A DNA stretch of 56,483 nt, from NCBI GenBank assembly GCA_015232555.1, contig JADFZJ010000025.1, positions 1-56,483 on the forward strand, given 5' to 3'. The notes below the pieces were generated by a model, which made no database searches, was not told the DNA's origin, and worked only from the letters and a program-made list of their open reading frames with translations. A program made the position numbers and the translations under genes. The DNA is from Desulfamplus sp. Lineage in GTDB: Bacteria > Desulfobacterota > Desulfobacteria > Desulfobacterales > Desulfobacteraceae. How positions within the stretch are numbered: the first letter of the stretch is position 1; each line of letters starts with the position of its first letter. Below are positions 1 through 56,483 of the stretch, one piece after another.

Positions 1-65
1 CCAAGACGTTTTTCGGTCGATTTAATTCTTGACCATATCGCACGATACCCCATACGCAATGCTTT
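1..65. repeat. 65-bp perfect inverted copy of 1348-1412
   Basis: The reverse complement of bases 1-65 matches bases 1348-1412, inside the ModE-like gene, without a mismatch. The copy lies exactly at the window edge and is read in a different frame by the propeller ORF. An exact inverted duplicate about 1.3 kb from its source, at a sequence end, is the usual signature of a fold-back chimera from whole-genome amplification or of an assembly error. Confidence 0.9.
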
Positions 66-874
66 AAATGCAACTTGGAATCCTCATCAATCCATATACT
101 GTCCTGATCATACGAACGTGTAGAACGGGTGGAGAGAAAACTATTACTCATTAAATAAGAACTCTCTTTATCCAACACAAGTTGTGTTCCTTCAGCCTTC
201 AAATGTGCAAGCCCTCTATCTGTACCAGCCCATATACCGCCATTACCATCTGCAAGAAGTGAATAGACAGCGTAACCAGGCAATATGGAAATACCTGTAT
301 CAAAAACAAATCTCGCTCCTTCAGCCTTCAAATGTGCAATTCCCTCTGTCCCAGACCATGGATCGGCATAAATACCAACCCATACTCCACCCTGACCGTC
401 TGAAAGAAGGGAATAGACATTATTATGAGGTAATTGTGAATTTTCTGTATTAAAGACCTCCCATGTTCCATCAGATTTCATATGGGCAAGACCCTTACTC
501 TTTTCGTAATCGTAATAATTTACTGAACCTATCCATATTCCGCCATTGTCATCTAAAAGAATAGATTGAACATTATTATCCGGCAAACCGTTCTGCTTAG
601 TGTAAACGTTTTTGAGTTCTCCTGTAACAGCATCTCTTTTTTCAAGTCCGCCACCGTATGTTCCAACCCAGAGGGTTGCACCAGCATCAGCGACAAGTAA
701 TGCCATAATAGAATTTCCGCTTATAAAAAATTCCCAATTTTGCCGTTCTGCATCCACACGATTTTCTGATATTGCTACTGAAGGCAACTGCAACAAACAA
801 ATTAAAACCATGTAAAACCAATGTGTTGTGTTAAAGAATCTGAATCTTTTTTGTTTCAATTTTCTGTAAATCAT
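1..874 (-). CDS. Exported Reg_prop beta-propeller protein, partial
   Basis: The open frame starts at an ATG at 874 behind AAGGAG and runs off the left edge, so only the N-terminal ~290 residues are present. A basic n-region and a hydrophobic stretch (FYMVLICLLQLPSVA) predict a signal peptide. Downstream are at least four blade-like repeats built around LLADGNGGIWxG and GLAHLKAEG, typical of two-component-regulator propeller (Reg_prop) repeats found in periplasmic sensor domains. The nucleotide words coding for AHLKAEG occur twice. A histidine kinase or diguanylate cyclase output is usual for the family but is not visible here. The last ~22 codons (1-65) are an exact inverted copy of part of the gene at 1210 and probably do not belong to this protein. 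Confidence 0.75.
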   Translation of the reverse strand, partial: MIYRKLKQKRFRFFNTTHWFYMVLICLLQLPSVAISENRVDAERQNWEFFISGNSIMALLVADAGATLWVGTYGGGLEKRDAVTGELKNVYTKQNGLPDNNVQSILLDDNGGIWIGSVNYYDYEKSKGLAHMKSDGTWEVFNTENSQLPHNNVYSLLSDGQGGVWVGIYADPWSGTEGIAHLKAEGARFVFDTGISILPGYAVYSLLADGNGGIWAGTDRGLAHLKAEGTQLVLDKESSYLMSNSFLSTRSTRSYDQDSIWIDEDSKLHLKHCVWGIVRYGQELNRPKNVL

Positions 875-1066
875 GTAAAAATCTCCTTAAAAAGTTTAGA
901 GGATTGCTTCTTAATTTTACCATTTGTTTGAATCATGGATTACCACTGATTAAGGGATTTCACGGATTCAAAAAACGGAGTAATCTGTGCAATCAGATTA
1001 ATAAGTGAGTCAGAGGAAGTTGAAATACTATTTGAAAAATATTAAGGTATTTAATACACTAACCTT
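874..1066. other. Intergenic region between divergent genes
   Basis: No gene is seen. A stretch around 937-977 (GGATTACCACTGATTAAGGG followed by ATTTCACGGATTC) resembles degenerate intergenic repeat text seen in many bacterial genomes, but no second copy was found in this window. The region should hold the promoters of the propeller gene and of the ModE-like gene; none could be assigned with confidence. Confidence 0.3.
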
Positions 1067-1213
1067 ATGAAAAAATACAGAATAGTTATTGATACCAAAA
1101 CAACTCCCAAAATCAAGAGTTATTCTTGCCCGCAGGAAAAGTGGCAAACCGCATTTGTCCAGCAGATATTCAATCAACTTTGGAGTAATAAAGGTAGTTT
1201 GGTGATTTTATGA
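1067..1213 (+). CDS. Possible 48-residue leader ORF coupled to the ModE-like gene
   Basis: An ATG at 1067 opens a 48-codon frame (MKKYRIVIDTK... ending GSLVIL) that stops at a TGA overlapping the ATG of the downstream regulator in an ATGA arrangement. This would allow translational coupling. No good Shine-Dalgarno sequence precedes it and the product is not recognised. It has one Cys, a basic start and an aromatic, Gln-rich second half. It could be a real small protein, the tail of a decayed gene, or chance. Confidence 0.35.
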   Translation: MKKYRIVIDTKTTPKIKSYSCPQEKWQTAFVQQIFNQLWSNKGSLVIL

Positions 1214-1650
1214 CAGAAAAGAGAAAAAAATTTTATACCCGTTCAAAAATATGGATCGAGGATGATGAAGGCAATGTTGTTTTTGGATTGGGGCGGTTTC
1301 GGATGTTAAATGCCATTAAAGAGCATGGTTCTCTGCTTGGGGCATCAAAAGCATTGCGTATGGGGTATCGTGCGATATGGTCAAGAATTAAATCGACCGA
1401 AAAACGTCTTGGTCTTCCTTTGCTGATTACACAGCAGGGTGGATCCAAAGGAGGCGGTTCTCAGTTGACCCCTTTAGCAGAGGCTCTTCTTGAAGAGTTT
1501 GAAAAGGTTTACAAGAATATTGAACGTATGACTGATGACGAGTTTGAAAAAACTCTTGGAAATCATATCTCTATCAAAAATTCAGAAGCACAATTGATTG
1601 AACTGCCATCGGACTCAGATAGCAGTTCTAATGTTGAGATTTTTAAATAG
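1210..1650 (+). CDS. ModE-like winged-helix regulator without a TOBE domain
   Basis: A protein of 146 residues. Residues ~12-95 form the ModE N-terminal winged helix: an IWIEDDEGNVVFG start, a helix-turn-helix region around GASKALRMGYRAIWSRI, and the conserved GGxxGGGSQLTPLA wing. Classical ModE (~260 residues) continues into two molybdate-binding Mop/TOBE domains; here the protein ends after a short acidic tail, so it cannot sense oxyanion in the usual way. HTH-only ModE relatives are common in anaerobes, often near molybdoenzyme genes. The ATG overlaps the stop of a small upstream ORF. A second protein of this type is encoded at 47730. Target genes are unknown. Confidence 0.85.
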   Translation: MTEKRKKFYTRSKIWIEDDEGNVVFGLGRFRMLNAIKEHGSLLGASKALRMGYRAIWSRIKSTEKRLGLPLLITQQGGSKGGGSQLTPLAEALLEEFEKVYKNIERMTDDEFEKTLGNHISIKNSEAQLIELPSDSDSSSNVEIFK

Positions 1651-1680
1651 ATTTGATAACTTTTAAAAATTGTCAAATCT
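1649..1680. terminator. Inverted repeat between convergent genes
   Basis: The arms AGATTTGATAA and TTGTCAAATCT pair with one mismatch around an AT-rich loop. The element begins at the stop codon of the ModE-like gene and lies before the convergent P5C dehydrogenase remnant, so it could serve both directions. Confidence 0.5.
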
Positions 1681-1696
1681 AAAATCAGTTGTTAAA

Positions 1697-2056
1697 TCAA
1701 GCCTGTTTCATCAGCTCTAATCTATAGTTCTTTGGAGAGTTGAAGTTCTCTTTAATTGTTCTTGGAATCAGCCAACGGTAAATATTGTGTTTGCTGCCTA
1801 CTTTTTCGTTTGTTCCAGAAGTTCTTGCTCCGCCAAAAGGCTGGAGTCCCACAAATGCACCTGTTGTTTTGTCATTGATGTAGAAGTTGCCTGCTGAATA
1901 GGTAAGTTTTTTCTCAAGTTCTGCTATTACCTTTCTGTCTCTTGCAAAAATAGAACCTGTCAAACCGTAGTCTGATGTTGATTCGCAAAGATCAAGAGCT
2001 TGATCGTAATCAGCATCTTTATAAAATATGTAGGGGAGAGGGAAAACCGTATCCCC
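1697..2056 (-). pseudogene. C-terminal remnant of 1-pyrroline-5-carboxylate dehydrogenase
   Basis: About 120 codons on the minus strand encode the C-terminal part of an L-glutamate gamma-semialdehyde (P5C) dehydrogenase. Diagnostic words are LTGSIFARDRK, AGNFYINDKTTGA, LQPFGGARTSGTN and RWLIPRTIKE. The family is ~520 residues, so the Rossmann domain and catalytic Cys region are missing. The homology can be followed to about 2056, where it stops without a start codon, ~30 bp before a different aldehyde dehydrogenase on the opposite strand. It is either a 5'-truncated pseudogene or the scar of an assembly/amplification join; the left edge of the window already shows one such artefact. Confidence 0.8.
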
Positions 2057-2088
2057 TAAAAAATTACATTACTCAATAAAGGATATTT

Positions 2089-3522
2089 ATGTCAGATACA
2101 ACTGAACTTGATCGAATTTTTGAAGCACAAAAATCAGCTTTTACTAAAAATCTTATGCCGTCTGCTGAAGAACGTGTTGAAAATCTCAACCGCCTTGAGC
2201 AGGGAATCATAAAATACAAAGACAAATTAATTACAGCGTTAAACATGGATTTTGGTTGTCGTTGTGCAGATGAGACAAGGCTTGCAGAGATTATACCTTC
2301 TGTTGAAGATATTCGTTATATAAAAAAGAGGGTGACAAAATGGATGAAACCTTCTCGAAAAACAACAGGAATTATGTTTCAGCCTGCAAGGTCAATGGTG
2401 ATATATCAGCCTCTTGGTGTGGTGGGAGTTATAACCCCCTGGAACTATCCTATATATCTTTCAATGGGACCATTGGCTGGTGCATTGGGTGCTGGTAACA
2501 AAGTGATGATTCGTATGAGCAAAAATACGCCAAATACAGCATTAACTCTTCAGGCAATGGTTGGAAGCTGCTTTGAAGAGGATCATGTATCTGTTATGAG
2601 AGCAGATGAATGTTCTGGTTCATCTTTTGCAGAAAAACATTGGGATCATCTTATGTTTACAGGCTCAACCTCTGTTGGGCGGCAGATTATGAGAGCAGCA
2701 TCTTCAAACCTTACACCTGTAACGTTAGAGCTTGGAGGCAAATCTCCTGCTATAATCAGCCCTGATTTTCCAATGATAGATGCAGCAGAGAGGATAGCAT
2801 TTGGAAAGGTTTTTAATATGGGTCAAACCTGTGTTGCACCTGATCATGTTCTATGCCCGCAAAACAGAGTCAACGAATTTGTCAACTGTTTTAAAGCCTC
2901 TATTAAGAATATGTATCCTAAGATGAAAGATAATCCCCAATATACCTCAATCATTAATCAAGAAGAATATTCAAGGCTTCAGGAGATTTTAGATGATGCA
3001 AGGGCAAAAGAGGCAGAGATTATACCTGTCAATCCTGCCCAAGAGCCATTTGACACTATCAACGGCACATGGGGCAGTATGAGAAAGATGGCTGTAACTT
3101 TGCTTCTTAATGTAAATAGCCAGATGAGAGTTATGCAAGAAGAGATATTTGGTCCTCTTTTACCAGTTATACCTTACGATAAACTTGAAGATGCAATAGA
3201 TTTTGTAAATAGCAGACCCAGACCGTTAGCTCTTTACTATTTTGATTATGACAGAGAGCGTGTAAATTATATTCTCACACATACCTATTCAGGAGGTGCA
3301 CTTATAAATGACACGCTTGTCCATGTGGCACAAGATGATCTGCCGTTTGGTGGTGTTGGGGAGTCAGGTATGGGTCAGTATCACGGGCATGAGGGTTTTT
3401 TGACCTTTTCAAAGGCAAAAGGGGTGCTTATAAAACCTAAATTCAACAGCGGAAAATTTGTCTATCCGCCTTATGGAGGGAAACTACAGAGATTGATTTA
3501 CAAAATATTTATAGGAAAATGA
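2089..3522 (+). CDS. Aldehyde dehydrogenase, coniferyl-aldehyde type
   Basis: A complete NAD(P)-dependent aldehyde dehydrogenase of 477 residues that would oxidise aldehydes to acids. The order of motifs is canonical: PLGVVGVITPWNYP in the cofactor domain, GNKVMIRMSKNTP, FTGSTSVGRQIM, LELGGKSPAI carrying the catalytic base Glu, GQTCVAPDHVL with the nucleophilic Cys, and EEIFGPLLPV. Length and the VAPDH context fit the short ALDH3/coniferyl aldehyde dehydrogenase group; the true substrate cannot be read from sequence. The start follows AAAGGA. A hydrophobic, basic C-terminus (LQRLIYKIFIGK) might associate with the membrane. It is a single gene with no obvious operon partner. Confidence 0.88.
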   Translation: MSDTTELDRIFEAQKSAFTKNLMPSAEERVENLNRLEQGIIKYKDKLITALNMDFGCRCADETRLAEIIPSVEDIRYIKKRVTKWMKPSRKTTGIMFQPARSMVIYQPLGVVGVITPWNYPIYLSMGPLAGALGAGNKVMIRMSKNTPNTALTLQAMVGSCFEEDHVSVMRADECSGSSFAEKHWDHLMFTGSTSVGRQIMRAASSNLTPVTLELGGKSPAIISPDFPMIDAAERIAFGKVFNMGQTCVAPDHVLCPQNRVNEFVNCFKASIKNMYPKMKDNPQYTSIINQEEYSRLQEILDDARAKEAEIIPVNPAQEPFDTINGTWGSMRKMAVTLLLNVNSQMRVMQEEIFGPLLPVIPYDKLEDAIDFVNSRPRPLALYYFDYDRERVNYILTHTYSGGALINDTLVHVAQDDLPFGGVGESGMGQYHGHEGFLTFSKAKGVLIKPKFNSGKFVYPPYGGKLQRLIYKIFIGK

Positions 3523-3566
3523 TTCTCTGAACTGAAAAATGGTGATGCTCTGAAAGGGTGATAATT

Positions 3567-3785
3567 TTACCACTTCTCTTTTATATAAAGTACTATCTTG
3601 CCAAAGAAGGCAACGCCAACTACAGCAATCATTATAATCCCAACAAGGATAGCGACAGCAAACGATACCTTGAATATGAAGGTAAGGACAGGAATGACAA
3701 TAAAAACCACAAAAAGTATAAAAATTATTGACATACAGCCAACTCCGAAATCCTTGCCAAAATTGCTTTTATTTTCTTTTTCCAT
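3567..3785 (-). CDS. Small two-helix membrane protein
   Basis: A 72-residue protein with a charged N-terminus (MEKENKSNFGKDFG) followed by two hydrophobic segments, about residues 17-38 and 42-65, and a basic end (YIKEKW). Both ends would face the cytoplasm. No family is recognised. It converges with the aldehyde dehydrogenase gene and lies 3' of the molybdopterin oxidoreductase gene. The opposite strand has an ORF of similar length, but the hydrophobic pattern and the ATG make this strand the better choice. Confidence 0.55.
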   Translation of the reverse strand: MEKENKSNFGKDFGVGCMSIIFILFVVFIVIPVLTFIFKVSFAVAILVGIIMIAVVGVAFFGKIVLYIKEKW

Positions 3786-3850
3786 TCTAAAATTCCCCTT
3801 TGTTTAAATTTTTTATGCAATTAGAGACGCTCATATATAAAAATATAAAA

Positions 3851-3878
3851 GTAGAGACGCACGGCCGTCCGTCTCTAC
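3851..3878. repeat. Dispersed 28-bp palindrome, copy 1
   Basis: The GTAGAGACGCACGG arm faces its complement with one mismatch in the centre. Related copies are at 17101-17134, 25354-25399, 36943-36966 (decayed) and 37011-37038. All are intergenic, mostly at the 3' ends of genes. Confidence 0.85.
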
Positions 3879-3947
3879 AATTTCATCGTTATTGCGAATA
3901 ACTGCAACCACTTCAAGAGGCACAGCGGCAGTTGATTATTTAAGTTA

Positions 3948-6113
3948 TTATAACTCTTCTGCCTTTTCAACACTTACAAAATGCTCTTGTAATGCAACTG
4001 CTCCGCCGGCAGGGTCCCAAATATCCATTCCGCATCGCATAAAGTTATTGTCAGCAAGACCTTTGCCAAATGCACGGCTCTCAACCGGCAGCTTATGTCC
4101 AAAACCGTGAACAACAAATACAGCTTCTGGATGAATGGTATCAGTAACCTTTGCCTTAATCAATTCAAAATGTTTATTTAAGTGCTCTTCTGAATTTTGA
4201 TTCGCATCTGGACAGCCTGTTTCAGTAACTTTAACATAGTCTCCATCATTTATATCCAATCTTTCAGCGGCGTTATTATTAATCCATAGCACATTTTCAG
4301 GCATCACCTCAAAGAGCATGGGATTGTTCACAGTGTGCCCTTGTGTGTGAACCGCACAGCGTCCAAATGTAAGACGGAACTGCCCTTTTTGAGGTGATTG
4401 AGGAGATATATATGGTTTTAGTGAAGGAATTCCAGCAGCTTCCCATTTTTTTGAGATAATCTCAATCTTGCCGCTGTCAGTCTTGAACTTGAATGAAACA
4501 GAATCTGCAGAACCAAAATTTTTAGAAATTAACTCCTTGTAAATTGCCTTGTCTGTCAGTTGTACCATTCCAGTTTTTTTGAAATCTTCAATAGTTATAC
4601 CAGTATCAGTAAGCTGAAATTTCCAGATATCTTCAATATTATCAAAAACAAGATCAGGCAGATTCATTCTTTTTGCAAGTCCGCTTACGATTTCCCAATC
4701 TGCTTTGGTATCATAACGTGGCTCAAGTGCCCTCTGGCGGACAAAAAAATGTGGCTTTAAAGAGTTTTTGGTTGCAATTATGCTCTCTCTCTCAAGATAT
4801 GGCGATAACGGCAATACAACATCTGAATACCATGCTGTATCTGACCAACTAAATGTTACTGAGACAAGCAGATCAAGTCTATCCCATATCTTTTTCATCC
4901 GCTCAGGATCAGGAAATCCCATCAGCGGATCGTGGCGATAGGCAATATAACCTTTGACAGGATATGGATCATCTGTCTCCATTGCCTTAAAAAGAAGGTG
5001 TGCAAGACCTGGACCCTCTTCAAAATGGGGATATTTCCAACCAACACCGTCAGCACGTTTCTCCTTTGGTTTTGGATAGAGGCTCATAAACTCTTTTAGC
5101 CCTTTGTTGCCTACATCTGCTGGTTTGCTCACAAACGGCAACCCTCCTTTTGCACCATAACTTCCAAGCAGTGCGTTGATAATATAAATTGTTCGGGATA
5201 CATAAAAGGAGTCTTTATATCTTGCGGTCATCCAGCCAGGGTGCCAGATAACAGCAGGCTGTGCTGAAGACAACTCCTGCACAAATTCAGATATATGCGA
5301 TGCTGGAATTCCAGTTTCAGACTCTGCCCATTGCGGAGTATATTGTTTTACAAACGCTTCAAGTTCTCCAAATCCTTCAATATAAGCATCTGCAAACTCT
5401 TTATTATAAAGTTTTTTATTTATAAGCTCATGGATTACCGCAAGATTAAAGGCATAATCAGTTCCGGGTCGAATCTGAAAATATCTACTTGCCTTTGTAG
5501 CTGATATGTTTGCTCTAATATCAATTACGGTAAGTTTACAGCCACTTTCAAGAGCATCTGTAAGATCATTGACCTCCTGCACATTTATTGCCTCAAAAAT
5601 ATTTCTTGTCTGCAACACAACGTGACGAGCAGCTTTTAGATCATACTTAACAGATTTTCTGTCCATGCCAGTTAGAGATAGTGCAGCGTGCTGGACATTT
5701 CTTGCACATGATGAGTCATGGTTGCAGTAGTTTGGTGTACCGATGCCTCTTAAAAATGCTCGATGAAAATCTCTGAAAGGTCCTCCTCTATCTGTAAGTG
5801 CAATTGCTCTGTCGCCATATTTTTTTCTAATGGCGTTAAGTTTATGAGCCGTATAGTCAAGAGCCTCGTCCCATGAGACTTTACGCCATTTACCTTCTCC
5901 TCGCTCTCCTGTGCGGATAAGCGGAGTCTGGGGACGCTCGTAGTCGTTGATTAACGCCTTGCCAGCCGCACCTCTTGGGCATACAGCACCCTTCATTGAC
6001 GGAACATAAGGGTTACCTTTAATAAAGTCTATCTGCCCGTTTTTTGTAAACACCTGTATTGGACATCTTACAGTGCACATACCGCAAATACTGTAAACAA
6101 AATCTTGTGTCAT
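3948..6113 (-). CDS. Molybdopterin oxidoreductase, DMSO-reductase superfamily
   Basis: A 721-residue catalytic subunit. The N-terminus (CGMCTVRC ... AVCPRG) gives the CxxCxxxC...C motif for a proximal [4Fe-4S] cluster. The HDSSCARN block places a Cys as the probable Mo/W ligand, as in thiosulfate/polysulfide reductase-like and some formate dehydrogenase-like members. The bis-MGD binding regions and the C-terminal molybdopterin dinucleotide-binding domain (EVMPENVLWINNNAAERL) are present. No twin-arginine signal exists, so the enzyme should be cytoplasmic. AAGGAG precedes the ATG. Upstream on the same strand are a histidine kinase and a sigma54 response regulator. No Fe-S or membrane partner is adjacent; the pair at 19.5-22.3 kb is a possible one. 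The substrate is unknown. Confidence 0.9.
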   Translation of the reverse strand: MTQDFVYSICGMCTVRCPIQVFTKNGQIDFIKGNPYVPSMKGAVCPRGAAGKALINDYERPQTPLIRTGERGEGKWRKVSWDEALDYTAHKLNAIRKKYGDRAIALTDRGGPFRDFHRAFLRGIGTPNYCNHDSSCARNVQHAALSLTGMDRKSVKYDLKAARHVVLQTRNIFEAINVQEVNDLTDALESGCKLTVIDIRANISATKASRYFQIRPGTDYAFNLAVIHELINKKLYNKEFADAYIEGFGELEAFVKQYTPQWAESETGIPASHISEFVQELSSAQPAVIWHPGWMTARYKDSFYVSRTIYIINALLGSYGAKGGLPFVSKPADVGNKGLKEFMSLYPKPKEKRADGVGWKYPHFEEGPGLAHLLFKAMETDDPYPVKGYIAYRHDPLMGFPDPERMKKIWDRLDLLVSVTFSWSDTAWYSDVVLPLSPYLERESIIATKNSLKPHFFVRQRALEPRYDTKADWEIVSGLAKRMNLPDLVFDNIEDIWKFQLTDTGITIEDFKKTGMVQLTDKAIYKELISKNFGSADSVSFKFKTDSGKIEIISKKWEAAGIPSLKPYISPQSPQKGQFRLTFGRCAVHTQGHTVNNPMLFEVMPENVLWINNNAAERLDINDGDYVKVTETGCPDANQNSEEHLNKHFELIKAKVTDTIHPEAVFVVHGFGHKLPVESRAFGKGLADNNFMRCGMDIWDPAGGAVALQEHFVSVEKAEEL

Positions 6114-6228
6114 ATAATCTATCTCCTTTTTTCGTCATCCTGAACTACTGATATCTCAATATATACAAATTAAAAAGTTTACCTATTAAAAATTTAACTT
6201 ATGCAAAAACAATTAAACATCTGCCAGA

Positions 6229-7779
6229 CTACCTAAATTCATCAACACTGATGTCAAAACGTCTGATAATCTGCTGAAGAGCCTGCCTTTCAAGATTGCA
6301 CATCTTTGCTGCTTGAGTAACATTGCCGTGATTTAATTTTAACATAGCACCGATATAGTTATGGTTGAATATGTTCAAAGCTCTCTCTTTTGCCTCTTTG
6401 TAGGGCAGTTTTAGGAGTTCATTTATACTTTGCTCTATATAACTCTCGTTACTTTCAGTAACAGCAAAGTTAGAGGGAGTTACTGTAGAATTACACGGTT
6501 GTGATTCTCTACTTTCTTTAAAAATATCAACACCTTCCAGATGAATATCCTCCTCAGTTATGGTGTTAGAGTTGCAGTAAAGAATCCCTTGAATAAGTGT
6601 ATTTTCAAGCTCTCGTATATTTCCGGGCCAATGATACCGCATCAGGCATGTCATAAGATCAGGAGAAATTGTTATTTCTGGTTTATTGAGCTTTTGACAG
6701 TGTTTGGCTATTAAATGATTTGCAATGGCTGGAATATCGGTTATTCTCTCTCTTAATGGCGGCAGTTCAATTGTAAAGACATTTAGCCGATAAAAAAAAT
6801 CCTCCCTAAACTCACCATTGGCAATCTTCTGTGAAAGGTTTTTGTTGGTTGATGCAATAATTCTGACATCAACCTTTACTGTATGGTTATCGCCAAGCGG
6901 TCTTATCTCTTTTTCCTGAAGCACTCGAAGAAGTTTAGTCTGAACAGATGGCGAAATGTCTCCTATCTCATCTAAAAAAATAGTGCCTTTGTCAGCCTCC
7001 TGAAAAAGCCCCTTTTTATCTCTGATTGCGTTGGTAAACGCCCCTTTTTTATAACCAAAAAGCTCACTCTCTAAAATATGTTCAGGCACTGTAGGGCAGT
7101 TTATTGGGATAAAATTATGATTGTTACGAAGACTCAAAGCGTGCAGAGATTGTGCTGTAAGCTCTTTGCCCGTTCCAGATTCGCCTGTAATCAAGACAGT
7201 AACATCACTTTGGGCAACCATCTTTATTTTTTCGTAAACCTTTTGCATTGCAGGGCTGTCCCCAATCAATTTTCCCAAGCGATATGATTTTTCCTTGATG
7301 AGTTTTTGATTTTCTCTAATAAGGGCACTTCGCTCAAGAGCTTTTCTAACCCTGAACAGTATTTCGTCCTGCTCAAATGGTTTGGATATAAAATCGTAAG
7401 CCCCTTTTTTTATGGCTTCAATTGCAACATCAATGCTGCCAAATGCGGTAATCATGATTACTGTTAAATCTGGATAGTGCTTTGAGGCATAATCAAGCAG
7501 TTGAAATCCATCCATTCCTGGCATTCTGATGTCGCACAGCATGAGATCAAACGGCTCATGAGCAATATCTGACTGCACGGCATTTGATTGTCCAATATGC
7601 TTTTTTTGAATATCCTGCTCTACCATATTGGATTGATTCAGAATGGAAAGTGCCATTTCACCAGAAAATGCCATAGTAACATGACACTCAAACTCCATCT
7701 CAAGAGAGCGTTTCAAAAGACGAGTCATATCTTTTTCATCATCTACGATAAGAATGTTCGGAATGTAAGATATCTTCAT
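6229..7779 (-). CDS. NtrC-family sigma54-dependent response regulator
   Basis: A 516-residue protein with three domains. The receiver (residues ~7-148) has Asp83 in MLCDIRMPGMDG and a Lys in ISKPF. The AAA+ domain (~170-400) has Walker A GESGTGKE, Walker B GTIFLDEIGD and the arginine finger region FREDFFYRLNVF. The C-terminal Fis-type HTH is NVTQAAKMCNLERQALQQI. Two oddities: the receiver carries a ~25-residue insertion (residues ~48-74) made of two similar halves, QSNMVEQDI and QSNAVQSDI; and the sigma54-contact loop reads GAFTNA instead of GAFTGA (residues 246-251). The gene follows the kinase gene at 7844 and should be its partner. Plausible targets are the molybdoenzyme at 3948 and the sigma54 promoter at 22371. 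Confidence 0.93.
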   Translation of the reverse strand: MKISYIPNILIVDDEKDMTRLLKRSLEMEFECHVTMAFSGEMALSILNQSNMVEQDIQKKHIGQSNAVQSDIAHEPFDLMLCDIRMPGMDGFQLLDYASKHYPDLTVIMITAFGSIDVAIEAIKKGAYDFISKPFEQDEILFRVRKALERSALIRENQKLIKEKSYRLGKLIGDSPAMQKVYEKIKMVAQSDVTVLITGESGTGKELTAQSLHALSLRNNHNFIPINCPTVPEHILESELFGYKKGAFTNAIRDKKGLFQEADKGTIFLDEIGDISPSVQTKLLRVLQEKEIRPLGDNHTVKVDVRIIASTNKNLSQKIANGEFREDFFYRLNVFTIELPPLRERITDIPAIANHLIAKHCQKLNKPEITISPDLMTCLMRYHWPGNIRELENTLIQGILYCNSNTITEEDIHLEGVDIFKESRESQPCNSTVTPSNFAVTESNESYIEQSINELLKLPYKEAKERALNIFNHNYIGAMLKLNHGNVTQAAKMCNLERQALQQIIRRFDISVDEFR

Positions 7780-7843
7780 TGTGTATGCCCTTATTATGAC
7801 TCGTTTTATCCTATTACGTTATTTTGTTTTAATTTTCAGGAGC

Positions 7844-9154
7844 TTATTTTTTTTCTTCCACTAATTTTAGAGAACTTGATGCACAAGGCAGAATAACCTT
7901 GAAGAGAGCACCCTCATTCTCTACGCTGTTCACCTCAATCCTGCCCCCATGTTTTTTCACAATACCATAACTTACTGACAGCCCAAGACCCGTACCCTGC
8001 CCAACTGGCTTTGTTGTAAAAAAGGGATCAAAAATTCTTGAAAGATTCTCAGGTGTTATCCCTTTGCCATTATCCTGAACCCATATTTCCGCATTTTCTC
8101 CGTTAATTTTTATATTTGTATCAAGCATTTCTAAATTTAAACCGACACCGACTCCATCTGACTCCGCCCCAATTTTATGATTATCTAAGCGTGTTTTAAT
8201 GTTTATTTTTCCTTTTTTATCAACAGCATGACAGGCATTTATAAGAAGATTAACGACCACCTGACGAAGCTCTTGCTCATTGCCCAACACATTGCAACAA
8301 GCTCCTATACTGCAAACATCTTGGCTGTAAAGTTCAAGAGTCATCTCAATATTTTTAAAGTCAGAGTGGTTATGAAGAAATTTTACAACATCATTTACAA
8401 CATGGTTAAGATTCACAACTCCCTGCTTGACAGACCCTTTACGTGAAAATGTAAGCATGTCTGAAACAACTGATTTGCAATTTTTCACATGCTTTTCAAT
8501 AACTTTAAGGTCTTCATAAAAATCTGAATTTCCAATTGATTTATCTTTTAGCATAAGCTGGGTGTAGCCAAGAATTATTCCAAGTGGATTATTAATCTCG
8601 TGTGCCACACCAGCAGCAAGCTCTCCAAGTGCTGCAAGTTTGTCAGCCTGTGCGATCTGCTGCTCCATCTCCTTTTTTTCGTTGATATTTTTCATAATTA
8701 TGTCTGTTCGTTCTGCAACTTTCTGTTCAAGGGTCTGGTTCAGTCTGACAAGCTGAGCGTGTGTATCTTCAAGAGTTTTATGGGTCTCCTCAAGTGCTCG
8801 GCGGCTCTCAAGGATTTTCATGTTGATCTTCCAGTTCTGATTGAAAAATAGCGTAAGAATTCCCATCAACATGAAAGAAACTGTATTTATAGTGCCGCTG
8901 TAGGGACTTATTGAAGCCCACCAGTCAGAGTGACCATAAATTACCATCAACTGCCTGACAATATGCCCTAAAGCTCGTGAAATAGCAAAAATGGTAAAAC
9001 CCCAACATATCCAGAGAAGATAGAGATACATAACATTATCTGTATCTCTTTTCTTAAGTTTTATGGCATTATTAAGGGCAAGCATTGCAAACAGTATCAT
9101 GCCAAGCGAACCGAGTATATCTACGGCAAGGATTGGAAAATAGGGCAGAATCAC
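7844..9154 (-). CDS. Membrane sensor histidine kinase
   Basis: A 436-residue kinase. The N-terminal ~125 residues hold three hydrophobic segments, then a coiled coil (about 130-170, [15 protein letters not shown]), a HisKA domain with the phosphorylated His in [11 protein letters not shown], and a HATPase domain with N ([10 protein letters not shown]), G1 (VQDNGKG) and G2 ([10 protein letters not shown]) boxes. The G1 box is preceded by a loop of ~25 extra residues. It starts with GTG inside the TGA of the upstream membrane-protein gene (GTGA overlap) and is followed by the NtrC-type regulator, forming a two-component operon. The seven-residue periplasmic loops are too short for a classical ligand domain, so the partner at 9151 may supply sensing. 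Confidence 0.92.
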
Positions 9155-9771
9155 AAGCTCTCATCCTTTGCTAAAATATCATTATTGCCCTTTATGGAAA
9201 TATTTTGCAGAACATTAATGGATATATCGGGTTGCTTGTTCATAGAAATATCTTGTTGAACGATAAGACCAAGTCCACGCCATAGCAATATCATTCCCGG
9301 AACAGATAATAGGTGATCAAGTCTTAAAAAATAGTAGAACCATATCAGGAACATATTTTTATTAATAGACAGATTGTCATTAGCCAAAATAGAAGGAGCA
9401 TTCGTAATATTTTCAGCAGTCAGCATATTGCCATTAAGTGGGAGACTATTATTTGTCACCTCTATTTTAATATCACATATAGAAAGCGGAACAGGAGAGA
9501 TAAGTCCTATCTGGTTGTCCAGAAAATGAACAATAAGAGCATCTAAATTCCAAAGAACAAAAAGAAGGGCAGAGATTTGAATAAGCCTCCAACCTTTTTG
9601 TGAATCAAGCGATTTTCCTTTTATCGTAAAGTAAAGAATAACCATTGATATAAGAAAAAAGAGATGCCCTATCTGGTGCACAACAACCCCTTCTGCTGCA
9701 TTGTGCATCTGTGTAGCATGGGCATATTCAGGCTGTATAAAAAGCGATATGGCAACACCCATCACCCCCAT
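9151..9771 (-). CDS. Exported/membrane protein linked to the histidine kinase
   Basis: About 206 residues: an N-terminal hydrophobic signal ending EYAHAT, a histidine-containing segment (MHNAAEGVVVHQIGHLF), three or four hydrophobic segments and a polar region between them. The family is not recognised. Its stop overlaps the GTG of the kinase, so the two are translationally coupled, and it may be the sensory partner. The tail has three degenerate units (DISMNKQ, DISINVLQ, NISIKGN). The ATG at 9771 gives a short signal without a basic start; the same frame upstream adds SRKLL and reaches non-standard starts (CTG, or ATA behind GAGGAGGT) inside the TrmO gene, so the true start is uncertain. Confidence 0.6.
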   Translation of the reverse strand: MGVMGVAISLFIQPEYAHATQMHNAAEGVVVHQIGHLFFLISMVILYFTIKGKSLDSQKGWRLIQISALLFVLWNLDALIVHFLDNQIGLISPVPLSICDIKIEVTNNSLPLNGNMLTAENITNAPSILANDNLSINKNMFLIWFYYFLRLDHLLSVPGMILLWRGLGLIVQQDISMNKQPDISINVLQNISIKGNNDILAKDESL

Positions 9772-9781
9772 TAGAAGTTTT

Positions 9782-10249
9782 CTACTTAAAACGGTTATCA
9801 GAACGTTTATTTGATACCTCCTCTATATTCGCTGTCATCCAACCTGAAGAGCTGTTTCTTACTGAATCAAAATTGTCAATATAGGGTTTAATGTCTAACA
9901 GAGGAGTTTTATCAAGAACATCAATACCTCTAACTGTGAGAATTGCCCCTTCTATTTTTACCAATTGAACTATTGATAACCCTATATGATTTGGTCTTAA
10001 AGGAGACCGTGTTGCAAATACGCCCCGCTCTGATGTGTCCAAAAAAGGTGTTACAGTGAGGCTGGTTCTTTTTGCTTTATGAAAGAGATAAATAAGATAG
10101 ATATGGCTAAATCCATTTAAATCTTTAAGAGCTTCGACATAAAGCTCGTTTAAATGCACTGTCCCTTCAATATCTGATGCACCTTTAGGCTGTATCGGCA
10201 TGTTTTCGATCTCTTCAAAAGGTGAATGAATAATACCAATTATTTCCAA
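9782..10249 (-). CDS. trmO: TrmO-like tRNA t6A37 N6-methyltransferase
   Basis: A 155-residue protein of the TsaA/YaeB (UPF0066) beta-barrel family, which uses S-adenosylmethionine to methylate N6-threonylcarbamoyladenosine at position 37 of certain tRNAs. Family marks are IGIIHSPF at the N-terminus, GFSHIYLIYLFH, GVFATRSPLRPNHIGLS and LDIKPYI. It is the short single-domain form, without the C-terminal extension of the E. coli enzyme. The start is a TTG behind AAGGAT. It precedes the membrane protein/kinase genes by only 10 bp, so it is probably in that operon although no functional link is evident. In some anaerobes TsaA proteins lie near molybdenum genes, which could apply here. Confidence 0.82.
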   Translation of the reverse strand: MEIIGIIHSPFEEIENMPIQPKGASDIEGTVHLNELYVEALKDLNGFSHIYLIYLFHKAKRTSLTVTPFLDTSERGVFATRSPLRPNHIGLSIVQLVKIEGAILTVRGIDVLDKTPLLDIKPYIDNFDSVRNSSSGWMTANIEEVSNKRSDNRFK

Positions 10250-10310
10250 TTTATTTATCCTTATTTTGTTAATTATTATGATTGTGTTCTCTTCCGTTAA
10301 GATTAGACGG

Positions 10311-11621
10311 CTAAAAATAATATCTTGCCCTGAACTCTACTCTGCAATCGCTCTGTTTCTCGCCGTATTCTGTATCTTCCTTTCCTTCAAGAAAAGATGT
10401 TCTGAGCCTCAGTTCCAGATTGGTAATGCCGTTATATAGCAGCTCTGGAGACAAGGAAAAACTTCTGTCATCCATATTGAATATGGAGCTTACAGATGGA
10501 GTAAAATAGAGAATATCAAAAGGCTCTTTCTGACTGACTCTGAAATATAGATAGTCCTTCATGGGATTTCTTCCATATTTCCCTTGTATGTTGATTGCCT
10601 TATTGAGCAAGGAATGACTTCCATCAACCAGATAATCCTCATATCCTGTGTCAATCAATGAAAAAAAGTCTTTCATTTTATCCTGTTTATAACCGGCATC
10701 GTTCCGAAGATATTCAGCAATAAAGGTTGTGTCATGTGTTGTCAGATATCTTATTCCAAAAAGATAGTTCCTGACATCATCAACCTCTTCACGAATATTT
10801 CCATAGTCATCTGTGTATCGTTTTTGATAATCATCAATATAGGCAAACTCACCGTGTATCTCCAGATTGGTTGATATATTTCTTGAAAAGTCGAATCCAT
10901 ATCGCCCAGTGATGCTTGCTCCTGTCATAAAAATTAGGTCAATGTCCGTGTCATAAAGTAGAAAATAAATTTTCTCCGCAAAATTAAGGTGATTAATATT
11001 TCCAAAATCATCATTAATATCCTCATAAACAGGAATTACCACAGAGGAAAGAGCGAGTGTTTTCAAAACTCCTTCAAAAGATTGAATATAGTCTGCACAG
11101 CCAACAATAAAACCTTCAAGATTGAGTTCAGGGTCGTCAGGGTCTTTTGGTCGATCAAGAAATGCTACAGGATTCCAAGCATAGCCTTTACCCCATTTCA
11201 GAGCTTTTTTTCCAATATCAATTCTGAAAGATGATGATGGTTTTAAAGAAAAATACCCCTCATAAATGGCTGTTTCATCAGACCATTCAGAATATGAGTT
11301 TGTCAGTTCCGAATTTGTCCTGATGAAAACCTTGCTGATCCCTTTTTCATAACTTCCTTCAAGCTGGACTTTGAAGTTATATTCTTTAATATTGCTCTTT
11401 TTATCCTTGTCGTAAAATCCGAGTTTATATAATGAAGATTCCTCATTAAGTTTAAAAAGTACGGGGCTGAATTCAGCATATCCTCCGAATTGCCATGATT
11501 TTTTTTCTATCTCCGAGACATCAAAAGAGTAATCCTCCCCATAAACAGAAGTGGAGCGTAAAACGAAAAAGAGTAAAAAAATTAGAACCACCACAAACAC
11601 TCTGTTTTTCTTGGGTTTCAA
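10311..11621 (-). CDS. Outer-membrane beta-barrel protein of the export module
   Basis: A 436-residue protein with a signal peptide (basic start, VVLIFLLFFVLRST, then VYGED). The mature part alternates polar and aromatic residues and ends in FRARYYF, a C-terminal aromatic typical of BAM-assembled barrels. A motif around GKKALKWGKGYAWNP resembles the conserved region of uncharacterised barrels that accompany LolA-like carriers and lipid-type exporters. It uses a TTG start behind CAGGAG. It is the last gene of a four-gene minus-strand unit (ABC ATPase, permease, LolA-like carrier, barrel) and would be its outer-membrane component. Confidence 0.75.
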   Translation of the reverse strand: MKPKKNRVFVVVLIFLLFFVLRSTSVYGEDYSFDVSEIEKKSWQFGGYAEFSPVLFKLNEESSLYKLGFYDKDKKSNIKEYNFKVQLEGSYEKGISKVFIRTNSELTNSYSEWSDETAIYEGYFSLKPSSSFRIDIGKKALKWGKGYAWNPVAFLDRPKDPDDPELNLEGFIVGCADYIQSFEGVLKTLALSSVVIPVYEDINDDFGNINHLNFAEKIYFLLYDTDIDLIFMTGASITGRYGFDFSRNISTNLEIHGEFAYIDDYQKRYTDDYGNIREEVDDVRNYLFGIRYLTTHDTTFIAEYLRNDAGYKQDKMKDFFSLIDTGYEDYLVDGSHSLLNKAINIQGKYGRNPMKDYLYFRVSQKEPFDILYFTPSVSSIFNMDDRSFSLSPELLYNGITNLELRLRTSFLEGKEDTEYGEKQSDCRVEFRARYYF

Positions 11622-11717
11622 ATTTTGGTTCTCCTGCTTGTGATTTTTTTTAATTTCACAGAGTTATTTTAATTTTTATGACATCTTTTAATTCACATGG
11701 TTTCCCCCTGATTCTTT

Positions 11718-12494
11718 CTAATTTCCATGACTTCTAAGAGATTCCACATTTGGCATGAATGTCAGGGTAAACACTTCATCTTTAACATCTCTTTTTTTGA
11801 TTCCTGCAAATATAATAACGGATTTATAATTTTTATACATAGGGCTGTCTGTCTCAATAACAGATGGTCTGACAATTCCATCTCCGAAGTCTTTGACATC
11901 CTTGAAATAGAGCGTTTTGATAAGCATGTTTGCCTCTGTAAGACACTCTATTTTAAGAGGCAGTTTATCTGTTTTGTTTGCCCACAGTTTAATACGGTCA
12001 TAAGCAACTGATCTGTTTTTTGCCTTGAGATAAAGCAGATATTCCTTTTCATTATCTTCTCTTTTTTCAACATTGTATTCTGCCGTATAATCCAACTGCA
12101 ATATATCTGCATTGTTGAATACTCCGCCTACAACAGATTGAAGGCTTGTTATACGAATAGGTTTACCCACATTAGGGATATAGAGCCACATATTATCGCC
12201 GAGCCTCAAAGTGCTTCTCCCTTTTTCGCTTGCAGGAGAGATAAAAAGCGATGCAATCTTGTCTGTCCCTTTTTTGACTGTAAAAAGAACATACTCTTTC
12301 TTTTTGCCGTCAGGCTCTATGTTGATAAGTTTTCTGTAAGATTCATAGGATTCGGGATTTAGGTTTCTGTCAATCTCTTTCAAAAGCTGTGAATCGTCAT
12401 CTGACGCATGGACTGGAATCGTCAAAGTAACCACCATAATCGCTGTCATCAAAAGAGCCAATATCACCATAGGCACTGTGATCAGTCTGGGCAT
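11718..12494 (-). CDS. LolA-like periplasmic carrier protein
   Basis: A 258-residue protein with a signal peptide (VILALLMTAIMVV, ending PVHASDD). The mature region has the pattern of the outer-membrane lipoprotein-sorting/LolA-like fold (PF17131 type): KKEYVLFTVKKGTDKIASLF, GDNMWLYIPNVGKPIRI and LPLKIECLTEANMLIKTLYF. These proteins are half-barrels that shield lipid chains during transit through the periplasm. The ATG follows AGGAG. The gene sits between the FtsX-type permease and the barrel gene, which supports a carrier role in the same pathway. It is a LolA paralogue in a dedicated system rather than the housekeeping LolA; the cargo is unknown. Confidence 0.8.
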   Translation of the reverse strand: MPRLITVPMVILALLMTAIMVVTLTIPVHASDDDSQLLKEIDRNLNPESYESYRKLINIEPDGKKKEYVLFTVKKGTDKIASLFISPASEKGRSTLRLGDNMWLYIPNVGKPIRITSLQSVVGGVFNNADILQLDYTAEYNVEKREDNEKEYLLYLKAKNRSVAYDRIKLWANKTDKLPLKIECLTEANMLIKTLYFKDVKDFGDGIVRPSVIETDSPMYKNYKSVIIFAGIKKRDVKDEVFTLTFMPNVESLRSHGN

Positions 12495-12546
12495 TTTTAA
12501 ATTCTCCTGTATATTTTTTTAAAATAAGATTTTTTTTAAACAAGAT

Positions 12547-13785
12547 TTATACATGTCTTAACGCTTCAATCGGATTCATCCTTGATGCTTTTAATGCAGG
12601 CTGAAGGCTTGCAATGACCGAAACAATGATGACCGTTGCAGAGATTGCCAAAAGGTCTCCCTGATGAATACTGGCTACAAGAGTAAGACCTTTTTGCATA
12701 CCGAAATCAAATTTAATTTTCGCCATATTAATAATAAAAACAATCACTATTCCGATTATATCGCCGATAACACCACCTATAAATCCGAGGCAGAAACCTT
12801 CTATCACAAACATGGAGAGTATTCTTGAAGGAAGCGTTCCAATGGCAGAAAGTGTTCCGATTTCCCTTATCCGCTCGTAAACTGCCATGATCATCACATT
12901 CATGATACTTATCAGAACAATGGCAATCAGCATGATTTTAATAAAAAAAGTCAACAGATCAATCATTCGTGAAATATGATAAAAAGGAGATAGCTTTTTC
13001 CACGGATGTACTTCAAACATGGGTTTATCGTTTTTATTAAGTTCTTTTGAAATCAGTTCCTCTAATTTTGAGGTAACGATATCTAACTTGTCAAAATTCT
13101 TCAATCTAACAGCTATTTCACTGATTTCAATCTCCTCCATGCGTAACAGCTCCACAGCATCTTCAAGATGAATATAGCCATCTCTTCCTCCTGGTCCAGA
13201 AACACTTTCCAATATTCCTGAGACTTTAAACTGTTTTCCGTTGACCGAGCCGTTCTGGTTGGTTGCAACAATGACCACAGTATCCCCGATTTTTGCATTC
13301 ATCCCGTTTGCCAATAGTTCAGGGATAATAATTTCTCCGAGATTCAGACTTTTTTCTCCTTTAGTTATGCGTGAAGGCAGTAACGGAACTGTTGCAAATT
13401 CCTTTTCAGGATATACTCCGTTTAATCTGATATTTGTTGTCTCTGCGAAATTGCTGAACATACCGCCAAATTTTATTCTGGGTGAGAATGCTTCTATCTG
13501 CGGTTCATCGCTTATAATTTTTTCCAAACGCTTTACGCTGTTTGCTTTCATATTCATGGTCAGCGGAAGGTTTTCAATAGATGCCACATATCCTTTTCGG
13601 TGAAGCTGGATATGACCGATTACAGAATCTGTTATCTGTCCTATCATCATATTTTTGAAAGAGCCTGATACAGAAACAAAAACAAGAACAAAAACCACGC
13701 CGATTGTAATAAGCGAGGCAGTTAGCAATGTTCTTCTTTTATATCTCATAAGATTTCGGATTGCGATTTTGAAAAGATTAATCAT
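12547..13785 (-). CDS. FtsX/LolC-type ABC permease
   Basis: A 412-residue permease if started at the ATG at 13785 (MINLFKIAIRNLMRYKRR), which overlaps the stop of the ATPase gene by 8 bp and follows CAGGT. A longer frame from 13830 exists but reads inside the ATPase gene and would add 15 unlikely residues. Layout: one N-terminal helix (~20-45), a large periplasmic domain (~46-275), then three C-terminal helices, with the family end ASLQPALKASRMNPIEALRHV. This is the LolC/E, MacB and FtsX type that works by mechanotransmission on periplasmic partners. With the ATPase and LolA-like gene it should extract a lipid or lipoprotein from the inner membrane. Confidence 0.9.
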   Translation of the reverse strand: MINLFKIAIRNLMRYKRRTLLTASLITIGVVFVLVFVSVSGSFKNMMIGQITDSVIGHIQLHRKGYVASIENLPLTMNMKANSVKRLEKIISDEPQIEAFSPRIKFGGMFSNFAETTNIRLNGVYPEKEFATVPLLPSRITKGEKSLNLGEIIIPELLANGMNAKIGDTVVIVATNQNGSVNGKQFKVSGILESVSGPGGRDGYIHLEDAVELLRMEEIEISEIAVRLKNFDKLDIVTSKLEELISKELNKNDKPMFEVHPWKKLSPFYHISRMIDLLTFFIKIMLIAIVLISIMNVMIMAVYERIREIGTLSAIGTLPSRILSMFVIEGFCLGFIGGVIGDIIGIVIVFIINMAKIKFDFGMQKGLTLVASIHQGDLLAISATVIIVSVIASLQPALKASRMNPIEALRHV

Positions 13786-14482
13786 GTTTTTTACCTGCTT
13801 TAATCGCTTTGTTAATGATTGTTCCATCATCCAGCGTATAAATTATCTCGGCTTCTCCGACAACCTTAGGGTCATGGGTTGAAAAGATAAATGTTGTCTT
13901 AAAATCATCTCTCATTTTTTTCATAAGTTCGATGACCATATAGGCAGTGTGCTTGTCAAGATTGGCAGTAGGCTCATCTGCAAGCACAAGCTTGGGATTT
14001 GTAACCAATGCCCTTGCAACAGCAGCCCTCTGTTTTTGACCTCCTGAAATCTGATCAGGATATTTATCTCTCTGATCTTTCATTCCAACTATTTCAAGTA
14101 ACTCAAGTACTCTCTTTTTTCTCTCCTCAACAGAGGTAGTCAGAACCATAAGAAGAGGATATTCAATGTTTTCATAAACAGTCAGTACTGGAATCAGGTT
14201 GAAATCCTGAAAAATAAATCCGATGTTGCTTCCCCTGAAGAGGGCACTCTCTCTGCGGTTCAGCGAAAGAACCTCTGTATCTGCAATTCGCAGTTCACCT
14301 GATGTTGGTTTATCCAAACATCCGATAAGATTCAAAAGAGTGGTTTTTCCGCTTCCCGAAGGACCTACAAAGGATACAAAAGAGGATGGTTCTATTTCAA
14401 AGCTGACTCCATCTAATGCCTTTACAATGACCTCTCCTGCCTGATAAGTCTTTTCAAGATTAACAGCCGATATTAATGTCAT
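13778..14482 (-). CDS. LolD/MacB-type ABC transporter ATPase
   Basis: A 234-residue ATPase with Walker A GPSGSGKTTL, Q-loop FIFQDFNLIPVLTVYEN, signature ISGGQKQRAAVARAL, Walker B LVLADEPTANLD and switch His in FSTHDP. Length and the FNLIPVLTV segment are typical for the LolD/MacB/FtsE cluster that pairs with FtsX-type permeases. It is the first gene of the minus-strand export unit and overlaps the permease start, indicating coupled translation. The upstream region holds a small inverted repeat (14506-14527) and a MITE (14551-14728), so the promoter may be inside or close to the MITE. Confidence 0.93.
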   Translation of the reverse strand: MTLISAVNLEKTYQAGEVIVKALDGVSFEIEPSSFVSFVGPSGSGKTTLLNLIGCLDKPTSGELRIADTEVLSLNRRESALFRGSNIGFIFQDFNLIPVLTVYENIEYPLLMVLTTSVEERKKRVLELLEIVGMKDQRDKYPDQISGGQKQRAAVARALVTNPKLVLADEPTANLDKHTAYMVIELMKKMRDDFKTTFIFSTHDPKVVGEAEIIYTLDDGTIINKAIKAGKKHD

Positions 14483-14505
14483 AAGATTACCTTTTTTTAG
14501 TTAAT

Positions 14506-14527
14506 GGAGTGCAGTAGGCTGCACTCC
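14506..14527. repeat. Short inverted repeat upstream of the ABC operon
   Basis: The arms GGAGTGCAG and CTGCACTCC (9 bp) enclose a 4-nt loop. It lies 24 bp upstream of the ATPase start and 24 bp from the MITE. It could be a repeat fragment, an operator or an attenuating hairpin; nothing decides between these. Confidence 0.55.
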
Positions 14528-14550
14528 TACAGAATTTAAACATAAAAAGT

Positions 14551-14728
14551 GGCTCTCTGATATTTTCCGTGGTTTTTAGTAAAATTGTCCAATTTTAATA
14601 GCGTTCATTGATTGACACTAATTTAGGCTGTTAAGATATTAGTAATTATTTTAGATAGTTACGAAGAGTAGCTGAGGCCTATATCACAAATAAAAAATTA
14701 TATCTACCACGGGAAAGCTCGGAGAACC
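14551..14728. mobile_element. 178-bp MITE with 24-bp terminal repeats and 8-bp target duplication
   Basis: Both ends carry a 24-bp imperfect inverted repeat (18 of 24 identical) that begins GG, contains a TTTYCCGTGG core and starts GGCTCTC on the left, GGTTCTC on the right. The 8 bp before it (14543-14550) and after it (14729-14736) are both TAAAAAGT, a perfect target-site duplication. The interior is AT-rich and codes for nothing. A third copy of the terminus, 22 of 24 identical to the left end, is at 56364. GG-starting termini with 8-bp duplications fit the ISL3 family; this assignment is from memory and tentative. It lies between the TauE/SafE gene and the ABC export operon. Confidence 0.85.
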
Positions 14729-14760
14729 TAAAAAGTTTAAACTCATAATATTTTTCATTT

Positions 14761-15720
14761 TTACTTAATGAAATCAAAAATATATTTAACAGCAATAAAA
14801 ACAACGCAGAAACACAATATGAATTTAATCTTGTGAGCAGGGACATATTTCTGGCATCTTGCCCCAAGATACATGCCGCAAAATCCCCCAATTCCAAACA
14901 AAATCCCAAGATACCAGTCAGGTGCAACAGAAACGCCGACATAGAAATTTGAAAGCAGTTGGTATGTTGCAACTCCTGCAATTGAGGTCATAAATGTTCC
15001 TAAGAGTGCAGCCCCTGCAACTGCATGTACAGGCAGATGAAAAAAAGCCACAAAAAAAGGGGCAACAATAGCACCACCGCCAATACCGTAAATGCCGCCA
15101 ACAATCCCCACAATAAAACAGAGTGTAAGAACACCTAAAAGTGAGAAAGAAAAATGTTCTCCACCGAAACCGAACTCAATCTTTTTCAATGAAAAGCGGG
15201 TGTCAGTAACAACAAAATTCTGAGAAGCAGCCTGCGTGGTTGCCTGAGGAACAGATTGAGTTGTCTCGCCTGTGGTCTGCTTGCCGTTTCCACCAGATGG
15301 CTTTTTCATTGTTTTAATAATATCTCTAAAGAGCCTGACACCTACATACAGGAGAACAAGCCCCGCGAAAAATTTGAAGTTACGAGGATCAGGCAGATAT
15401 TCAAGCCTTACCCATACGCCGATGAATACTCCGGGCAATGTTCCAATCACCACTGTCCATGCTAACGGCCAGACCATTCTTTTTTCTTTGATATACCGCC
15501 ATACACCGCTCGGTATAGCAACAATGTTGAACAACTGGTTGGTGCCGCTAACCGATGGGGCTGTATAATGCAATACACTCATCTGAAAAGGTAGAAGCAT
15601 GAATGCACCGGATACTCCACCCATTGAGGTAAAAAAAGAGACTACAAACGCAACCAACGGTGGAAGAAATACCCATGTCTTAACGCCAGATACCGCAAAT
15701 GTTACATAAAGAAAATCCAT
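14761..15720 (-). CDS. TauE/SafE (TSUP) family transporter
   Basis: A 319-residue membrane protein with two TSUP repeats. Each half starts with a glycine-rich motif: FTSMGGVSGAFMLLPF in the first, GGIYGIGGGAIVAPFF in the second. About eight helices are predicted, and the halves are joined by a ~50-residue cytosolic linker rich in Thr and Gln (about 135-180). TSUP proteins move sulfite, sulfonates and other organosulfur anions, and the substrate of most is unknown. The ATG follows GGAGG. It is divergent from the TunR-like regulator with a palindromic intergenic region, so it is a likely target, which would make an oxyanion substrate plausible. Confidence 0.9.
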   Translation of the reverse strand: MDFLYVTFAVSGVKTWVFLPPLVAFVVSFFTSMGGVSGAFMLLPFQMSVLHYTAPSVSGTNQLFNIVAIPSGVWRYIKEKRMVWPLAWTVVIGTLPGVFIGVWVRLEYLPDPRNFKFFAGLVLLYVGVRLFRDIIKTMKKPSGGNGKQTTGETTQSVPQATTQAASQNFVVTDTRFSLKKIEFGFGGEHFSFSLLGVLTLCFIVGIVGGIYGIGGGAIVAPFFVAFFHLPVHAVAGAALLGTFMTSIAGVATYQLLSNFYVGVSVAPDWYLGILFGIGGFCGMYLGARCQKYVPAHKIKFILCFCVVFIAVKYIFDFIK

Positions 15721-15812
15721 TGTTTAATCCTCCTGTTTAATGAGTCCTTGTTATTTTTTGGAATACGAGAAAAAATAATAATATAAATTTTTCATGTATC
15801 TATTGATTTACT

Positions 15813-15845
15813 ATCACGAAAAATTTAATAATCGTGATTATTAAA
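15813..15845. promoter_or_regulatory. Two overlapping palindromes, candidate operator
   Basis: ATCACGA (15813-15819) and TCGTGAT (15832-15838) form a perfect 7-bp inverted repeat with 12-bp spacing. Overlapping it, TTTAATAATC and GATTATTAAA form 10-bp arms around GT (15824-15845). The site lies between the divergent TauE/SafE gene and the TunR-like gene, 114 bp before the latter. It could bind the TunR-like protein or another regulator; the published TunR motif was not available for comparison. Confidence 0.55.
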
Positions 15846-15958
15846 TAGCATCCAAAAAAAATGTCAAGAAATTCTTTTAAAACATTCGGATTACTGTCTA
15901 TTATAAAGGTGAAGAGCAGTTAGTACTCTAATAAACAATTAGATTATTCAGGATTTTT

Positions 15959-17074
15959 ATGAACACAGAGAATACAAATAACACGGAAAAACAAAGTAAT
16001 AATTTGGTGCCAATACAGGAACAAAACTTTCACGGACGAATATCTTTTGAATCGGACAACGAAAAATGCCTTGACACACTCCAGCTAAACAAGCTGGAGC
16101 AATCATTTAGGGACTGGATTGAAAATGCATCCCGTTCAGATGTACGTTTATCTCGCAGACGTATTTTACTCATTTTTTTACTGATTCGTTATACAGGGGC
16201 AAAACTCAGTGAAGCGTTAAGCCTTGATCCATTAAAAGATATTGATTTTGAAAATCAGTTCTTGCTTTTTGGGCGTTCAAATGGAGAATCAGGAACTTCT
16301 CAACGCAAAGTGCAAATATCTGCCACCCTTTGTAATCAAATCAGGGAGATAGTCATCAGCGACCTTTCGTTAAAAGATGATGTTTCACAGAGTAAGCCCA
16401 ATGTTGACCCTGGATTTGTAAGGCGTAAATTTTATGAACGTGCTGAGGCATGTGGAATACCAAAGCACCTTGGAGCACCAGAAACATTACGAAAATCTCG
16501 TGCTGTTGAACTGATGCAGAACAATATGCCTCTGCCAGCAGTCCAGATGCTTTTAGGACACTCAACCCCCAATCTTACCTCATCCTATGTCTCTTTTTCT
16601 GAAGATGATCTACAGGAGGTTACAAAACTTTTCATGCAAAAGGAGTCCAACCGAAAAACAAGTGCCAGAAACTCTTTTTTTGGAAAAATACAAACAGTTC
16701 AAAAAGGAGATATACAGACACGTGTTGAACTTATAACATTAGGCGGACACCTTATCACTACAATTATAACAAATAGCAGTTTAGATCGGCTTGGTCTGAA
16801 AAAAGGGATGTTGATTACTGCCGAAGTCAAAGCCCCTTACGTAATTCTGCAAAAGACAGACGATGAAATCAGATGCAGTGCGGATAACATCTTCAATGGA
16901 ACTGTAGAAAGCATATCTAAAGGTGAAATCAACACAGAATATATTGTGCGAATTTCAGACGGCACCGAAGTCTGTTCTATCGTAACCAGTGAAAGTTGTC
17001 GGCGTCTCGCTCTTGAAGAGGGAGATGATGTATGGGTACTGTTTAACAGTTTTTCTGTGCTTCTATCTGAATAG
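15959..17074 (+). CDS. TunR-type regulator: integrase-fold DNA binding plus two TOBE domains
   Basis: A 371-residue protein. Residues ~40-225 match the catalytic-domain fold of tyrosine recombinases, ending LLGHSTPNLTSSY. Residues ~237-300 and ~308-371 are two Mop/TOBE domains (NSFFGKIQTVQKGDIQTRVEL; NIFNGTVESISKGEINTEYIV), which bind molybdate or tungstate. This is the architecture of TunR, the tungstate-responsive regulator family of sulfate reducers. The recombinase residues are degenerate: Lys82 replaces the first Arg, Glu175 the His of HxLR, while Arg178, His201 and Tyr210 remain. Recombination is therefore unlikely and DNA binding likely. It is flanked by TauE/SafE genes on both sides. 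The RBS is weak. Confidence 0.85.
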   Translation: MNTENTNNTEKQSNNLVPIQEQNFHGRISFESDNEKCLDTLQLNKLEQSFRDWIENASRSDVRLSRRRILLIFLLIRYTGAKLSEALSLDPLKDIDFENQFLLFGRSNGESGTSQRKVQISATLCNQIREIVISDLSLKDDVSQSKPNVDPGFVRRKFYERAEACGIPKHLGAPETLRKSRAVELMQNNMPLPAVQMLLGHSTPNLTSSYVSFSEDDLQEVTKLFMQKESNRKTSARNSFFGKIQTVQKGDIQTRVELITLGGHLITTIITNSSLDRLGLKKGMLITAEVKAPYVILQKTDDEIRCSADNIFNGTVESISKGEINTEYIVRISDGTEVCSIVTSESCRRLALEEGDDVWVLFNSFSVLLSE

Positions 17075-17100
17075 AATGTAGCCTTTTAGATTTAACCCAA

Positions 17101-17160
17101 ACTGTAGAGACGCACGGCTGTGTGTCTCTACAGTCAATAAAAACGCAAAAAGGCTACACT
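17101..17160. repeat. Dispersed palindrome, copy 2, with conserved tail
   Basis: ACTGTAGAGACGCACGG-type arms close a 34-bp imperfect palindrome (17101-17134), followed by AACGCAAAAAGGCTACACT at 17142-17160. The same tail follows the copy at 37011. Here it lies between the convergent TunR-like and half-TauE genes and may end transcription of both. Confidence 0.85.
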
Positions 17161-17169
17161 TAAAAATAA

Positions 17170-17559
17170 TTAGTAAACGCCCAATAAATTAAGGGCAAGA
17201 AGTAGCAACCCAACGCAGGCAACTCGTTTTACAACCAATGGACTTACACGCTTTGCAATCTGAGGACCTATATAACCTCCAAGAAGTGCTGCTGGAAACA
17301 TGGCAAGAAAAAATATCAGGTCAAAGTTGCCAAATTGATAATGACGCATTGTACTGATGGTTGTGTTGAAAAATATAGCAAGAAGAGAACTTCCTACAAC
17401 AAGATACATTGGAAGACCGAGTGCAACACTCATAAGAGGTACCATAAATGGTCCTCCTCCAAAGCCGAACATTGATGCCATAATTGCTATAAGAAAACCG
17501 CCTAAACACCCTACCCACATATTAACCTGAAATTCCTGACCCCAGAAATTGACTTTCAT
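17170..17559 (-). CDS. Half-size TauE/SafE transporter subunit (C-terminal half)
   Basis: A 129-residue protein with about four helices and one TSUP repeat motif, MFGFGGGPFMVPLM. Full TSUP proteins have two such halves; this one matches a single repeat. AAGGAG precedes its ATG, and it lies 122 bp downstream of a gene whose C-terminus carries the other half, so the transporter is probably assembled from two polypeptides. The intergenic gap, separate RBS and polar tail of the upstream protein argue against a simple frameshift. Expression is likely shared with the gene at 17682. Confidence 0.82.
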   Translation of the reverse strand: MKVNFWGQEFQVNMWVGCLGGFLIAIMASMFGFGGGPFMVPLMSVALGLPMYLVVGSSLLAIFFNTTISTMRHYQFGNFDLIFFLAMFPAALLGGYIGPQIAKRVSPLVVKRVACVGLLLLALNLLGVY

Positions 17560-17681
17560 ATTAAAATTTCTCCTTAAATATCAATTGTTTCTATGATGTT
17601 GTTTTTTTATTCCGCCATCAGCCAGATATCAAATATCAGGCAAATATCAAAGCTGAACACATGTACCAAGTAGAAGTCAGT

Positions 17682-19100
17682 TTATCTGCCCGTAGATGCT
17701 TCCTGAGCACGTTTCTTGAACTCGTTGAGAATTGACTGCTCTTTTTTGTTCTTTGCAATATAACCAGGAGTCGTCTGCCAGAACATCAGAGCTGCAAGCA
17801 CTATGAGTATCCAGCCAAAAGCAAACTTGAACTGGTCGAGTGTAATCATCTCGGTAAGTTTAGGACCGATAAAACCACCGAGCAACATGGCACATCCAAT
17901 ACCAATGCCAAGTTTCCAGCTTATAAATTTAATTTTGGAGTAGTTGAAGATGCCACTGCCTTGAGAAAAGAGAACCGTAGGGGTAACAGTTCCAGCAACA
18001 ATTGTGTGAGGCAGAGCAGGAAAAAGTGAGATAAGAAGCGGATTCATTATAAAACCGCCACCAGCACCCATTAAAACTCCAAATATTGATACCGCAAGAG
18101 TCAAAACAAAAGGATATATAAGATTCATGCTTGTTCCAGCGTTGCTCATGTAAACTGTAGGAGGGCTGATTTTATTTTCAAATGTTGCGGGCTGGCTCTT
18201 TAAATCTTTGGAAGATACAGCCACGATTTTATATTGACCAGGTGAAACCCCTTTACGAACTTTGATCTCTGCTGTGTATGAACCATCTGGAGAGACATTT
18301 ACTTCTGCAGCAATAACATTGCCAATAGTTCTAAAACGGGCTTTAACCAACTGCATGGAGCGTTTTTTGTTCTCTTTTGCATCCATCTGGTCAAGAAGTT
18401 TTCCACGGCTTCCAACAATACTCGCCATCAAGGTCGCCTGATATCTATCAATCTTTGCAACTGCTGGAATACTGTAAGCGACATCTGCACCAAGCTCTTT
18501 GAGAAGTGCGGAGTAACTCCATTTATTCCCCTCTTTTTTGGCTGCATCAATTTTTGGCTGCATCTCTTTTGGAACAAAAATCTTGTAATATGCTGGCATC
18601 TCTTCTGTAATATAAAATATATACGGAATTTTGCCTGTCTCTTTATCTTTTTTGCTGTCAAAGAGATTTGATTTTACCGTGTGCTCTGCTGCCCACACCT
18701 CAAGATAGACAGGCATTCCAGCAGTAGCCTGACCGCTTACCTTAATAGTTCCCCCATTTTCAATTGTGGTTTTATCAATGTTTATTGTGGGTGGGGCTGC
18801 TGTTGCTGCTTTGGCTGCATCTACTGCTTCTGTTATTGCTGATTTAGCTGTATTTATTGCATCTGTTGTTACTGCTTTAGCTGCATCGACTGCTGCTGCG
18901 GTTGCTGCTTTAGCCGCATCTACTGCTGCCGCTGTTGCTGCTTTGGCTGCATCTATTGCTTCTGTTGATGTAGTAGTATCTTTGGACGCAGCCGATGTGT
19001 CAGGCTCTCCCTCTGCCATTGCTGTAAATGGAACTGCTACTGTAAACAGTGCAATGCACGTCATAGTCATAACAATAAACCTTGAAACAATTTTCTTCAT
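17682..19100 (-). CDS. Periplasmic-domain protein with half TauE/SafE transporter
   Basis: A 472-residue fusion. Parts in order: signal peptide (1-29, ending TAMAEGE); an Ala/Thr/Val-rich tract of near-identical units (AAKAATAAAVD, about 45-105), probably a helical stalk; a beta-rich region (~105-320) with Ig-like features (IENGGTIKVSGQATAGMPVYL, and GSYTAEIKVRKG); then four helices with the TSUP motif VLMGAGGGFIMNPLL and a basic C-terminal tail. The membrane half pairs with the protein at 17170. A periplasmic module could capture or gate the anion. The ATG follows TAGGAG. The repeat tract also opens a long antisense frame, which is a shadow. Confidence 0.85.
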   Translation of the reverse strand: MKKIVSRFIVMTMTCIALFTVAVPFTAMAEGEPDTSAASKDTTTSTEAIDAAKAATAAAVDAAKAATAAAVDAAKAVTTDAINTAKSAITEAVDAAKAATAAPPTINIDKTTIENGGTIKVSGQATAGMPVYLEVWAAEHTVKSNLFDSKKDKETGKIPYIFYITEEMPAYYKIFVPKEMQPKIDAAKKEGNKWSYSALLKELGADVAYSIPAVAKIDRYQATLMASIVGSRGKLLDQMDAKENKKRSMQLVKARFRTIGNVIAAEVNVSPDGSYTAEIKVRKGVSPGQYKIVAVSSKDLKSQPATFENKISPPTVYMSNAGTSMNLIYPFVLTLAVSIFGVLMGAGGGFIMNPLLISLFPALPHTIVAGTVTPTVLFSQGSGIFNYSKIKFISWKLGIGIGCAMLLGGFIGPKLTEMITLDQFKFAFGWILIVLAALMFWQTTPGYIAKNKKEQSILNEFKKRAQEASTGR

Positions 19101-19208
19101 ACTTTTCTCCTAAGGAATAGATACTTTAAATTAAAATGTTAGTTTTGATTATAGGTTGAAAAACTTATAAATTTAAATCTAATAAATCTTATTGCTTAAA
19201 TCTTAAAT

Positions 19209-19418
19209 CTACTTAATAAGCCTCAGGCAGTCCTGTGGAAGCCTGTAAGTTCCCAGACCTTGAAGGCTGACCTCAATCAGTGCATCAGGGTCATTAATTG
19301 TTGTATCAGGGTCTGTAATCATTCCATGAACCCCAATAAACTCATCCATGTATGGTTCCCACGCCTCATCTTTTGATTTTTGAAAAACTTCTATTTTTTG
19401 ACCTTTGCGAAACTCCAT
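19209..19418 (-). CDS. Small conserved-looking hypothetical protein
   Basis: A 69-residue acidic soluble protein (MEFRKGQKIEVFQKSK...). It begins like a small SH3-type or Tudor-like beta barrel (KGQKIEVF ... GVHGMITDPD ... IEVSLQGLGTYRLPQDCLRLI). No family is recognised. AGAGAGGTGAGAG precedes the ATG. It lies 3' of the FAD oxidoreductase gene and 5' of the split TauE genes on the same strand, so it may be cotranscribed with either. Confidence 0.6.
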   Translation of the reverse strand: MEFRKGQKIEVFQKSKDEAWEPYMDEFIGVHGMITDPDTTINDPDALIEVSLQGLGTYRLPQDCLRLIK

Positions 19419-19508
19419 CTCTCACCTCTCTTTATTATTAGTGTTTAAGCATTTATTGGCTTTTAAACTTTTTTTGAAGTGCTTAATGACGTTTAAATAT
19501 CTTTAAAA

Positions 19509-21773
19509 TCAAATTGGGAAACTCTGTTTGCGTAAGCAATTCCCGCACAATCTTCTTTTTTGCTGATGCACTTTTGCCACATTTGCAGTCTTGTGTTGAA
19601 CATAATCCAAATATTTTGCAGATCCCAAAACAGCGTTGCACGATTCACAGTATAAGAGCTTCTGACGGTTAAGTATGGTTCCGCACAACTTCAAAAGCCT
19701 CTCTCCATTTTTCTCTTCAATCACAATTGCCTCATTGGGACAGTTGGCAGCACAGGCTCCACAGGTTATGCAGGTTTCAGAAGTTTTCCTGAAATCGGTA
19801 TCTACAGGATGGTCAAAGTCCATATAACCAAATTGTAGAGCTCCAATGCCCATTTTGTCCCTGCATACATCAATACATTTGCCACATCTTCGGCATATAT
19901 CGCACCTTAAACATCTTCTTGCCTCATCTCTTACCATATTTTCGGTATAACCAAGCTCTGCCTGTTGAAATGTGATGCGTCTGCGGTCAATATTGAGCAT
20001 GTCCATTTTCGGACGTTTGAGTACCATTTTAGTGCTGGCTGACATTGTAATCGGATTTTCACGGCGGTATCTAACAGGCACTTTTGGAATCCTTGGCTGT
20101 GGAATATGGTTAAAATACCTGTCAATAGCTTCGGCTGCCCGCTTCCCACCACCGATTGCCTCAATTACAGTGGCAGGTCCAGTTACAGCATCGCCAGCAG
20201 CAAAGACACCATGTTCAGAGGTCTCCATGCAGGTGTGCCTGACTTCAATGGTTCCTCTTCTTGTCCACTTGATTCCAGTAAATACCTCCATTCCAGCAAT
20301 ATCGACAAACTGCCCGATTGCACTGATAATAGCATCAGCCTCAATCGTATAGTCACTTCCATCTACTGGAACAGGGTAAAGTCTGTCGCCGTTCTCTTTT
20401 TTTATAAGCTCTGCTCTAAGACAGTTAAGACCAGTTACTTTTTTCCCATCTCCTTCAATTGCTGTAGGAATTGTCAAGAATGAGAAGTTTACACCCTCTT
20501 CCTCTGCCTGTTCAACCTCCTCTATATCAGCAGGCATTTCAGAACGGGTTCTTCTGTAGGCAAGAGTTACGGATTCGGCACCAAGTCGAAGGCTTGTTCG
20601 TGCAGCATCAATAGCGACATTTCCGCCTCCGATAATTACTACCCTTTTTCCCGGAACTCGTCTGTTACCAAGAGCCACCCTTTTTAAAAACTCAACAGAA
20701 TCAATAACACCAGTTCCTGCTCCAATCAAATCTGAATCAACACGTTTATCCTCTTCATGATATGTTGAAACCATAACATCTTTTCCTGATGCCATTGAAT
20801 CAACACTAATTTTTCCTGAATAGAAATCTTCCCCTTTTACTCCAAGTTTGTGTGATTTATGTGCACCAATGGCAAGAAAAAAGGCTTCAAAACCCTCTTT
20901 TTTCAAAGAGTCAAGAGTAACATCTCTTCCAAAACGTGTGTTGTAACAAAATTCAACCCCAAGAGCTTCAATCATTGCCACCTCTCTGTCAATAACCTCA
21001 CGAGGCAGACGGTATCTTGGTATTCCCACCATCAGCATTCCGCCAGCAACAGGCAGAGATTCAATTACTCTCACCTGATAGCCCATCAAAGCAAGATAGT
21101 AAGATGCAGATAATCCAGCAGGTCCAGCACCAATTATACAGACCTTTTTTCCGTTCAAAGGTTTTTGCGGAGGATTGAGATAATGACCAAGAGACATTGC
21201 ACGTTCAGCAGCAAATGCTTTGAGAAATTTAATTGAGACAGGAGTATCAATTCTTGCTCTCACACACATCATCTCACATGGTCGGGTGCAAACTAAACCA
21301 CACACCCATGGAAGAGGATTATCACGGCGGATAACCTCAATTGCCTCAGCATCTTTGCCTTCACCAATCAAGCTAAGGTAAGTAGGAATATCAATTCCAG
21401 CGGGACACGCCATCTGACAGGGAGACGGTGTAAGTCTGATGCAGTCCATTGATGCACAGTTGCCTGTCTCAAGGTGGCTTTGAAAGGTTTCCCGCTCTCT
21501 GGTTAATACAGATTTCAGATATATGCCTATCTCTGAATCCTTATTATCTGAAACACTTTTTTCTAAAATACTATTGTTTTGGAAATACTCTTCAACAAGC
21601 TCCTCAACAGCGTGAAGATGGTCTTTGCCCGCATGTCCGTTTGATATCTCTTCAACGAGCCTTAGAATCTGCTCTGAAATACGCCTGATCCTCGGCTCTT
21701 TGATTTTTCCTGAATCAAGCTGGTCAGACAGGTATAATATTGTTGAATGAACAGGACAGAGTGGTTTATCCAT
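19509..21773 (-). CDS. FAD/Fe-S NAD(P)H oxidoreductase, glutamate synthase small-subunit type
   Basis: A 754-residue protein. Residues ~1-110 are helical and unassigned. A GltD-type N-terminal Fe-S region follows (SPCQMACPAGIDIPTY, VCGLVCTRPCEMMC), then FAD-binding CIIGAGPAGLSA, a second Rossmann site VVIIGGGNVAIDAAR for NAD(P)H, and the closing FAD motif GVFAAGDAV. The C-terminal part has two [4Fe-4S] motifs (CRRCGKCIDVC; CITCGACAANCP) and two CxxC pairs. It would pass electrons between NAD(P)H and a Fe-S partner. The adjacent DmsB-like gene, 14 bp away, is that partner in all likelihood. Similar pairs serve aldehyde:ferredoxin oxidoreductases and other Mo/W enzymes. Confidence 0.88.
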   Translation of the reverse strand: MDKPLCPVHSTILYLSDQLDSGKIKEPRIRRISEQILRLVEEISNGHAGKDHLHAVEELVEEYFQNNSILEKSVSDNKDSEIGIYLKSVLTRERETFQSHLETGNCASMDCIRLTPSPCQMACPAGIDIPTYLSLIGEGKDAEAIEVIRRDNPLPWVCGLVCTRPCEMMCVRARIDTPVSIKFLKAFAAERAMSLGHYLNPPQKPLNGKKVCIIGAGPAGLSASYYLALMGYQVRVIESLPVAGGMLMVGIPRYRLPREVIDREVAMIEALGVEFCYNTRFGRDVTLDSLKKEGFEAFFLAIGAHKSHKLGVKGEDFYSGKISVDSMASGKDVMVSTYHEEDKRVDSDLIGAGTGVIDSVEFLKRVALGNRRVPGKRVVIIGGGNVAIDAARTSLRLGAESVTLAYRRTRSEMPADIEEVEQAEEEGVNFSFLTIPTAIEGDGKKVTGLNCLRAELIKKENGDRLYPVPVDGSDYTIEADAIISAIGQFVDIAGMEVFTGIKWTRRGTIEVRHTCMETSEHGVFAAGDAVTGPATVIEAIGGGKRAAEAIDRYFNHIPQPRIPKVPVRYRRENPITMSASTKMVLKRPKMDMLNIDRRRITFQQAELGYTENMVRDEARRCLRCDICRRCGKCIDVCRDKMGIGALQFGYMDFDHPVDTDFRKTSETCITCGACAANCPNEAIVIEEKNGERLLKLCGTILNRQKLLYCESCNAVLGSAKYLDYVQHKTANVAKVHQQKRRLCGNCLRKQSFPI

Positions 21774-21787
21774 GCAGCCTCCTTTAT

Positions 21788-22303
21788 TTAAAATGCAGAA
21801 TTGGGAAGATATGCAACATGAAGTGCATGACGTTCTCTCTTTACATGGGTCAGATCGTTAACCTTGCCAAATTTGAGGCATCCTGTTGTGCAGGTGGTGA
21901 CACAGGCTGGTTTAAGACCACTATCAATACGATCCATACAGTAGTCGCACTTTTCAACTTTACCTGTCTCTTGATTCCATTGAGGTGCACCCCATGGACA
22001 GGCAGATATACAGGCTTTGCAGCCTACACAAAGATTTTTGTCAATAAAGACAATTCCATCACTGTGCCTCTGCTGCATGGCTCCAGTGGGACAGGCAGAG
22101 ACACACCACGGATTTTCGCAATGAAAACATGACATAAAAATAAATGATGAACGAGGCAGACCATCGATCATCTTTGGACCTACCTGAACAATCTGACACG
22201 GCTTTGGTCCTTGAGGAAGCTCTTTATTTGATTTGCACTGAACCTCACAAGTATGACATCCAATGCACCTTCTTACATCTTGAAATAGATAGTATTTGCT
22301 CAT
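21788..22303 (-). CDS. Four-cluster ferredoxin-type electron-transfer subunit
   Basis: A 171-residue protein of the DmsB/HybA/AorA type with four Cys groups (CIGCHTCEVQC; CFHCENPWCVSACP; CVGCKACISACP; CDYCMDRI ... CVTTC), enough for four [4Fe-4S] clusters. No signal peptide, so cytoplasmic. Such subunits normally bind a molybdopterin or tungstopterin catalytic subunit; none is next to it. The nearest candidate in the window is the enzyme at 3948. It is the first gene of a two-gene unit with the FAD protein and lies behind the sigma54 promoter at 22371-22386. GGAGG precedes its ATG. Confidence 0.9.
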   Translation of the reverse strand: MSKYYLFQDVRRCIGCHTCEVQCKSNKELPQGPKPCQIVQVGPKMIDGLPRSSFIFMSCFHCENPWCVSACPTGAMQQRHSDGIVFIDKNLCVGCKACISACPWGAPQWNQETGKVEKCDYCMDRIDSGLKPACVTTCTTGCLKFGKVNDLTHVKRERHALHVAYLPNSAF

Positions 22304-22370
22304 TTAATCCTCCGTCAGCAGGAATCTTCCTACAGGTTACAACGCATTGATATTTTGAAATGTGGCAAAC

Positions 22371-22386
22371 AGCAATTCTTATGCCA
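22371..22386 (-). promoter_or_regulatory. Sigma54 (-24/-12) promoter
   Basis: On the minus strand the sequence TGGCATAAGAATTGCT matches the consensus TGGCAY-N5-TTGCW exactly, with GG and GC 10 nt apart. Transcription would begin about 12 nt downstream, giving a leader of roughly 55 nt before the Fe-S gene at 22303. A scan by eye of the other intergenic regions found no equally good site. Confidence 0.8.
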
Positions 22387-22475
22387 TCTAAAAATTGCAT
22401 AAAAAAAGCCTCTTTGTTAGCGTAAAATCGTAGTTTTATCTAACAGCAAAGCCTAATATTTGACGCAATAAAAAA

Positions 22476-22502
22476 GATGCACAGCAATATTTTTATTGCA
22501 TC
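22476..22502 (-). terminator. Rho-independent terminator of the receiver/CheW fusion gene
   Basis: On the minus strand GATGCA and TGCATC close a stem containing an inner GCAATA/TATTGC pair, followed by TTTTTT. It lies 19 bp after the stop at 22521. The nested repeats could also be part of an upstream activator site for the sigma54 promoter. Confidence 0.7.
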
Positions 22503-22520
22503 ATAGTTTAAAAAGAGCTG

Positions 22521-24665
22521 TCAGTGCATTTTTTTTATTGCACAAGTTTCACACCATTCAACAGCCAACGCCTTCTCAACATCAAGCAGAATCCTTACTC
22601 TCTCACCAGCCTTTGCCATTCCAATAACTGCCTCTGTATCTAAAGATGCTCCAAATTTTGGGTTTGAGTCAATATCATCACTTTTAACATTAATAACTTC
22701 AGAGACAGAATCAACGACTACACCGATATGGACATTGTGGCTGTTGCGTTCCGATGGCACTTCAACAACAAGAATACAGGTTTTGTCAGTGTATTCAACA
22801 CTCTCCATGCCAAATTTTATGCGAAGGTCCATTACAGGAATCACCTTACCCCTTAAATTTATAACGCCTTTGACATATTTAGGTGTTCTGGGTACGTGAG
22901 TAATTGCTGCCATGCCAATAATTTCTTTCACATTTCTAATACTTATCCCATACTCCTCAGATGCAAGACAAAAAGTGAGATATTTACCCCCTTGAGCTAC
23001 AACTGACTCACCATCAACTCGCTCAGGCTTAACCTCTTCAGAATTAACATTGCTGGTATTGACAGACTCTGTAGTTATCTGTGCGGCATCGACAGACTCC
23101 GTAGTTATCTGTGTGGCATCTGTGATATTATCAAACTGGGCAAATGCTCTGTTTAAAATTTTCAATATATCTTCCTCTGAAGAGTGAAGAACAGAGGGTT
23201 TGTAATCAGCAAGCCCCATATCACAGGAGTTATCGGCAAACCTTAAATCTACAAATTCGTCAATATTTACAGCACTTCCTATTCCCATCTCTTTGACCAT
23301 ATATTGCTGCATAGTATCAAGATCAGCTACCACAGGATATAGATCATCTGTGGTTATACCGTTGGGAGCTGTCAGAACTTTTTTTAATATGGGAGCTGTC
23401 AGACCAACTGTTCGATCAGGATCAAGAAATTGAACAGCTATCTGTGCTGCATCATCAGGGTTATCCGCAATAAATTTACCTGCTTTAACCAGCAAGCGGG
23501 TTAATTCAAACATAGCATCTGTGTATTTATCTATAAAATCTTTCTGCATCACAACCGCACAGCAAGGATGATTTTCCCATAATTCGCCAGAAAGAAACTG
23601 ACAATCTGCAATACCAGATTGAACTGCCAAACTTCCAATTGGTTCTGCAACCATAAAGCCACTGTAATGTGAGTTTTTATTAATAAATTCAGGCATATTT
23701 AAAGGTGGAGTAACTTCAAATTCCATATCATATTGCTCGCCCTTGCTCATTGAGGGGTTAAGACCTGCCCTGCTTAAAAAAAGGTGAGAGAGTATATGAT
23801 GAACAGACATTTTATGGGGAATCAGAAAAGAGCTGTTTCTAAAAAAAGCCTGCAATGGAGTATCTTCTTTATGTTTATCATTATCTTTGCGTGTATCAGC
23901 TTTTGTATTGATATTGTCTTTTGAACGTGTATTATCTTTTTTCTGGGTTGTCCTGACAAAAATACTGCCGTTTTTGTGGCTCAACATTACAAGTTTAATC
24001 GCTGTTCCAACACTGTAAAGGTCTAATGCAAGCGGTGCAAGAATGCAGGCTCCATCCACAACACCCTGCTCAAGTGCTCTTGCAACAGGATTCCATCCCT
24101 GCATACAGACAAGCTCAAGTTCAAAATGGTTAGCCGTAAGCTCCTCTTTGTCTATAAGATGTTTTAAAACGCCCATCACTAAATGGTCAGTAATCTGAAT
24201 ATGGGCAATTTTAATACGAACCTTTCCTGATGGTGCGATTCTCGGAATTGACTCTATCTCTTTAAACTCATCTGCACTGATACCAAATGCTTGATTAAGA
24301 GTGGATTTAAGCTCATCATCAGCAAACGGTTTTACAAGGAATCCTGTAACACCCGCATCAACTGCCTGCTTTTCATGTCTTTTATCTGCCTGACCCGTTG
24401 CCATTATGAATGGAATAGTATTAAATTTATTACTTGCCCTTACCCAGATTAAAAGCTCAAGTCCGCCTTTTTTAGGCATGTTCCAGTCGCTTATAATTAG
24501 ATGGATACCCTGCTCTTTCTGAAGTATATGGATAGCTTCATCTCCATTAGCAGCCTGCACAATATCTGTATATCCAATTTTTTTTAGTGTATGAATTTCA
24601 ATTTGACGCATGGTACGGTCATCTTCTACCAGAAGAATTTTCAAATTTTTAGGAATACCAGACAT
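22521..24665 (-). CDS. Receiver - NasS/NrtA-like ligand domain - CheW fusion
   Basis: A 714-residue soluble protein. Residues 8-125 are a receiver (Asp60 in IISDWNMP, Lys112 in VKPF). Residues ~148-470 resemble the NrtA/NasS/NMT1 solute-binding family: CMQGWNPVARALEQGVVDGA, ILAPLALDLY, GFMVAEPIGSLAV, ELWENHPCCAVV. There is no signal peptide, so like NasS this domain would sense a ligand in the cytoplasm. Residues 562-705 form a CheW domain (VINLRGKVIPVMDLR). A charged insert (241-270) and a linker with two copies of AQITTESV separate the modules. AAAGGAG precedes the ATG. It probably couples a cytoplasmic metabolite to the neighbouring CheA. Confidence 0.85.
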   Translation of the reverse strand: MSGIPKNLKILLVEDDRTMRQIEIHTLKKIGYTDIVQAANGDEAIHILQKEQGIHLIISDWNMPKKGGLELLIWVRASNKFNTIPFIMATGQADKRHEKQAVDAGVTGFLVKPFADDELKSTLNQAFGISADEFKEIESIPRIAPSGKVRIKIAHIQITDHLVMGVLKHLIDKEELTANHFELELVCMQGWNPVARALEQGVVDGACILAPLALDLYSVGTAIKLVMLSHKNGSIFVRTTQKKDNTRSKDNINTKADTRKDNDKHKEDTPLQAFFRNSSFLIPHKMSVHHILSHLFLSRAGLNPSMSKGEQYDMEFEVTPPLNMPEFINKNSHYSGFMVAEPIGSLAVQSGIADCQFLSGELWENHPCCAVVMQKDFIDKYTDAMFELTRLLVKAGKFIADNPDDAAQIAVQFLDPDRTVGLTAPILKKVLTAPNGITTDDLYPVVADLDTMQQYMVKEMGIGSAVNIDEFVDLRFADNSCDMGLADYKPSVLHSSEEDILKILNRAFAQFDNITDATQITTESVDAAQITTESVNTSNVNSEEVKPERVDGESVVAQGGKYLTFCLASEEYGISIRNVKEIIGMAAITHVPRTPKYVKGVINLRGKVIPVMDLRIKFGMESVEYTDKTCILVVEVPSERNSHNVHIGVVVDSVSEVINVKSDDIDSNPKFGASLDTEAVIGMAKAGERVRILLDVEKALAVEWCETCAIKKMH

Positions 24666-24885
24666 TACTCCATCTCCTTTCTACCTTGACATGAAACTCA
24701 AAATTCTTTTAAATACAATAATTAAAATAACCTTAACTGTTTTTTTATATTTTTGTTTTAAAATTGTAAACGGAAATATTAAACGCCATGATATTAAACG
24801 GAAGTGTTATAGAACGATTAGAACGAATTATTGTAAATCAATTCAATTTAAACCAACTATTTAAATATAAATTTAAGGGCAGCAG

Positions 24886-25308
24886 ATGAAGATTCTTTTT
24901 GTAGATGACGATTTAATGACCCATGCAGTTATACAAGATATACTCAAAGATTGGGATTTAACCATTGCAACTTCAGCAGAAGAGGCTCTGGATAATTTTC
25001 CTGAAGGTTATGACTTAATTGTTTTAAGTGATATTCACATGCCCGGAATGGGGGGAATTGAATTTTTGCGTGAAATAAAGAGAAAATATCCATACGTTCA
25101 GGTGATTATGGTCTCTTCAACCGAGGATACCAGAAATCTTTTAGAAGCCTATGAAGCTGGAGCTAATGACTTTGTAGTAAAACCTTTTGACTGCAAAGAT
25201 ATTATTAAGGCAATTAATAACACCATTGAGAAGAACAAAAGATGGAAAGATGCACTTGGACAGCTCTATCTTCAAAAAAACAAGAAGGTAAAAGTTTATA
25301 ATGATTGA
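24886..25308 (+). CDS. Single-domain response regulator
   Basis: A 140-residue CheY-like protein: acidic pocket DDDLMTHAV, phosphorylated Asp in LIVLSDIHMPGMGG, switch Ser in IMVSSTED and Lys in VVKPFD. A short basic helix follows (NNTIEKNKRWKDAL) but no output domain. AGGGCAG precedes the ATG. It is divergent from the receiver/CheW fusion and convergent with the PAS/GAF kinase. It could be a phosphate sink or the output of the CheA at 28378. Confidence 0.9.
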   Translation: MKILFVDDDLMTHAVIQDILKDWDLTIATSAEEALDNFPEGYDLIVLSDIHMPGMGGIEFLREIKRKYPYVQVIMVSSTEDTRNLLEAYEAGANDFVVKPFDCKDIIKAINNTIEKNKRWKDALGQLYLQKNKKVKVYND

Positions 25309-25353
25309 AAGCCTATTTAAGGGGAGGGTTGTTAGGTTCTATCTGGAATATGA

Positions 25354-25399
25354 TATTAAACTGTAGATACGCACGGCCGTGCGTATCTACAGTTTAATA
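25354..25399. repeat. Dispersed palindrome, copy 3: perfect 46-bp palindrome
   Basis: The 46 bases are identical to their own reverse complement; the core has GTAGATACGCACGG and the flanks TATTAAACT. It is the longest and most symmetric copy of the family and lies between two convergent genes, where it would work as a two-way terminator. Confidence 0.9.
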
Positions 25400-25483
25400 A
25401 TTTGCGGTAAAAATAATGTCAACTGGAAACCTTCAGATGTTACTTGGTAATATGGGTACTGGAGTTGTAAATATCTGACATTA

Positions 25484-27703
25484 TTATAAAATAGTAATGA
25501 CAAGATAAGTTCCAGTCGATTCTGATGTTTTCATCTCTATATCCCACCCTTGACTCTTTGCTAACAGTTTTGCACTGTATGTCCCAAGACCTGTCCCCTT
25601 TGGCTTGCCGCTGGTAACATATTTATCAAAAAAACGTTCCCTAATATCTGAGGGCACTGCTCCTTGATTGTGAATAGTTACTCTGATTGAAAGGTTACAA
25701 TGCGTGGCAAGAGAGTCAGATGTAACGAGATTAAAAAGAGGTTCAATAACAATATTTACTGTCTCTTTGCAAGGTGATGCTTCAACTGCATTGATAATAA
25801 GGTTTGAGAAGACAGAAAATGCAAGTAACCTTTCGCCATTAAACTCCATCTTTTCAATCGTCTCAATAGAAAATCTGTCAGTAAAAAATTTAATGTCCAA
25901 TCCATCAGTCTTATTATCAACTGAAAGTTTAATAGAAATCTCTTTCATGTCGCATATTGAGGTTGTATTCAATATGCACTGTTGGAGCACATTGACTAAA
26001 TTAAACCTGCTTGAAGTGTATTTATATGTACCCATTTCAATATGATACATGGTCAGGGATAAATTTATCATATCGAGCATGTTTCTACCTGCATCCGCAA
26101 TGAGCTTAAGATACTTTTTCTGAGCGTCAGTAAGATTATTATCGTTCATCATAACTTGTGGAAATCCGATGATCCCATTTAGGGGAGATTTAAGATCATG
26201 GCGAAGAATACGCTCAACATCCTCCCGAATCTCCTGAGTCTTTTTTCTGGCTGTAATATCTTCTTTAACGCCGACAAAATGGATGATATTACCAGAATTA
26301 TCTTTATCTCCTTGAATAATATTCCCGCCTTTAATGGTTTTATTTTCACGTAAAGGAGAGATGGCTACATTCTCCCAGTAAAGATCACCATTCTTTTTGC
26401 GGTTACAGATTTCACCCCGCCAAACATCCCCTGCAATAAGAGTCTTCCACATTTGTTCGTAAAACTCTTTTGAGTGAAATCCTGATTTAAGTATTCTTGG
26501 ATTTTGTCCTTTTGCCTCTTCTCGTGTGTAACCTGTCAGTTGAGTAAAAAATGGATTTGCATACTCAATATTTCCATCAACATCCGTAATTACGATTGTG
26601 GTTGGAGATGATTCTACGGCATTAAAAAACTTTTTAAGTTCAACTGTCCGCTCTGCTACTGTCTTTTCAAGGTCATCTGCATGTTTACTCAACTGCTCTG
26701 CATGATCAACAGCCTGATTCATCAACTGTTCGGCATGTATTACGACCTGCTGTTGAAGTAAAGTATTTGCAATTGATACAGCTATAATAGATGCAAGAGA
26801 CTGTAAAAATGTTGACTGCATTGCAAAGTTGCGTTCATGGCAAGAACCTACTCCAACTACTCCGATAAGCTGCTCTCTGTTCATAAGTGGAATAGAGGCA
26901 TAAGAGTGGATACCTGCCATTTTACACTCACTGTTTGTACACCTTTTATCTTTGTGGAGGTTTAGAGAAAATATGGGATTTGCATCTCTTGCAGCAATAC
27001 CGCAAAGACACTCTCCAACATTTAGGACAGCTTTCTGAGGCTTTGTGAATATAGGAACATTATCGCTTCGCTTTACAGCCTGAAGCCGCATCTGATTATC
27101 TTCAAGCAGATAAATAAGAGCAAGATCAGATGCCAAAGTATTCATAAGTTGGTTTAAACCAGAGTCAATGATCTCATCAAGAGAGACGTTCATTGAGACA
27201 GATCGACTCATCTGATTGATTGACTCAAGTTCTGCCATACGATTTTTAAGGTTCTCTTCATCCTGCTTTCGGTCAGTTATATCATCATAAATTGCTACTA
27301 TTTCACCTGTAGGGAGTTTGTAAATATAGTTTTCAACTAATAGAGTTATGCGTTCGTCCTGATAATTTGCTACAGGATGAAGTTCTGCTATACCTGTCCG
27401 ATATACCCGCTGAAATACCTTAAAGAGTCCTATCTCAATAACGCCTGGAAATACCTCTTGGACACTTTTACCAATTACATCTTCACGGCTGATAAGACTT
27501 GATATCTCTGCTGCCCTGTTAAAATCTTTGAAAATGAAATCCTGACCTTCATTTAGAGCCTCATATACAGCCATGCAGCTTGTCATACCGTCAAATACAT
27601 ACCGATAATTGGCTTCAAGAGCGGCATTCTGTTTTTTCAGAGTTACTATCTCATCTGTTAATGCCGATATGATCGACATATTGTTGATATCTGCGGCAGA
27701 CAT
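25484..27703 (-). CDS. PAS-GAF-PAS sensor histidine kinase
   Basis: A soluble kinase of 739 residues: PAS (~30-150), GAF (~165-320, containing CLCGIAARDANPIF and HKDKRCTNSECKMAG), a coiled coil (~325-355), PAS/PAC (~360-490, ITDVDGNIEYANPFF), then His in ILRHDLKSPLNGIIG, N box FSNLIINAVEAS and G2 box GKPKGTGLGTYSAKL. The usual DxGxG of the G1 box reads HNQGAVP. There is no receiver and no membrane segment. GGAGG precedes the ATG. It is divergent from the receiver at 27895 and convergent with the one at 24886; either may be its substrate. Confidence 0.9.
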   Translation of the reverse strand: MSAADINNMSIISALTDEIVTLKKQNAALEANYRYVFDGMTSCMAVYEALNEGQDFIFKDFNRAAEISSLISREDVIGKSVQEVFPGVIEIGLFKVFQRVYRTGIAELHPVANYQDERITLLVENYIYKLPTGEIVAIYDDITDRKQDEENLKNRMAELESINQMSRSVSMNVSLDEIIDSGLNQLMNTLASDLALIYLLEDNQMRLQAVKRSDNVPIFTKPQKAVLNVGECLCGIAARDANPIFSLNLHKDKRCTNSECKMAGIHSYASIPLMNREQLIGVVGVGSCHERNFAMQSTFLQSLASIIAVSIANTLLQQQVVIHAEQLMNQAVDHAEQLSKHADDLEKTVAERTVELKKFFNAVESSPTTIVITDVDGNIEYANPFFTQLTGYTREEAKGQNPRILKSGFHSKEFYEQMWKTLIAGDVWRGEICNRKKNGDLYWENVAISPLRENKTIKGGNIIQGDKDNSGNIIHFVGVKEDITARKKTQEIREDVERILRHDLKSPLNGIIGFPQVMMNDNNLTDAQKKYLKLIADAGRNMLDMINLSLTMYHIEMGTYKYTSSRFNLVNVLQQCILNTTSICDMKEISIKLSVDNKTDGLDIKFFTDRFSIETIEKMEFNGERLLAFSVFSNLIINAVEASPCKETVNIVIEPLFNLVTSDSLATHCNLSIRVTIHNQGAVPSDIRERFFDKYVTSGKPKGTGLGTYSAKLLAKSQGWDIEMKTSESTGTYLVITIL

Positions 27704-27894
27704 GATACCTCCAAAGAGTGGTTACAAAAATAGATGAATGATGTTCTTTAAAATAGACAAAAATAGAATTATCATTACATCTTGTTGTAGGATATAAAAT
27801 ATATTATTCTGACTATCAAAAAAGAGATCAACTGGCAAAGAAAATATCACTATCCAAGCAATTCCTCTTTAAATTACTTATTAGGACGGTTAAT

Positions 27895-28326
27895 ATGATA
27901 GATGACCAGAAAAAAGCACATATTTTAATTGTTGATGATGAAAAGCACATTCAGGAGATGCTTTCTCGTAATTTCAGGTTTGAAGGGTATAATGTAACGA
28001 CTGCCGGCAATGGAGAAGATGCGCTTGAGATTTTAAAGAAGCATCGCATAGAAGTGGTTATTTCAGATATCAAAATGCCTGTCATGGATGGAATCGAGCT
28101 TCTTAAAAGAATCCGCAAAGATTACCAGATGGTTCAAGTTATAATTATTACTGGCTATGTTACTATGACAAGCCTTCTTGATGCCTTTCGTCATGGAGCA
28201 TACACATGCGTTTTTAAGCCTATCAACGATATGAAGGAGTTAGACGATGCTGTAAGACGCTGTGTTGAATATCTTAAACACTGGCAGAAAAAACTGCTGG
28301 AACTGCAATCCATGAAGATACAATAA
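27895..28326 (+). CDS. Single-domain response regulator upstream of cheA
   Basis: A 143-residue receiver: VDDEKHIQEML acidic pair, Asp in VVISDIKMPVMDG, switch Thr in IIITGYV, Lys in VFKPIND. A C-terminal amphipathic helix ends it; no output domain. It precedes the CheA gene by about 50 bp on the same strand, an arrangement typical of CheY-like partners. Confidence 0.9.
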   Translation: MIDDQKKAHILIVDDEKHIQEMLSRNFRFEGYNVTTAGNGEDALEILKKHRIEVVISDIKMPVMDGIELLKRIRKDYQMVQVIIITGYVTMTSLLDAFRHGAYTCVFKPINDMKELDDAVRRCVEYLKHWQKKLLELQSMKIQ

Positions 28327-28377
28327 TACCAAGTAAGTTCACTTGGACAGAGTGTTCTTAAAAGAGGAATAATATTT

Positions 28378-30459
28378 ATGGAAGAGTATGATATTGATCC
28401 AGAAGTTCTTGCAGGTTTTATTGACGAAACTATAGAAAATCTTCAAGCTGCGGAGCAGATGTTCATTCATCTTGAAGAGAATCCTGATGATATTGAGATT
28501 GTCAACGCTATTTTCCGCCCAATCCATTCGCTTAAGGGGACATCTGGTTTTTTTGGGCTGATAAAAACCAAAGAGCTTGCCCACAGCATGGAGAATTTGC
28601 TTGATGCTGTCAGAAAAGGGCAGAAAAAAGCGACAAAAGAGGTGGTAAACGCACTGCTGCCCGGGATTGATCAGCTTAACGTTATATTTCAAAATGTCCG
28701 TTCAGGCGAAAATGAAATTAGAGATCAAGAGCAGTTAGAAAAATATGAAAAGATTCATAAACGGGTAGAAGATATTTTATCTCATAGCGATTTGCTATAT
28801 GTAATATCAGATAGAGAGGGAGAGCAATTAAAAGAGCGGCTATTAACAGAAAAAGGATTAGCTGCACCCGTTTATGATGAAACCTCATACGAACCTCCTG
28901 ATCTTCTTGGAGATATTATACAAAAACTCAATTTTATCCGCCCAATTGTTTCAGCAGATGATTTACAGATAATTGATGCTGCTATGGAAGTGCTTTTCAA
29001 AATGAGTGTAGAAAATGAGGCTCAAATAGAAGAAGAGCTGGATAAAATAGAGGAATTTGAATCAAAAATTACTTCAAGGACACCTCCTGACGAAAAAATT
29101 TCTCCTAAAACGACTTCTGAAATAGAAAGCTCTTTAGAGACACCTTCTGAACCTATAAAACCTAACAACAAAGACGATAGACGTTCAGAAGACAGAAGAG
29201 CAGGAGACAGGCGATTCGGAGATAGAAGAAAAGGTGACAGGCGGACAGAGCGAAACCTTGAAGCCGATAAAACAATGCGGGTATCTGAAAAGAGCATAGA
29301 CTCTTTTCTTGAATATGTTGGTGAGCTTGTTGTTGTTGAAGAGATGTTCAACTATCTTCAGAAAAAATTTGCATCACTCTCATTGGATCAGAATATTGCA
29401 AAGAACTTTAAACGAGTTATTGAGACATTCAGCACCCTATCAGACAGTCTTCGCAACAGCATTCTTGAGATAAGAAGTGTGCCAGCTCAGGCACTGCTTC
29501 AAAAAGCACCAAGAATTATACGCACTGTTGCTGATGATGCAGGAAAAGTTGTGGATGTAACTATTGAAGGAGAGAATATCAGGATTGATAAAAGCTATGT
29601 TGAACTTCTTGATGCTCCTTTGACACATATTGTAAGAAATGCAGTTGACCATGGTATTGAGCCTCCTTCTGAGCGTATTTCTGCTGGCAAGTCTGAAAAG
29701 GGAAGTGTAAAAATTACGGTTCAAGAGAACAGAGAAAATATTGAGCTGATTGTCTCAGAAGATGGGCGAGGTTTGAATCTGCCTGCAATAGCCGCAAAGG
29801 CAGCCGAAATGGGACTTATCGCCCGCGGTCAAAAATTGGATGAGAATAAGATAATAGATATGCTCTTCATGTCTGGAGTCTCTACTGCCAAAGAGGTTAC
29901 TGATGTATCAGGACGGGGAGTCGGAATGGATGTAGTTAAAAAAAATATCGATTCTGCTGGAGGTTTTATCAATGTTGAGACAAGAGAAGGACACGGCACA
30001 ACATTCAAGATCACGCTTCCCAAAAGTGTAAGCACCCAGATTGTTGACGGTTTTTTGGTCAAATCTGGTAATGAAACTTATGTTCTGCCAATGGAGATTA
30101 TCGGAGAGTCGTTTGTTCCTGATAAAAAAGATATAAGCACTGTAAGCGGGGGCAAAGGGGAAATGGTGCTTCGCAGAGGTTTGCTCATGTCAGTTGTTCA
30201 TCTGTCAAAGGTTCTTGGAATGGATAATTGTGCTGATATATCAGAACCAATAGATAAGGTGATGATAACCATTGAGATGGGAGAAAAAAATTATGCACTT
30301 TGTGTTGATGATATTCTTGGAGTTCAGAAGGTTGTAGTCAAACATGTAGAGGCTCTGCCTGTTGAGAGAGACTGTTTTGAAGGTGCTGCAATGATGGGAG
30401 ACGGAAGCGTTGCCATGATTATCTCTGTAGATGGTCTGAAAAATATGGCAGATTTTTAA
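28378..30459 (+). CDS. cheA: CheA-type chemotaxis histidine kinase
   Basis: A 693-residue protein. The HPt domain (~5-105) has His50 in IHSLKGTSGFFG. A variable linker follows with a basic repeat (DRRSEDRRAGDRRFGDRR, about 266-295) in place of a clear CheY-binding P2 domain. Next come the dimerisation helices (~305-385), HATPase (~390-530: N box HIVRNAVDHGIE, G1 VSEDGRGL, G2 GRGVGMDVVK) and a CheW-like domain (~540-690). It belongs with the receiver at 27895 and the receiver/CheW fusion at 22521. No CheR or CheB was seen in the window. Output could be taxis or another pathway. Confidence 0.93.
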   Translation: MEEYDIDPEVLAGFIDETIENLQAAEQMFIHLEENPDDIEIVNAIFRPIHSLKGTSGFFGLIKTKELAHSMENLLDAVRKGQKKATKEVVNALLPGIDQLNVIFQNVRSGENEIRDQEQLEKYEKIHKRVEDILSHSDLLYVISDREGEQLKERLLTEKGLAAPVYDETSYEPPDLLGDIIQKLNFIRPIVSADDLQIIDAAMEVLFKMSVENEAQIEEELDKIEEFESKITSRTPPDEKISPKTTSEIESSLETPSEPIKPNNKDDRRSEDRRAGDRRFGDRRKGDRRTERNLEADKTMRVSEKSIDSFLEYVGELVVVEEMFNYLQKKFASLSLDQNIAKNFKRVIETFSTLSDSLRNSILEIRSVPAQALLQKAPRIIRTVADDAGKVVDVTIEGENIRIDKSYVELLDAPLTHIVRNAVDHGIEPPSERISAGKSEKGSVKITVQENRENIELIVSEDGRGLNLPAIAAKAAEMGLIARGQKLDENKIIDMLFMSGVSTAKEVTDVSGRGVGMDVVKKNIDSAGGFINVETREGHGTTFKITLPKSVSTQIVDGFLVKSGNETYVLPMEIIGESFVPDKKDISTVSGGKGEMVLRRGLLMSVVHLSKVLGMDNCADISEPIDKVMITIEMGEKNYALCVDDILGVQKVVVKHVEALPVERDCFEGAAMMGDGSVAMIISVDGLKNMADF

Positions 30460-30525
30460 ATATAGCTTATGTTTCCTATAGCCGAATCACGCTGATTATG
30501 GCACAACGCATAATAAAACTCTAAA

Positions 30526-30559
30526 CAGTAGGGACAGTATCACTGCTCTGTCCCTACTG
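30526..30559. terminator. Inverted repeat between cheA and GAPDH genes
   Basis: CAGTAGGGACAG and CTGTCCCTACTG (12-bp arms) enclose a 10-nt loop between two convergent genes. The sequence differs from the GTAGAGACGCAC family but has the same general form, so it may belong to a second family of dispersed palindromes. Confidence 0.75.
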
Positions 30560-30643
30560 CTATAATATAAAGCACGGAAAGGACTCTTTAGCTTCTGACT
30601 TAAACACACTTAACACATATTTTCCTCAAATATCTTCGCTTCC

Positions 30644-31906
30644 TTAAATATCTTCGGCAATGGAAACTGTCCTATCTCCTAATATATTAACATAGCTTCC
30701 CATCTCATTATCATACCAGCCATATATTACTGTCTGTGTTACAGGGACACGAATCATTGTAGTATTCAAAGTTGCAATGATATTCTGGTCAAGCCCTGGC
30801 ACAGCAGTAAGATCAATATTTACTTCAGCAGTTCTGGTGTGCGTTTCATGCCCTTCGATTGTTGCGGCTGCTCTTGGGTTGCCAATCAGATCGCATGATA
30901 CATTTTGTTTGTCTGTGTAGTGCAAGTATCCCCTTGGATCGTTCTGTGATGCCTGCCTGTAGATATCATTTATAAAATCTCTTCGTATCTGCTGCCCCTG
31001 AATATCCTCTTGCAGATTTAGCACTAAAATAACAAGAGAGCCTGTGGTTGTAGGAATTCTTACAGATTCTGCAATAAACCCAATTTTCTGCATTTCTGGA
31101 ATAACAAGAGCAAGTGCCTTTGCTGCTCCTGTTGATGTAAGAATTATGTTGTTTAAAATACTTCTATTTTTTCTCAAATCGGTCTTGCCAGCTCCCGGAA
31201 GGCGATCCAACACCTGCTGAGAGCCTGTAGCAGAATGGATAGTTGCCATTGAAGCTGAAAGGATTTTTTTCTGACCAAGCACATCAAGAACAGGTTTCAT
31301 CATGTGGGCAAGACAGGTTGTTGTGCAGGAAGCGTTTGATATAATTGCATGTTTTCTCGGATCATATATATGGTCATTGATACCCATAACTGTTGTTACT
31401 GCATCTTCTGGCATTGCACCTTTTAAATCCATCCCCTTATCTTTGAGTTTAAAGGGAGCTGATACAACCACTTTTTCCGCACCTGCTTTAAGGTGTCCTC
31501 TTACTGAACCTTTAGGATGATCAGCAGGCTGGGCAGGATCAAGAAACTGTCCTGTTGTATCAACAACAATGGATACTCCGTTCTCCTTCCATTTAATCTC
31601 GGCAGGATTTCGTGCCTCACGGAGAAATTTAACATTGATGCCGTCAACAATCATTGTCCCTTCTGATTCGTTGATATCGCTTATAACAGGCTTTGCATTG
31701 CATCCATGCAGATAGTTGGCAAGCCATCCATAAGTTGAATCCCGCTCCATATAGTGGGCAATATCGTCCATTCCACTGCCTACGTTTCTTCCCACATTGA
31801 TCACGATCTCATCAAAATATCGTCTGTTGATGTGATGCCAGAGACTGAGCTTGCCAATACGTCCAAAACCATTGATACCAAGTTTTCTGTTTGATTGAGA
31901 TTCCAT
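30644..31906 (-). CDS. Glyceraldehyde-3-phosphate dehydrogenase, long atypical form
   Basis: A 420-residue member of the GAPDH family (usual length ~335). It has NGFGRIGK at the cofactor site, the catalytic Cys in SNASCTTTCLAH, the His in TIHSATGSQ, and the GWYDNEMGSY end. The residue after the second beta strand, normally Asp and NAD-selective (INDL), falls in INVGRNVGSG, so cofactor preference may differ. Extra length sits mainly in the first 130 residues (HYMERDSTYGWLANYLHG) and in the loop DPRGYLHYTDKQNVSCD. It lies 71 bp downstream of the dikinase-like gene on the same strand, so the two probably form an operon acting in central carbon metabolism. Confidence 0.85.
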   Translation of the reverse strand: MESQSNRKLGINGFGRIGKLSLWHHINRRYFDEIVINVGRNVGSGMDDIAHYMERDSTYGWLANYLHGCNAKPVISDINESEGTMIVDGINVKFLREARNPAEIKWKENGVSIVVDTTGQFLDPAQPADHPKGSVRGHLKAGAEKVVVSAPFKLKDKGMDLKGAMPEDAVTTVMGINDHIYDPRKHAIISNASCTTTCLAHMMKPVLDVLGQKKILSASMATIHSATGSQQVLDRLPGAGKTDLRKNRSILNNIILTSTGAAKALALVIPEMQKIGFIAESVRIPTTTGSLVILVLNLQEDIQGQQIRRDFINDIYRQASQNDPRGYLHYTDKQNVSCDLIGNPRAAATIEGHETHTRTAEVNIDLTAVPGLDQNIIATLNTTMIRVPVTQTVIYGWYDNEMGSYVNILGDRTVSIAEDI

Positions 31907-31977
31907 AGTGCCCCCTTTAATTTATAAATTAAATATAAAATTTTTTTAATTAAGACTATTTAAGTAAGAATACATGA

Positions 31978-34900
31978 TTAGTTTACAATCCCAAGTTCGC
32001 CTTTAAAAATAGCACCTTCATGCCCATCTATGCTGATAAAATCGCCTGAACTTAATGAGGTTTTATCAATAACGCATCTTTTCTCAATTTCGTAGCACAC
32101 CATGTTTCTGTATCCGACAACGCAGGTTTTATCAAGACGATAAGCAACAATTGATGCGTGAGAAGTCATCCCGCCCCGTGCAGTCAGAAGACCGTCAGCA
32201 GCATGAATTTCGCGGATATCATCAGGCACAGTGTCATTTCGCACCAGTATAAGAGATGTAGCAGGCTCAAGTTTTCGCCATCGCTTTATATCCTCAAGTG
32301 TAAAGACAAGTCTTCCGCACATTGCCCCCCCGCTTACACCAATGCCGTTGCCCATATACCGCTCTGTCTCAACTGCAACAGATTTTGCAACTGGATCAAA
32401 CTCAGGTCTTGTTTTCCGCTCCCTGATACCAAGGTCACGAGATTGGAGAATATAGAGATCGTCAATTTCAGGTCCCTCAAATGTGAACTCAATCTCTTGC
32501 GGACTCCATCCCCGTTTTTCAACAAGTTCGGCAGCCCAATTCATAAGTCCCTGATAAATTTGTGGAAAATGAGTTTCAAGAGTTGTGTCAGTGTTACGCA
32601 TCTCTCGCTCTTGTTGCGCAACTGATATGGGAAATGTGTTCACAAGTCCAGCTACAACGTCTTCTCCTTGACTGCCGCGGGTAAAATCGCCCCATAAACT
32701 TATCTGATCGCGTGGAGAGCGGGGGTCATGAGTGAGCACAACGCCTGTGCCTGAATTGTAGGATATGTTGCCAAAAACCATCTGCTGAACCGTCACTGAT
32801 GTCCCCCAATCTTGGGAAAGACCTATTATTCGTCTGTATGCCATTGCACGCGGAGCATCCCACGAGTCAAAAACCATTTTTATCGCACTGAGCAGTTGAT
32901 TAAAAGGACTTGAATTTACAGCAAAACCCGATTGAATAATATGCTCTTTATATGCAAGGGCAACATTTCGCATCTGCTCGCCTGTAAAATCTTTTTTGTA
33001 TGGAATACCCCATTTTTTCTTATGATGCGTAATAATAGCGTCAAAAGCATCTCGTTTCAACCCCTTAGCCATGCCAAAACATTGCAGAAAACGGCGGTAA
33101 TTGTCCCATGCAAGCCACCAATTGCCTGTCATTTTTGCAATACCTTCTGCAATCTCTTCGTTTATACCGACATCAATAAATGTGTCCATCATGCCGGGCT
33201 GGGATATAACTGAACCGCTACGGACAGAGAGCAGCAGAGAATTTGACGGGTCACCAAATCTTTTTCCAGTAGATTTTTCTAACCTCTCAAGCTCAACTTT
33301 TACCTGCTCTCTGAAATTATAACGTGCTGGCTGATAATAGTCTATCAGTTCACGATATCGGAAAGCCTCTGTAGTTATTATAAAGCCAGGGGGAACGGGA
33401 AGCCTGCACGCAGATAGGGTCATAAGATTGTTGCCCTTGTTGCCAAGGTCCATAGCTCCAAGCACCCACGGTTTAGGGTCGTTAAGAGATGTTATAATCT
33501 TTTTGGGGTCATACATCAAAAGTTTTTGCAGATGCTCAGATGGTAAACTCTGTGCCTGCTGAAACAGAGTAGTCTGAATTCTGGTCAAAAAATTGTCCAA
33601 CTGCTGCAACCCTAAAGATGAAGACATGCGGTCACGAAAAAACATCTCTGCGACCCTCTGTTTTAACTCAAATTTATTCTTAAGGTTTCCGCTGTTATCA
33701 TGCTGTTTTACTTCAAAAATATTTTTATTGTTTGTGTTACTGTCATGTTTACGAATATGGTATTTACCCAAAATATACTTTGACGGTATATGATCCAATA
33801 CGCTGTTTAAATTTTCCTGATGGGTTGTGTGAAAATAGTCGTTGATGATATTTTTAACTGCCTTGTTAAGTGCTTGAAAAATATCAAGATACTGGGTAAA
33901 AGTAAAGCCCTGTACATCAAGGGAGTGGGTAAGAAGGTTCATCTGAAACTCATATTCGGTTGATGTGATTCCGTCAAGATTCAAGGCAGCGTAAAACATC
34001 TGAAGTCTGTTTCTTATCTTGTGCAGAGTCTCTCGTGTTACGAGCGTAAGATCAAGCTCCTCAACTATCTCTTCAAACAGAGGATTTACCATTGACTCCA
34101 ATCGGAATGTAAGCCCAAGTGCATCGAATTTTGGCTCATGGTAACTGCCGTAAAGCGATGGAATATCTGTGTTAACGTGTCTTTTTTTGAAAATATCTTC
34201 TCGTGCCTCATGCCTGTCTTTTGATAACATCTCTTTTTTTAGCAGTCTTAAATAGTTGAGCAACTGCTGAAGTTTCCATTTGACCTTTGAATCTGGTTTC
34301 TCCTGTTCTGATAACGCCTCTTTAAGTTTATCAATATGTGGGATATTAGCAGTATTGACAACTTCCAAATATTTGTTGATTTCTGTAAATGACGGCGTGT
34401 ATTTTTGGTAGAGCAGCTTGTAAAGGGTGATAATCGACATAACCCTTTCATGGTCAATATCTGTTATGTGGGGAGACTTATTCAATGTAAGCAGCGACTT
34501 GATTCTTCCGCCAGACATTGTGAGCAGATCAGCAGGAATTTGAAGCCCATTCTTCTCAAGATGTTTCATATCTGAATGGACACCGTCAAGAAATAGGTTC
34601 ATCAAATCCCCTGCTCTGCGTGCATCACGGCTTGTATCCCCTACTCTGCCTATGTTGCCTAACAGGCTTGTATCTTCTAATCTGCCTGTATCGACTAACC
34701 TACTTGTATCTCCTGACCCGCTCATTTGACCTATAAAATCCTCTGGAACGTAAGGTATAAGATACTTTGTGTCGCGTGTCAGCCAATATTTGAAAATCGC
34801 CTCTGTCATGTAAATAATGCGGTTGCTGCTCTCAACATGAATACGTTTACGATAAAAATGGATAAGCGTATCTTTTCTATGGCATATATCATCTAAATAG

Positions 34901-36522
34901 GTTGAGGTGTCGCGGATCGCTCCTTCTGCCCCAATCTCGTTAAAATAGACAGGAAACAAACGTGCAAGCTGCTTTATAAGATTATATACAGGTTCAATGG
35001 GGCTGTTTAGAAGCTGCGTAATCTCTCTTGGAAAGAGATCAGTGTCTTTAATCAGAACACCATAGACTGAAAGATAGATGATGAGATGCGATATAAGGCG
35101 GATTGACCACGATGGATTCATGGCAATAAGCGACATCCACACCCTTAAATTTTTGATATGAGCCGCGTTATCCCTAAGCTGCCAATCTCTGCCAACCCCT
35201 TGCACTATAGGAATCTGGAATCCTGCATCAATCACGCAGTCAAGAAAAAAATGGACAAGTGCACTATCGCCAGTATTGTAAACGCCTCTGCCCATGTTGA
35301 GAATAGAGTCAAGAATTGTTTCTGGAAACTGTTCAGATCGAAGTTTTAGAATTGTAAACGTCTGTCGTATAAGCTGCTGAAGATAAGCTGTGTTCTCAAC
35401 GCCAATCAGCCATCTTAAAGTGTTGTTAATATCTTGAAAGGTAGCAATATGGATCATGGAGAGTCCTGGAATATTTAATATATGAAACAAAAACAGCACC
35501 TTCCAATGATTGCCCTGTCTGCTTGTAGAACCTGCTTTAAGAAGCATTGCAGGCATGGCTTTATAAAGCTCTATTATCTCGTTGTTCTCTGGGAATTTTG
35601 TAAGTTCAAGTGTTAAGTCTGAAGAGTTGCATCTCTCTTGATACTTCTCTTTTAAAGCTGCCAGACTGTTTAGCTCAGCCTCCATTCTCTTATGGGATAT
35701 TGGGGCAAAAAGCTCTTTTACCTTTTCAGGCATTATCTTTTCAGCAATTGCCTTATCAGTTATTTCGCTGTTTCTGCTCCGTTCAACGCTTTTGTTTCTC
35801 TCTGTGTTCATAACCTCAATCTCACGTTCAAACCAAGAGAGAGGATCGTTTTCGTTAAGCCAGCTTTGGTATGCTGTCTCATGGTAGCGAAACATAAGAA
35901 GATTTAAAGCGTGCCAATCTGAACCAGTTATCTGTTTACCCTCTGATATCTGTATGATTTGTAAGGCTATCCTGTTGAGTCGGTAGTAACTTCTTGAAAA
36001 AAGAAGCAAAGTATGGTCGCTGCTGCTGGAGATACGCTTAAAAGTTTCATTGAGAACAGGCAGAAGAATATCAAAATTTTTGTCTGATGCTTTGATTATT
36101 TTCTGGATAAACTGCATCAGATAGTCAACCGCCTCTGCCTTTATGGCTGATTCAGCATTAAGATTGCCAGATTGAAACCAACCCCGGCTTTTTTGTGTGG
36201 GCAGCTCTTTATCCGCCTCGATCGCATCATGGAAAATGTTTAGAAAAAGACTCGTAACCTTTGCTGCGTCAGTGTGGAAAAGGAGCAGATGCAGATGATC
36301 AAAGGCATATTTTCTCGCCTCTGAAATAATAAACTGCCAGTTCCGCATCGGGTTTGACAGCTCTTTTAAAAAAGTTACAAGCTCATGGTGAACTCCCTTA
36401 TAACGCTCAAAAACAGAGAGAATAACCTTATATTTTTCTTCTATTTCAACATGAACCCGAGTCTCTTCAAGATTGGCTTTCAATGCCTTTGATCTGATTT
36501 CTGTATTGGATTTTATTGCCAA
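31978..36522 (-). CDS. Giant PEP/pyruvate dikinase-like protein without the PEP domain
   Basis: A 1514-residue protein. The last third has the dikinase ATP-grasp region (from ~1020: LGNKGNNLMTL, PVPPGFIITTEAF, SVRSGSVISQPGM) and the swivelling phosphohistidine domain with His ~1452 in GGMTSHASIVA. The TIM-barrel PEP/pyruvate-binding domain that normally follows is absent: the protein ends 60 residues after the His domain. The first ~1000 residues are mostly helical and not recognised. Residues ~596-634 are a degenerate repeat rich in DTSRL units. A TTG start is used. It may phosphorylate a substrate other than pyruvate, as glucan water dikinases and rifampin phosphotransferase do. Confidence 0.8.
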   Translation of the reverse strand: MAIKSNTEIRSKALKANLEETRVHVEIEEKYKVILSVFERYKGVHHELVTFLKELSNPMRNWQFIISEARKYAFDHLHLLLFHTDAAKVTSLFLNIFHDAIEADKELPTQKSRGWFQSGNLNAESAIKAEAVDYLMQFIQKIIKASDKNFDILLPVLNETFKRISSSSDHTLLLFSRSYYRLNRIALQIIQISEGKQITGSDWHALNLLMFRYHETAYQSWLNENDPLSWFEREIEVMNTERNKSVERSRNSEITDKAIAEKIMPEKVKELFAPISHKRMEAELNSLAALKEKYQERCNSSDLTLELTKFPENNEIIELYKAMPAMLLKAGSTSRQGNHWKVLFLFHILNIPGLSMIHIATFQDINNTLRWLIGVENTAYLQQLIRQTFTILKLRSEQFPETILDSILNMGRGVYNTGDSALVHFFLDCVIDAGFQIPIVQGVGRDWQLRDNAAHIKNLRVWMSLIAMNPSWSIRLISHLIIYLSVYGVLIKDTDLFPREITQLLNSPIEPVYNLIKQLARLFPVYFNEIGAEGAIRDTSTYLDDICHRKDTLIHFYRKRIHVESSNRIIYMTEAIFKYWLTRDTKYLIPYVPEDFIGQMSGSGDTSRLVDTGRLEDTSLLGNIGRVGDTSRDARRAGDLMNLFLDGVHSDMKHLEKNGLQIPADLLTMSGGRIKSLLTLNKSPHITDIDHERVMSIITLYKLLYQKYTPSFTEINKYLEVVNTANIPHIDKLKEALSEQEKPDSKVKWKLQQLLNYLRLLKKEMLSKDRHEAREDIFKKRHVNTDIPSLYGSYHEPKFDALGLTFRLESMVNPLFEEIVEELDLTLVTRETLHKIRNRLQMFYAALNLDGITSTEYEFQMNLLTHSLDVQGFTFTQYLDIFQALNKAVKNIINDYFHTTHQENLNSVLDHIPSKYILGKYHIRKHDSNTNNKNIFEVKQHDNSGNLKNKFELKQRVAEMFFRDRMSSSLGLQQLDNFLTRIQTTLFQQAQSLPSEHLQKLLMYDPKKIITSLNDPKPWVLGAMDLGNKGNNLMTLSACRLPVPPGFIITTEAFRYRELIDYYQPARYNFREQVKVELERLEKSTGKRFGDPSNSLLLSVRSGSVISQPGMMDTFIDVGINEEIAEGIAKMTGNWWLAWDNYRRFLQCFGMAKGLKRDAFDAIITHHKKKWGIPYKKDFTGEQMRNVALAYKEHIIQSGFAVNSSPFNQLLSAIKMVFDSWDAPRAMAYRRIIGLSQDWGTSVTVQQMVFGNISYNSGTGVVLTHDPRSPRDQISLWGDFTRGSQGEDVVAGLVNTFPISVAQQEREMRNTDTTLETHFPQIYQGLMNWAAELVEKRGWSPQEIEFTFEGPEIDDLYILQSRDLGIRERKTRPEFDPVAKSVAVETERYMGNGIGVSGGAMCGRLVFTLEDIKRWRKLEPATSLILVRNDTVPDDIREIHAADGLLTARGGMTSHASIVAYRLDKTCVVGYRNMVCYEIEKRCVIDKTSLSSGDFISIDGHEGAIFKGELGIVN

Positions 36523-36738
36523 AACTGCACCTATGAGCCGTTTTATAAAAATATAAACATAAAGACAGTTTATTTTTATTAATAAAATGCTTATATGTCA
36601 AGTAAGGTGATTTTTTGTGTAATTCAAAAAAAGCTGTGAATGAGAGCTGAAAGCAATGAGCAAAAATAACATAAGCAGATTAACTGCTATTATTCTTAGA
36701 TTGAAATTCCTGAATAATAACATAAAAGGAGAAACAGA

Positions 36739-36885
36739 ATGTCAGATAATAAAATCTATCAGCAAAATAAAGATACAATATCCGTTGTAAGTCAAAAACA
36801 AGATAATATTTTTAAAAGATTTCTTGATTGGATCGCAAAAGGGGCAAAAAAAGCAGCAGAAGCAGGTGCCTCATGCGGTTCATGA
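36739..36885 (+). CDS. 48-residue Cys-ended peptide, possible secreted or modified peptide
   Basis: A short frame behind a strong AAAAGGAG 9 nt before the ATG. The N-terminal half is polar and Gln/Asn-rich (MSDNKIYQQNKDTIS), the C-terminal half amphipathic and basic (FKRFLDWIAKGAKKAAEAG), and it ends in SCGS with a single Cys at residue 46. This leader/core look resembles a precursor peptide, a membrane-active peptide or a small regulatory peptide. It stands alone between the divergent dikinase gene and a cluster of repeats; no modification enzyme or dedicated exporter is adjacent. Function unknown. Confidence 0.6.
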   Translation: MSDNKIYQQNKDTISVVSQKQDNIFKRFLDWIAKGAKKAAEAGASCGS

Positions 36886-36903
36886 ATCAGAAAATAAGTA
36901 GCA

Positions 36904-36920
36904 CCTGTCAGTTTGACAGG
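36904..36920. terminator. Hairpin after the small peptide gene
   Basis: CCTGTCA and TGACAGG form a 7-bp stem with a 3-nt loop, 18 bp after the stop of the peptide gene. No T-run follows, so intrinsic termination is uncertain. Confidence 0.45.
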
Positions 36921-36942
36921 CAAAATTAAAGCATCTGCAAAC

Positions 36943-36966
36943 AGAGACGTACATCCGTGCGTCTCT
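36943..36966. repeat. Dispersed palindrome, decayed copy 4
   Basis: AGAGACGTACATCCGTGCGT followed by CTCT keeps the outer arms of the GTAGAGACGCAC family while the centre has lost symmetry. It is 45 bp from an intact copy (37011). Confidence 0.7.
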
Positions 36967-36981
36967 AAATTTTACTATTCA

Positions 36982-37007
36982 GAAATTTCAATTCAACAAT
37001 AATTGCA
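36982..37007. repeat. Second dispersed repeat family, copy A
   Basis: The sequence AATTTCAATTCAACAATAAT plus TGCAG matches two other intergenic sites, 48941-48964 and 53325-53348 (consensus TYTCAATYCAACA, two or three variable bases, then AATTGCAG). The match ends at the start of the palindrome at 37011. Confidence 0.75.
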
Positions 37008-37010
37008 GAT

Positions 37011-37068
37011 GTAGAGACGCACAGCCGTGTGTCTCTACTTTTAATAAAAAACGCAAAAAGGCTACACT
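37011..37068. repeat. Dispersed palindrome, copy 5, with conserved tail
   Basis: A 28-bp palindrome with GTAGAGACGCACAG-type arms (37011-37038) is followed by AACGCAAAAAGGCTACACT (37050-37068), the same tail as at 17142. In both places the tail lies 10-14 bp from the stop of a minus-strand gene. Confidence 0.88.
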
Positions 37069-37081
37069 CATACTCAGCTTG

Positions 37082-37495
37082 TTAGGGCATGAGCTTCTTT
37101 TTAAAAAGGTTATACTTTTGATCCTCTCTTTGTATATGCTCAACAAACCACGTCTCAATTATCTTCATAACCTCAGAGTTGAGTTTTGGGTTGCCGTTAT
37201 CAAAATCTTGACGTATCCGTTTGAGCTTGATCCTAAAGAAATCGTGCTTGAGTTTATGTTCAGCAGCGTCAGGATAATTTATCTCCTGCATATACTTCTC
37301 TTCAAATGCAAAATGCATATCTGTATATTCCTGCATGTTGATCAGAGCATCAACTCCAATCTGTGATAATGTTGAGTAATCTTTACCCATCATTCTGTCG
37401 TATGAGGTGTTGAATATCTCAATCCAATTTTTATGCTGATTGTCAATCTCCTCATTTTCTACGCTCAAAAATTCAGACCAGATTATTTTTGACAT
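37082..37495 (-). CDS. Bacteriohemerythrin
   Basis: A 137-residue four-helix di-iron protein that binds oxygen. The ligands are visible in order: His in NQHKNWIE, His and Glu in YTDMHFAFEEKYM, two His in HKLKHDFF, His and Asp in FVEHIQREDQ. Length and the N-terminal IIWSEFLSVENEEID fit stand-alone bacteriohemerythrins, which in anaerobes may scavenge oxygen or deliver it to sensors. GGGAG precedes the ATG. It is divergent from the hybrid kinase at 37621. Confidence 0.93.
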   Translation of the reverse strand: MSKIIWSEFLSVENEEIDNQHKNWIEIFNTSYDRMMGKDYSTLSQIGVDALINMQEYTDMHFAFEEKYMQEINYPDAAEHKLKHDFFRIKLKRIRQDFDNGNPKLNSEVMKIIETWFVEHIQREDQKYNLFKKKLMP

Positions 37496-37620
37496 CTTTA
37501 CTCCCGATTAAATCTTTCTAACTTTACTCTCATAGTTGTTTTTGTCTTGATATTATGGACAATTCAAATTATTCATTATAATAAATTCTGTAAGCAATTG
37601 TAAGCAATATTGAGGTGCCC

Positions 37621-40410
37621 ATGTTTAAATATAATATAAAACTTAATTTTTTCTATAATATAGTTGTATCGCCTTCATTTATCTTTTCCATTTTGATTAT
37701 TCTGCTGTCAGATGTCTCTTTCACTGCTGCGGCAAATTCAGAAGAGAGTGTTGTAAAACCCCAAAATCATTTAAAAGCAGATCAGACTCAAACCCCAAAA
37801 TATACAGAATCGGGTGGGACTAAAACCCCAAAAATAATCAGTTCTGCAAGCGAACTTGACTACCCTCCGTTTGCCATTGTCCGAGCTGACGGCACTGCAG
37901 ATGGTTTTTCTGTTGAACTGCTTAAAGCTGTTACAAAAGCAGTTGGACTTGAGGTCAATATAACTGTAGGACCATGGCATGAACTCAAGGAGCGTCTTAA
38001 AAACAGAGAGATTGATGTACTACCTCTTGTAGCCTATTCAAAGGAACGGGAGAAAATATATGACTTTTCTGCCCCATATTTGAGAATGAGCAGTATTGCA
38101 GTTTTTGTGCGTAAAGGGGAGAGTTCAATTCATGGTTATGCTGAACTAAAAAACAGAGAAGTTTTAGTTATGCGTGGAGATACTGCCCATGAATATGCAG
38201 TCAAAACTGGAATTTCTGACAAGCTGATAGTAAAAGATACCTTTGAGGAGGCGATGCTTCTTCTTTCAAAAGGAGAGCATGATGCTGTAATTATCCAGCA
38301 GTTAGTAGGGCTTCAACTTATTAAGAAGCTCGGGATATCCAATGTTGTCAATGTAAAGGCTTTTGAGGAGACAAATCTTAAACCAAATATAAAAAAACTA
38401 CCATACCCCCAAATATCACAGAGTAATCAAACAACGTCAGACAGTCAAATAGCTTTTAATAAAGCAAATCAAGAGTTTGAGCAGAAATTTTGTTTTGCAG
38501 TTCAGGAGGGGGATCATCTCCTTTTAGGACTTCTTAACGAAGGGCTTGCTATTGTGTTCGCAAATGGAACATATAATGAACTTTACAATAAATGGTTTGC
38601 TCCTATCCTTCCACAACCGCCTATTCCAATTACACTTATTCTTAAATATCTGCTCTTTATCGTCGTTCCATTAATGCTTGTTCTTGCAATTGCAGGTATC
38701 TGGTTTTTAAAAAGAGAAGTTGCAAGAAAAACAGAGAGTCTTATGGATGCAATGAAATCACAGCAGCAAACAGATACACAGTATCGAACCTTGTTTAATA
38801 AAATGGTTGACGGCTTTGCTCTCCATGAAATTATCTGTGATCAGTATGGAAAACCTATGGATTTCCGTTTTCTTTCTGTTAATCCTTCATTTGAAAGGAT
38901 GAGCGGGTTGAGTTCGTCTGAAATAACTGGAAAAACTATACGTGAAATTCGACCAAATATAGAATCGTATTGGATTGATACCTATGGACATGTTGCTCTG
39001 ACAGGAGAAGGCACTACATTTGAATATTATTCAAGAAGAATGAAACGCCATCTTAATGTTACTGTATATCAGCCTCAGCCTATGCAGTTTGCATCTATTT
39101 TTGAAGATATTACAGAGCGTAAACTTGCCAAAGAGAAAGAAGAAAGGCTCAAAACTCAACTTGAGCAGGCTCAAAGAATGGAGTCTATTGGAACATTGGC
39201 AGGAGGTATTGCCCATGATTTTAACAACATTCTCTCTCCAATAATTGGTTATACAGAAATACTTATTGACGATGCCCGCAATATTGTAATTGATAACGAT
39301 AACTCTGATAAACCTGCCAATATTAACTATTTTAATGACATAAAATGTCTCGATGAGATATATAAAGCTGCTTTAAGAGCTAAAGAGCTTGTAAAGCAGA
39401 TACTTACATTCTCACGCCAGAGCGGCACAGCGATACAAATCATCAAAATACAGCCTATTATAAAAGAGGTTCTAAAGCTCATTCGCTCTACAATACCAAC
39501 CACCATTGAGATAAGACAAGATATCAAAAGCGAATGCGGACATGTAAAGGCTGACCCTACCCAGATTCATCAGATTGTAATGAATCTTGTTACCAATGCC
39601 TTTCACGCCATGGAAGATACAGGCGGAGAGCTTACAATCAACCTAAAAGAGGTTGAGCTTGGTCCTTATGATTCTGATTCTGTGGCATATCTGCTTGATG
39701 CGTATCGCAATATGCCAGATGGAGATATTGCGTCCTCGGCTGGAGACTATGCCTGTCTAATTCCCGGAACCTATGCCTGTTTAGCGATTGAAGACACGGG
39801 CGTTGGTATTGATTCTTCGCTTATACCAAAAATATTTGATCCTTTTTTTACTACAAAAGGGGCTGGCAAAGGCACGGGACTTGGGCTTTCAGTGGTGCAT
39901 GGTATTGTAAAAGGGATGAATGGCACGATAAATGTTTACAGCGAACCTGGCAAAGGAACAAAATTTAATATCTATCTGCCTGTGGTTAAAATTTCATCTG
40001 AAGATAACTCTTTGGAGACGCAAAAGGAGATAATAAAAGGAACGGGCAGAGTTCTTCTTGTAGATGATGAGAAGTCAGTCGCTGAAATGGAGAAAAAAAT
40101 GTTAGAACGTATCGGATATGAAGTTGTTTCAAGTGTGAGCAGCATTGAAGCATTAGAGGTGTTCCGTACAAATCCTAACAAGTTTGATCTCGTTATCACA
40201 GATATGACAATGCCAGTAATGGAAGGGGATAAATTGGCAGCAGAGATGATTAAAATCAGACCAGATATTCCCATACTGCTCTGCACAGGATTTAGCCATA
40301 AAATATCACAGGAAAAGGTTGATGCTATTGGAATCAAAGGAATTTTGATGAAGCCAGTTATTATGAAAGACCTTGCAGAAAAAATAAGAACAGTGCTCAA
40401 TGCAGGTTAA
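37621..40410 (+). CDS. Hybrid histidine kinase with periplasmic solute-binding sensor
   Basis: About 929 residues from the ATG at 37621, chosen because GAGG lies 5 nt before it; an in-frame GTG at 37615 would add two residues. Layout: signal segment, a type-3 solute-binding domain (~75-330, with YPPFAIVRADGTADGFSVEL and DVLPLVAYSKERE) interrupted by a polar insert near 260-285, a transmembrane helix (~340-362), PAS (~385-500), a HisKA/HATPase core (His in GIAHDFNNILSPI, G2 [10 protein letters not shown]) and a C-terminal receiver (Asp in LVITDMTMPVMEG). The ligand is probably an amino acid or similar small molecule. No adjacent DNA-binding regulator was found. Confidence 0.93.
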   Translation: MFKYNIKLNFFYNIVVSPSFIFSILIILLSDVSFTAAANSEESVVKPQNHLKADQTQTPKYTESGGTKTPKIISSASELDYPPFAIVRADGTADGFSVELLKAVTKAVGLEVNITVGPWHELKERLKNREIDVLPLVAYSKEREKIYDFSAPYLRMSSIAVFVRKGESSIHGYAELKNREVLVMRGDTAHEYAVKTGISDKLIVKDTFEEAMLLLSKGEHDAVIIQQLVGLQLIKKLGISNVVNVKAFEETNLKPNIKKLPYPQISQSNQTTSDSQIAFNKANQEFEQKFCFAVQEGDHLLLGLLNEGLAIVFANGTYNELYNKWFAPILPQPPIPITLILKYLLFIVVPLMLVLAIAGIWFLKREVARKTESLMDAMKSQQQTDTQYRTLFNKMVDGFALHEIICDQYGKPMDFRFLSVNPSFERMSGLSSSEITGKTIREIRPNIESYWIDTYGHVALTGEGTTFEYYSRRMKRHLNVTVYQPQPMQFASIFEDITERKLAKEKEERLKTQLEQAQRMESIGTLAGGIAHDFNNILSPIIGYTEILIDDARNIVIDNDNSDKPANINYFNDIKCLDEIYKAALRAKELVKQILTFSRQSGTAIQIIKIQPIIKEVLKLIRSTIPTTIEIRQDIKSECGHVKADPTQIHQIVMNLVTNAFHAMEDTGGELTINLKEVELGPYDSDSVAYLLDAYRNMPDGDIASSAGDYACLIPGTYACLAIEDTGVGIDSSLIPKIFDPFFTTKGAGKGTGLGLSVVHGIVKGMNGTINVYSEPGKGTKFNIYLPVVKISSEDNSLETQKEIIKGTGRVLLVDDEKSVAEMEKKMLERIGYEVVSSVSSIEALEVFRTNPNKFDLVITDMTMPVMEGDKLAAEMIKIRPDIPILLCTGFSHKISQEKVDAIGIKGILMKPVIMKDLAEKIRTVLNAG

Positions 40411-40471
40411 AATTTATATCATTACTAACTTAAAAAGCAGTATATCTTAAATAAGGATTAAAAAAGATAAA

Positions 40472-42373
40472 ATGCATAAAAACAAAACCCTTTCTGCTGA
40501 TGCAGCAGTGGCAAAAATTAAAAATGGAAGCAGGGTCTTTATCGGCTCAGGGTGTGGAGAGCCTCAGCATCTAATACATGCTATGGTTCGCAATCACAAT
40601 ATTCAGGATGTGATGATTTTTCAGATGCTTTCATTCACACTTGCCCAATATCTAAAAGATGAGCATTTTTTTAAAAGATTTGCACTTAAACTCTTTTTTG
40701 TGACACAGCCGATGCAGCAGGCTGCTTTTGAAGGTAAAATTGATTATATACCTGCCTATCTATCTCAAATACCCTATTTTTTCAGAAGCAATCAGATTGG
40801 CATTGATGTAATACTTCTCCAGATAAGCCCGCCGGACAGATTTGGAATTGCAAGTCTTGGAGTCTCAGTAGATGTTACTCTTCAAGCTGTCAAAAGTGCT
40901 AAAATGGTTATAGCACAGGTCAATCCTAAGATGCCTCGAACTCATGGAGACGGCTTTATCCATATTGATGATATTGATTATATAGTCCCATTTGAAGAGG
41001 ATATTTTAGTAAATACAATTGAGCCTGTTGATGAGAAAGTTGCAAAACGAATTGCAATGTATGTTAATGAGTTAATTGATGACGGAAACACGCTTCAGGT
41101 TGGATATGGAAATATTCCTTATGCCATTCTTAAATATATTGATAATAAAAACGATCTGGGCATCCATACACACATGATTTCTGATGCTTTTATCCCGCTT
41201 TTTGAAAAGGGAATTATAAATAATAAAAAGAAGAATTTCATGGTAGATCGTGCGGTTACAACATTTTGCATGGGTTCAAGAGTTGCTTATGATTATATTG
41301 ACAACAATATTCAGTTCTACTTTGGGACAGCAGATTTTGTAAACACACCGGGTATTATAGGCAGAAATGACAATTTTATATCAATAAGTTCTGCTCTTGA
41401 GGTTGATCTGACGGGTCAGGTCTGTTCTGACTCTGTAGGGAGGCAGTTTTTCAGTGGCACTGGTGATCAGTCAAATTTTATAAGAGGTGCAACTCTTTCA
41501 AAAGGGGGAATTTCCATTATAGCTCTTCCGTCAACCGCAAAAAATGGTCAGGTTTCACGAATAGTCGGAAATTTAAGTGCTGGGGCTGGTGTTGCAACTC
41601 TCAGAGCTGATGTCAATTTTGTCATTACTGAATACGGTATTGCCCAGCTTAAAGGCAAAAGTATTTACCAGAGGGTGGTTGAACTTACTCAGATTGCACA
41701 TCCTGCTTTCAGGGAAGAGCTGATTGAAGCTGCTAAAAAAAATCACTATATTTTCGCTGATCAACTCCCCCCTCTTTCAGAAGACCTCATTTTTCTTGAA
41801 GATTACAAGAGCCAGATTGAACTTAAAAATGGCAAGTCCATGCTTGTAAGACCGCTTTTGCCTTCAGATGAGATAGCCTACAGAAACTTTTTTTACTCTT
41901 TAAAAGAGGAGACCATCTATCTTAGGTTTTTCCATTCAATTACAATCTTCTCTCGTAAAATGGCTCAGGAACACTGGGCTAATATGGATTATCGACACTT
42001 TATCTCTCTTATTGGTCTTGTTAGAAATAGAGGTAATAATGAAGTTATGGCTCTTGGTAGTTATGCAGCTTATGATAACAGTGATTACAATGATTGTGAA
42101 AAATGGGCTGAAGTTGCTTTTGTTGTGCGTGAAGACTTTCAAGGTCAAGGGATCGCTGTCTATCTTATGAACGAGCTTGAAAAGATAGCATCTAAAAACG
42201 GATACATAGGATTTTATGCATCTGTTCTTGCTGAAAACAGAAAAATGGTAAGAGTTTTCCAGAAATGTTACCCGAATCTTAAATCAGATATTAAAGATAA
42301 TGAAATTGATGTTTGGATGAGATTTGAGCCAGCCACTCATATTGTTGATCAAAAAATAGGAGTTCTAAAATAG
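40472..42373 (+). CDS. Acetyl-CoA hydrolase/transferase - GNAT fusion
   Basis: A 633-residue protein. Residues ~1-435 are a class I CoA-transferase of the acetyl-CoA hydrolase / 4-hydroxybutyrate CoA-transferase type (LLQISPPDRFGIASLGVSVD, GYGNIPYAIL, VITEYGIAQLKGKS, AHPAFREEL). Residues ~445-620 are a GNAT acyltransferase domain (VRPLLPSDEIAYRNFF, VVREDFQGQGIAVYL, VLAENRKM). The catalytic Glu normally in GIHTEMxSDG is His234 here (GIHTHMISDAF), so a covalent glutamyl-CoA intermediate is unlikely unless another Glu acts. The fusion itself is known in anaerobic proteobacteria. The RBS is weak and spaced (AAGGA, 11 nt). Confidence 0.88.
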   Translation: MHKNKTLSADAAVAKIKNGSRVFIGSGCGEPQHLIHAMVRNHNIQDVMIFQMLSFTLAQYLKDEHFFKRFALKLFFVTQPMQQAAFEGKIDYIPAYLSQIPYFFRSNQIGIDVILLQISPPDRFGIASLGVSVDVTLQAVKSAKMVIAQVNPKMPRTHGDGFIHIDDIDYIVPFEEDILVNTIEPVDEKVAKRIAMYVNELIDDGNTLQVGYGNIPYAILKYIDNKNDLGIHTHMISDAFIPLFEKGIINNKKKNFMVDRAVTTFCMGSRVAYDYIDNNIQFYFGTADFVNTPGIIGRNDNFISISSALEVDLTGQVCSDSVGRQFFSGTGDQSNFIRGATLSKGGISIIALPSTAKNGQVSRIVGNLSAGAGVATLRADVNFVITEYGIAQLKGKSIYQRVVELTQIAHPAFREELIEAAKKNHYIFADQLPPLSEDLIFLEDYKSQIELKNGKSMLVRPLLPSDEIAYRNFFYSLKEETIYLRFFHSITIFSRKMAQEHWANMDYRHFISLIGLVRNRGNNEVMALGSYAAYDNSDYNDCEKWAEVAFVVREDFQGQGIAVYLMNELEKIASKNGYIGFYASVLAENRKMVRVFQKCYPNLKSDIKDNEIDVWMRFEPATHIVDQKIGVLK

Positions 42374-42537
42374 AAGTTGGTTCTAAAAATAGAATTAAGT
42401 TTAAATAAAAGATTACATGTCATATTGCATTTTTTATAGTAGTGATTTATACTATTTAGTATTAACTTACCGTAGTTCCTATCATTTTATTTACTTTCTA
42501 CGTCTAATATCTTAAGTTTGCAGCAGAGGCAGGTTAC

Positions 42538-43503
42538 ATGACAGTCTTTTTTTCTATTGTTCAGTCTGTAGGTGTGCTTATTGGTTTAGGGCTTCTTGGA
42601 TTTTGTATTATTGCAAGACGTATGATGCCCGGAAACGCTTTAGCTTTTTTGTCTCCGCTTGTTCTTGAAATTGCCCTTCCAAGTCTGATATTTGTCAGTA
42701 TTGTTCAAAATTTTACGTTAGAAAAATTTCCCAACTGGTGGACAGTACCGCTTTGGTGGATATTATTTACTATTATACTCCTTATAATTACATTACTTTT
42801 TGCATTAATATCAAAGCCTGAAACTCGCAGCGAATTTGCCATAAGCCTCTTTTATCAGAATGGGATTTTCTTCCCTCTTGCCATTATAAGCGGACTTTTT
42901 GGAAAAGACTCTATCTATCTTGTAACCCTCTTTCTATTCATCTCGTTTCATCCCGCCCTTTTTTTCACCACATACAGATTCTTTTTTAAAGATAAATCTT
43001 CTTCGGATCCAGGCTCTGTTAAGCCTATTGACTGGAAAAAGATAATCCACCCAGTTCTGATTATGACCTTGATTGCCCTTACAATTCGACTTTATGGGGC
43101 ACAGGCTATGGTTCCATCGTTTATAGTTTCAGGTTTGTCAATGCTTGGAGCAATGGCTTTGCCTCTTATTATGATAATACTTGGAGGCAGCATATTTGTA
43201 GATTTTCAGAAAAAAGGAACATTTGAGACTGTAGAGGTGATCAAGTTTGTTGTTGTTAAGAATTTTCTCTTTCCAATTGTCTTTCTAATATTACTACTCA
43301 TATTTCGCCCTTCCTATTCTATGGCACTTATTATTTTTCTTCAAAGTGCAGTTCCTCCTATTACAGCCATTCCTATTATTACCGAACGTATGGGTGGAAA
43401 TGCTGCTATAACAAACCAGTTTCTTGTTGCAAGCTATATTGCACTTATAATATCAATTCCTGTGGTATTTTCTCTCTTTTCCAAATATTTTCCTGCACCA
43501 TAG
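42538..43503 (+). CDS. AEC-family transporter
   Basis: A 321-residue membrane protein with about ten helices in two five-helix halves, typical of the auxin efflux carrier (AEC) family that includes malate/malonate carriers. Family-like segments are PSLIFVSIVQNFTLEKFP in the first half, and AMALPLIMIILGGSIF and SAVPPITAIPIITERMGG in the second. A short polar loop lies between the halves (FFKDKSSSDPGSVKPIDWKK). The substrate could be an organic acid. It stands between the CoA-transferase fusion and the solute-binding/Cache gene with 160 bp of upstream sequence and its own promoter presumably. Confidence 0.88.
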   Translation: MTVFFSIVQSVGVLIGLGLLGFCIIARRMMPGNALAFLSPLVLEIALPSLIFVSIVQNFTLEKFPNWWTVPLWWILFTIILLIITLLFALISKPETRSEFAISLFYQNGIFFPLAIISGLFGKDSIYLVTLFLFISFHPALFFTTYRFFFKDKSSSDPGSVKPIDWKKIIHPVLIMTLIALTIRLYGAQAMVPSFIVSGLSMLGAMALPLIMIILGGSIFVDFQKKGTFETVEVIKFVVVKNFLFPIVFLILLLIFRPSYSMALIIFLQSAVPPITAIPIITERMGGNAAITNQFLVASYIALIISIPVVFSLFSKYFPAP

Positions 43504-43588
43504 TTATAAAACTCAATCTAACTAACCCCCGCCTGTATATTGGCTCACAGGTGGTAAATGCAAACAATAAATTAAGAAGAGGATTAAC

Positions 43589-44725
43589 ATGAAAAAGATC
43601 ATTTTATCAGTTTTTATCCTGTCAGTGGCTTTGGTTCAGATTTCATTTTCTGAACAGATGCAATTTGCAATAATTGAGTGGCCCCCATATTCGGGAGAGT
43701 CTGTTAATCAAAAAGGCTTTGTTTCAGAGATAGTTGAAACAGCATGGCAGAGAAGAGGTTATACTACTTCATTAAATGTTTTTCCTATAAAACGGGCTGT
43801 CGCATCTACAAAAGACGGGCTTTATATGGCAATGTTTCCCTATATTCAAGAGGAAGACCTCAAAAACGAGGAGTTTATATTATCTGAACCGTTTGCAGGC
43901 ACTGCTATTGTTTTGTATAGACAAAAATCTGATAAGCCGTTGCAATATACAAAACTTGAAGATTTAAAGGATTATGTATTTGGAACTGTTCTTGGATTCT
44001 CTTACACTTCTGAATTTGATAGTGCCACTTACATTAAAAAAGACACGGCAAGAACAGATAAGCTAAATTTTTTAAAACTTGCAAAAGGCAGAATTGATAT
44101 TGTAATTGCAGATAAATATGTTGCAGATAGTTTATTTAAAAATGAACTTGCAGATATAGCAAACTCAATTGAACAAATTGATCCGCCATTTTCTGTAAGA
44201 CCTATCTATGTGGCTTTTACAAAAAATCATCCTGATTCAGCAAAAATGGTTGAAGAGTTTAATGCTGGATTAAGAGAGGTTAAGAGAGATGGCACACTTA
44301 ATAACATTATGGAAAAATACGGACTCTTTACAATCTCTTCAAAGGCTTATACCCGTGATGAGCTAAAACAGTTTGTAGATAGTGCAGCAAGTTATATACG
44401 AGAAGTTGGGGTGAAAAAGGCATTTGAAGAGTTCAGAAAACCTGATGGAAAATTTACAAAAGGTGAGCTTTATATTTTTGCCGACAATATGCAAGGATTG
44501 AATCTTTCTCACATAAATCCTAAAATGCAAGGTGGAGATCATCACGATCTGAAAGACAAATTAGGATTTGCGTTTATGCAGGAGTTCATAAAAGTTGCTC
44601 AACTTGGCAGCGGATGGGTAGAGTATTGGTTTGAGAATCCTGTAACTAAAAAACTTCAACCCAAAATTTCCTATATTAAAAAAATTAATGACGACATGTT
44701 CATAGGATGCGGTATTTATAAATAA
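43589..44725 (+). CDS. Periplasmic solute-binding - single-Cache fusion
   Basis: A 378-residue exported protein. After a signal peptide (MKKIILSVFILSVALVQISF) there is a type-3 solute-binding domain (~25-245: FAIIEWPPYSGESVNQKGFVS, LEDLKDYVFGTVLGFS). Residues ~265-378 match an sCache_2 sensor domain (EEFRKPDGKFTKGELYIFA, LGSGWVEYWFENP, DDMFIGCGIY). There is no transmembrane segment after the signal, so it is free in the periplasm. It lies 132 bp before a chemoreceptor gene on the same strand and may present ligand to it. GAGGA precedes the ATG. Confidence 0.85.
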   Translation: MKKIILSVFILSVALVQISFSEQMQFAIIEWPPYSGESVNQKGFVSEIVETAWQRRGYTTSLNVFPIKRAVASTKDGLYMAMFPYIQEEDLKNEEFILSEPFAGTAIVLYRQKSDKPLQYTKLEDLKDYVFGTVLGFSYTSEFDSATYIKKDTARTDKLNFLKLAKGRIDIVIADKYVADSLFKNELADIANSIEQIDPPFSVRPIYVAFTKNHPDSAKMVEEFNAGLREVKRDGTLNNIMEKYGLFTISSKAYTRDELKQFVDSAASYIREVGVKKAFEEFRKPDGKFTKGELYIFADNMQGLNLSHINPKMQGGDHHDLKDKLGFAFMQEFIKVAQLGSGWVEYWFENPVTKKLQPKISYIKKINDDMFIGCGIYK

Positions 44726-44793
44726 CAGCTCTTATGCAATAAACATAAGCAGCTATATAGCACACATGACGAATGGCTGCTGCAATCTAAAAA

Positions 44794-44835
44794 ATGAAAA
44801 TAATCATAAAAACAGGCTATTATGATGATTTTCAT
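44794..44835. repeat. 15-bp-arm inverted repeat before the chemoreceptor gene
   Basis: ATGAAAATAATCATA and TATGATGATTTTCAT pair with one mismatch around a 12-nt loop. Lying 22 bp before the chemoreceptor ATG, just upstream of its AAAGGAG, the hairpin could attenuate read-through from the Cache-protein gene or act as an operator. Confidence 0.65.
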
Positions 44836-44857
44836 ATAAATTATTAAAGGAGATAAG

Positions 44858-46792
44858 ATGTTTAATAATTTACCTCTTGGTAAGAAGATCAGTTTTGGAT
44901 TTGGAATAACTCTTTTTTTGATTGTTGTTGTAGGAGGAGCGGGCTATTACTCTCTTGGCAATGCTGCAAAAGCAACTGCATTTTATCGTGATATCAACAC
45001 AATTGAACGACTTTTTGCACAGGCAAAAGAGCAGATTTCTATCTATCTTATGAATGATTACTCAGATGGCAGAGCACTACAGCAGGAGGCATACATTAAG
45101 GCAGTTAAAGGTCTTGAAGAGTGCAGAGGACTTATTGTTGCCAAAAACGATACAATAACAGAAGCTGCATTAAAAGATGTTGTAGTTAAAAGTTCTGATA
45201 ACATTAATAAATACATAGAAATGTATAAACAGCTTAATCAATCAGAACAGGTAAAGATGCAGCTTTCATCAGATATGCTCACAACAAAAGACGAGATAGA
45301 TAAAATGCTCGCTGGAGAACTCTTTTTAGCTGAAGAGATGATATCAAGTTCCAGCGTTTTATTTGCAGAGAGTTCAAGTTATATCCAAAGAAGTACAGAA
45401 AAAGGTTATCTGGCACTTGAACAGGCAGTTACAAAGCAGAATCAAGCAGTTACAGATTGGGCAAAAAAGGTGGAAAATTCTGAGCAACTCGGACCAATCG
45501 GAAAAAACATGGGGGTAAAGTCAACTGCATTTAAAGATATGCTAACAAAATACCATAGTGAAGAGATTCAAAGCGATACTATACTTAAACAGATGGAGAA
45601 GCAGCAGTCAGAACTTTATAGTAATCTTTCCAATCTTGGTGCTCTGACCATTGAAAGAATGGGTAAAGTTGAAACCGCTGCAAAAACTACCATCGTCATT
45701 TTTATTGCGGTAGCGGTTTTTATGGGTATGGCTCTCTCTTTTGTTATTAGCAGAGCAATTTTAAAGCCCGTTTTAAAAATGTCGGCTGGTCTTAAAGATA
45801 TTGCACAAGGAGAGGGAAATCTCACTATGCGAATTAAGATCAGAAGCAAAGATGAGGTAGGAGAACTTGCTTTATGGTTCAACCAGTTTATTGAAAAACT
45901 TCAAGAGATGATAAGAGATATTGCAGGTAATGCTTCTATTCTCAAGCAATCTTCAAAGGATATGTCAGCTCTATCCCAAAGCATGTCTAACGCATCTGAC
46001 GATATGTCAAAAGGGTTGAACGGTGTAGCTGCATCTACAGAGGAGATGAGCAGTAATATGAACTCTGTAGCAGCTTCTTCAGAAGAGGCTGCTGTTAATA
46101 TATCTATTGTAACCGATTCTGTAACACAGATGACATCTACCATCAATGAGATTGCTAAAAATGCTAATACTGCAAGAGAGATAACCTCAAAAGCAGTAAC
46201 TGTAAGTAACAGTACATCTGTAAATATAGGTAAGATGAGAACCGTAGCTGTTGAGATAGGTAAGGTTACAGGCGTGATTACGGAAATATCTGAACAGACC
46301 AAACTTTTAGCACTTAATGCCACAATTGAGGCTGCAAGGGCTGGAGAATCTGGTAAAGGATTTGCCGTTGTGGCAAATGAAATTAAAGAGCTTGCAAGAC
46401 ATACTGCTGAAGCAACTTTACAGATACGTGAACAGATAGGAAGCGTACAAGGCTCAACTGAACAGATGGTCACAGATATTGCCGAAGTTGTTAAAGTCAT
46501 AGAGGATATTGACACTATTGTATCTGCGATTGCTGTTGCTGTAGAAGAGCAATCTTCCATTACAACGGAGATAGCCGATAATATTTCTCAGGCATCTCAG
46601 GGCATTGCTGATGTTAATGAAAATGTTTCTCAAAGCTCATTAGTGGCATCTGACATTGCAAAAGAGATAAGTTCTGTGAACAATCTTGGAGGAGATATTG
46701 CAAAAAATAGCGTTAAGGTTAATCAAAATGCGGCTGAACTTTCAGGGCTTGCAGAAAAACTTCAGGAAATGGTCAACCGCTTTAAGGTATAA
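44858..46792 (+). CDS. Methyl-accepting chemotaxis protein
   Basis: A 644-residue receptor. TM1 is at ~10-32, the periplasmic part (~33-272) is helical, TM2 at ~275-298, then HAMP (~298-350) and a signalling domain with the conserved tip [19 protein letters not shown] and [13 protein letters not shown]. No pentapeptide for CheR docking is seen at the C-terminus ([10 protein letters not shown]). The long helical ectodomain has no Cache or PAS motif and may rely on a binding protein such as the one upstream. AAAGGAG precedes the ATG. A strong terminator follows directly. Confidence 0.93.
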
Positions 46793-46798
46793 ACAATC

Positions 46799-46840
46799 TT
46801 ATTTTTGATGATTAAAAATAACTTTAATCATCAAAAATAA
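46799..46840. terminator. Bidirectional terminator, 18-bp perfect stem
   Basis: TTATTTTTGATGATTAAA pairs perfectly with its complement at 46823-46840 across a 6-nt loop. It lies between the convergent chemoreceptor and GntR genes; the right arm also encodes the last residues (IFDD and stop) of the GntR protein. Confidence 0.88.
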
Positions 46841-47471
46841 TCTTAAAAAGATGTAGCCTTGCATTTTGGTTGTGATTTTTAATCAGCTCTAAAGTGCGTC
46901 CGACATCTTTTATTTTGATAGTTTCAAATAGCTCTTTATGCTCCTTGACGATATCGTTGATGCGTTGAATCAGCAATTTTTCAGTTCTAAAACGTAAGAA
47001 TATCTTATGGCAAATCTCTCTGTATTGTGCAGATAAAAATTTATTTTCAATGAAATCGACGATACAGCCATGAAACTCCATATCAAGAACAAATAAATTT
47101 CTTGAAACATGGTCATTTACTGCTTGTTCATAATTGTTCTTGCACTGTTCAAGTTTTGTTATCTTCTCATCGTTCAGGTTACGTATTGCCTTACCAATAA
47201 TTCCTGTTTCAAGAATCTCTCTTATTTCATAGAGAGATTCTGCCTCTTGTTTTGTCAGTTTTCTTACCCAGTAGCCTTGGTTGGGAACAAAATCAAGAAA
47301 TCCCTCTTTAGCAAGAATACTAAGAGCATTATTTACAGGTGTTCTGCTGACATTAAGCTGTTTTGCAAGATCGACAAAGACCAGTCTCTGACCAGGCACA
47401 ATATCGTAATCAAACATCATTTGTTTGATCTTATTATAAGCTGTTAATGTTAAATTCTTTGCGTCTTTCAA
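46824..47471 (-). CDS. GntR-family regulator, FadR/FCD type
   Basis: A 215-residue repressor-type protein. The N-terminal winged helix (~5-70) shows VPGQRLVFVDLAKQLNVSRTPVNNALSILAKEGFLDFVPNQGYWVRKLT. The C-terminal FCD domain (~80-210) is helical and has metal-binding-type positions (DMEFHGCIV, ...EHKELFETI). Ligands of this class are usually organic acids. The start is TTG behind AAGGAG. It is divergent from the Moco cluster that starts at 47730, and a palindrome at 47686 lies in the shared region. It ends inside the bidirectional terminator. Confidence 0.88.
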   Translation of the reverse strand: MKDAKNLTLTAYNKIKQMMFDYDIVPGQRLVFVDLAKQLNVSRTPVNNALSILAKEGFLDFVPNQGYWVRKLTKQEAESLYEIREILETGIIGKAIRNLNDEKITKLEQCKNNYEQAVNDHVSRNLFVLDMEFHGCIVDFIENKFLSAQYREICHKIFLRFRTEKLLIQRINDIVKEHKELFETIKIKDVGRTLELIKNHNQNARLHLFKIIFDD

Positions 47472-47647
47472 CAGTGTATCTACTCCTTATTTATATAACG
47501 AACATGCCGTAAGAGGCACAGTGATTACATACTATTTTTAATACCATTTAATATTGCAAATATCAAGAATTGATTTTTAATCTTTGGTATAAGAGCATTT
47601 TTAATGAAGTATAAATAATTTTATAAGGTATTTTTTAAAAAATTAAG

Positions 47648-47677
47648 TTGACAGCTATTCAAAATTGTATGTAATAT
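47648..47677 (+). promoter_or_regulatory. Candidate sigma70 promoter of the molybdenum cluster
   Basis: TTGACA (47648-47653) and TAATAT (47672-47677) are separated by 18 bp, upstream of the ModE-like gene at 47730. The expected start site is just upstream of the palindrome at 47686. Confidence 0.5.
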
Positions 47678-47685
47678 AGTATTAA

Positions 47686-47703
47686 ATTGATTAGCCAATC
47701 AAT
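47686..47703. promoter_or_regulatory. Palindromic candidate operator
   Basis: ATTGATT and AATCAAT form perfect 7-bp arms around AGCC, immediately downstream of the candidate -10 box. Binding there would block the promoter. Either the ModE-like protein (autoregulation) or the divergent GntR protein could bind. Confidence 0.5.
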
Positions 47704-47729
47704 AGATTAATCATAGGAAAAACTAAATT

Positions 47730-48188
47730 ATGAAGATTGATAATGGACTAAAAAAGCATAATGACTTAAAGTGGGATATCAGGCTGAAGGTGTGGTTTGA
47801 GATAGACGGACATCCAATAATCGGTGATGGAAGGCTTGCAATGCTAAATTCAATCCACCAGAATGGTTCAATAATTGATGCTGCACGGGAAATCGGAGTA
47901 TCCTACAGAAAAATTCGAGGTGCTCTGTGTGACATGGAAAAACATATAGGACAGCCTCTTGTCAAAGCATATCGTGGAGGTGGTCATGGAGGCGGTGCTA
48001 CTCTTACACCGCTCGCACATAAACTGATAGAGGAGTACACAAAGATAAGAAACGGATTTGAACAGGATGTCTCTTCTTATCAACAAGAGGCTTCTTTTAT
48101 GCTACAATCAAACTTGGCTAAAATTTTACCATCGAATGGCAGTTTTTGCCCTTCGCTTAAAAATACAGTTTTAGAAAAAACGATTTAA
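47730..48188 (+). CDS. ModE-like winged-helix regulator, second copy
   Basis: A 152-residue protein. Residues ~16-105 give the ModE N-terminal winged helix: LKVWFEIDGHPIIGDGRLAM, HTH around AAREIGVSYRKIRGAL, and the wing GGGHGGGATLTPLAHKL. As in the copy at 1210 the Mop/TOBE domains are missing, and the C-terminus is a ~45-residue unassigned tail. It is the first gene of the molybdenum-cofactor cluster and could regulate it, but molybdate sensing would need another protein. Confidence 0.87.
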   Translation: MKIDNGLKKHNDLKWDIRLKVWFEIDGHPIIGDGRLAMLNSIHQNGSIIDAAREIGVSYRKIRGALCDMEKHIGQPLVKAYRGGGHGGGATLTPLAHKLIEEYTKIRNGFEQDVSSYQQEASFMLQSNLAKILPSNGSFCPSLKNTVLEKTI

Positions 48189-48273
48189 CATTATAACCTG
48201 TTGAATATCATCTTAATTTGGTGAGCATATCTATGTTTTACAGATACTATTTAAAGATGGGAGAAAGAACATT

Positions 48274-48873
48274 ATGAGGTCTTTTGATATATTGCTATCT
48301 GAATCTGTTCAACGTCATGGACACCTCTGTGCAGGGCAAATTATCGGTGTCAGAATGGCTATGTTAGGATGCCGCCTTGTCGGCATTGATGAACCTAAAT
48401 CAGACCAATATCGTAAAAAAATGATAGTTTATGTTGAGATTGACCGATGTGCAACTGATGCTATCGAAAGCGTTACTGGTTGCAGGCTTGGCAAAAGAAC
48501 ATTAAAATTTAAAGATTTTGGTATTAATGCAGCAACTTTTGTAAATATAGAGACTGCTAACGCTTTTCGTATAATCTCCACAGAGAGATCACGCGATCTT
48601 GTAAAAAAATATGCCCCCGATGAGACAAGCCATTATCATCAGCAGATGAAAGGGTACCGCCTTATGCCTGACAGAGAACTTTTTGATGTTCAGCGGGTGA
48701 ATGTTGTGCTTCCTGAGCATGACATGCCAGGACCTCCCGGAAAACACACAGAGTGCAGCCGTTGTGGGCAGATGGTAAGAGACAACAAAGAGGTTGTTGT
48801 AAATGGAAAACCACTCTGTAAGATATGCGGCAGTGAAGGATATTTTAAAATTATTGATGTTGTTCAATTGTAA
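48274..48873 (+). CDS. FmdE-family protein with zinc ribbon
   Basis: A 199-residue protein. The FmdE domain (~8-150) has HGHLCAGQIIGVRMAML with the conserved His and Cys, EIDRCATDAIESVTGCRLGKRT, and FKDFG. The C-terminal zinc ribbon has CSRCGQ and LCKICG pairs (~163-190). FmdE was named after a subunit position in formylmethanofuran dehydrogenase operons; the stand-alone form is widespread in anaerobes near molybdenum genes, and its biochemical role is not settled. Position between the ModE-like gene and the cofactor genes fits a role in metal or cofactor handling. GGGAG precedes the ATG. Confidence 0.88.
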   Translation: MRSFDILLSESVQRHGHLCAGQIIGVRMAMLGCRLVGIDEPKSDQYRKKMIVYVEIDRCATDAIESVTGCRLGKRTLKFKDFGINAATFVNIETANAFRIISTERSRDLVKKYAPDETSHYHQQMKGYRLMPDRELFDVQRVNVVLPEHDMPGPPGKHTECSRCGQMVRDNKEVVVNGKPLCKICGSEGYFKIIDVVQL

Positions 48874-48940
48874 TCAGGGGAAAGAAAGTTCAGTCTACTC
48901 TGTAGATAAATAATTTGTCCCAATATATTTTTGCTTAGTA

Positions 48941-48964
48941 ATTTCAATCCAACACTAATTGCAG
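48941..48964. repeat. Second dispersed repeat family, copy B
   Basis: ATTTCAATCCAACACTAATT plus GCAG, matching the sites at 36982 and 53325. It lies in the gap between the FmdE-like and molybdopterin-binding genes. Confidence 0.75.
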
Positions 48965-49021
48965 CTAAGCTGCTTATGTTCTATAAATTTTATATCAATT
49001 TTATTAAATAAAGGAGCGGTT

Positions 49022-50050
49022 ATGATTCAGGTAGTTAGAATAGAAGAGGCAGTAGGTTATCCGTTGGCACATGACATTACAGAGATAAGAGCAGGAGAGT
49101 TTAAAGGTCCTGCATTTCTAAAAGGTCATACTCTTACGTGTCGTGATCTGGATCATTTAAGAAGGCTGGGAAAGGATCATCTTTATATCCTAAAGCCAGA
49201 AGAGAGCGAAATGCACGAAGATGATGCTGCAATGGCGATTGCCAATGCTCTTTGCGGTGAGGGAGTCTTCTGGGACGAAGAGCCTCGTGAAGGTAAAATT
49301 TCTCTCAAAGCTACAATGGACGGGCTGTTTACAGTTGATGTTGATACACTTAACCGCTTTAACGAACTTGGAGAGGTAATGTGTGCAACAAGACATACCA
49401 ACACTATTATAAAAAAAGGTGAGCAGGTAGCTGCAACACGGGCAATTCCTCTTCTGATTGCAGGCAAGATTGTAAACCGTGCTGTTGCAACAGCAAAAGA
49501 GGCAAGAGAGGGAGTGCTTAGGGTTAAACCAATGATGTCGGCTTATGCAGGAGTTATGATTACAGGCAACGAGGTCTATCACGGTCGCATTCAAGACAAG
49601 TTTGAACCTATCATAAGAGATAAGGTTGCTGATCTTGGCGGCGAGGTTATGGACGTAGTTTTTCTTCCTGATGACGATACCATGATTGCAGAAGCAGCAA
49701 ACAAGATGGTTGCTCAGGGTGCAAACGTAATAATTACAACTGGCGGAATGTCAGTTGATCCTGATGACCGTACCCGTTTTGGCTTAAAACGTGCTGGAGC
49801 GGAAGATATTGTTTATGGCACACCAGTTTTACCGGGGGCAATGTTTATGATTTCATACCTTAAAGATGTTCCTGTACTTGGTATTCCAGCTTGCGGACTT
49901 TTTGCATCTATAACTATGTTTGATCTTATCTATCCACGAGTTCTTGCTGGAGAAAAAATTACACGCAAAGAGATTGCAGCAACAGGTCATGGCGGACTTT
50001 GTCTTAAATGCAAACACTGCACATTTCCAAGGTGCTCTTTTGGTAAATAA
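49022..50050 (+). CDS. Molybdopterin-binding protein (MoCF domain)
   Basis: A protein of 342 residues from the ATG at 49022 behind AAAGGAG; the frame extends upstream to 48959 but without an RBS and through repeat DNA. Residues ~175-320 form a MoaB/MogA-type fold that binds molybdopterin (TGNEVYHGRIQDKFEP, VIITTGGMSVDPDDRTR, PVLPGAMFMI). The first ~170 residues resemble the outer MoeA-like domains. The C-terminus ends in a Cys cluster, CLKCKHCTFPRCSFGK, of unknown purpose. Genes of this type accompany MoeA in sulfate reducers and may act in metal insertion. Confidence 0.88.
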   Translation: MIQVVRIEEAVGYPLAHDITEIRAGEFKGPAFLKGHTLTCRDLDHLRRLGKDHLYILKPEESEMHEDDAAMAIANALCGEGVFWDEEPREGKISLKATMDGLFTVDVDTLNRFNELGEVMCATRHTNTIIKKGEQVAATRAIPLLIAGKIVNRAVATAKEAREGVLRVKPMMSAYAGVMITGNEVYHGRIQDKFEPIIRDKVADLGGEVMDVVFLPDDDTMIAEAANKMVAQGANVIITTGGMSVDPDDRTRFGLKRAGAEDIVYGTPVLPGAMFMISYLKDVPVLGIPACGLFASITMFDLIYPRVLAGEKITRKEIAATGHGGLCLKCKHCTFPRCSFGK

Positions 50051-50085
50051 CTTGAGTTCTAAGTTCCCATTAACAGGAGATTGAA

Positions 50086-51492
50086 ATGACTAAATGGCTG
50101 CCTATAGGTTTTCTTGAAGCATTGAGAAAAACCATTGAAACAATAGCACACCTTGGAACTGAAATGGTCTTTCTATCTGAAAGCACAGGACGTTTTGCAG
50201 CAACAGATTTGATATCCAAGGTGGATTCACCATCAATTAATGCGTCACTAAAAGATGGCTATGCTGTAAAATCAGAGGATGTTATCTCTGCTTCTGAATT
50301 AAACCCAATACGTTTAACTCTTTCAGGCTCTTCTGCTGCTGGAGATATGAACTCATGCAGCCTAAATTCTGGTGAAGCCTTTCGTATTCTAACTGGGGCA
50401 AAACTTCCTGATGGAGCTGATGCAGTGCTTGCAGAGGAATTTGTGGAGGTTGAAAACAAAAGTTCACACCATGTAAGTGTAACATCTTCTCTAAATAAAT
50501 GCTCTATTGATAATAATCCAAATCTTATAAAAACCACAATAGTTGCAAAGAATGTTGCAGAGATTGGTCGAAATATTCTGCCAAAAGGCTCTGATGTTAA
50601 GGCTGGTGAGTGTATTGTAAAAAAAAATCAACTCCTTACTCCCGGGTTTACAGGTCTTCTTGCTGCTGCTGGTTTTAGTGAAATTCCAGTTTTCAAGCAG
50701 CCAACAGTCGCAATTATTGCAACTGGTGATGAGGTTGTTGCCCCAGGTCAGCCTCTTCCTGATGGTAAACTCTATGCAAGCAATATGGTTACACTAAGTG
50801 CGTTCTGTCATGGTTATGGCATGAAAACAATGACTATAACTGCAAAAGATAGTGAAAATGAGATAAAAAATTCTCTAAACTGTGCTATGGAGAGTGCAGA
50901 CGCAGTAATAACAAGCGGCGGAGCATGGACAGGTGACAGAGATATGGTTGCAAAAATACTTTTAGATATGGGGTGGAAGCAGATATTTCACCGTATCAGA
51001 ATAGGTCCTGGCAAGGCTGTGGGTTTTGGAATGTTAAAAGAGAAACCTATATTTATCCTTCCTGGAGGTCCCCCCTCTAACCTGATGGGTTTTTTGCAGA
51101 TTGCTCTTCCCGGTCTTATGAGACTTGCTGGACACCCATTTCCCGGTCTTCAGACAAAAATGGTTCGGCTTGCCTCTGATCTTCATGGTCGCGATATTGA
51201 CTGGACACAGTTTGTTTTTGGTATTGTTGAATATAACGCCATGACAAACGTGTTATTGCAAACTAACTCTAATAGCAAAAAATATAAACCTGATAATATC
51301 AATAACTATGTGTCACAACTTCCTGTTTTCCATTCGCTCCGCCAGAAAGGAAGACTTCAATCAATGGCAGAAGCTACTGCAATTGCAATAATCCCAGAAG
51401 GAGAAACATTCATTGCTGCTGGCACTGCTATTCAGGTTCAAATCATATCATCACTTAATTCAGGATGTGGGAGAATCAATGACAATCTTTAA
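50086..51492 (+). CDS. moeA: Molybdopterin molybdenumtransferase MoeA
   Basis: A 468-residue MoeA, which inserts molybdate (or tungstate) into adenylylated molybdopterin. Visible family motifs: LKDGYAV with the conserved Asp (usually MDGYAV, here in SPSINASLKDGYA), LTGAKLPDGADAV, IATGDEVVAPGQPLPDGK, ITSGGAWTGDRDM, and ILPGGPPSNLMGF. Two polar inserts (about residues 125-150 and 393-415) add length compared with ~410 residues usual. AGGAG precedes the ATG. The downstream moaA start lies inside its last codons, so translation is coupled. Confidence 0.92.
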   Translation: MTKWLPIGFLEALRKTIETIAHLGTEMVFLSESTGRFAATDLISKVDSPSINASLKDGYAVKSEDVISASELNPIRLTLSGSSAAGDMNSCSLNSGEAFRILTGAKLPDGADAVLAEEFVEVENKSSHHVSVTSSLNKCSIDNNPNLIKTTIVAKNVAEIGRNILPKGSDVKAGECIVKKNQLLTPGFTGLLAAAGFSEIPVFKQPTVAIIATGDEVVAPGQPLPDGKLYASNMVTLSAFCHGYGMKTMTITAKDSENEIKNSLNCAMESADAVITSGGAWTGDRDMVAKILLDMGWKQIFHRIRIGPGKAVGFGMLKEKPIFILPGGPPSNLMGFLQIALPGLMRLAGHPFPGLQTKMVRLASDLHGRDIDWTQFVFGIVEYNAMTNVLLQTNSNSKKYKPDNINNYVSQLPVFHSLRQKGRLQSMAEATAIAIIPEGETFIAAGTAIQVQIISSLNSGCGRINDNL

Positions 51493-52498
51493 TGAAAATA
51501 AACCTATAGAAAATCAGCTTGTCGATTTATTCAAAAGAAAGGTGGAGTATCTCCGCCTTTCTGTAACAGACAGGTGCAACCTGAACTGCCGTTATTGTGC
51601 ACCTTCTATGCCAAAACCAATTCAAATTGATAAACTGCTTACATTTGAAGAGATGTACAGAGTTATTAAAATAGGCGTAAAACTTGGCATCCAAAAGGTA
51701 AGATTAACAGGCGGAGAGCCTCTGTTCCGAAACGGTGTAGTTGATTTTGTTGAAAAGCTGTGCGAGATTGAAGAGCTAAAAGAGGTCTCTCTCACCACAA
51801 ACGGCACTTTGCTTGCAGAAAAGGCTCTGCGTCTTAAAGCTGCCGGCATGAACAGGATTAATATCAGTCTTGATACATTAAGCAGAGAGAAGTTCAGAGA
51901 ACTTACAGGTGCAGATAAGTTTAATCAAGTGTGGAATGGCATTATGAAATCAGCAGAAGCTGGTTTCTCACCAGTTAAGATAAACACGGTTGTTATGGGA
52001 GGATTTAATGACAGCGAAGTTCCAGCACTTGCAAATCTTACCTTAAAATATCCGTTTCATGTAAGATTTATTGAGTATATGCCAATCGGAGTTGACCCTA
52101 AAACAGCATCTGACAGCTTTATACCTTCAATGGAGCTTAAAAGCCGATTAGAAGATGTCTGCGGAAAACTTATACCTGTTCAAGATAAAAAACTTGACGG
52201 ACCCGCAAAGCGTTATCGTTTTGAAAATGCACAGGGCGAGATAGGATTTATAAGCTCAATGAGCCAGCATTTCTGTGAATCCTGCAACAGAATGCGTATG
52301 ACAGCAAGAGGTTTTTTAAGACCATGCCTTCTTTCTGAGGAGCAGGTTGATGTTATTACAAAACTTAGAGAAGGTGCATCAGACGAGGAGATAGAGGCAC
52401 TTTTTCTTCAGGCTCTTGCTTTGAAAAATAGCAGACACGGATTGACATTTATGGGTGAAAAGATACTTAAAACAAAAATGGTAAGTATTGGCGGGTAA
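51479..52498 (+). CDS. moaA: GTP 3',8-cyclase MoaA
   Basis: A radical SAM enzyme of 339 residues if started at the ATG at 51479 (MTIFNEN), which overlaps the moeA stop by 14 bp and follows GGGAG; the frame upstream to 51413 is inside moeA. The N-terminal cluster motif is CNLNCRYC with TDR before it; the C-terminal cluster is CESCNRMRMTARGFLRPC, which binds GTP. The essential C-terminal GG (MVSIGG) is present. It makes the first step of molybdopterin synthesis from GTP. MoaC, which acts next, is not in the window. Confidence 0.95.
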   Translation: MTIFNENKPIENQLVDLFKRKVEYLRLSVTDRCNLNCRYCAPSMPKPIQIDKLLTFEEMYRVIKIGVKLGIQKVRLTGGEPLFRNGVVDFVEKLCEIEELKEVSLTTNGTLLAEKALRLKAAGMNRINISLDTLSREKFRELTGADKFNQVWNGIMKSAEAGFSPVKINTVVMGGFNDSEVPALANLTLKYPFHVRFIEYMPIGVDPKTASDSFIPSMELKSRLEDVCGKLIPVQDKKLDGPAKRYRFENAQGEIGFISSMSQHFCESCNRMRMTARGFLRPCLLSEEQVDVITKLREGASDEEIEALFLQALALKNSRHGLTFMGEKILKTKMVSIGG

Positions 52499-52504
52499 GA
52501 GTGT

Positions 52505-53290
52505 ATGGACACATCCAGTAAAAATGAGATTTCAAACCATCTTGAAAATCGAAATGAGATTCAAAATGAGGTTAAGGTGCAGCATCAGAAATTCAGCGCT
52601 GTAATTATAGCTGGAGGATTAAATTCACGAATGGGAGGGAATAACAAGGCTTTTTTGAAGATTGGCGGTAAAACGATTCTATCTCGCCTGCTTAATACCT
52701 TAGAAAAATATTTTGATGAGATACTGCTTGTAACTAAAAATCCTTCAGAATACAGCAGCTATATAGATAAAAGAGATCGCTCAATTGATTCAATTGAAGA
52801 GAATCCGAAGCCAGATTCTGATATTGTCATTCCTTACGTTGAAGGCAATTATAAGAGTAATAGTTCTACACTAAAAACAGTAACCGATCTGTATAGCGAT
52901 CGCTCTTCATTAACTGGCATTCATTCAGGTCTTTACCATGCAAAAAACTATTTCTCGTTTGTAGTTCCATGCGATGCCCCTTTTATTCAACCTTCATTAA
53001 TTAGGCTTCTTCTTGATTCCATAGAACCAGATTCTGATATTGTCATTCCTTACTACGATCAACATTACGAACCTCTTTGTGCAGTATATTCAAAGCGATG
53101 TATCACCAGAATAGAATCTCTTCTAAATTCTGGTGATTATCGTATTTATAATTTCTTTCATTCGGTTAATATAAAAAAGCTCGGCAAGGATAAATTAGAA
53201 GCAGCAGACCCGCAAATGATATCTTTCTTTAATGTGAACACGCCTCAAGCCCTTGAAGCAGCTATTAAAGCAGCAGACAAGATACATTAA
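52505..53290 (+). CDS. mobA: Molybdenum cofactor guanylyltransferase MobA
   Basis: A 261-residue nucleotidyltransferase that attaches GMP to molybdopterin. The nucleotide-binding start is VIIAGGLNSRMGGNNKAFL, followed by SLTGIHSGL and the metal-binding VVPCDAPFI. Compared with the family (~195-215 residues) there is a ~35-residue insert around 88-120 and an N-terminal extension of 30 residues. The insert repeats a segment from further down: PDSDIVIPY occurs at residues 103 and 175, coded by an identical 27-bp sequence (52811-52837 and 53027-53053). The start follows the moaA stop by 6 bp. Confidence 0.9.
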   Translation: MDTSSKNEISNHLENRNEIQNEVKVQHQKFSAVIIAGGLNSRMGGNNKAFLKIGGKTILSRLLNTLEKYFDEILLVTKNPSEYSSYIDKRDRSIDSIEENPKPDSDIVIPYVEGNYKSNSSTLKTVTDLYSDRSSLTGIHSGLYHAKNYFSFVVPCDAPFIQPSLIRLLLDSIEPDSDIVIPYYDQHYEPLCAVYSKRCITRIESLLNSGDYRIYNFFHSVNIKKLGKDKLEAADPQMISFFNVNTPQALEAAIKAADKIH

Positions 53291-53324
53291 GGCAAATCTT
53301 TAAAAGATTGTTCTTGTTCAAAAA

Positions 53325-53348
53325 ATCTCAATCCAACAAAAATTGCAG
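53325..53348. repeat. Second dispersed repeat family, copy C
   Basis: ATCTCAATCCAACAAAAATT plus GCAG matches the copies at 36982 and 48941. It lies between the convergent mobA and mobB genes. Confidence 0.7.
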
Positions 53349-53372
53349 CGAATCTGCTTAATTCTGAGGCGG

Positions 53373-53942
53373 CTATTTTTTAAGGAATCTATTTTCAATC
53401 AAATCCGCCACCCCTTTGACATCATTGATATTATATACAGGGACATCCATATCTATTTTTATATCTGATGCCATAGCAACAAGAGGGGTAGTTTCTCCTT
53501 TACTGTAAATAGGAAATTGATGAGCACTGCTTCTGAATATCTCAATTTGAGGCTTGTTTGCTTTTTTATAACCTTCTGTTATCACAATATCAACATCCAT
53601 GAAGAAGCTTGCAACAATATTGTCAACTGTAAGCTCCACACACACATCTTTTATTACTGATATTTTCCACGGTGAGGAGATTACAACCGTATCAGAGCCT
53701 GCCTGTTTATGTTTGTATGTATCTTTCCCCTCATGATCAATATCAAAACCGTGAGTATCGTGTTTAAGAGTGCCTACGCGGTAACCTCTATTTTTCAGCG
53801 TCTGTATTAATTTGACAATAAATGTTGTCTTGCCTGATCTTTTTTTGCTTATTATCGAAATGACAGGAGGGGGGCTTTTAACACAATCTACATTTTGAAC
53901 CTGATGGATATTGTCGGCTGCATTGATAACTTTGCTCTCCAT
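53373..53942 (-). CDS. mobB: Molybdopterin-guanine dinucleotide adapter MobB
   Basis: A 189-residue P-loop protein that helps MobA in MGD synthesis. The nucleotide site is ISKKRSGKTTF: the first Gly/Ala of the P-loop is Ser, while GKTT is intact. Other family marks are GTLKHDTHGFDIDHEGKDTYKHKQAG, and VDIVITEGYKKANKPQIEIFR. It is convergent with mobA rather than in the same operon, behind its own AAAGGAG. Its presence with mobA implies that at least one enzyme here needs bis-MGD, consistent with the oxidoreductase at 3948. Confidence 0.92.
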   Translation of the reverse strand: MESKVINAADNIHQVQNVDCVKSPPPVISIISKKRSGKTTFIVKLIQTLKNRGYRVGTLKHDTHGFDIDHEGKDTYKHKQAGSDTVVISSPWKISVIKDVCVELTVDNIVASFFMDVDIVITEGYKKANKPQIEIFRSSAHQFPIYSKGETTPLVAMASDIKIDMDVPVYNINDVKGVADLIENRFLKK

Positions 53943-54094
53943 ATTACATCTCCTTTAAATTTTTAGATTGAAATTACACTACATTTTGCATACAATTTAT
54001 AAGTTGTCAAGTTAGGTGTTATTCGTAGGTCAACAAAAACCCTTTGACTGATTTATCAATAAAAATTCAAATTATATAATTAAAGAGCAGCATT

Positions 54095-54514
54095 ATGGAT
54101 TCATTGAATATTGTAAAAAACTACTTTAAAAACGATCGTTTTGCCGAACATATCGGAATTGAAATACTTGAGGTCACTCCAGGAAGTGCCAAAGCAAAAA
54201 TGAAGATTGAGGATCATCATCTAAATGCAGTCAATCTTGTGCATGGCGGGGCAATATTCGGGCTGGCTGATCTTGTATTTGCAGTTGCATCCAACTCTCA
54301 CGGTGTAGTCTCACTTGGGATAAGCGTCAGCGTATCTTACATAAAAGCTGCACAAGGAGGAACTCTGTTTGCAACTGCCACAGAGGTATCAAAAAACAGC
54401 AGACTTGGCACCTACTCAATTGAGATTACTGATGAAGATGGTGAAATTATCGCCGTGTTTTTAGGAACAGTCTATCGTAAAAAAGAGAACATTAAAGATA
54501 TTGTTTTGCCATGA
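54095..54514 (+). CDS. PaaI-family hotdog thioesterase
   Basis: A 139-residue hotdog-fold acyl-CoA thioesterase. The conserved NLVHGGAIFGLADLVFAVASNSHG segment contains the HGG turn and the catalytic-type Asp on the following helix; ILEVTPGSAKAKMKI precedes it. PaaI-like enzymes hydrolyse phenylacetyl- or hydroxyphenylacetyl-CoA and related thioesters. Nothing nearby shows the pathway. Confidence 0.9.
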   Translation: MDSLNIVKNYFKNDRFAEHIGIEILEVTPGSAKAKMKIEDHHLNAVNLVHGGAIFGLADLVFAVASNSHGVVSLGISVSVSYIKAAQGGTLFATATEVSKNSRLGTYSIEITDEDGEIIAVFLGTVYRKKENIKDIVLP

Positions 54515-54527
54515 TAATCAAAACCAG

Positions 54528-54549
54528 CTTGTTTGTAGCTACAAACAAG
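54528..54549. terminator. Perfect 22-bp palindrome after the thioesterase gene
   Basis: CTTGTTTGTAG is followed directly by its complement, 13 bp after the stop. Without a loop or T-run it is at best a weak intrinsic terminator; it could also be a protein-binding site. Confidence 0.5.
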
Positions 54550-54723
54550 ATCTCACAAACGCAGCGATAACAATCTTTATTCATCACCTCACTCCCCTCA
54601 CCTCTTCCCCATTTTTGGTTTTCCGCTCCAGATTCTTTCAACAGCATAACATTATCAAACAGTTAAAATAAATTTAAAAAACATGATTAGCGTTACGTCT
54701 AATGGAATAAGTCTATGTAAATA

Positions 54724-54816
54724 TATAGTTTTCCAGAAAAGTATTTTGATTCAACAAGCCCTTTATTCGTTGGGTTATAGAGCAATTTTGCCAATTTAAT
54801 TATCTGGAAAACTATA
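54724..54816. mobile_element. Candidate MITE with TA duplication
   Basis: TAGTTTTCCAGA and its perfect complement TCTGGAAAACTA bound an 89-bp unit, with TA directly outside each end. Terminal repeats plus a TA target duplication are what IS630/Tc1-type elements leave. No transposase is encoded. One copy only was seen in the window. Confidence 0.5.
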
Positions 54817-54901
54817 GATATCAAAGATTATGGATTTTTATTAAATGTAGTGCTACATTTGAAATTAATATTAAACAAACATCCACATATAAGGAGGCAA
54901 T

Positions 54902-56326
54902 ATGTCAGAAAACAATAGTCAATCTCAACAAGAAAGCTCATCAGAAAAAGTAGATGAAAGCACTATATTAAAAGCTGTTGACTGGGCTTATGATAAAGCT
55001 GTCAACGGCGGAATACCCGGTTTTGATACAGCTCAAGAGTTGGCAGAGAGCTACATGAAGGGAGATGGCAATATTTACGATAAAGTCAACTCTTTAATCA
55101 AATGGCAAGATACAAAAGCTGCAACGTCAGGATTTGTAACTAACTGCGGGGGTGTTATTAGTACATTGACAATAGGCATTCCAACAAATATTACCAGCGT
55201 TATCTATGTCCAGATGCGTATGATTGGTGCAATTGCCTACATGGGCGGGTATGACCTGAATGATGACCAAGTAAAAACAATGGTCTATACCTCTTTGGTT
55301 GGTAACGAGGCAAAAGATATTATCAAAGAGGCTGGAATCCAGATTGGAACTAAATTGACCAAAAACATGGTTACAAAAATTTCTGGAAAAAGTCTGACAA
55401 AGATAAATCAAAAGGTTGGTTTTAGGCTGATAACAAGATTTGGTCAAAAAGGGGTTATCAATCTTGGTAAACTTATTCCTGTAGCTGGTGGGGTTATCGG
55501 TGCTACACTTGATGCTCTTTCAACACACACAATCGGCAAAGTTGCAAAAAAGCTCTTTATATCAGCAGATTCAACAGGCTATATTACAAATGGTCTTTTG
55601 AGCGTGTTTGAGACTTTAAAAGATATTTCTAAAGAGATTGGCAGCAACAAATTATCTGATGTTCAATCTGGTACAGAGATAAAAGAGTTGATTCTTAACA
55701 CCTCAATTATTGCAGCTCAAAACAGCGTTCAAAATTCTGGATTGTCAAAAAACAAACCAGAAATAATTAACGAGATTCAAGCAAAATATGAGAACATTGA
55801 CTCTTTTTCCTCGTTTGCAATTGGTTCTGATTACAACGATAAAGCCCTGTTCAATAAACTTGATGAGATTATCAACAACATAGTTGCAGCATCACAAGGC
55901 AGATATTCGGATATGAGTCTTATAAACATGCTTGATAACTTTCTTGCAGCAAAGCAGAGCATCTCTTCTCTTGTAAAATCATCAATGGAATTGGGTAGAA
56001 GCATTGGGCAGGCATCAAATATAAAAGATGGGGAGCTTATTGGTTCTCGGTTTGGGGGTCTGATGGGAATTATTGTCAACTATATTAACCAGAATTTTGG
56101 TATTGCCAAGTATCAGGATAAAGCGATAATGGAAGCTGAGTTTTCCAATAAAAATTTGCAGCTTTTACAAGAATTTGGCGTAAGACAGGCACAGATTGAG
56201 ATGCTTAAAGGGCGTATGTGGGATGAGATACGCAGATTGGATATTGAATTTAAAAATAAAATGGTTGAAAATGAAATTGTGAAAAAAGATATGTGGAATA
56301 ATATCAATGATTTGTTAAATTCTTGA
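54902..56326 (+). CDS. EcsC-family protein
   Basis: A 474-residue protein with the EcsC-type core (~20-225): AATSGFVTNCGGVISTLTIGIPTNI, YVQMRMIGAIAYMGGYDL, and GKLIPVAGGVIGATLDALST. The core has two weakly hydrophobic glycine-rich segments that could touch the membrane. A ~240-residue C-terminal extension with helical, Gln/Asn-rich character (ending VKKDMWNNINDLLNS) is not recognised. EcsC proteins accompany ABC transporters in Firmicutes but their function is unknown; none is near here. AAGGAGG precedes the ATG. Confidence 0.78.
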   Translation: MSENNSQSQQESSSEKVDESTILKAVDWAYDKAVNGGIPGFDTAQELAESYMKGDGNIYDKVNSLIKWQDTKAATSGFVTNCGGVISTLTIGIPTNITSVIYVQMRMIGAIAYMGGYDLNDDQVKTMVYTSLVGNEAKDIIKEAGIQIGTKLTKNMVTKISGKSLTKINQKVGFRLITRFGQKGVINLGKLIPVAGGVIGATLDALSTHTIGKVAKKLFISADSTGYITNGLLSVFETLKDISKEIGSNKLSDVQSGTEIKELILNTSIIAAQNSVQNSGLSKNKPEIINEIQAKYENIDSFSSFAIGSDYNDKALFNKLDEIINNIVAASQGRYSDMSLINMLDNFLAAKQSISSLVKSSMELGRSIGQASNIKDGELIGSRFGGLMGIIVNYINQNFGIAKYQDKAIMEAEFSNKNLQLLQEFGVRQAQIEMLKGRMWDEIRRLDIEFKNKMVENEIVKKDMWNNINDLLNS

Positions 56327-56363
56327 AAATGCTGAATAAAAAGACAAACAGAGGAGAAAATAT

Positions 56364-56483
56364 GGCTCTCCGAGATTTTCCGTGGTTGACAAGTGCCCTA
56401 TTTTGTAATAAGAAATTCAGCCCCAATGGTATCCAATAGTATTCGTTGTCTGAGATGTTGAATGTTAAATATCCCATAGCATC
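56364..56483. mobile_element. Terminus of a probable insertion sequence, cut by the right edge
   Basis: From 56364 a 24-bp stretch (GGCTCTCCGAG... TTTTCCGTGGTT) matches the left terminal repeat of the MITE at 14551 in 22 of 24 positions. It lies just after GAGGAGAAAATAT, which looks like the ribosome-binding site and first bases of a start codon, so the element may have landed at the start of the next gene. The rest of the element, or a MITE, lies outside the window. Confidence 0.65.

Follow-up and report, generated by a model that had tools for sequence, protein, structure and literature searches.

The window analysed here, a stretch of 56,483 nucleotides from a Desulfamplus sp. contig (JADFZJ010000025.1), encodes a protein in which a receiver (REC), a solute-binding protein (SBP) domain of the NMT1_2 family and a CheW domain follow one another, in the vicinity of further signalling genes (Table 1). 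The open-reading-frame list places its ATG start codon at position 24665 of the minus strand. Pfam matches were obtained to Response_reg at residues 10-123 (E 1.2e-22), to NMT1_2 at residues 147-410 (E 3.5e-24) and to CheW at residues 561-701 (E 2.6e-35), all exceeding the Pfam curated cut-offs, and the last of these covers profile positions 1-135 of 138 and represents, by sequence, a full CheW domain. The receiver occupies the extreme N-terminus, from about residue 8, which leaves no space for a signal peptide ahead of it, and the protein is taken as cytoplasmic. A preliminary description of this DNA had placed a solute-binding fold without a signal peptide between a receiver and a CheW domain, and this is confirmed by the order of the Pfam matches and the position of the receiver.

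Table 1 Features of the proposed sensor gene and its chemotaxis surroundings in the window
Feature	Position	Strand	Basis
REC–NMT1_2–CheW protein, 714 aa	22521..24665	-	ORF list, Pfam, phmmer against PDB sequences
CheW domain, aa 558-703, with E581 and R605	22557..22994	-	Pfam, conservation
Variable linker, 81 residues between A477 and G560	22995..23234	-	Alignment; family median 44
Solute-binding (NMT1_2) domain, aa 147-477, taken as cytoplasmic	23235..24227	-	Pfam, profile search, conservation
Cys368-Cys369 of the H-P-C-C motif, invariant	23559..23564	-	Alignment
39-aa stretch, aa 240-278, within the binding domain	23832..23948	-	Alignment
Receiver domain, aa 8-127, with invariant E14, D15, D60, T90 and K112	24285..24644	-	Pfam, conservation
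Stand-alone response regulator	24886..25308	+	Pfam
PAS/GAF histidine kinase	25484..27703	-	Pfam
Stand-alone response regulator before cheA	27895..28326	+	Pfam
CheA (Hpt, dimerisation, HATPase and CheW domains), likely partner	28378..30459	+	Pfam

A profile built from the binding-domain alignment found its best solved match in the binding protein 3un6 (1e-23), followed by the regulatory domains of NrtC and CmpC (1.9e-12 to 9.3e-12; PDB 8wm7, 9uai and others), NrtA (2g29, 4.9e-11) and CmpA (2i48, 3.1e-6), which supports a periplasmic-binding-protein fold as the prediction for the middle domain. In the alignment, 3un6 has the positions of H230, S-x-H, E-P and the CC pair in common with the window protein; unlike the window protein, it was deposited as a transporter SBP and carries neither REC nor CheW. 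The stretch at residues 240-278 has a family median of 16 residues as against 39 here, indicating a local insertion of about 23 residues.

Relatives of the window protein were collected by scanning genome contigs with the binding-domain alignment, and the best 80 of 222 were analysed. The same three domains in the same order, the architecture check called for in the preliminary description, were found in 74 of these 80, far beyond chance, although the relatives were picked by similarity to the window protein and the fraction should not be read as applying to the family at large. As for the remainder, the receiver is a separate ORF in L062, and no CheW was detected in L061, L077, L104, L108 and L116, with L061 running off its contig. 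By NCBI rank, the 75 CheW-bearing loci fall into Thermodesulfobacteriota (36), Ignavibacteriota (10), Pseudomonadota (3) and "Myxococcota" (15, an unreliable label that is given to titles such as Deltaproteobacteria), with one locus each in Latescibacterota, Nitrospirota, Bacteroidota, Chloroflexota and Chlorobiota, phyla represented by single bins in which contamination is possible, and six unplaced loci, two of them from KSB1. REC–SBP–CheW is thus a conserved family, mostly of Desulfobacterota and Ignavibacteriota. The best genome-contig matches of the window protein lie in Desulfamplus bins and Desulfamplus magnetovallimortis, and record titles with a family member include D. magnetovallimortis, Desulfonema magnum 4be13 and Desulfatibacillum alkenivorans DSM 16219, which we take to be cultured strains. 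Closer to the window, the binding domain was matched in 37 of 58 related genomes, and eight of 20 regions examined around such matches carry REC–SBP–CheW (L021-L025, L031, L033 and L034). When 395 genomes were sampled evenly across the phylum, at least 20 (the window's own included) had a REC–SBP match, in frames of 645-734 residues; among the matches listed, best first, the CheW part fell within the same match in the window's own genome and in nine of the other 19, the match in G134 being cut.

Sequence conservation is unevenly distributed along the protein. Over 75 proteins, mean pairwise identity is 0.60 for the binding domain, 0.54 for REC, 0.48 for CheW and 0.17 for the linker, which is 36 to 121 residues long; constraint is thus strongest on the binding domain. 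Receiver residues E14, D15, D60, T90 and K112 are unchanged in 75 of 75 aligned proteins, as are E581 and R605 of the CheW domain, the counterparts of E. coli CheW E38 and R62 in the alignment and presumably important for CheW contacts. With REC and CheW residues intact, the protein might simply be a CheV in reverse, that is, a phosphorylation-controlled coupling protein whose binding fold takes no solute and acts as a protein-interaction or spacing module, and CheV itself is generally known to work with REC and CheW and no ligand domain. A spacer would be expected to drift, whereas here no part is better conserved than the binding domain, and its cleft motifs are nearly invariant and common with those of importer SBPs, and we regard a solute-free module as unlikely.

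The positions in question are T159-D160, W191, P211, H230, G233-S234, P283, S287, H289, E341-P342, W363 and H366-P-C-C369, each 97-100% conserved among 76 CheW-bearing proteins and predicted to line one cleft. At each of them the same residue is the commonest in 12 importer SBPs (10 to 12 of 12), giving a common set of motifs (T-D, W, P, H-x-x-G-S, S-x-H, E-P and W-x-x-H-P-C-C); the importer SBPs differ from the sensor at H161 (Ala) and H284 (Ser or Tyr), among others. The family thereby marks an NMT1_2 subfamily with an H-P-C-C motif. The many invariant histidines together with the CC pair could instead point to a redox or metal sensor, in which Cys368-Cys369 with H230, H284/H289 and H366 would bind metal or form a redox pair. 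A cysteine in place of NrtA Lys269 and the retention of the CC pair in the related solved protein 3un6, which we take to be a Staphylococcus aureus ABC substrate-binding protein deposited with zinc, fit such a sensor. The same CC pair is, however, present in all 12 importer SBPs, where it fits solute capture equally well, and the redox or metal function appears quite improbable.

The nature of the ligand can be approached through NrtA, in which nitrate is contacted by Trp102, Gln155, His196, Gly240 and Lys269 according to PMC13204499. Counted by hand on the alignments, these residues correspond to W191, S234, H289, A340 and C369 of the window protein. Two of the four nitrate-binding side chains are therefore kept (W191 and H289), while Gln155 is replaced by Ser and Lys269 by Cys in 76 of 76 proteins each. 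The preliminary description had invoked NasS as precedent for a nitrate-sensing fold in the cytoplasm, and a NasS-like nitrate or nitrite sensor feeding the chemosensory kinase would agree with the homology to NrtA and NrtC and with the retained Trp and His. NasS itself is reported (PMC3795266) to retain all nitrate-coordinating residues of NrtA, and against this the uniform Ser234 and Cys369 make nitrate unlikely as the ligand. The analogy fails at this point, nitrate is set aside on residues, and a nitrate or nitrite sensor is very hard to credit; judged by the pocket residues, the ligand is probably not nitrate.

The chemotaxis genes around the sensor offer it a plausible partner. The cheA gene of the window lies 3.7 kb from the sensor gene, the interval being taken up by two response regulators with a histidine kinase between them. 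Relatives of the first response regulator are divergent neighbours in five Desulfamplus loci (L041-L043, L045 and L071), kinases related to the histidine kinase occur nearby in four (L041-L043 and L045), and a close relative of the CheA lies near the family gene in L045 (identical to L031) and L071 (identical to L033). The window genome (106 contigs, 3.8 Mb) contains five CheA-type dimerisation domains, 19 methyl-accepting chemotaxis protein (MCP) signalling matches and 16 CheW matches, indicating that arrays are available for docking; two of the MCP matches sit in equally long frames separated by 771 bases, and some of the CheW matches share a frame. In the one-contig genome G249, one copy of the family gene is embedded in the order CheW–MCP–MCP–MCP–(REC–SBP–CheW)–MCP–CheR–CheB–(Hpt-bearing frame)–response regulator–CheD, where the Hpt-bearing frame, read by eye, resembles CheA. 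Across the 75 loci, surveyed with phmmer at E up to 1e-5, CheA was found in five (a sixth match, at 5e-6 in L042, is a hybrid kinase and was not counted), MCP in two, CheX with a stand-alone cytoplasmic SBP after it in two (the CheX of L082 being confirmed by Pfam) and HDOD matches in 10; in L065, 46 bases separate the family gene from a CheD-like gene on its upstream side. In most of the 75 loci no CheA, MCP, CheX, CheW or CheD was found, a count lowered by naive ORF calling and contig ends.

From these observations, the reading we favour, and consider moderately probable, is that the window protein is a CheV-like coupling protein carrying its own cytoplasmic ligand sensor. We infer that its CheW domain would dock it into CheA/CheW/receptor rings, that the solute-binding domain would close on a small cytoplasmic solute, and that closure would change CheA activity, so that behaviour would follow the internal level of the solute. 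Phosphorylation of the receiver, by CheA or by the neighbouring histidine kinase, may tune the effect of closure. Coupling of the protein to a CheA array is very likely, and binding of a cytoplasmic solute is likely; for the predicted contacts of the CheW part with CheA P5 and receptor tips, the che cluster of G249 is indirect support. A direct push from the binding domain to CheW is not obvious because the linker is long and variable.

What that solute might be is suggested by ABC importers. An importer ATPase, an SBP with a twin-arginine (Tat) start and a permease lie directly downstream of the family gene in five of the 75 loci, and in a sixth (L080) the ATPase alone precedes a contig end. 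All 12 importer SBPs adjoin an ABC ATPase and a permease; a twin-arginine-like start was recognised in 10 of them by a simple pattern and in L059 by eye, and that of L030 is without one. A related REC–SBP form without CheW (about 458 residues) shares its operon with an ABC ATPase, a permease, a Tat SBP and a further, stand-alone SBP in which no signal peptide is evident. This arrangement was found in seven loci (L028-L030, L032, L035, L037 and L038), of which L038 is truncated inside REC–SBP. In five of them the adjacent divergent gene is CheD, by Pfam in three of these five, the exceptions being L028 and, from the window's own genome, L038. An importer locus of this REC–SBP type lies on contig C51 of the window genome, with no CheD adjoining. 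In L026 and L027 a stand-alone SBP and REC–SBP occur together, but no importer part or CheD was found there. A family of acidic proteins of 180-280 residues was also seen beside REC–SBP or its cluster in nine loci, including L039 of the window's own genome (examples are L035 10726-11349, L026 6390-6986, L027 8217-9002 and L032 7360-8049); the four of these nine that were scanned gave no Pfam match.

Importer and sensor were also compared at the level of genomes. Orthologues of the Tat SBP (59-72% identity) are present in eight of 27 sensor-bearing genomes. Ten of the 27 belong to the window's genus or order, and all eight orthologues are from these; the remaining 17 gave weaker matches or none. 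Of 27 genomes chosen among those with no listed sensor, none has such an orthologue, and one gave a 30% match. Within the window's genus and order, the majority of the sensor-bearing genomes examined thus have the importer, either adjoining the gene or at another place. As a general rule, co-occurrence is unsupported beyond the window's order (0 of 17), and the distribution makes a shared ligand plausible within the window's lineage. Where, in that genus and order, an importer adjoins the sensor gene or occurs elsewhere in the genome, the solute sensed would probably be what the importer brings in; for the window's lineage, we put the chances that sensor and importer have the same solute at about even.

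Other outputs appear on the same sensor. Directly before genes matching CheA and CheW, L036 7452-9770 (G056:C141) encodes REC–SBP–HATPase_c_2–STAS, which would represent another output on it, and Pfam identifies L104 521-3703 as a DUF3369-containing hybrid histidine kinase that ends in REC and the binding domain. In a first tree, of 113 rows, made by a quick search with L061 and L077 left out and long branches present, all REC-bearing SBPs grouped together with L062 (SH-aLRT 100). The REC–SBP forms were interspersed among REC–SBP–CheW in the free tree, and holding the CheW forms together was not rejected (AU p 0.109, on 97 of the 113 rows, with the twin-arginine SBPs and six further rows left out). 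We tentatively suggest that one solute might be read twice by the same type of cleft, outside by the Tat-exported importer SBP and inside by REC–SBP sensors. The outputs of the latter would, in this still speculative scheme, be CheW, HATPase–STAS, a histidine kinase or none, the last in the importer operon that is often divergent from cheD.

The window protein can be compared with several known systems. CheV consists of CheW followed by REC with nothing between; like the window protein, it combines CheW and a receiver with an acceptor Asp in one chain, whereas in the window protein the order is reversed, with REC first, and a 330-residue binding domain is inserted. The C-terminal regulatory domains of NrtC and CmpC likewise place an NrtA-like domain as regulator on a cytoplasmic protein, the fusion there being to an ABC ATPase as opposed to REC and CheW. 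CheW proteins fused to sensors include CheW-CZB, and by its architecture, with a predicted ligand domain, the window protein fits this broad class. NasS, as described in PMC3795266, is similar in being a cytoplasmic sensor with a solute-binding fold and no signal peptide, and differs in being a separate protein that partners NasT, an RNA-binding ANTAR protein, where the output here is CheW. A further parallel is CheWS of Treponema denticola, described in the portion of PMC10653840 used here as CheW fused to an intracellular CheR-like S-adenosylmethionine sensor. Both proteins place a cytoplasmic ligand domain on CheW, so that sensing runs, or in the window protein would run, via the coupling protein and not a receptor. 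They differ in that the sensor of CheWS, a spirochaete protein, has a CheR-like fold and lies C-terminal to CheW, while no CheR match was found among the Pfam matches of the window protein, and in that this portion of PMC10653840 describes no receiver, versus the N-terminal REC of the window protein. The window protein is a proper member of none of these groups, namely CheWS, CheV, NasS and the NrtC/CmpC regulatory domains.

The statement in the preliminary description that no example had been described holds in part. No description of REC–NMT1_2–CheW was found in searches of open-licence PMC papers, where supplementary figure S10 of PMC10653840 may show the architecture, but sensing through a CheW fusion as such was already known from CheWS. 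The CheWS authors count 30 further CheW architectures undescribed in the literature, and CheWS is one sensor–CheW fusion studied in detail. The present family connects a cytoplasmic sensor of the binding-protein type with chemotaxis and, within one lineage, with an importer, and it makes receptor-independent taxis driven by metabolism open to test. If the speculative scheme of one solute read twice is true, cells would steer by the accumulation of an imported compound, via CheW and without a dedicated receptor.

Neighbouring genes were also considered as clues to the ligand. The FeS (DmsB-like), GltD-like and TauE genes downstream in the window were dropped as candidates, as they have little match near other loci. 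At E <=1e-8, the ORFs of L021-L120 gave no match to the window TauE and FeS proteins and GltD-like matches in four loci (L082, L084, L087 and L107); among L041-L120, the looser threshold of 1e-3 gave GltD matches at six loci and a single FeS match, at L104. No match to these downstream genes was found in the other Desulfamplus loci examined. Genes for DUF169 (COG2043, a family without an assigned function) occur near REC–SBP–CheW in six of the 75 loci (L047, L050, L065, L074, L085 and L095), one of them a Chloroflexota bin, and lie within 80 bases of it in five of the six. A Desulfovibrio cluster containing DUF169 and a TauE-like gene is reported (PMC4001038) to yield nitrate-resistant mutants, and its authors guess at a leaky thiosulfate transporter. 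As a pointer to the ligand, the DUF169 neighbours are a lead only.

Three further features of the window were observed outside the sensor locus. The TauE-type permease appears split on the minus strand into 17170-17559 and 17682-19100, its upstream ORF matching positions 2-113 and its downstream ORF positions 124-237 of the Pfam profile, and may be a broken gene or two half-proteins. A row at 37615-46792 comprises an SBP_bac_3 hybrid histidine kinase, an acetyl-CoA hydrolase/transferase–GNAT fusion, a membrane transport protein, a protein with SBP_bac_3 and Cache domains, and an MCP. The region 47730-53942 is likely a molybdenum cofactor and regulation cluster, with FmdE-like and MoCF_biosynth matches by Pfam and ModE-, MoeA-, MoaA-, MobA- and MobB-like ORFs recognised by eye.
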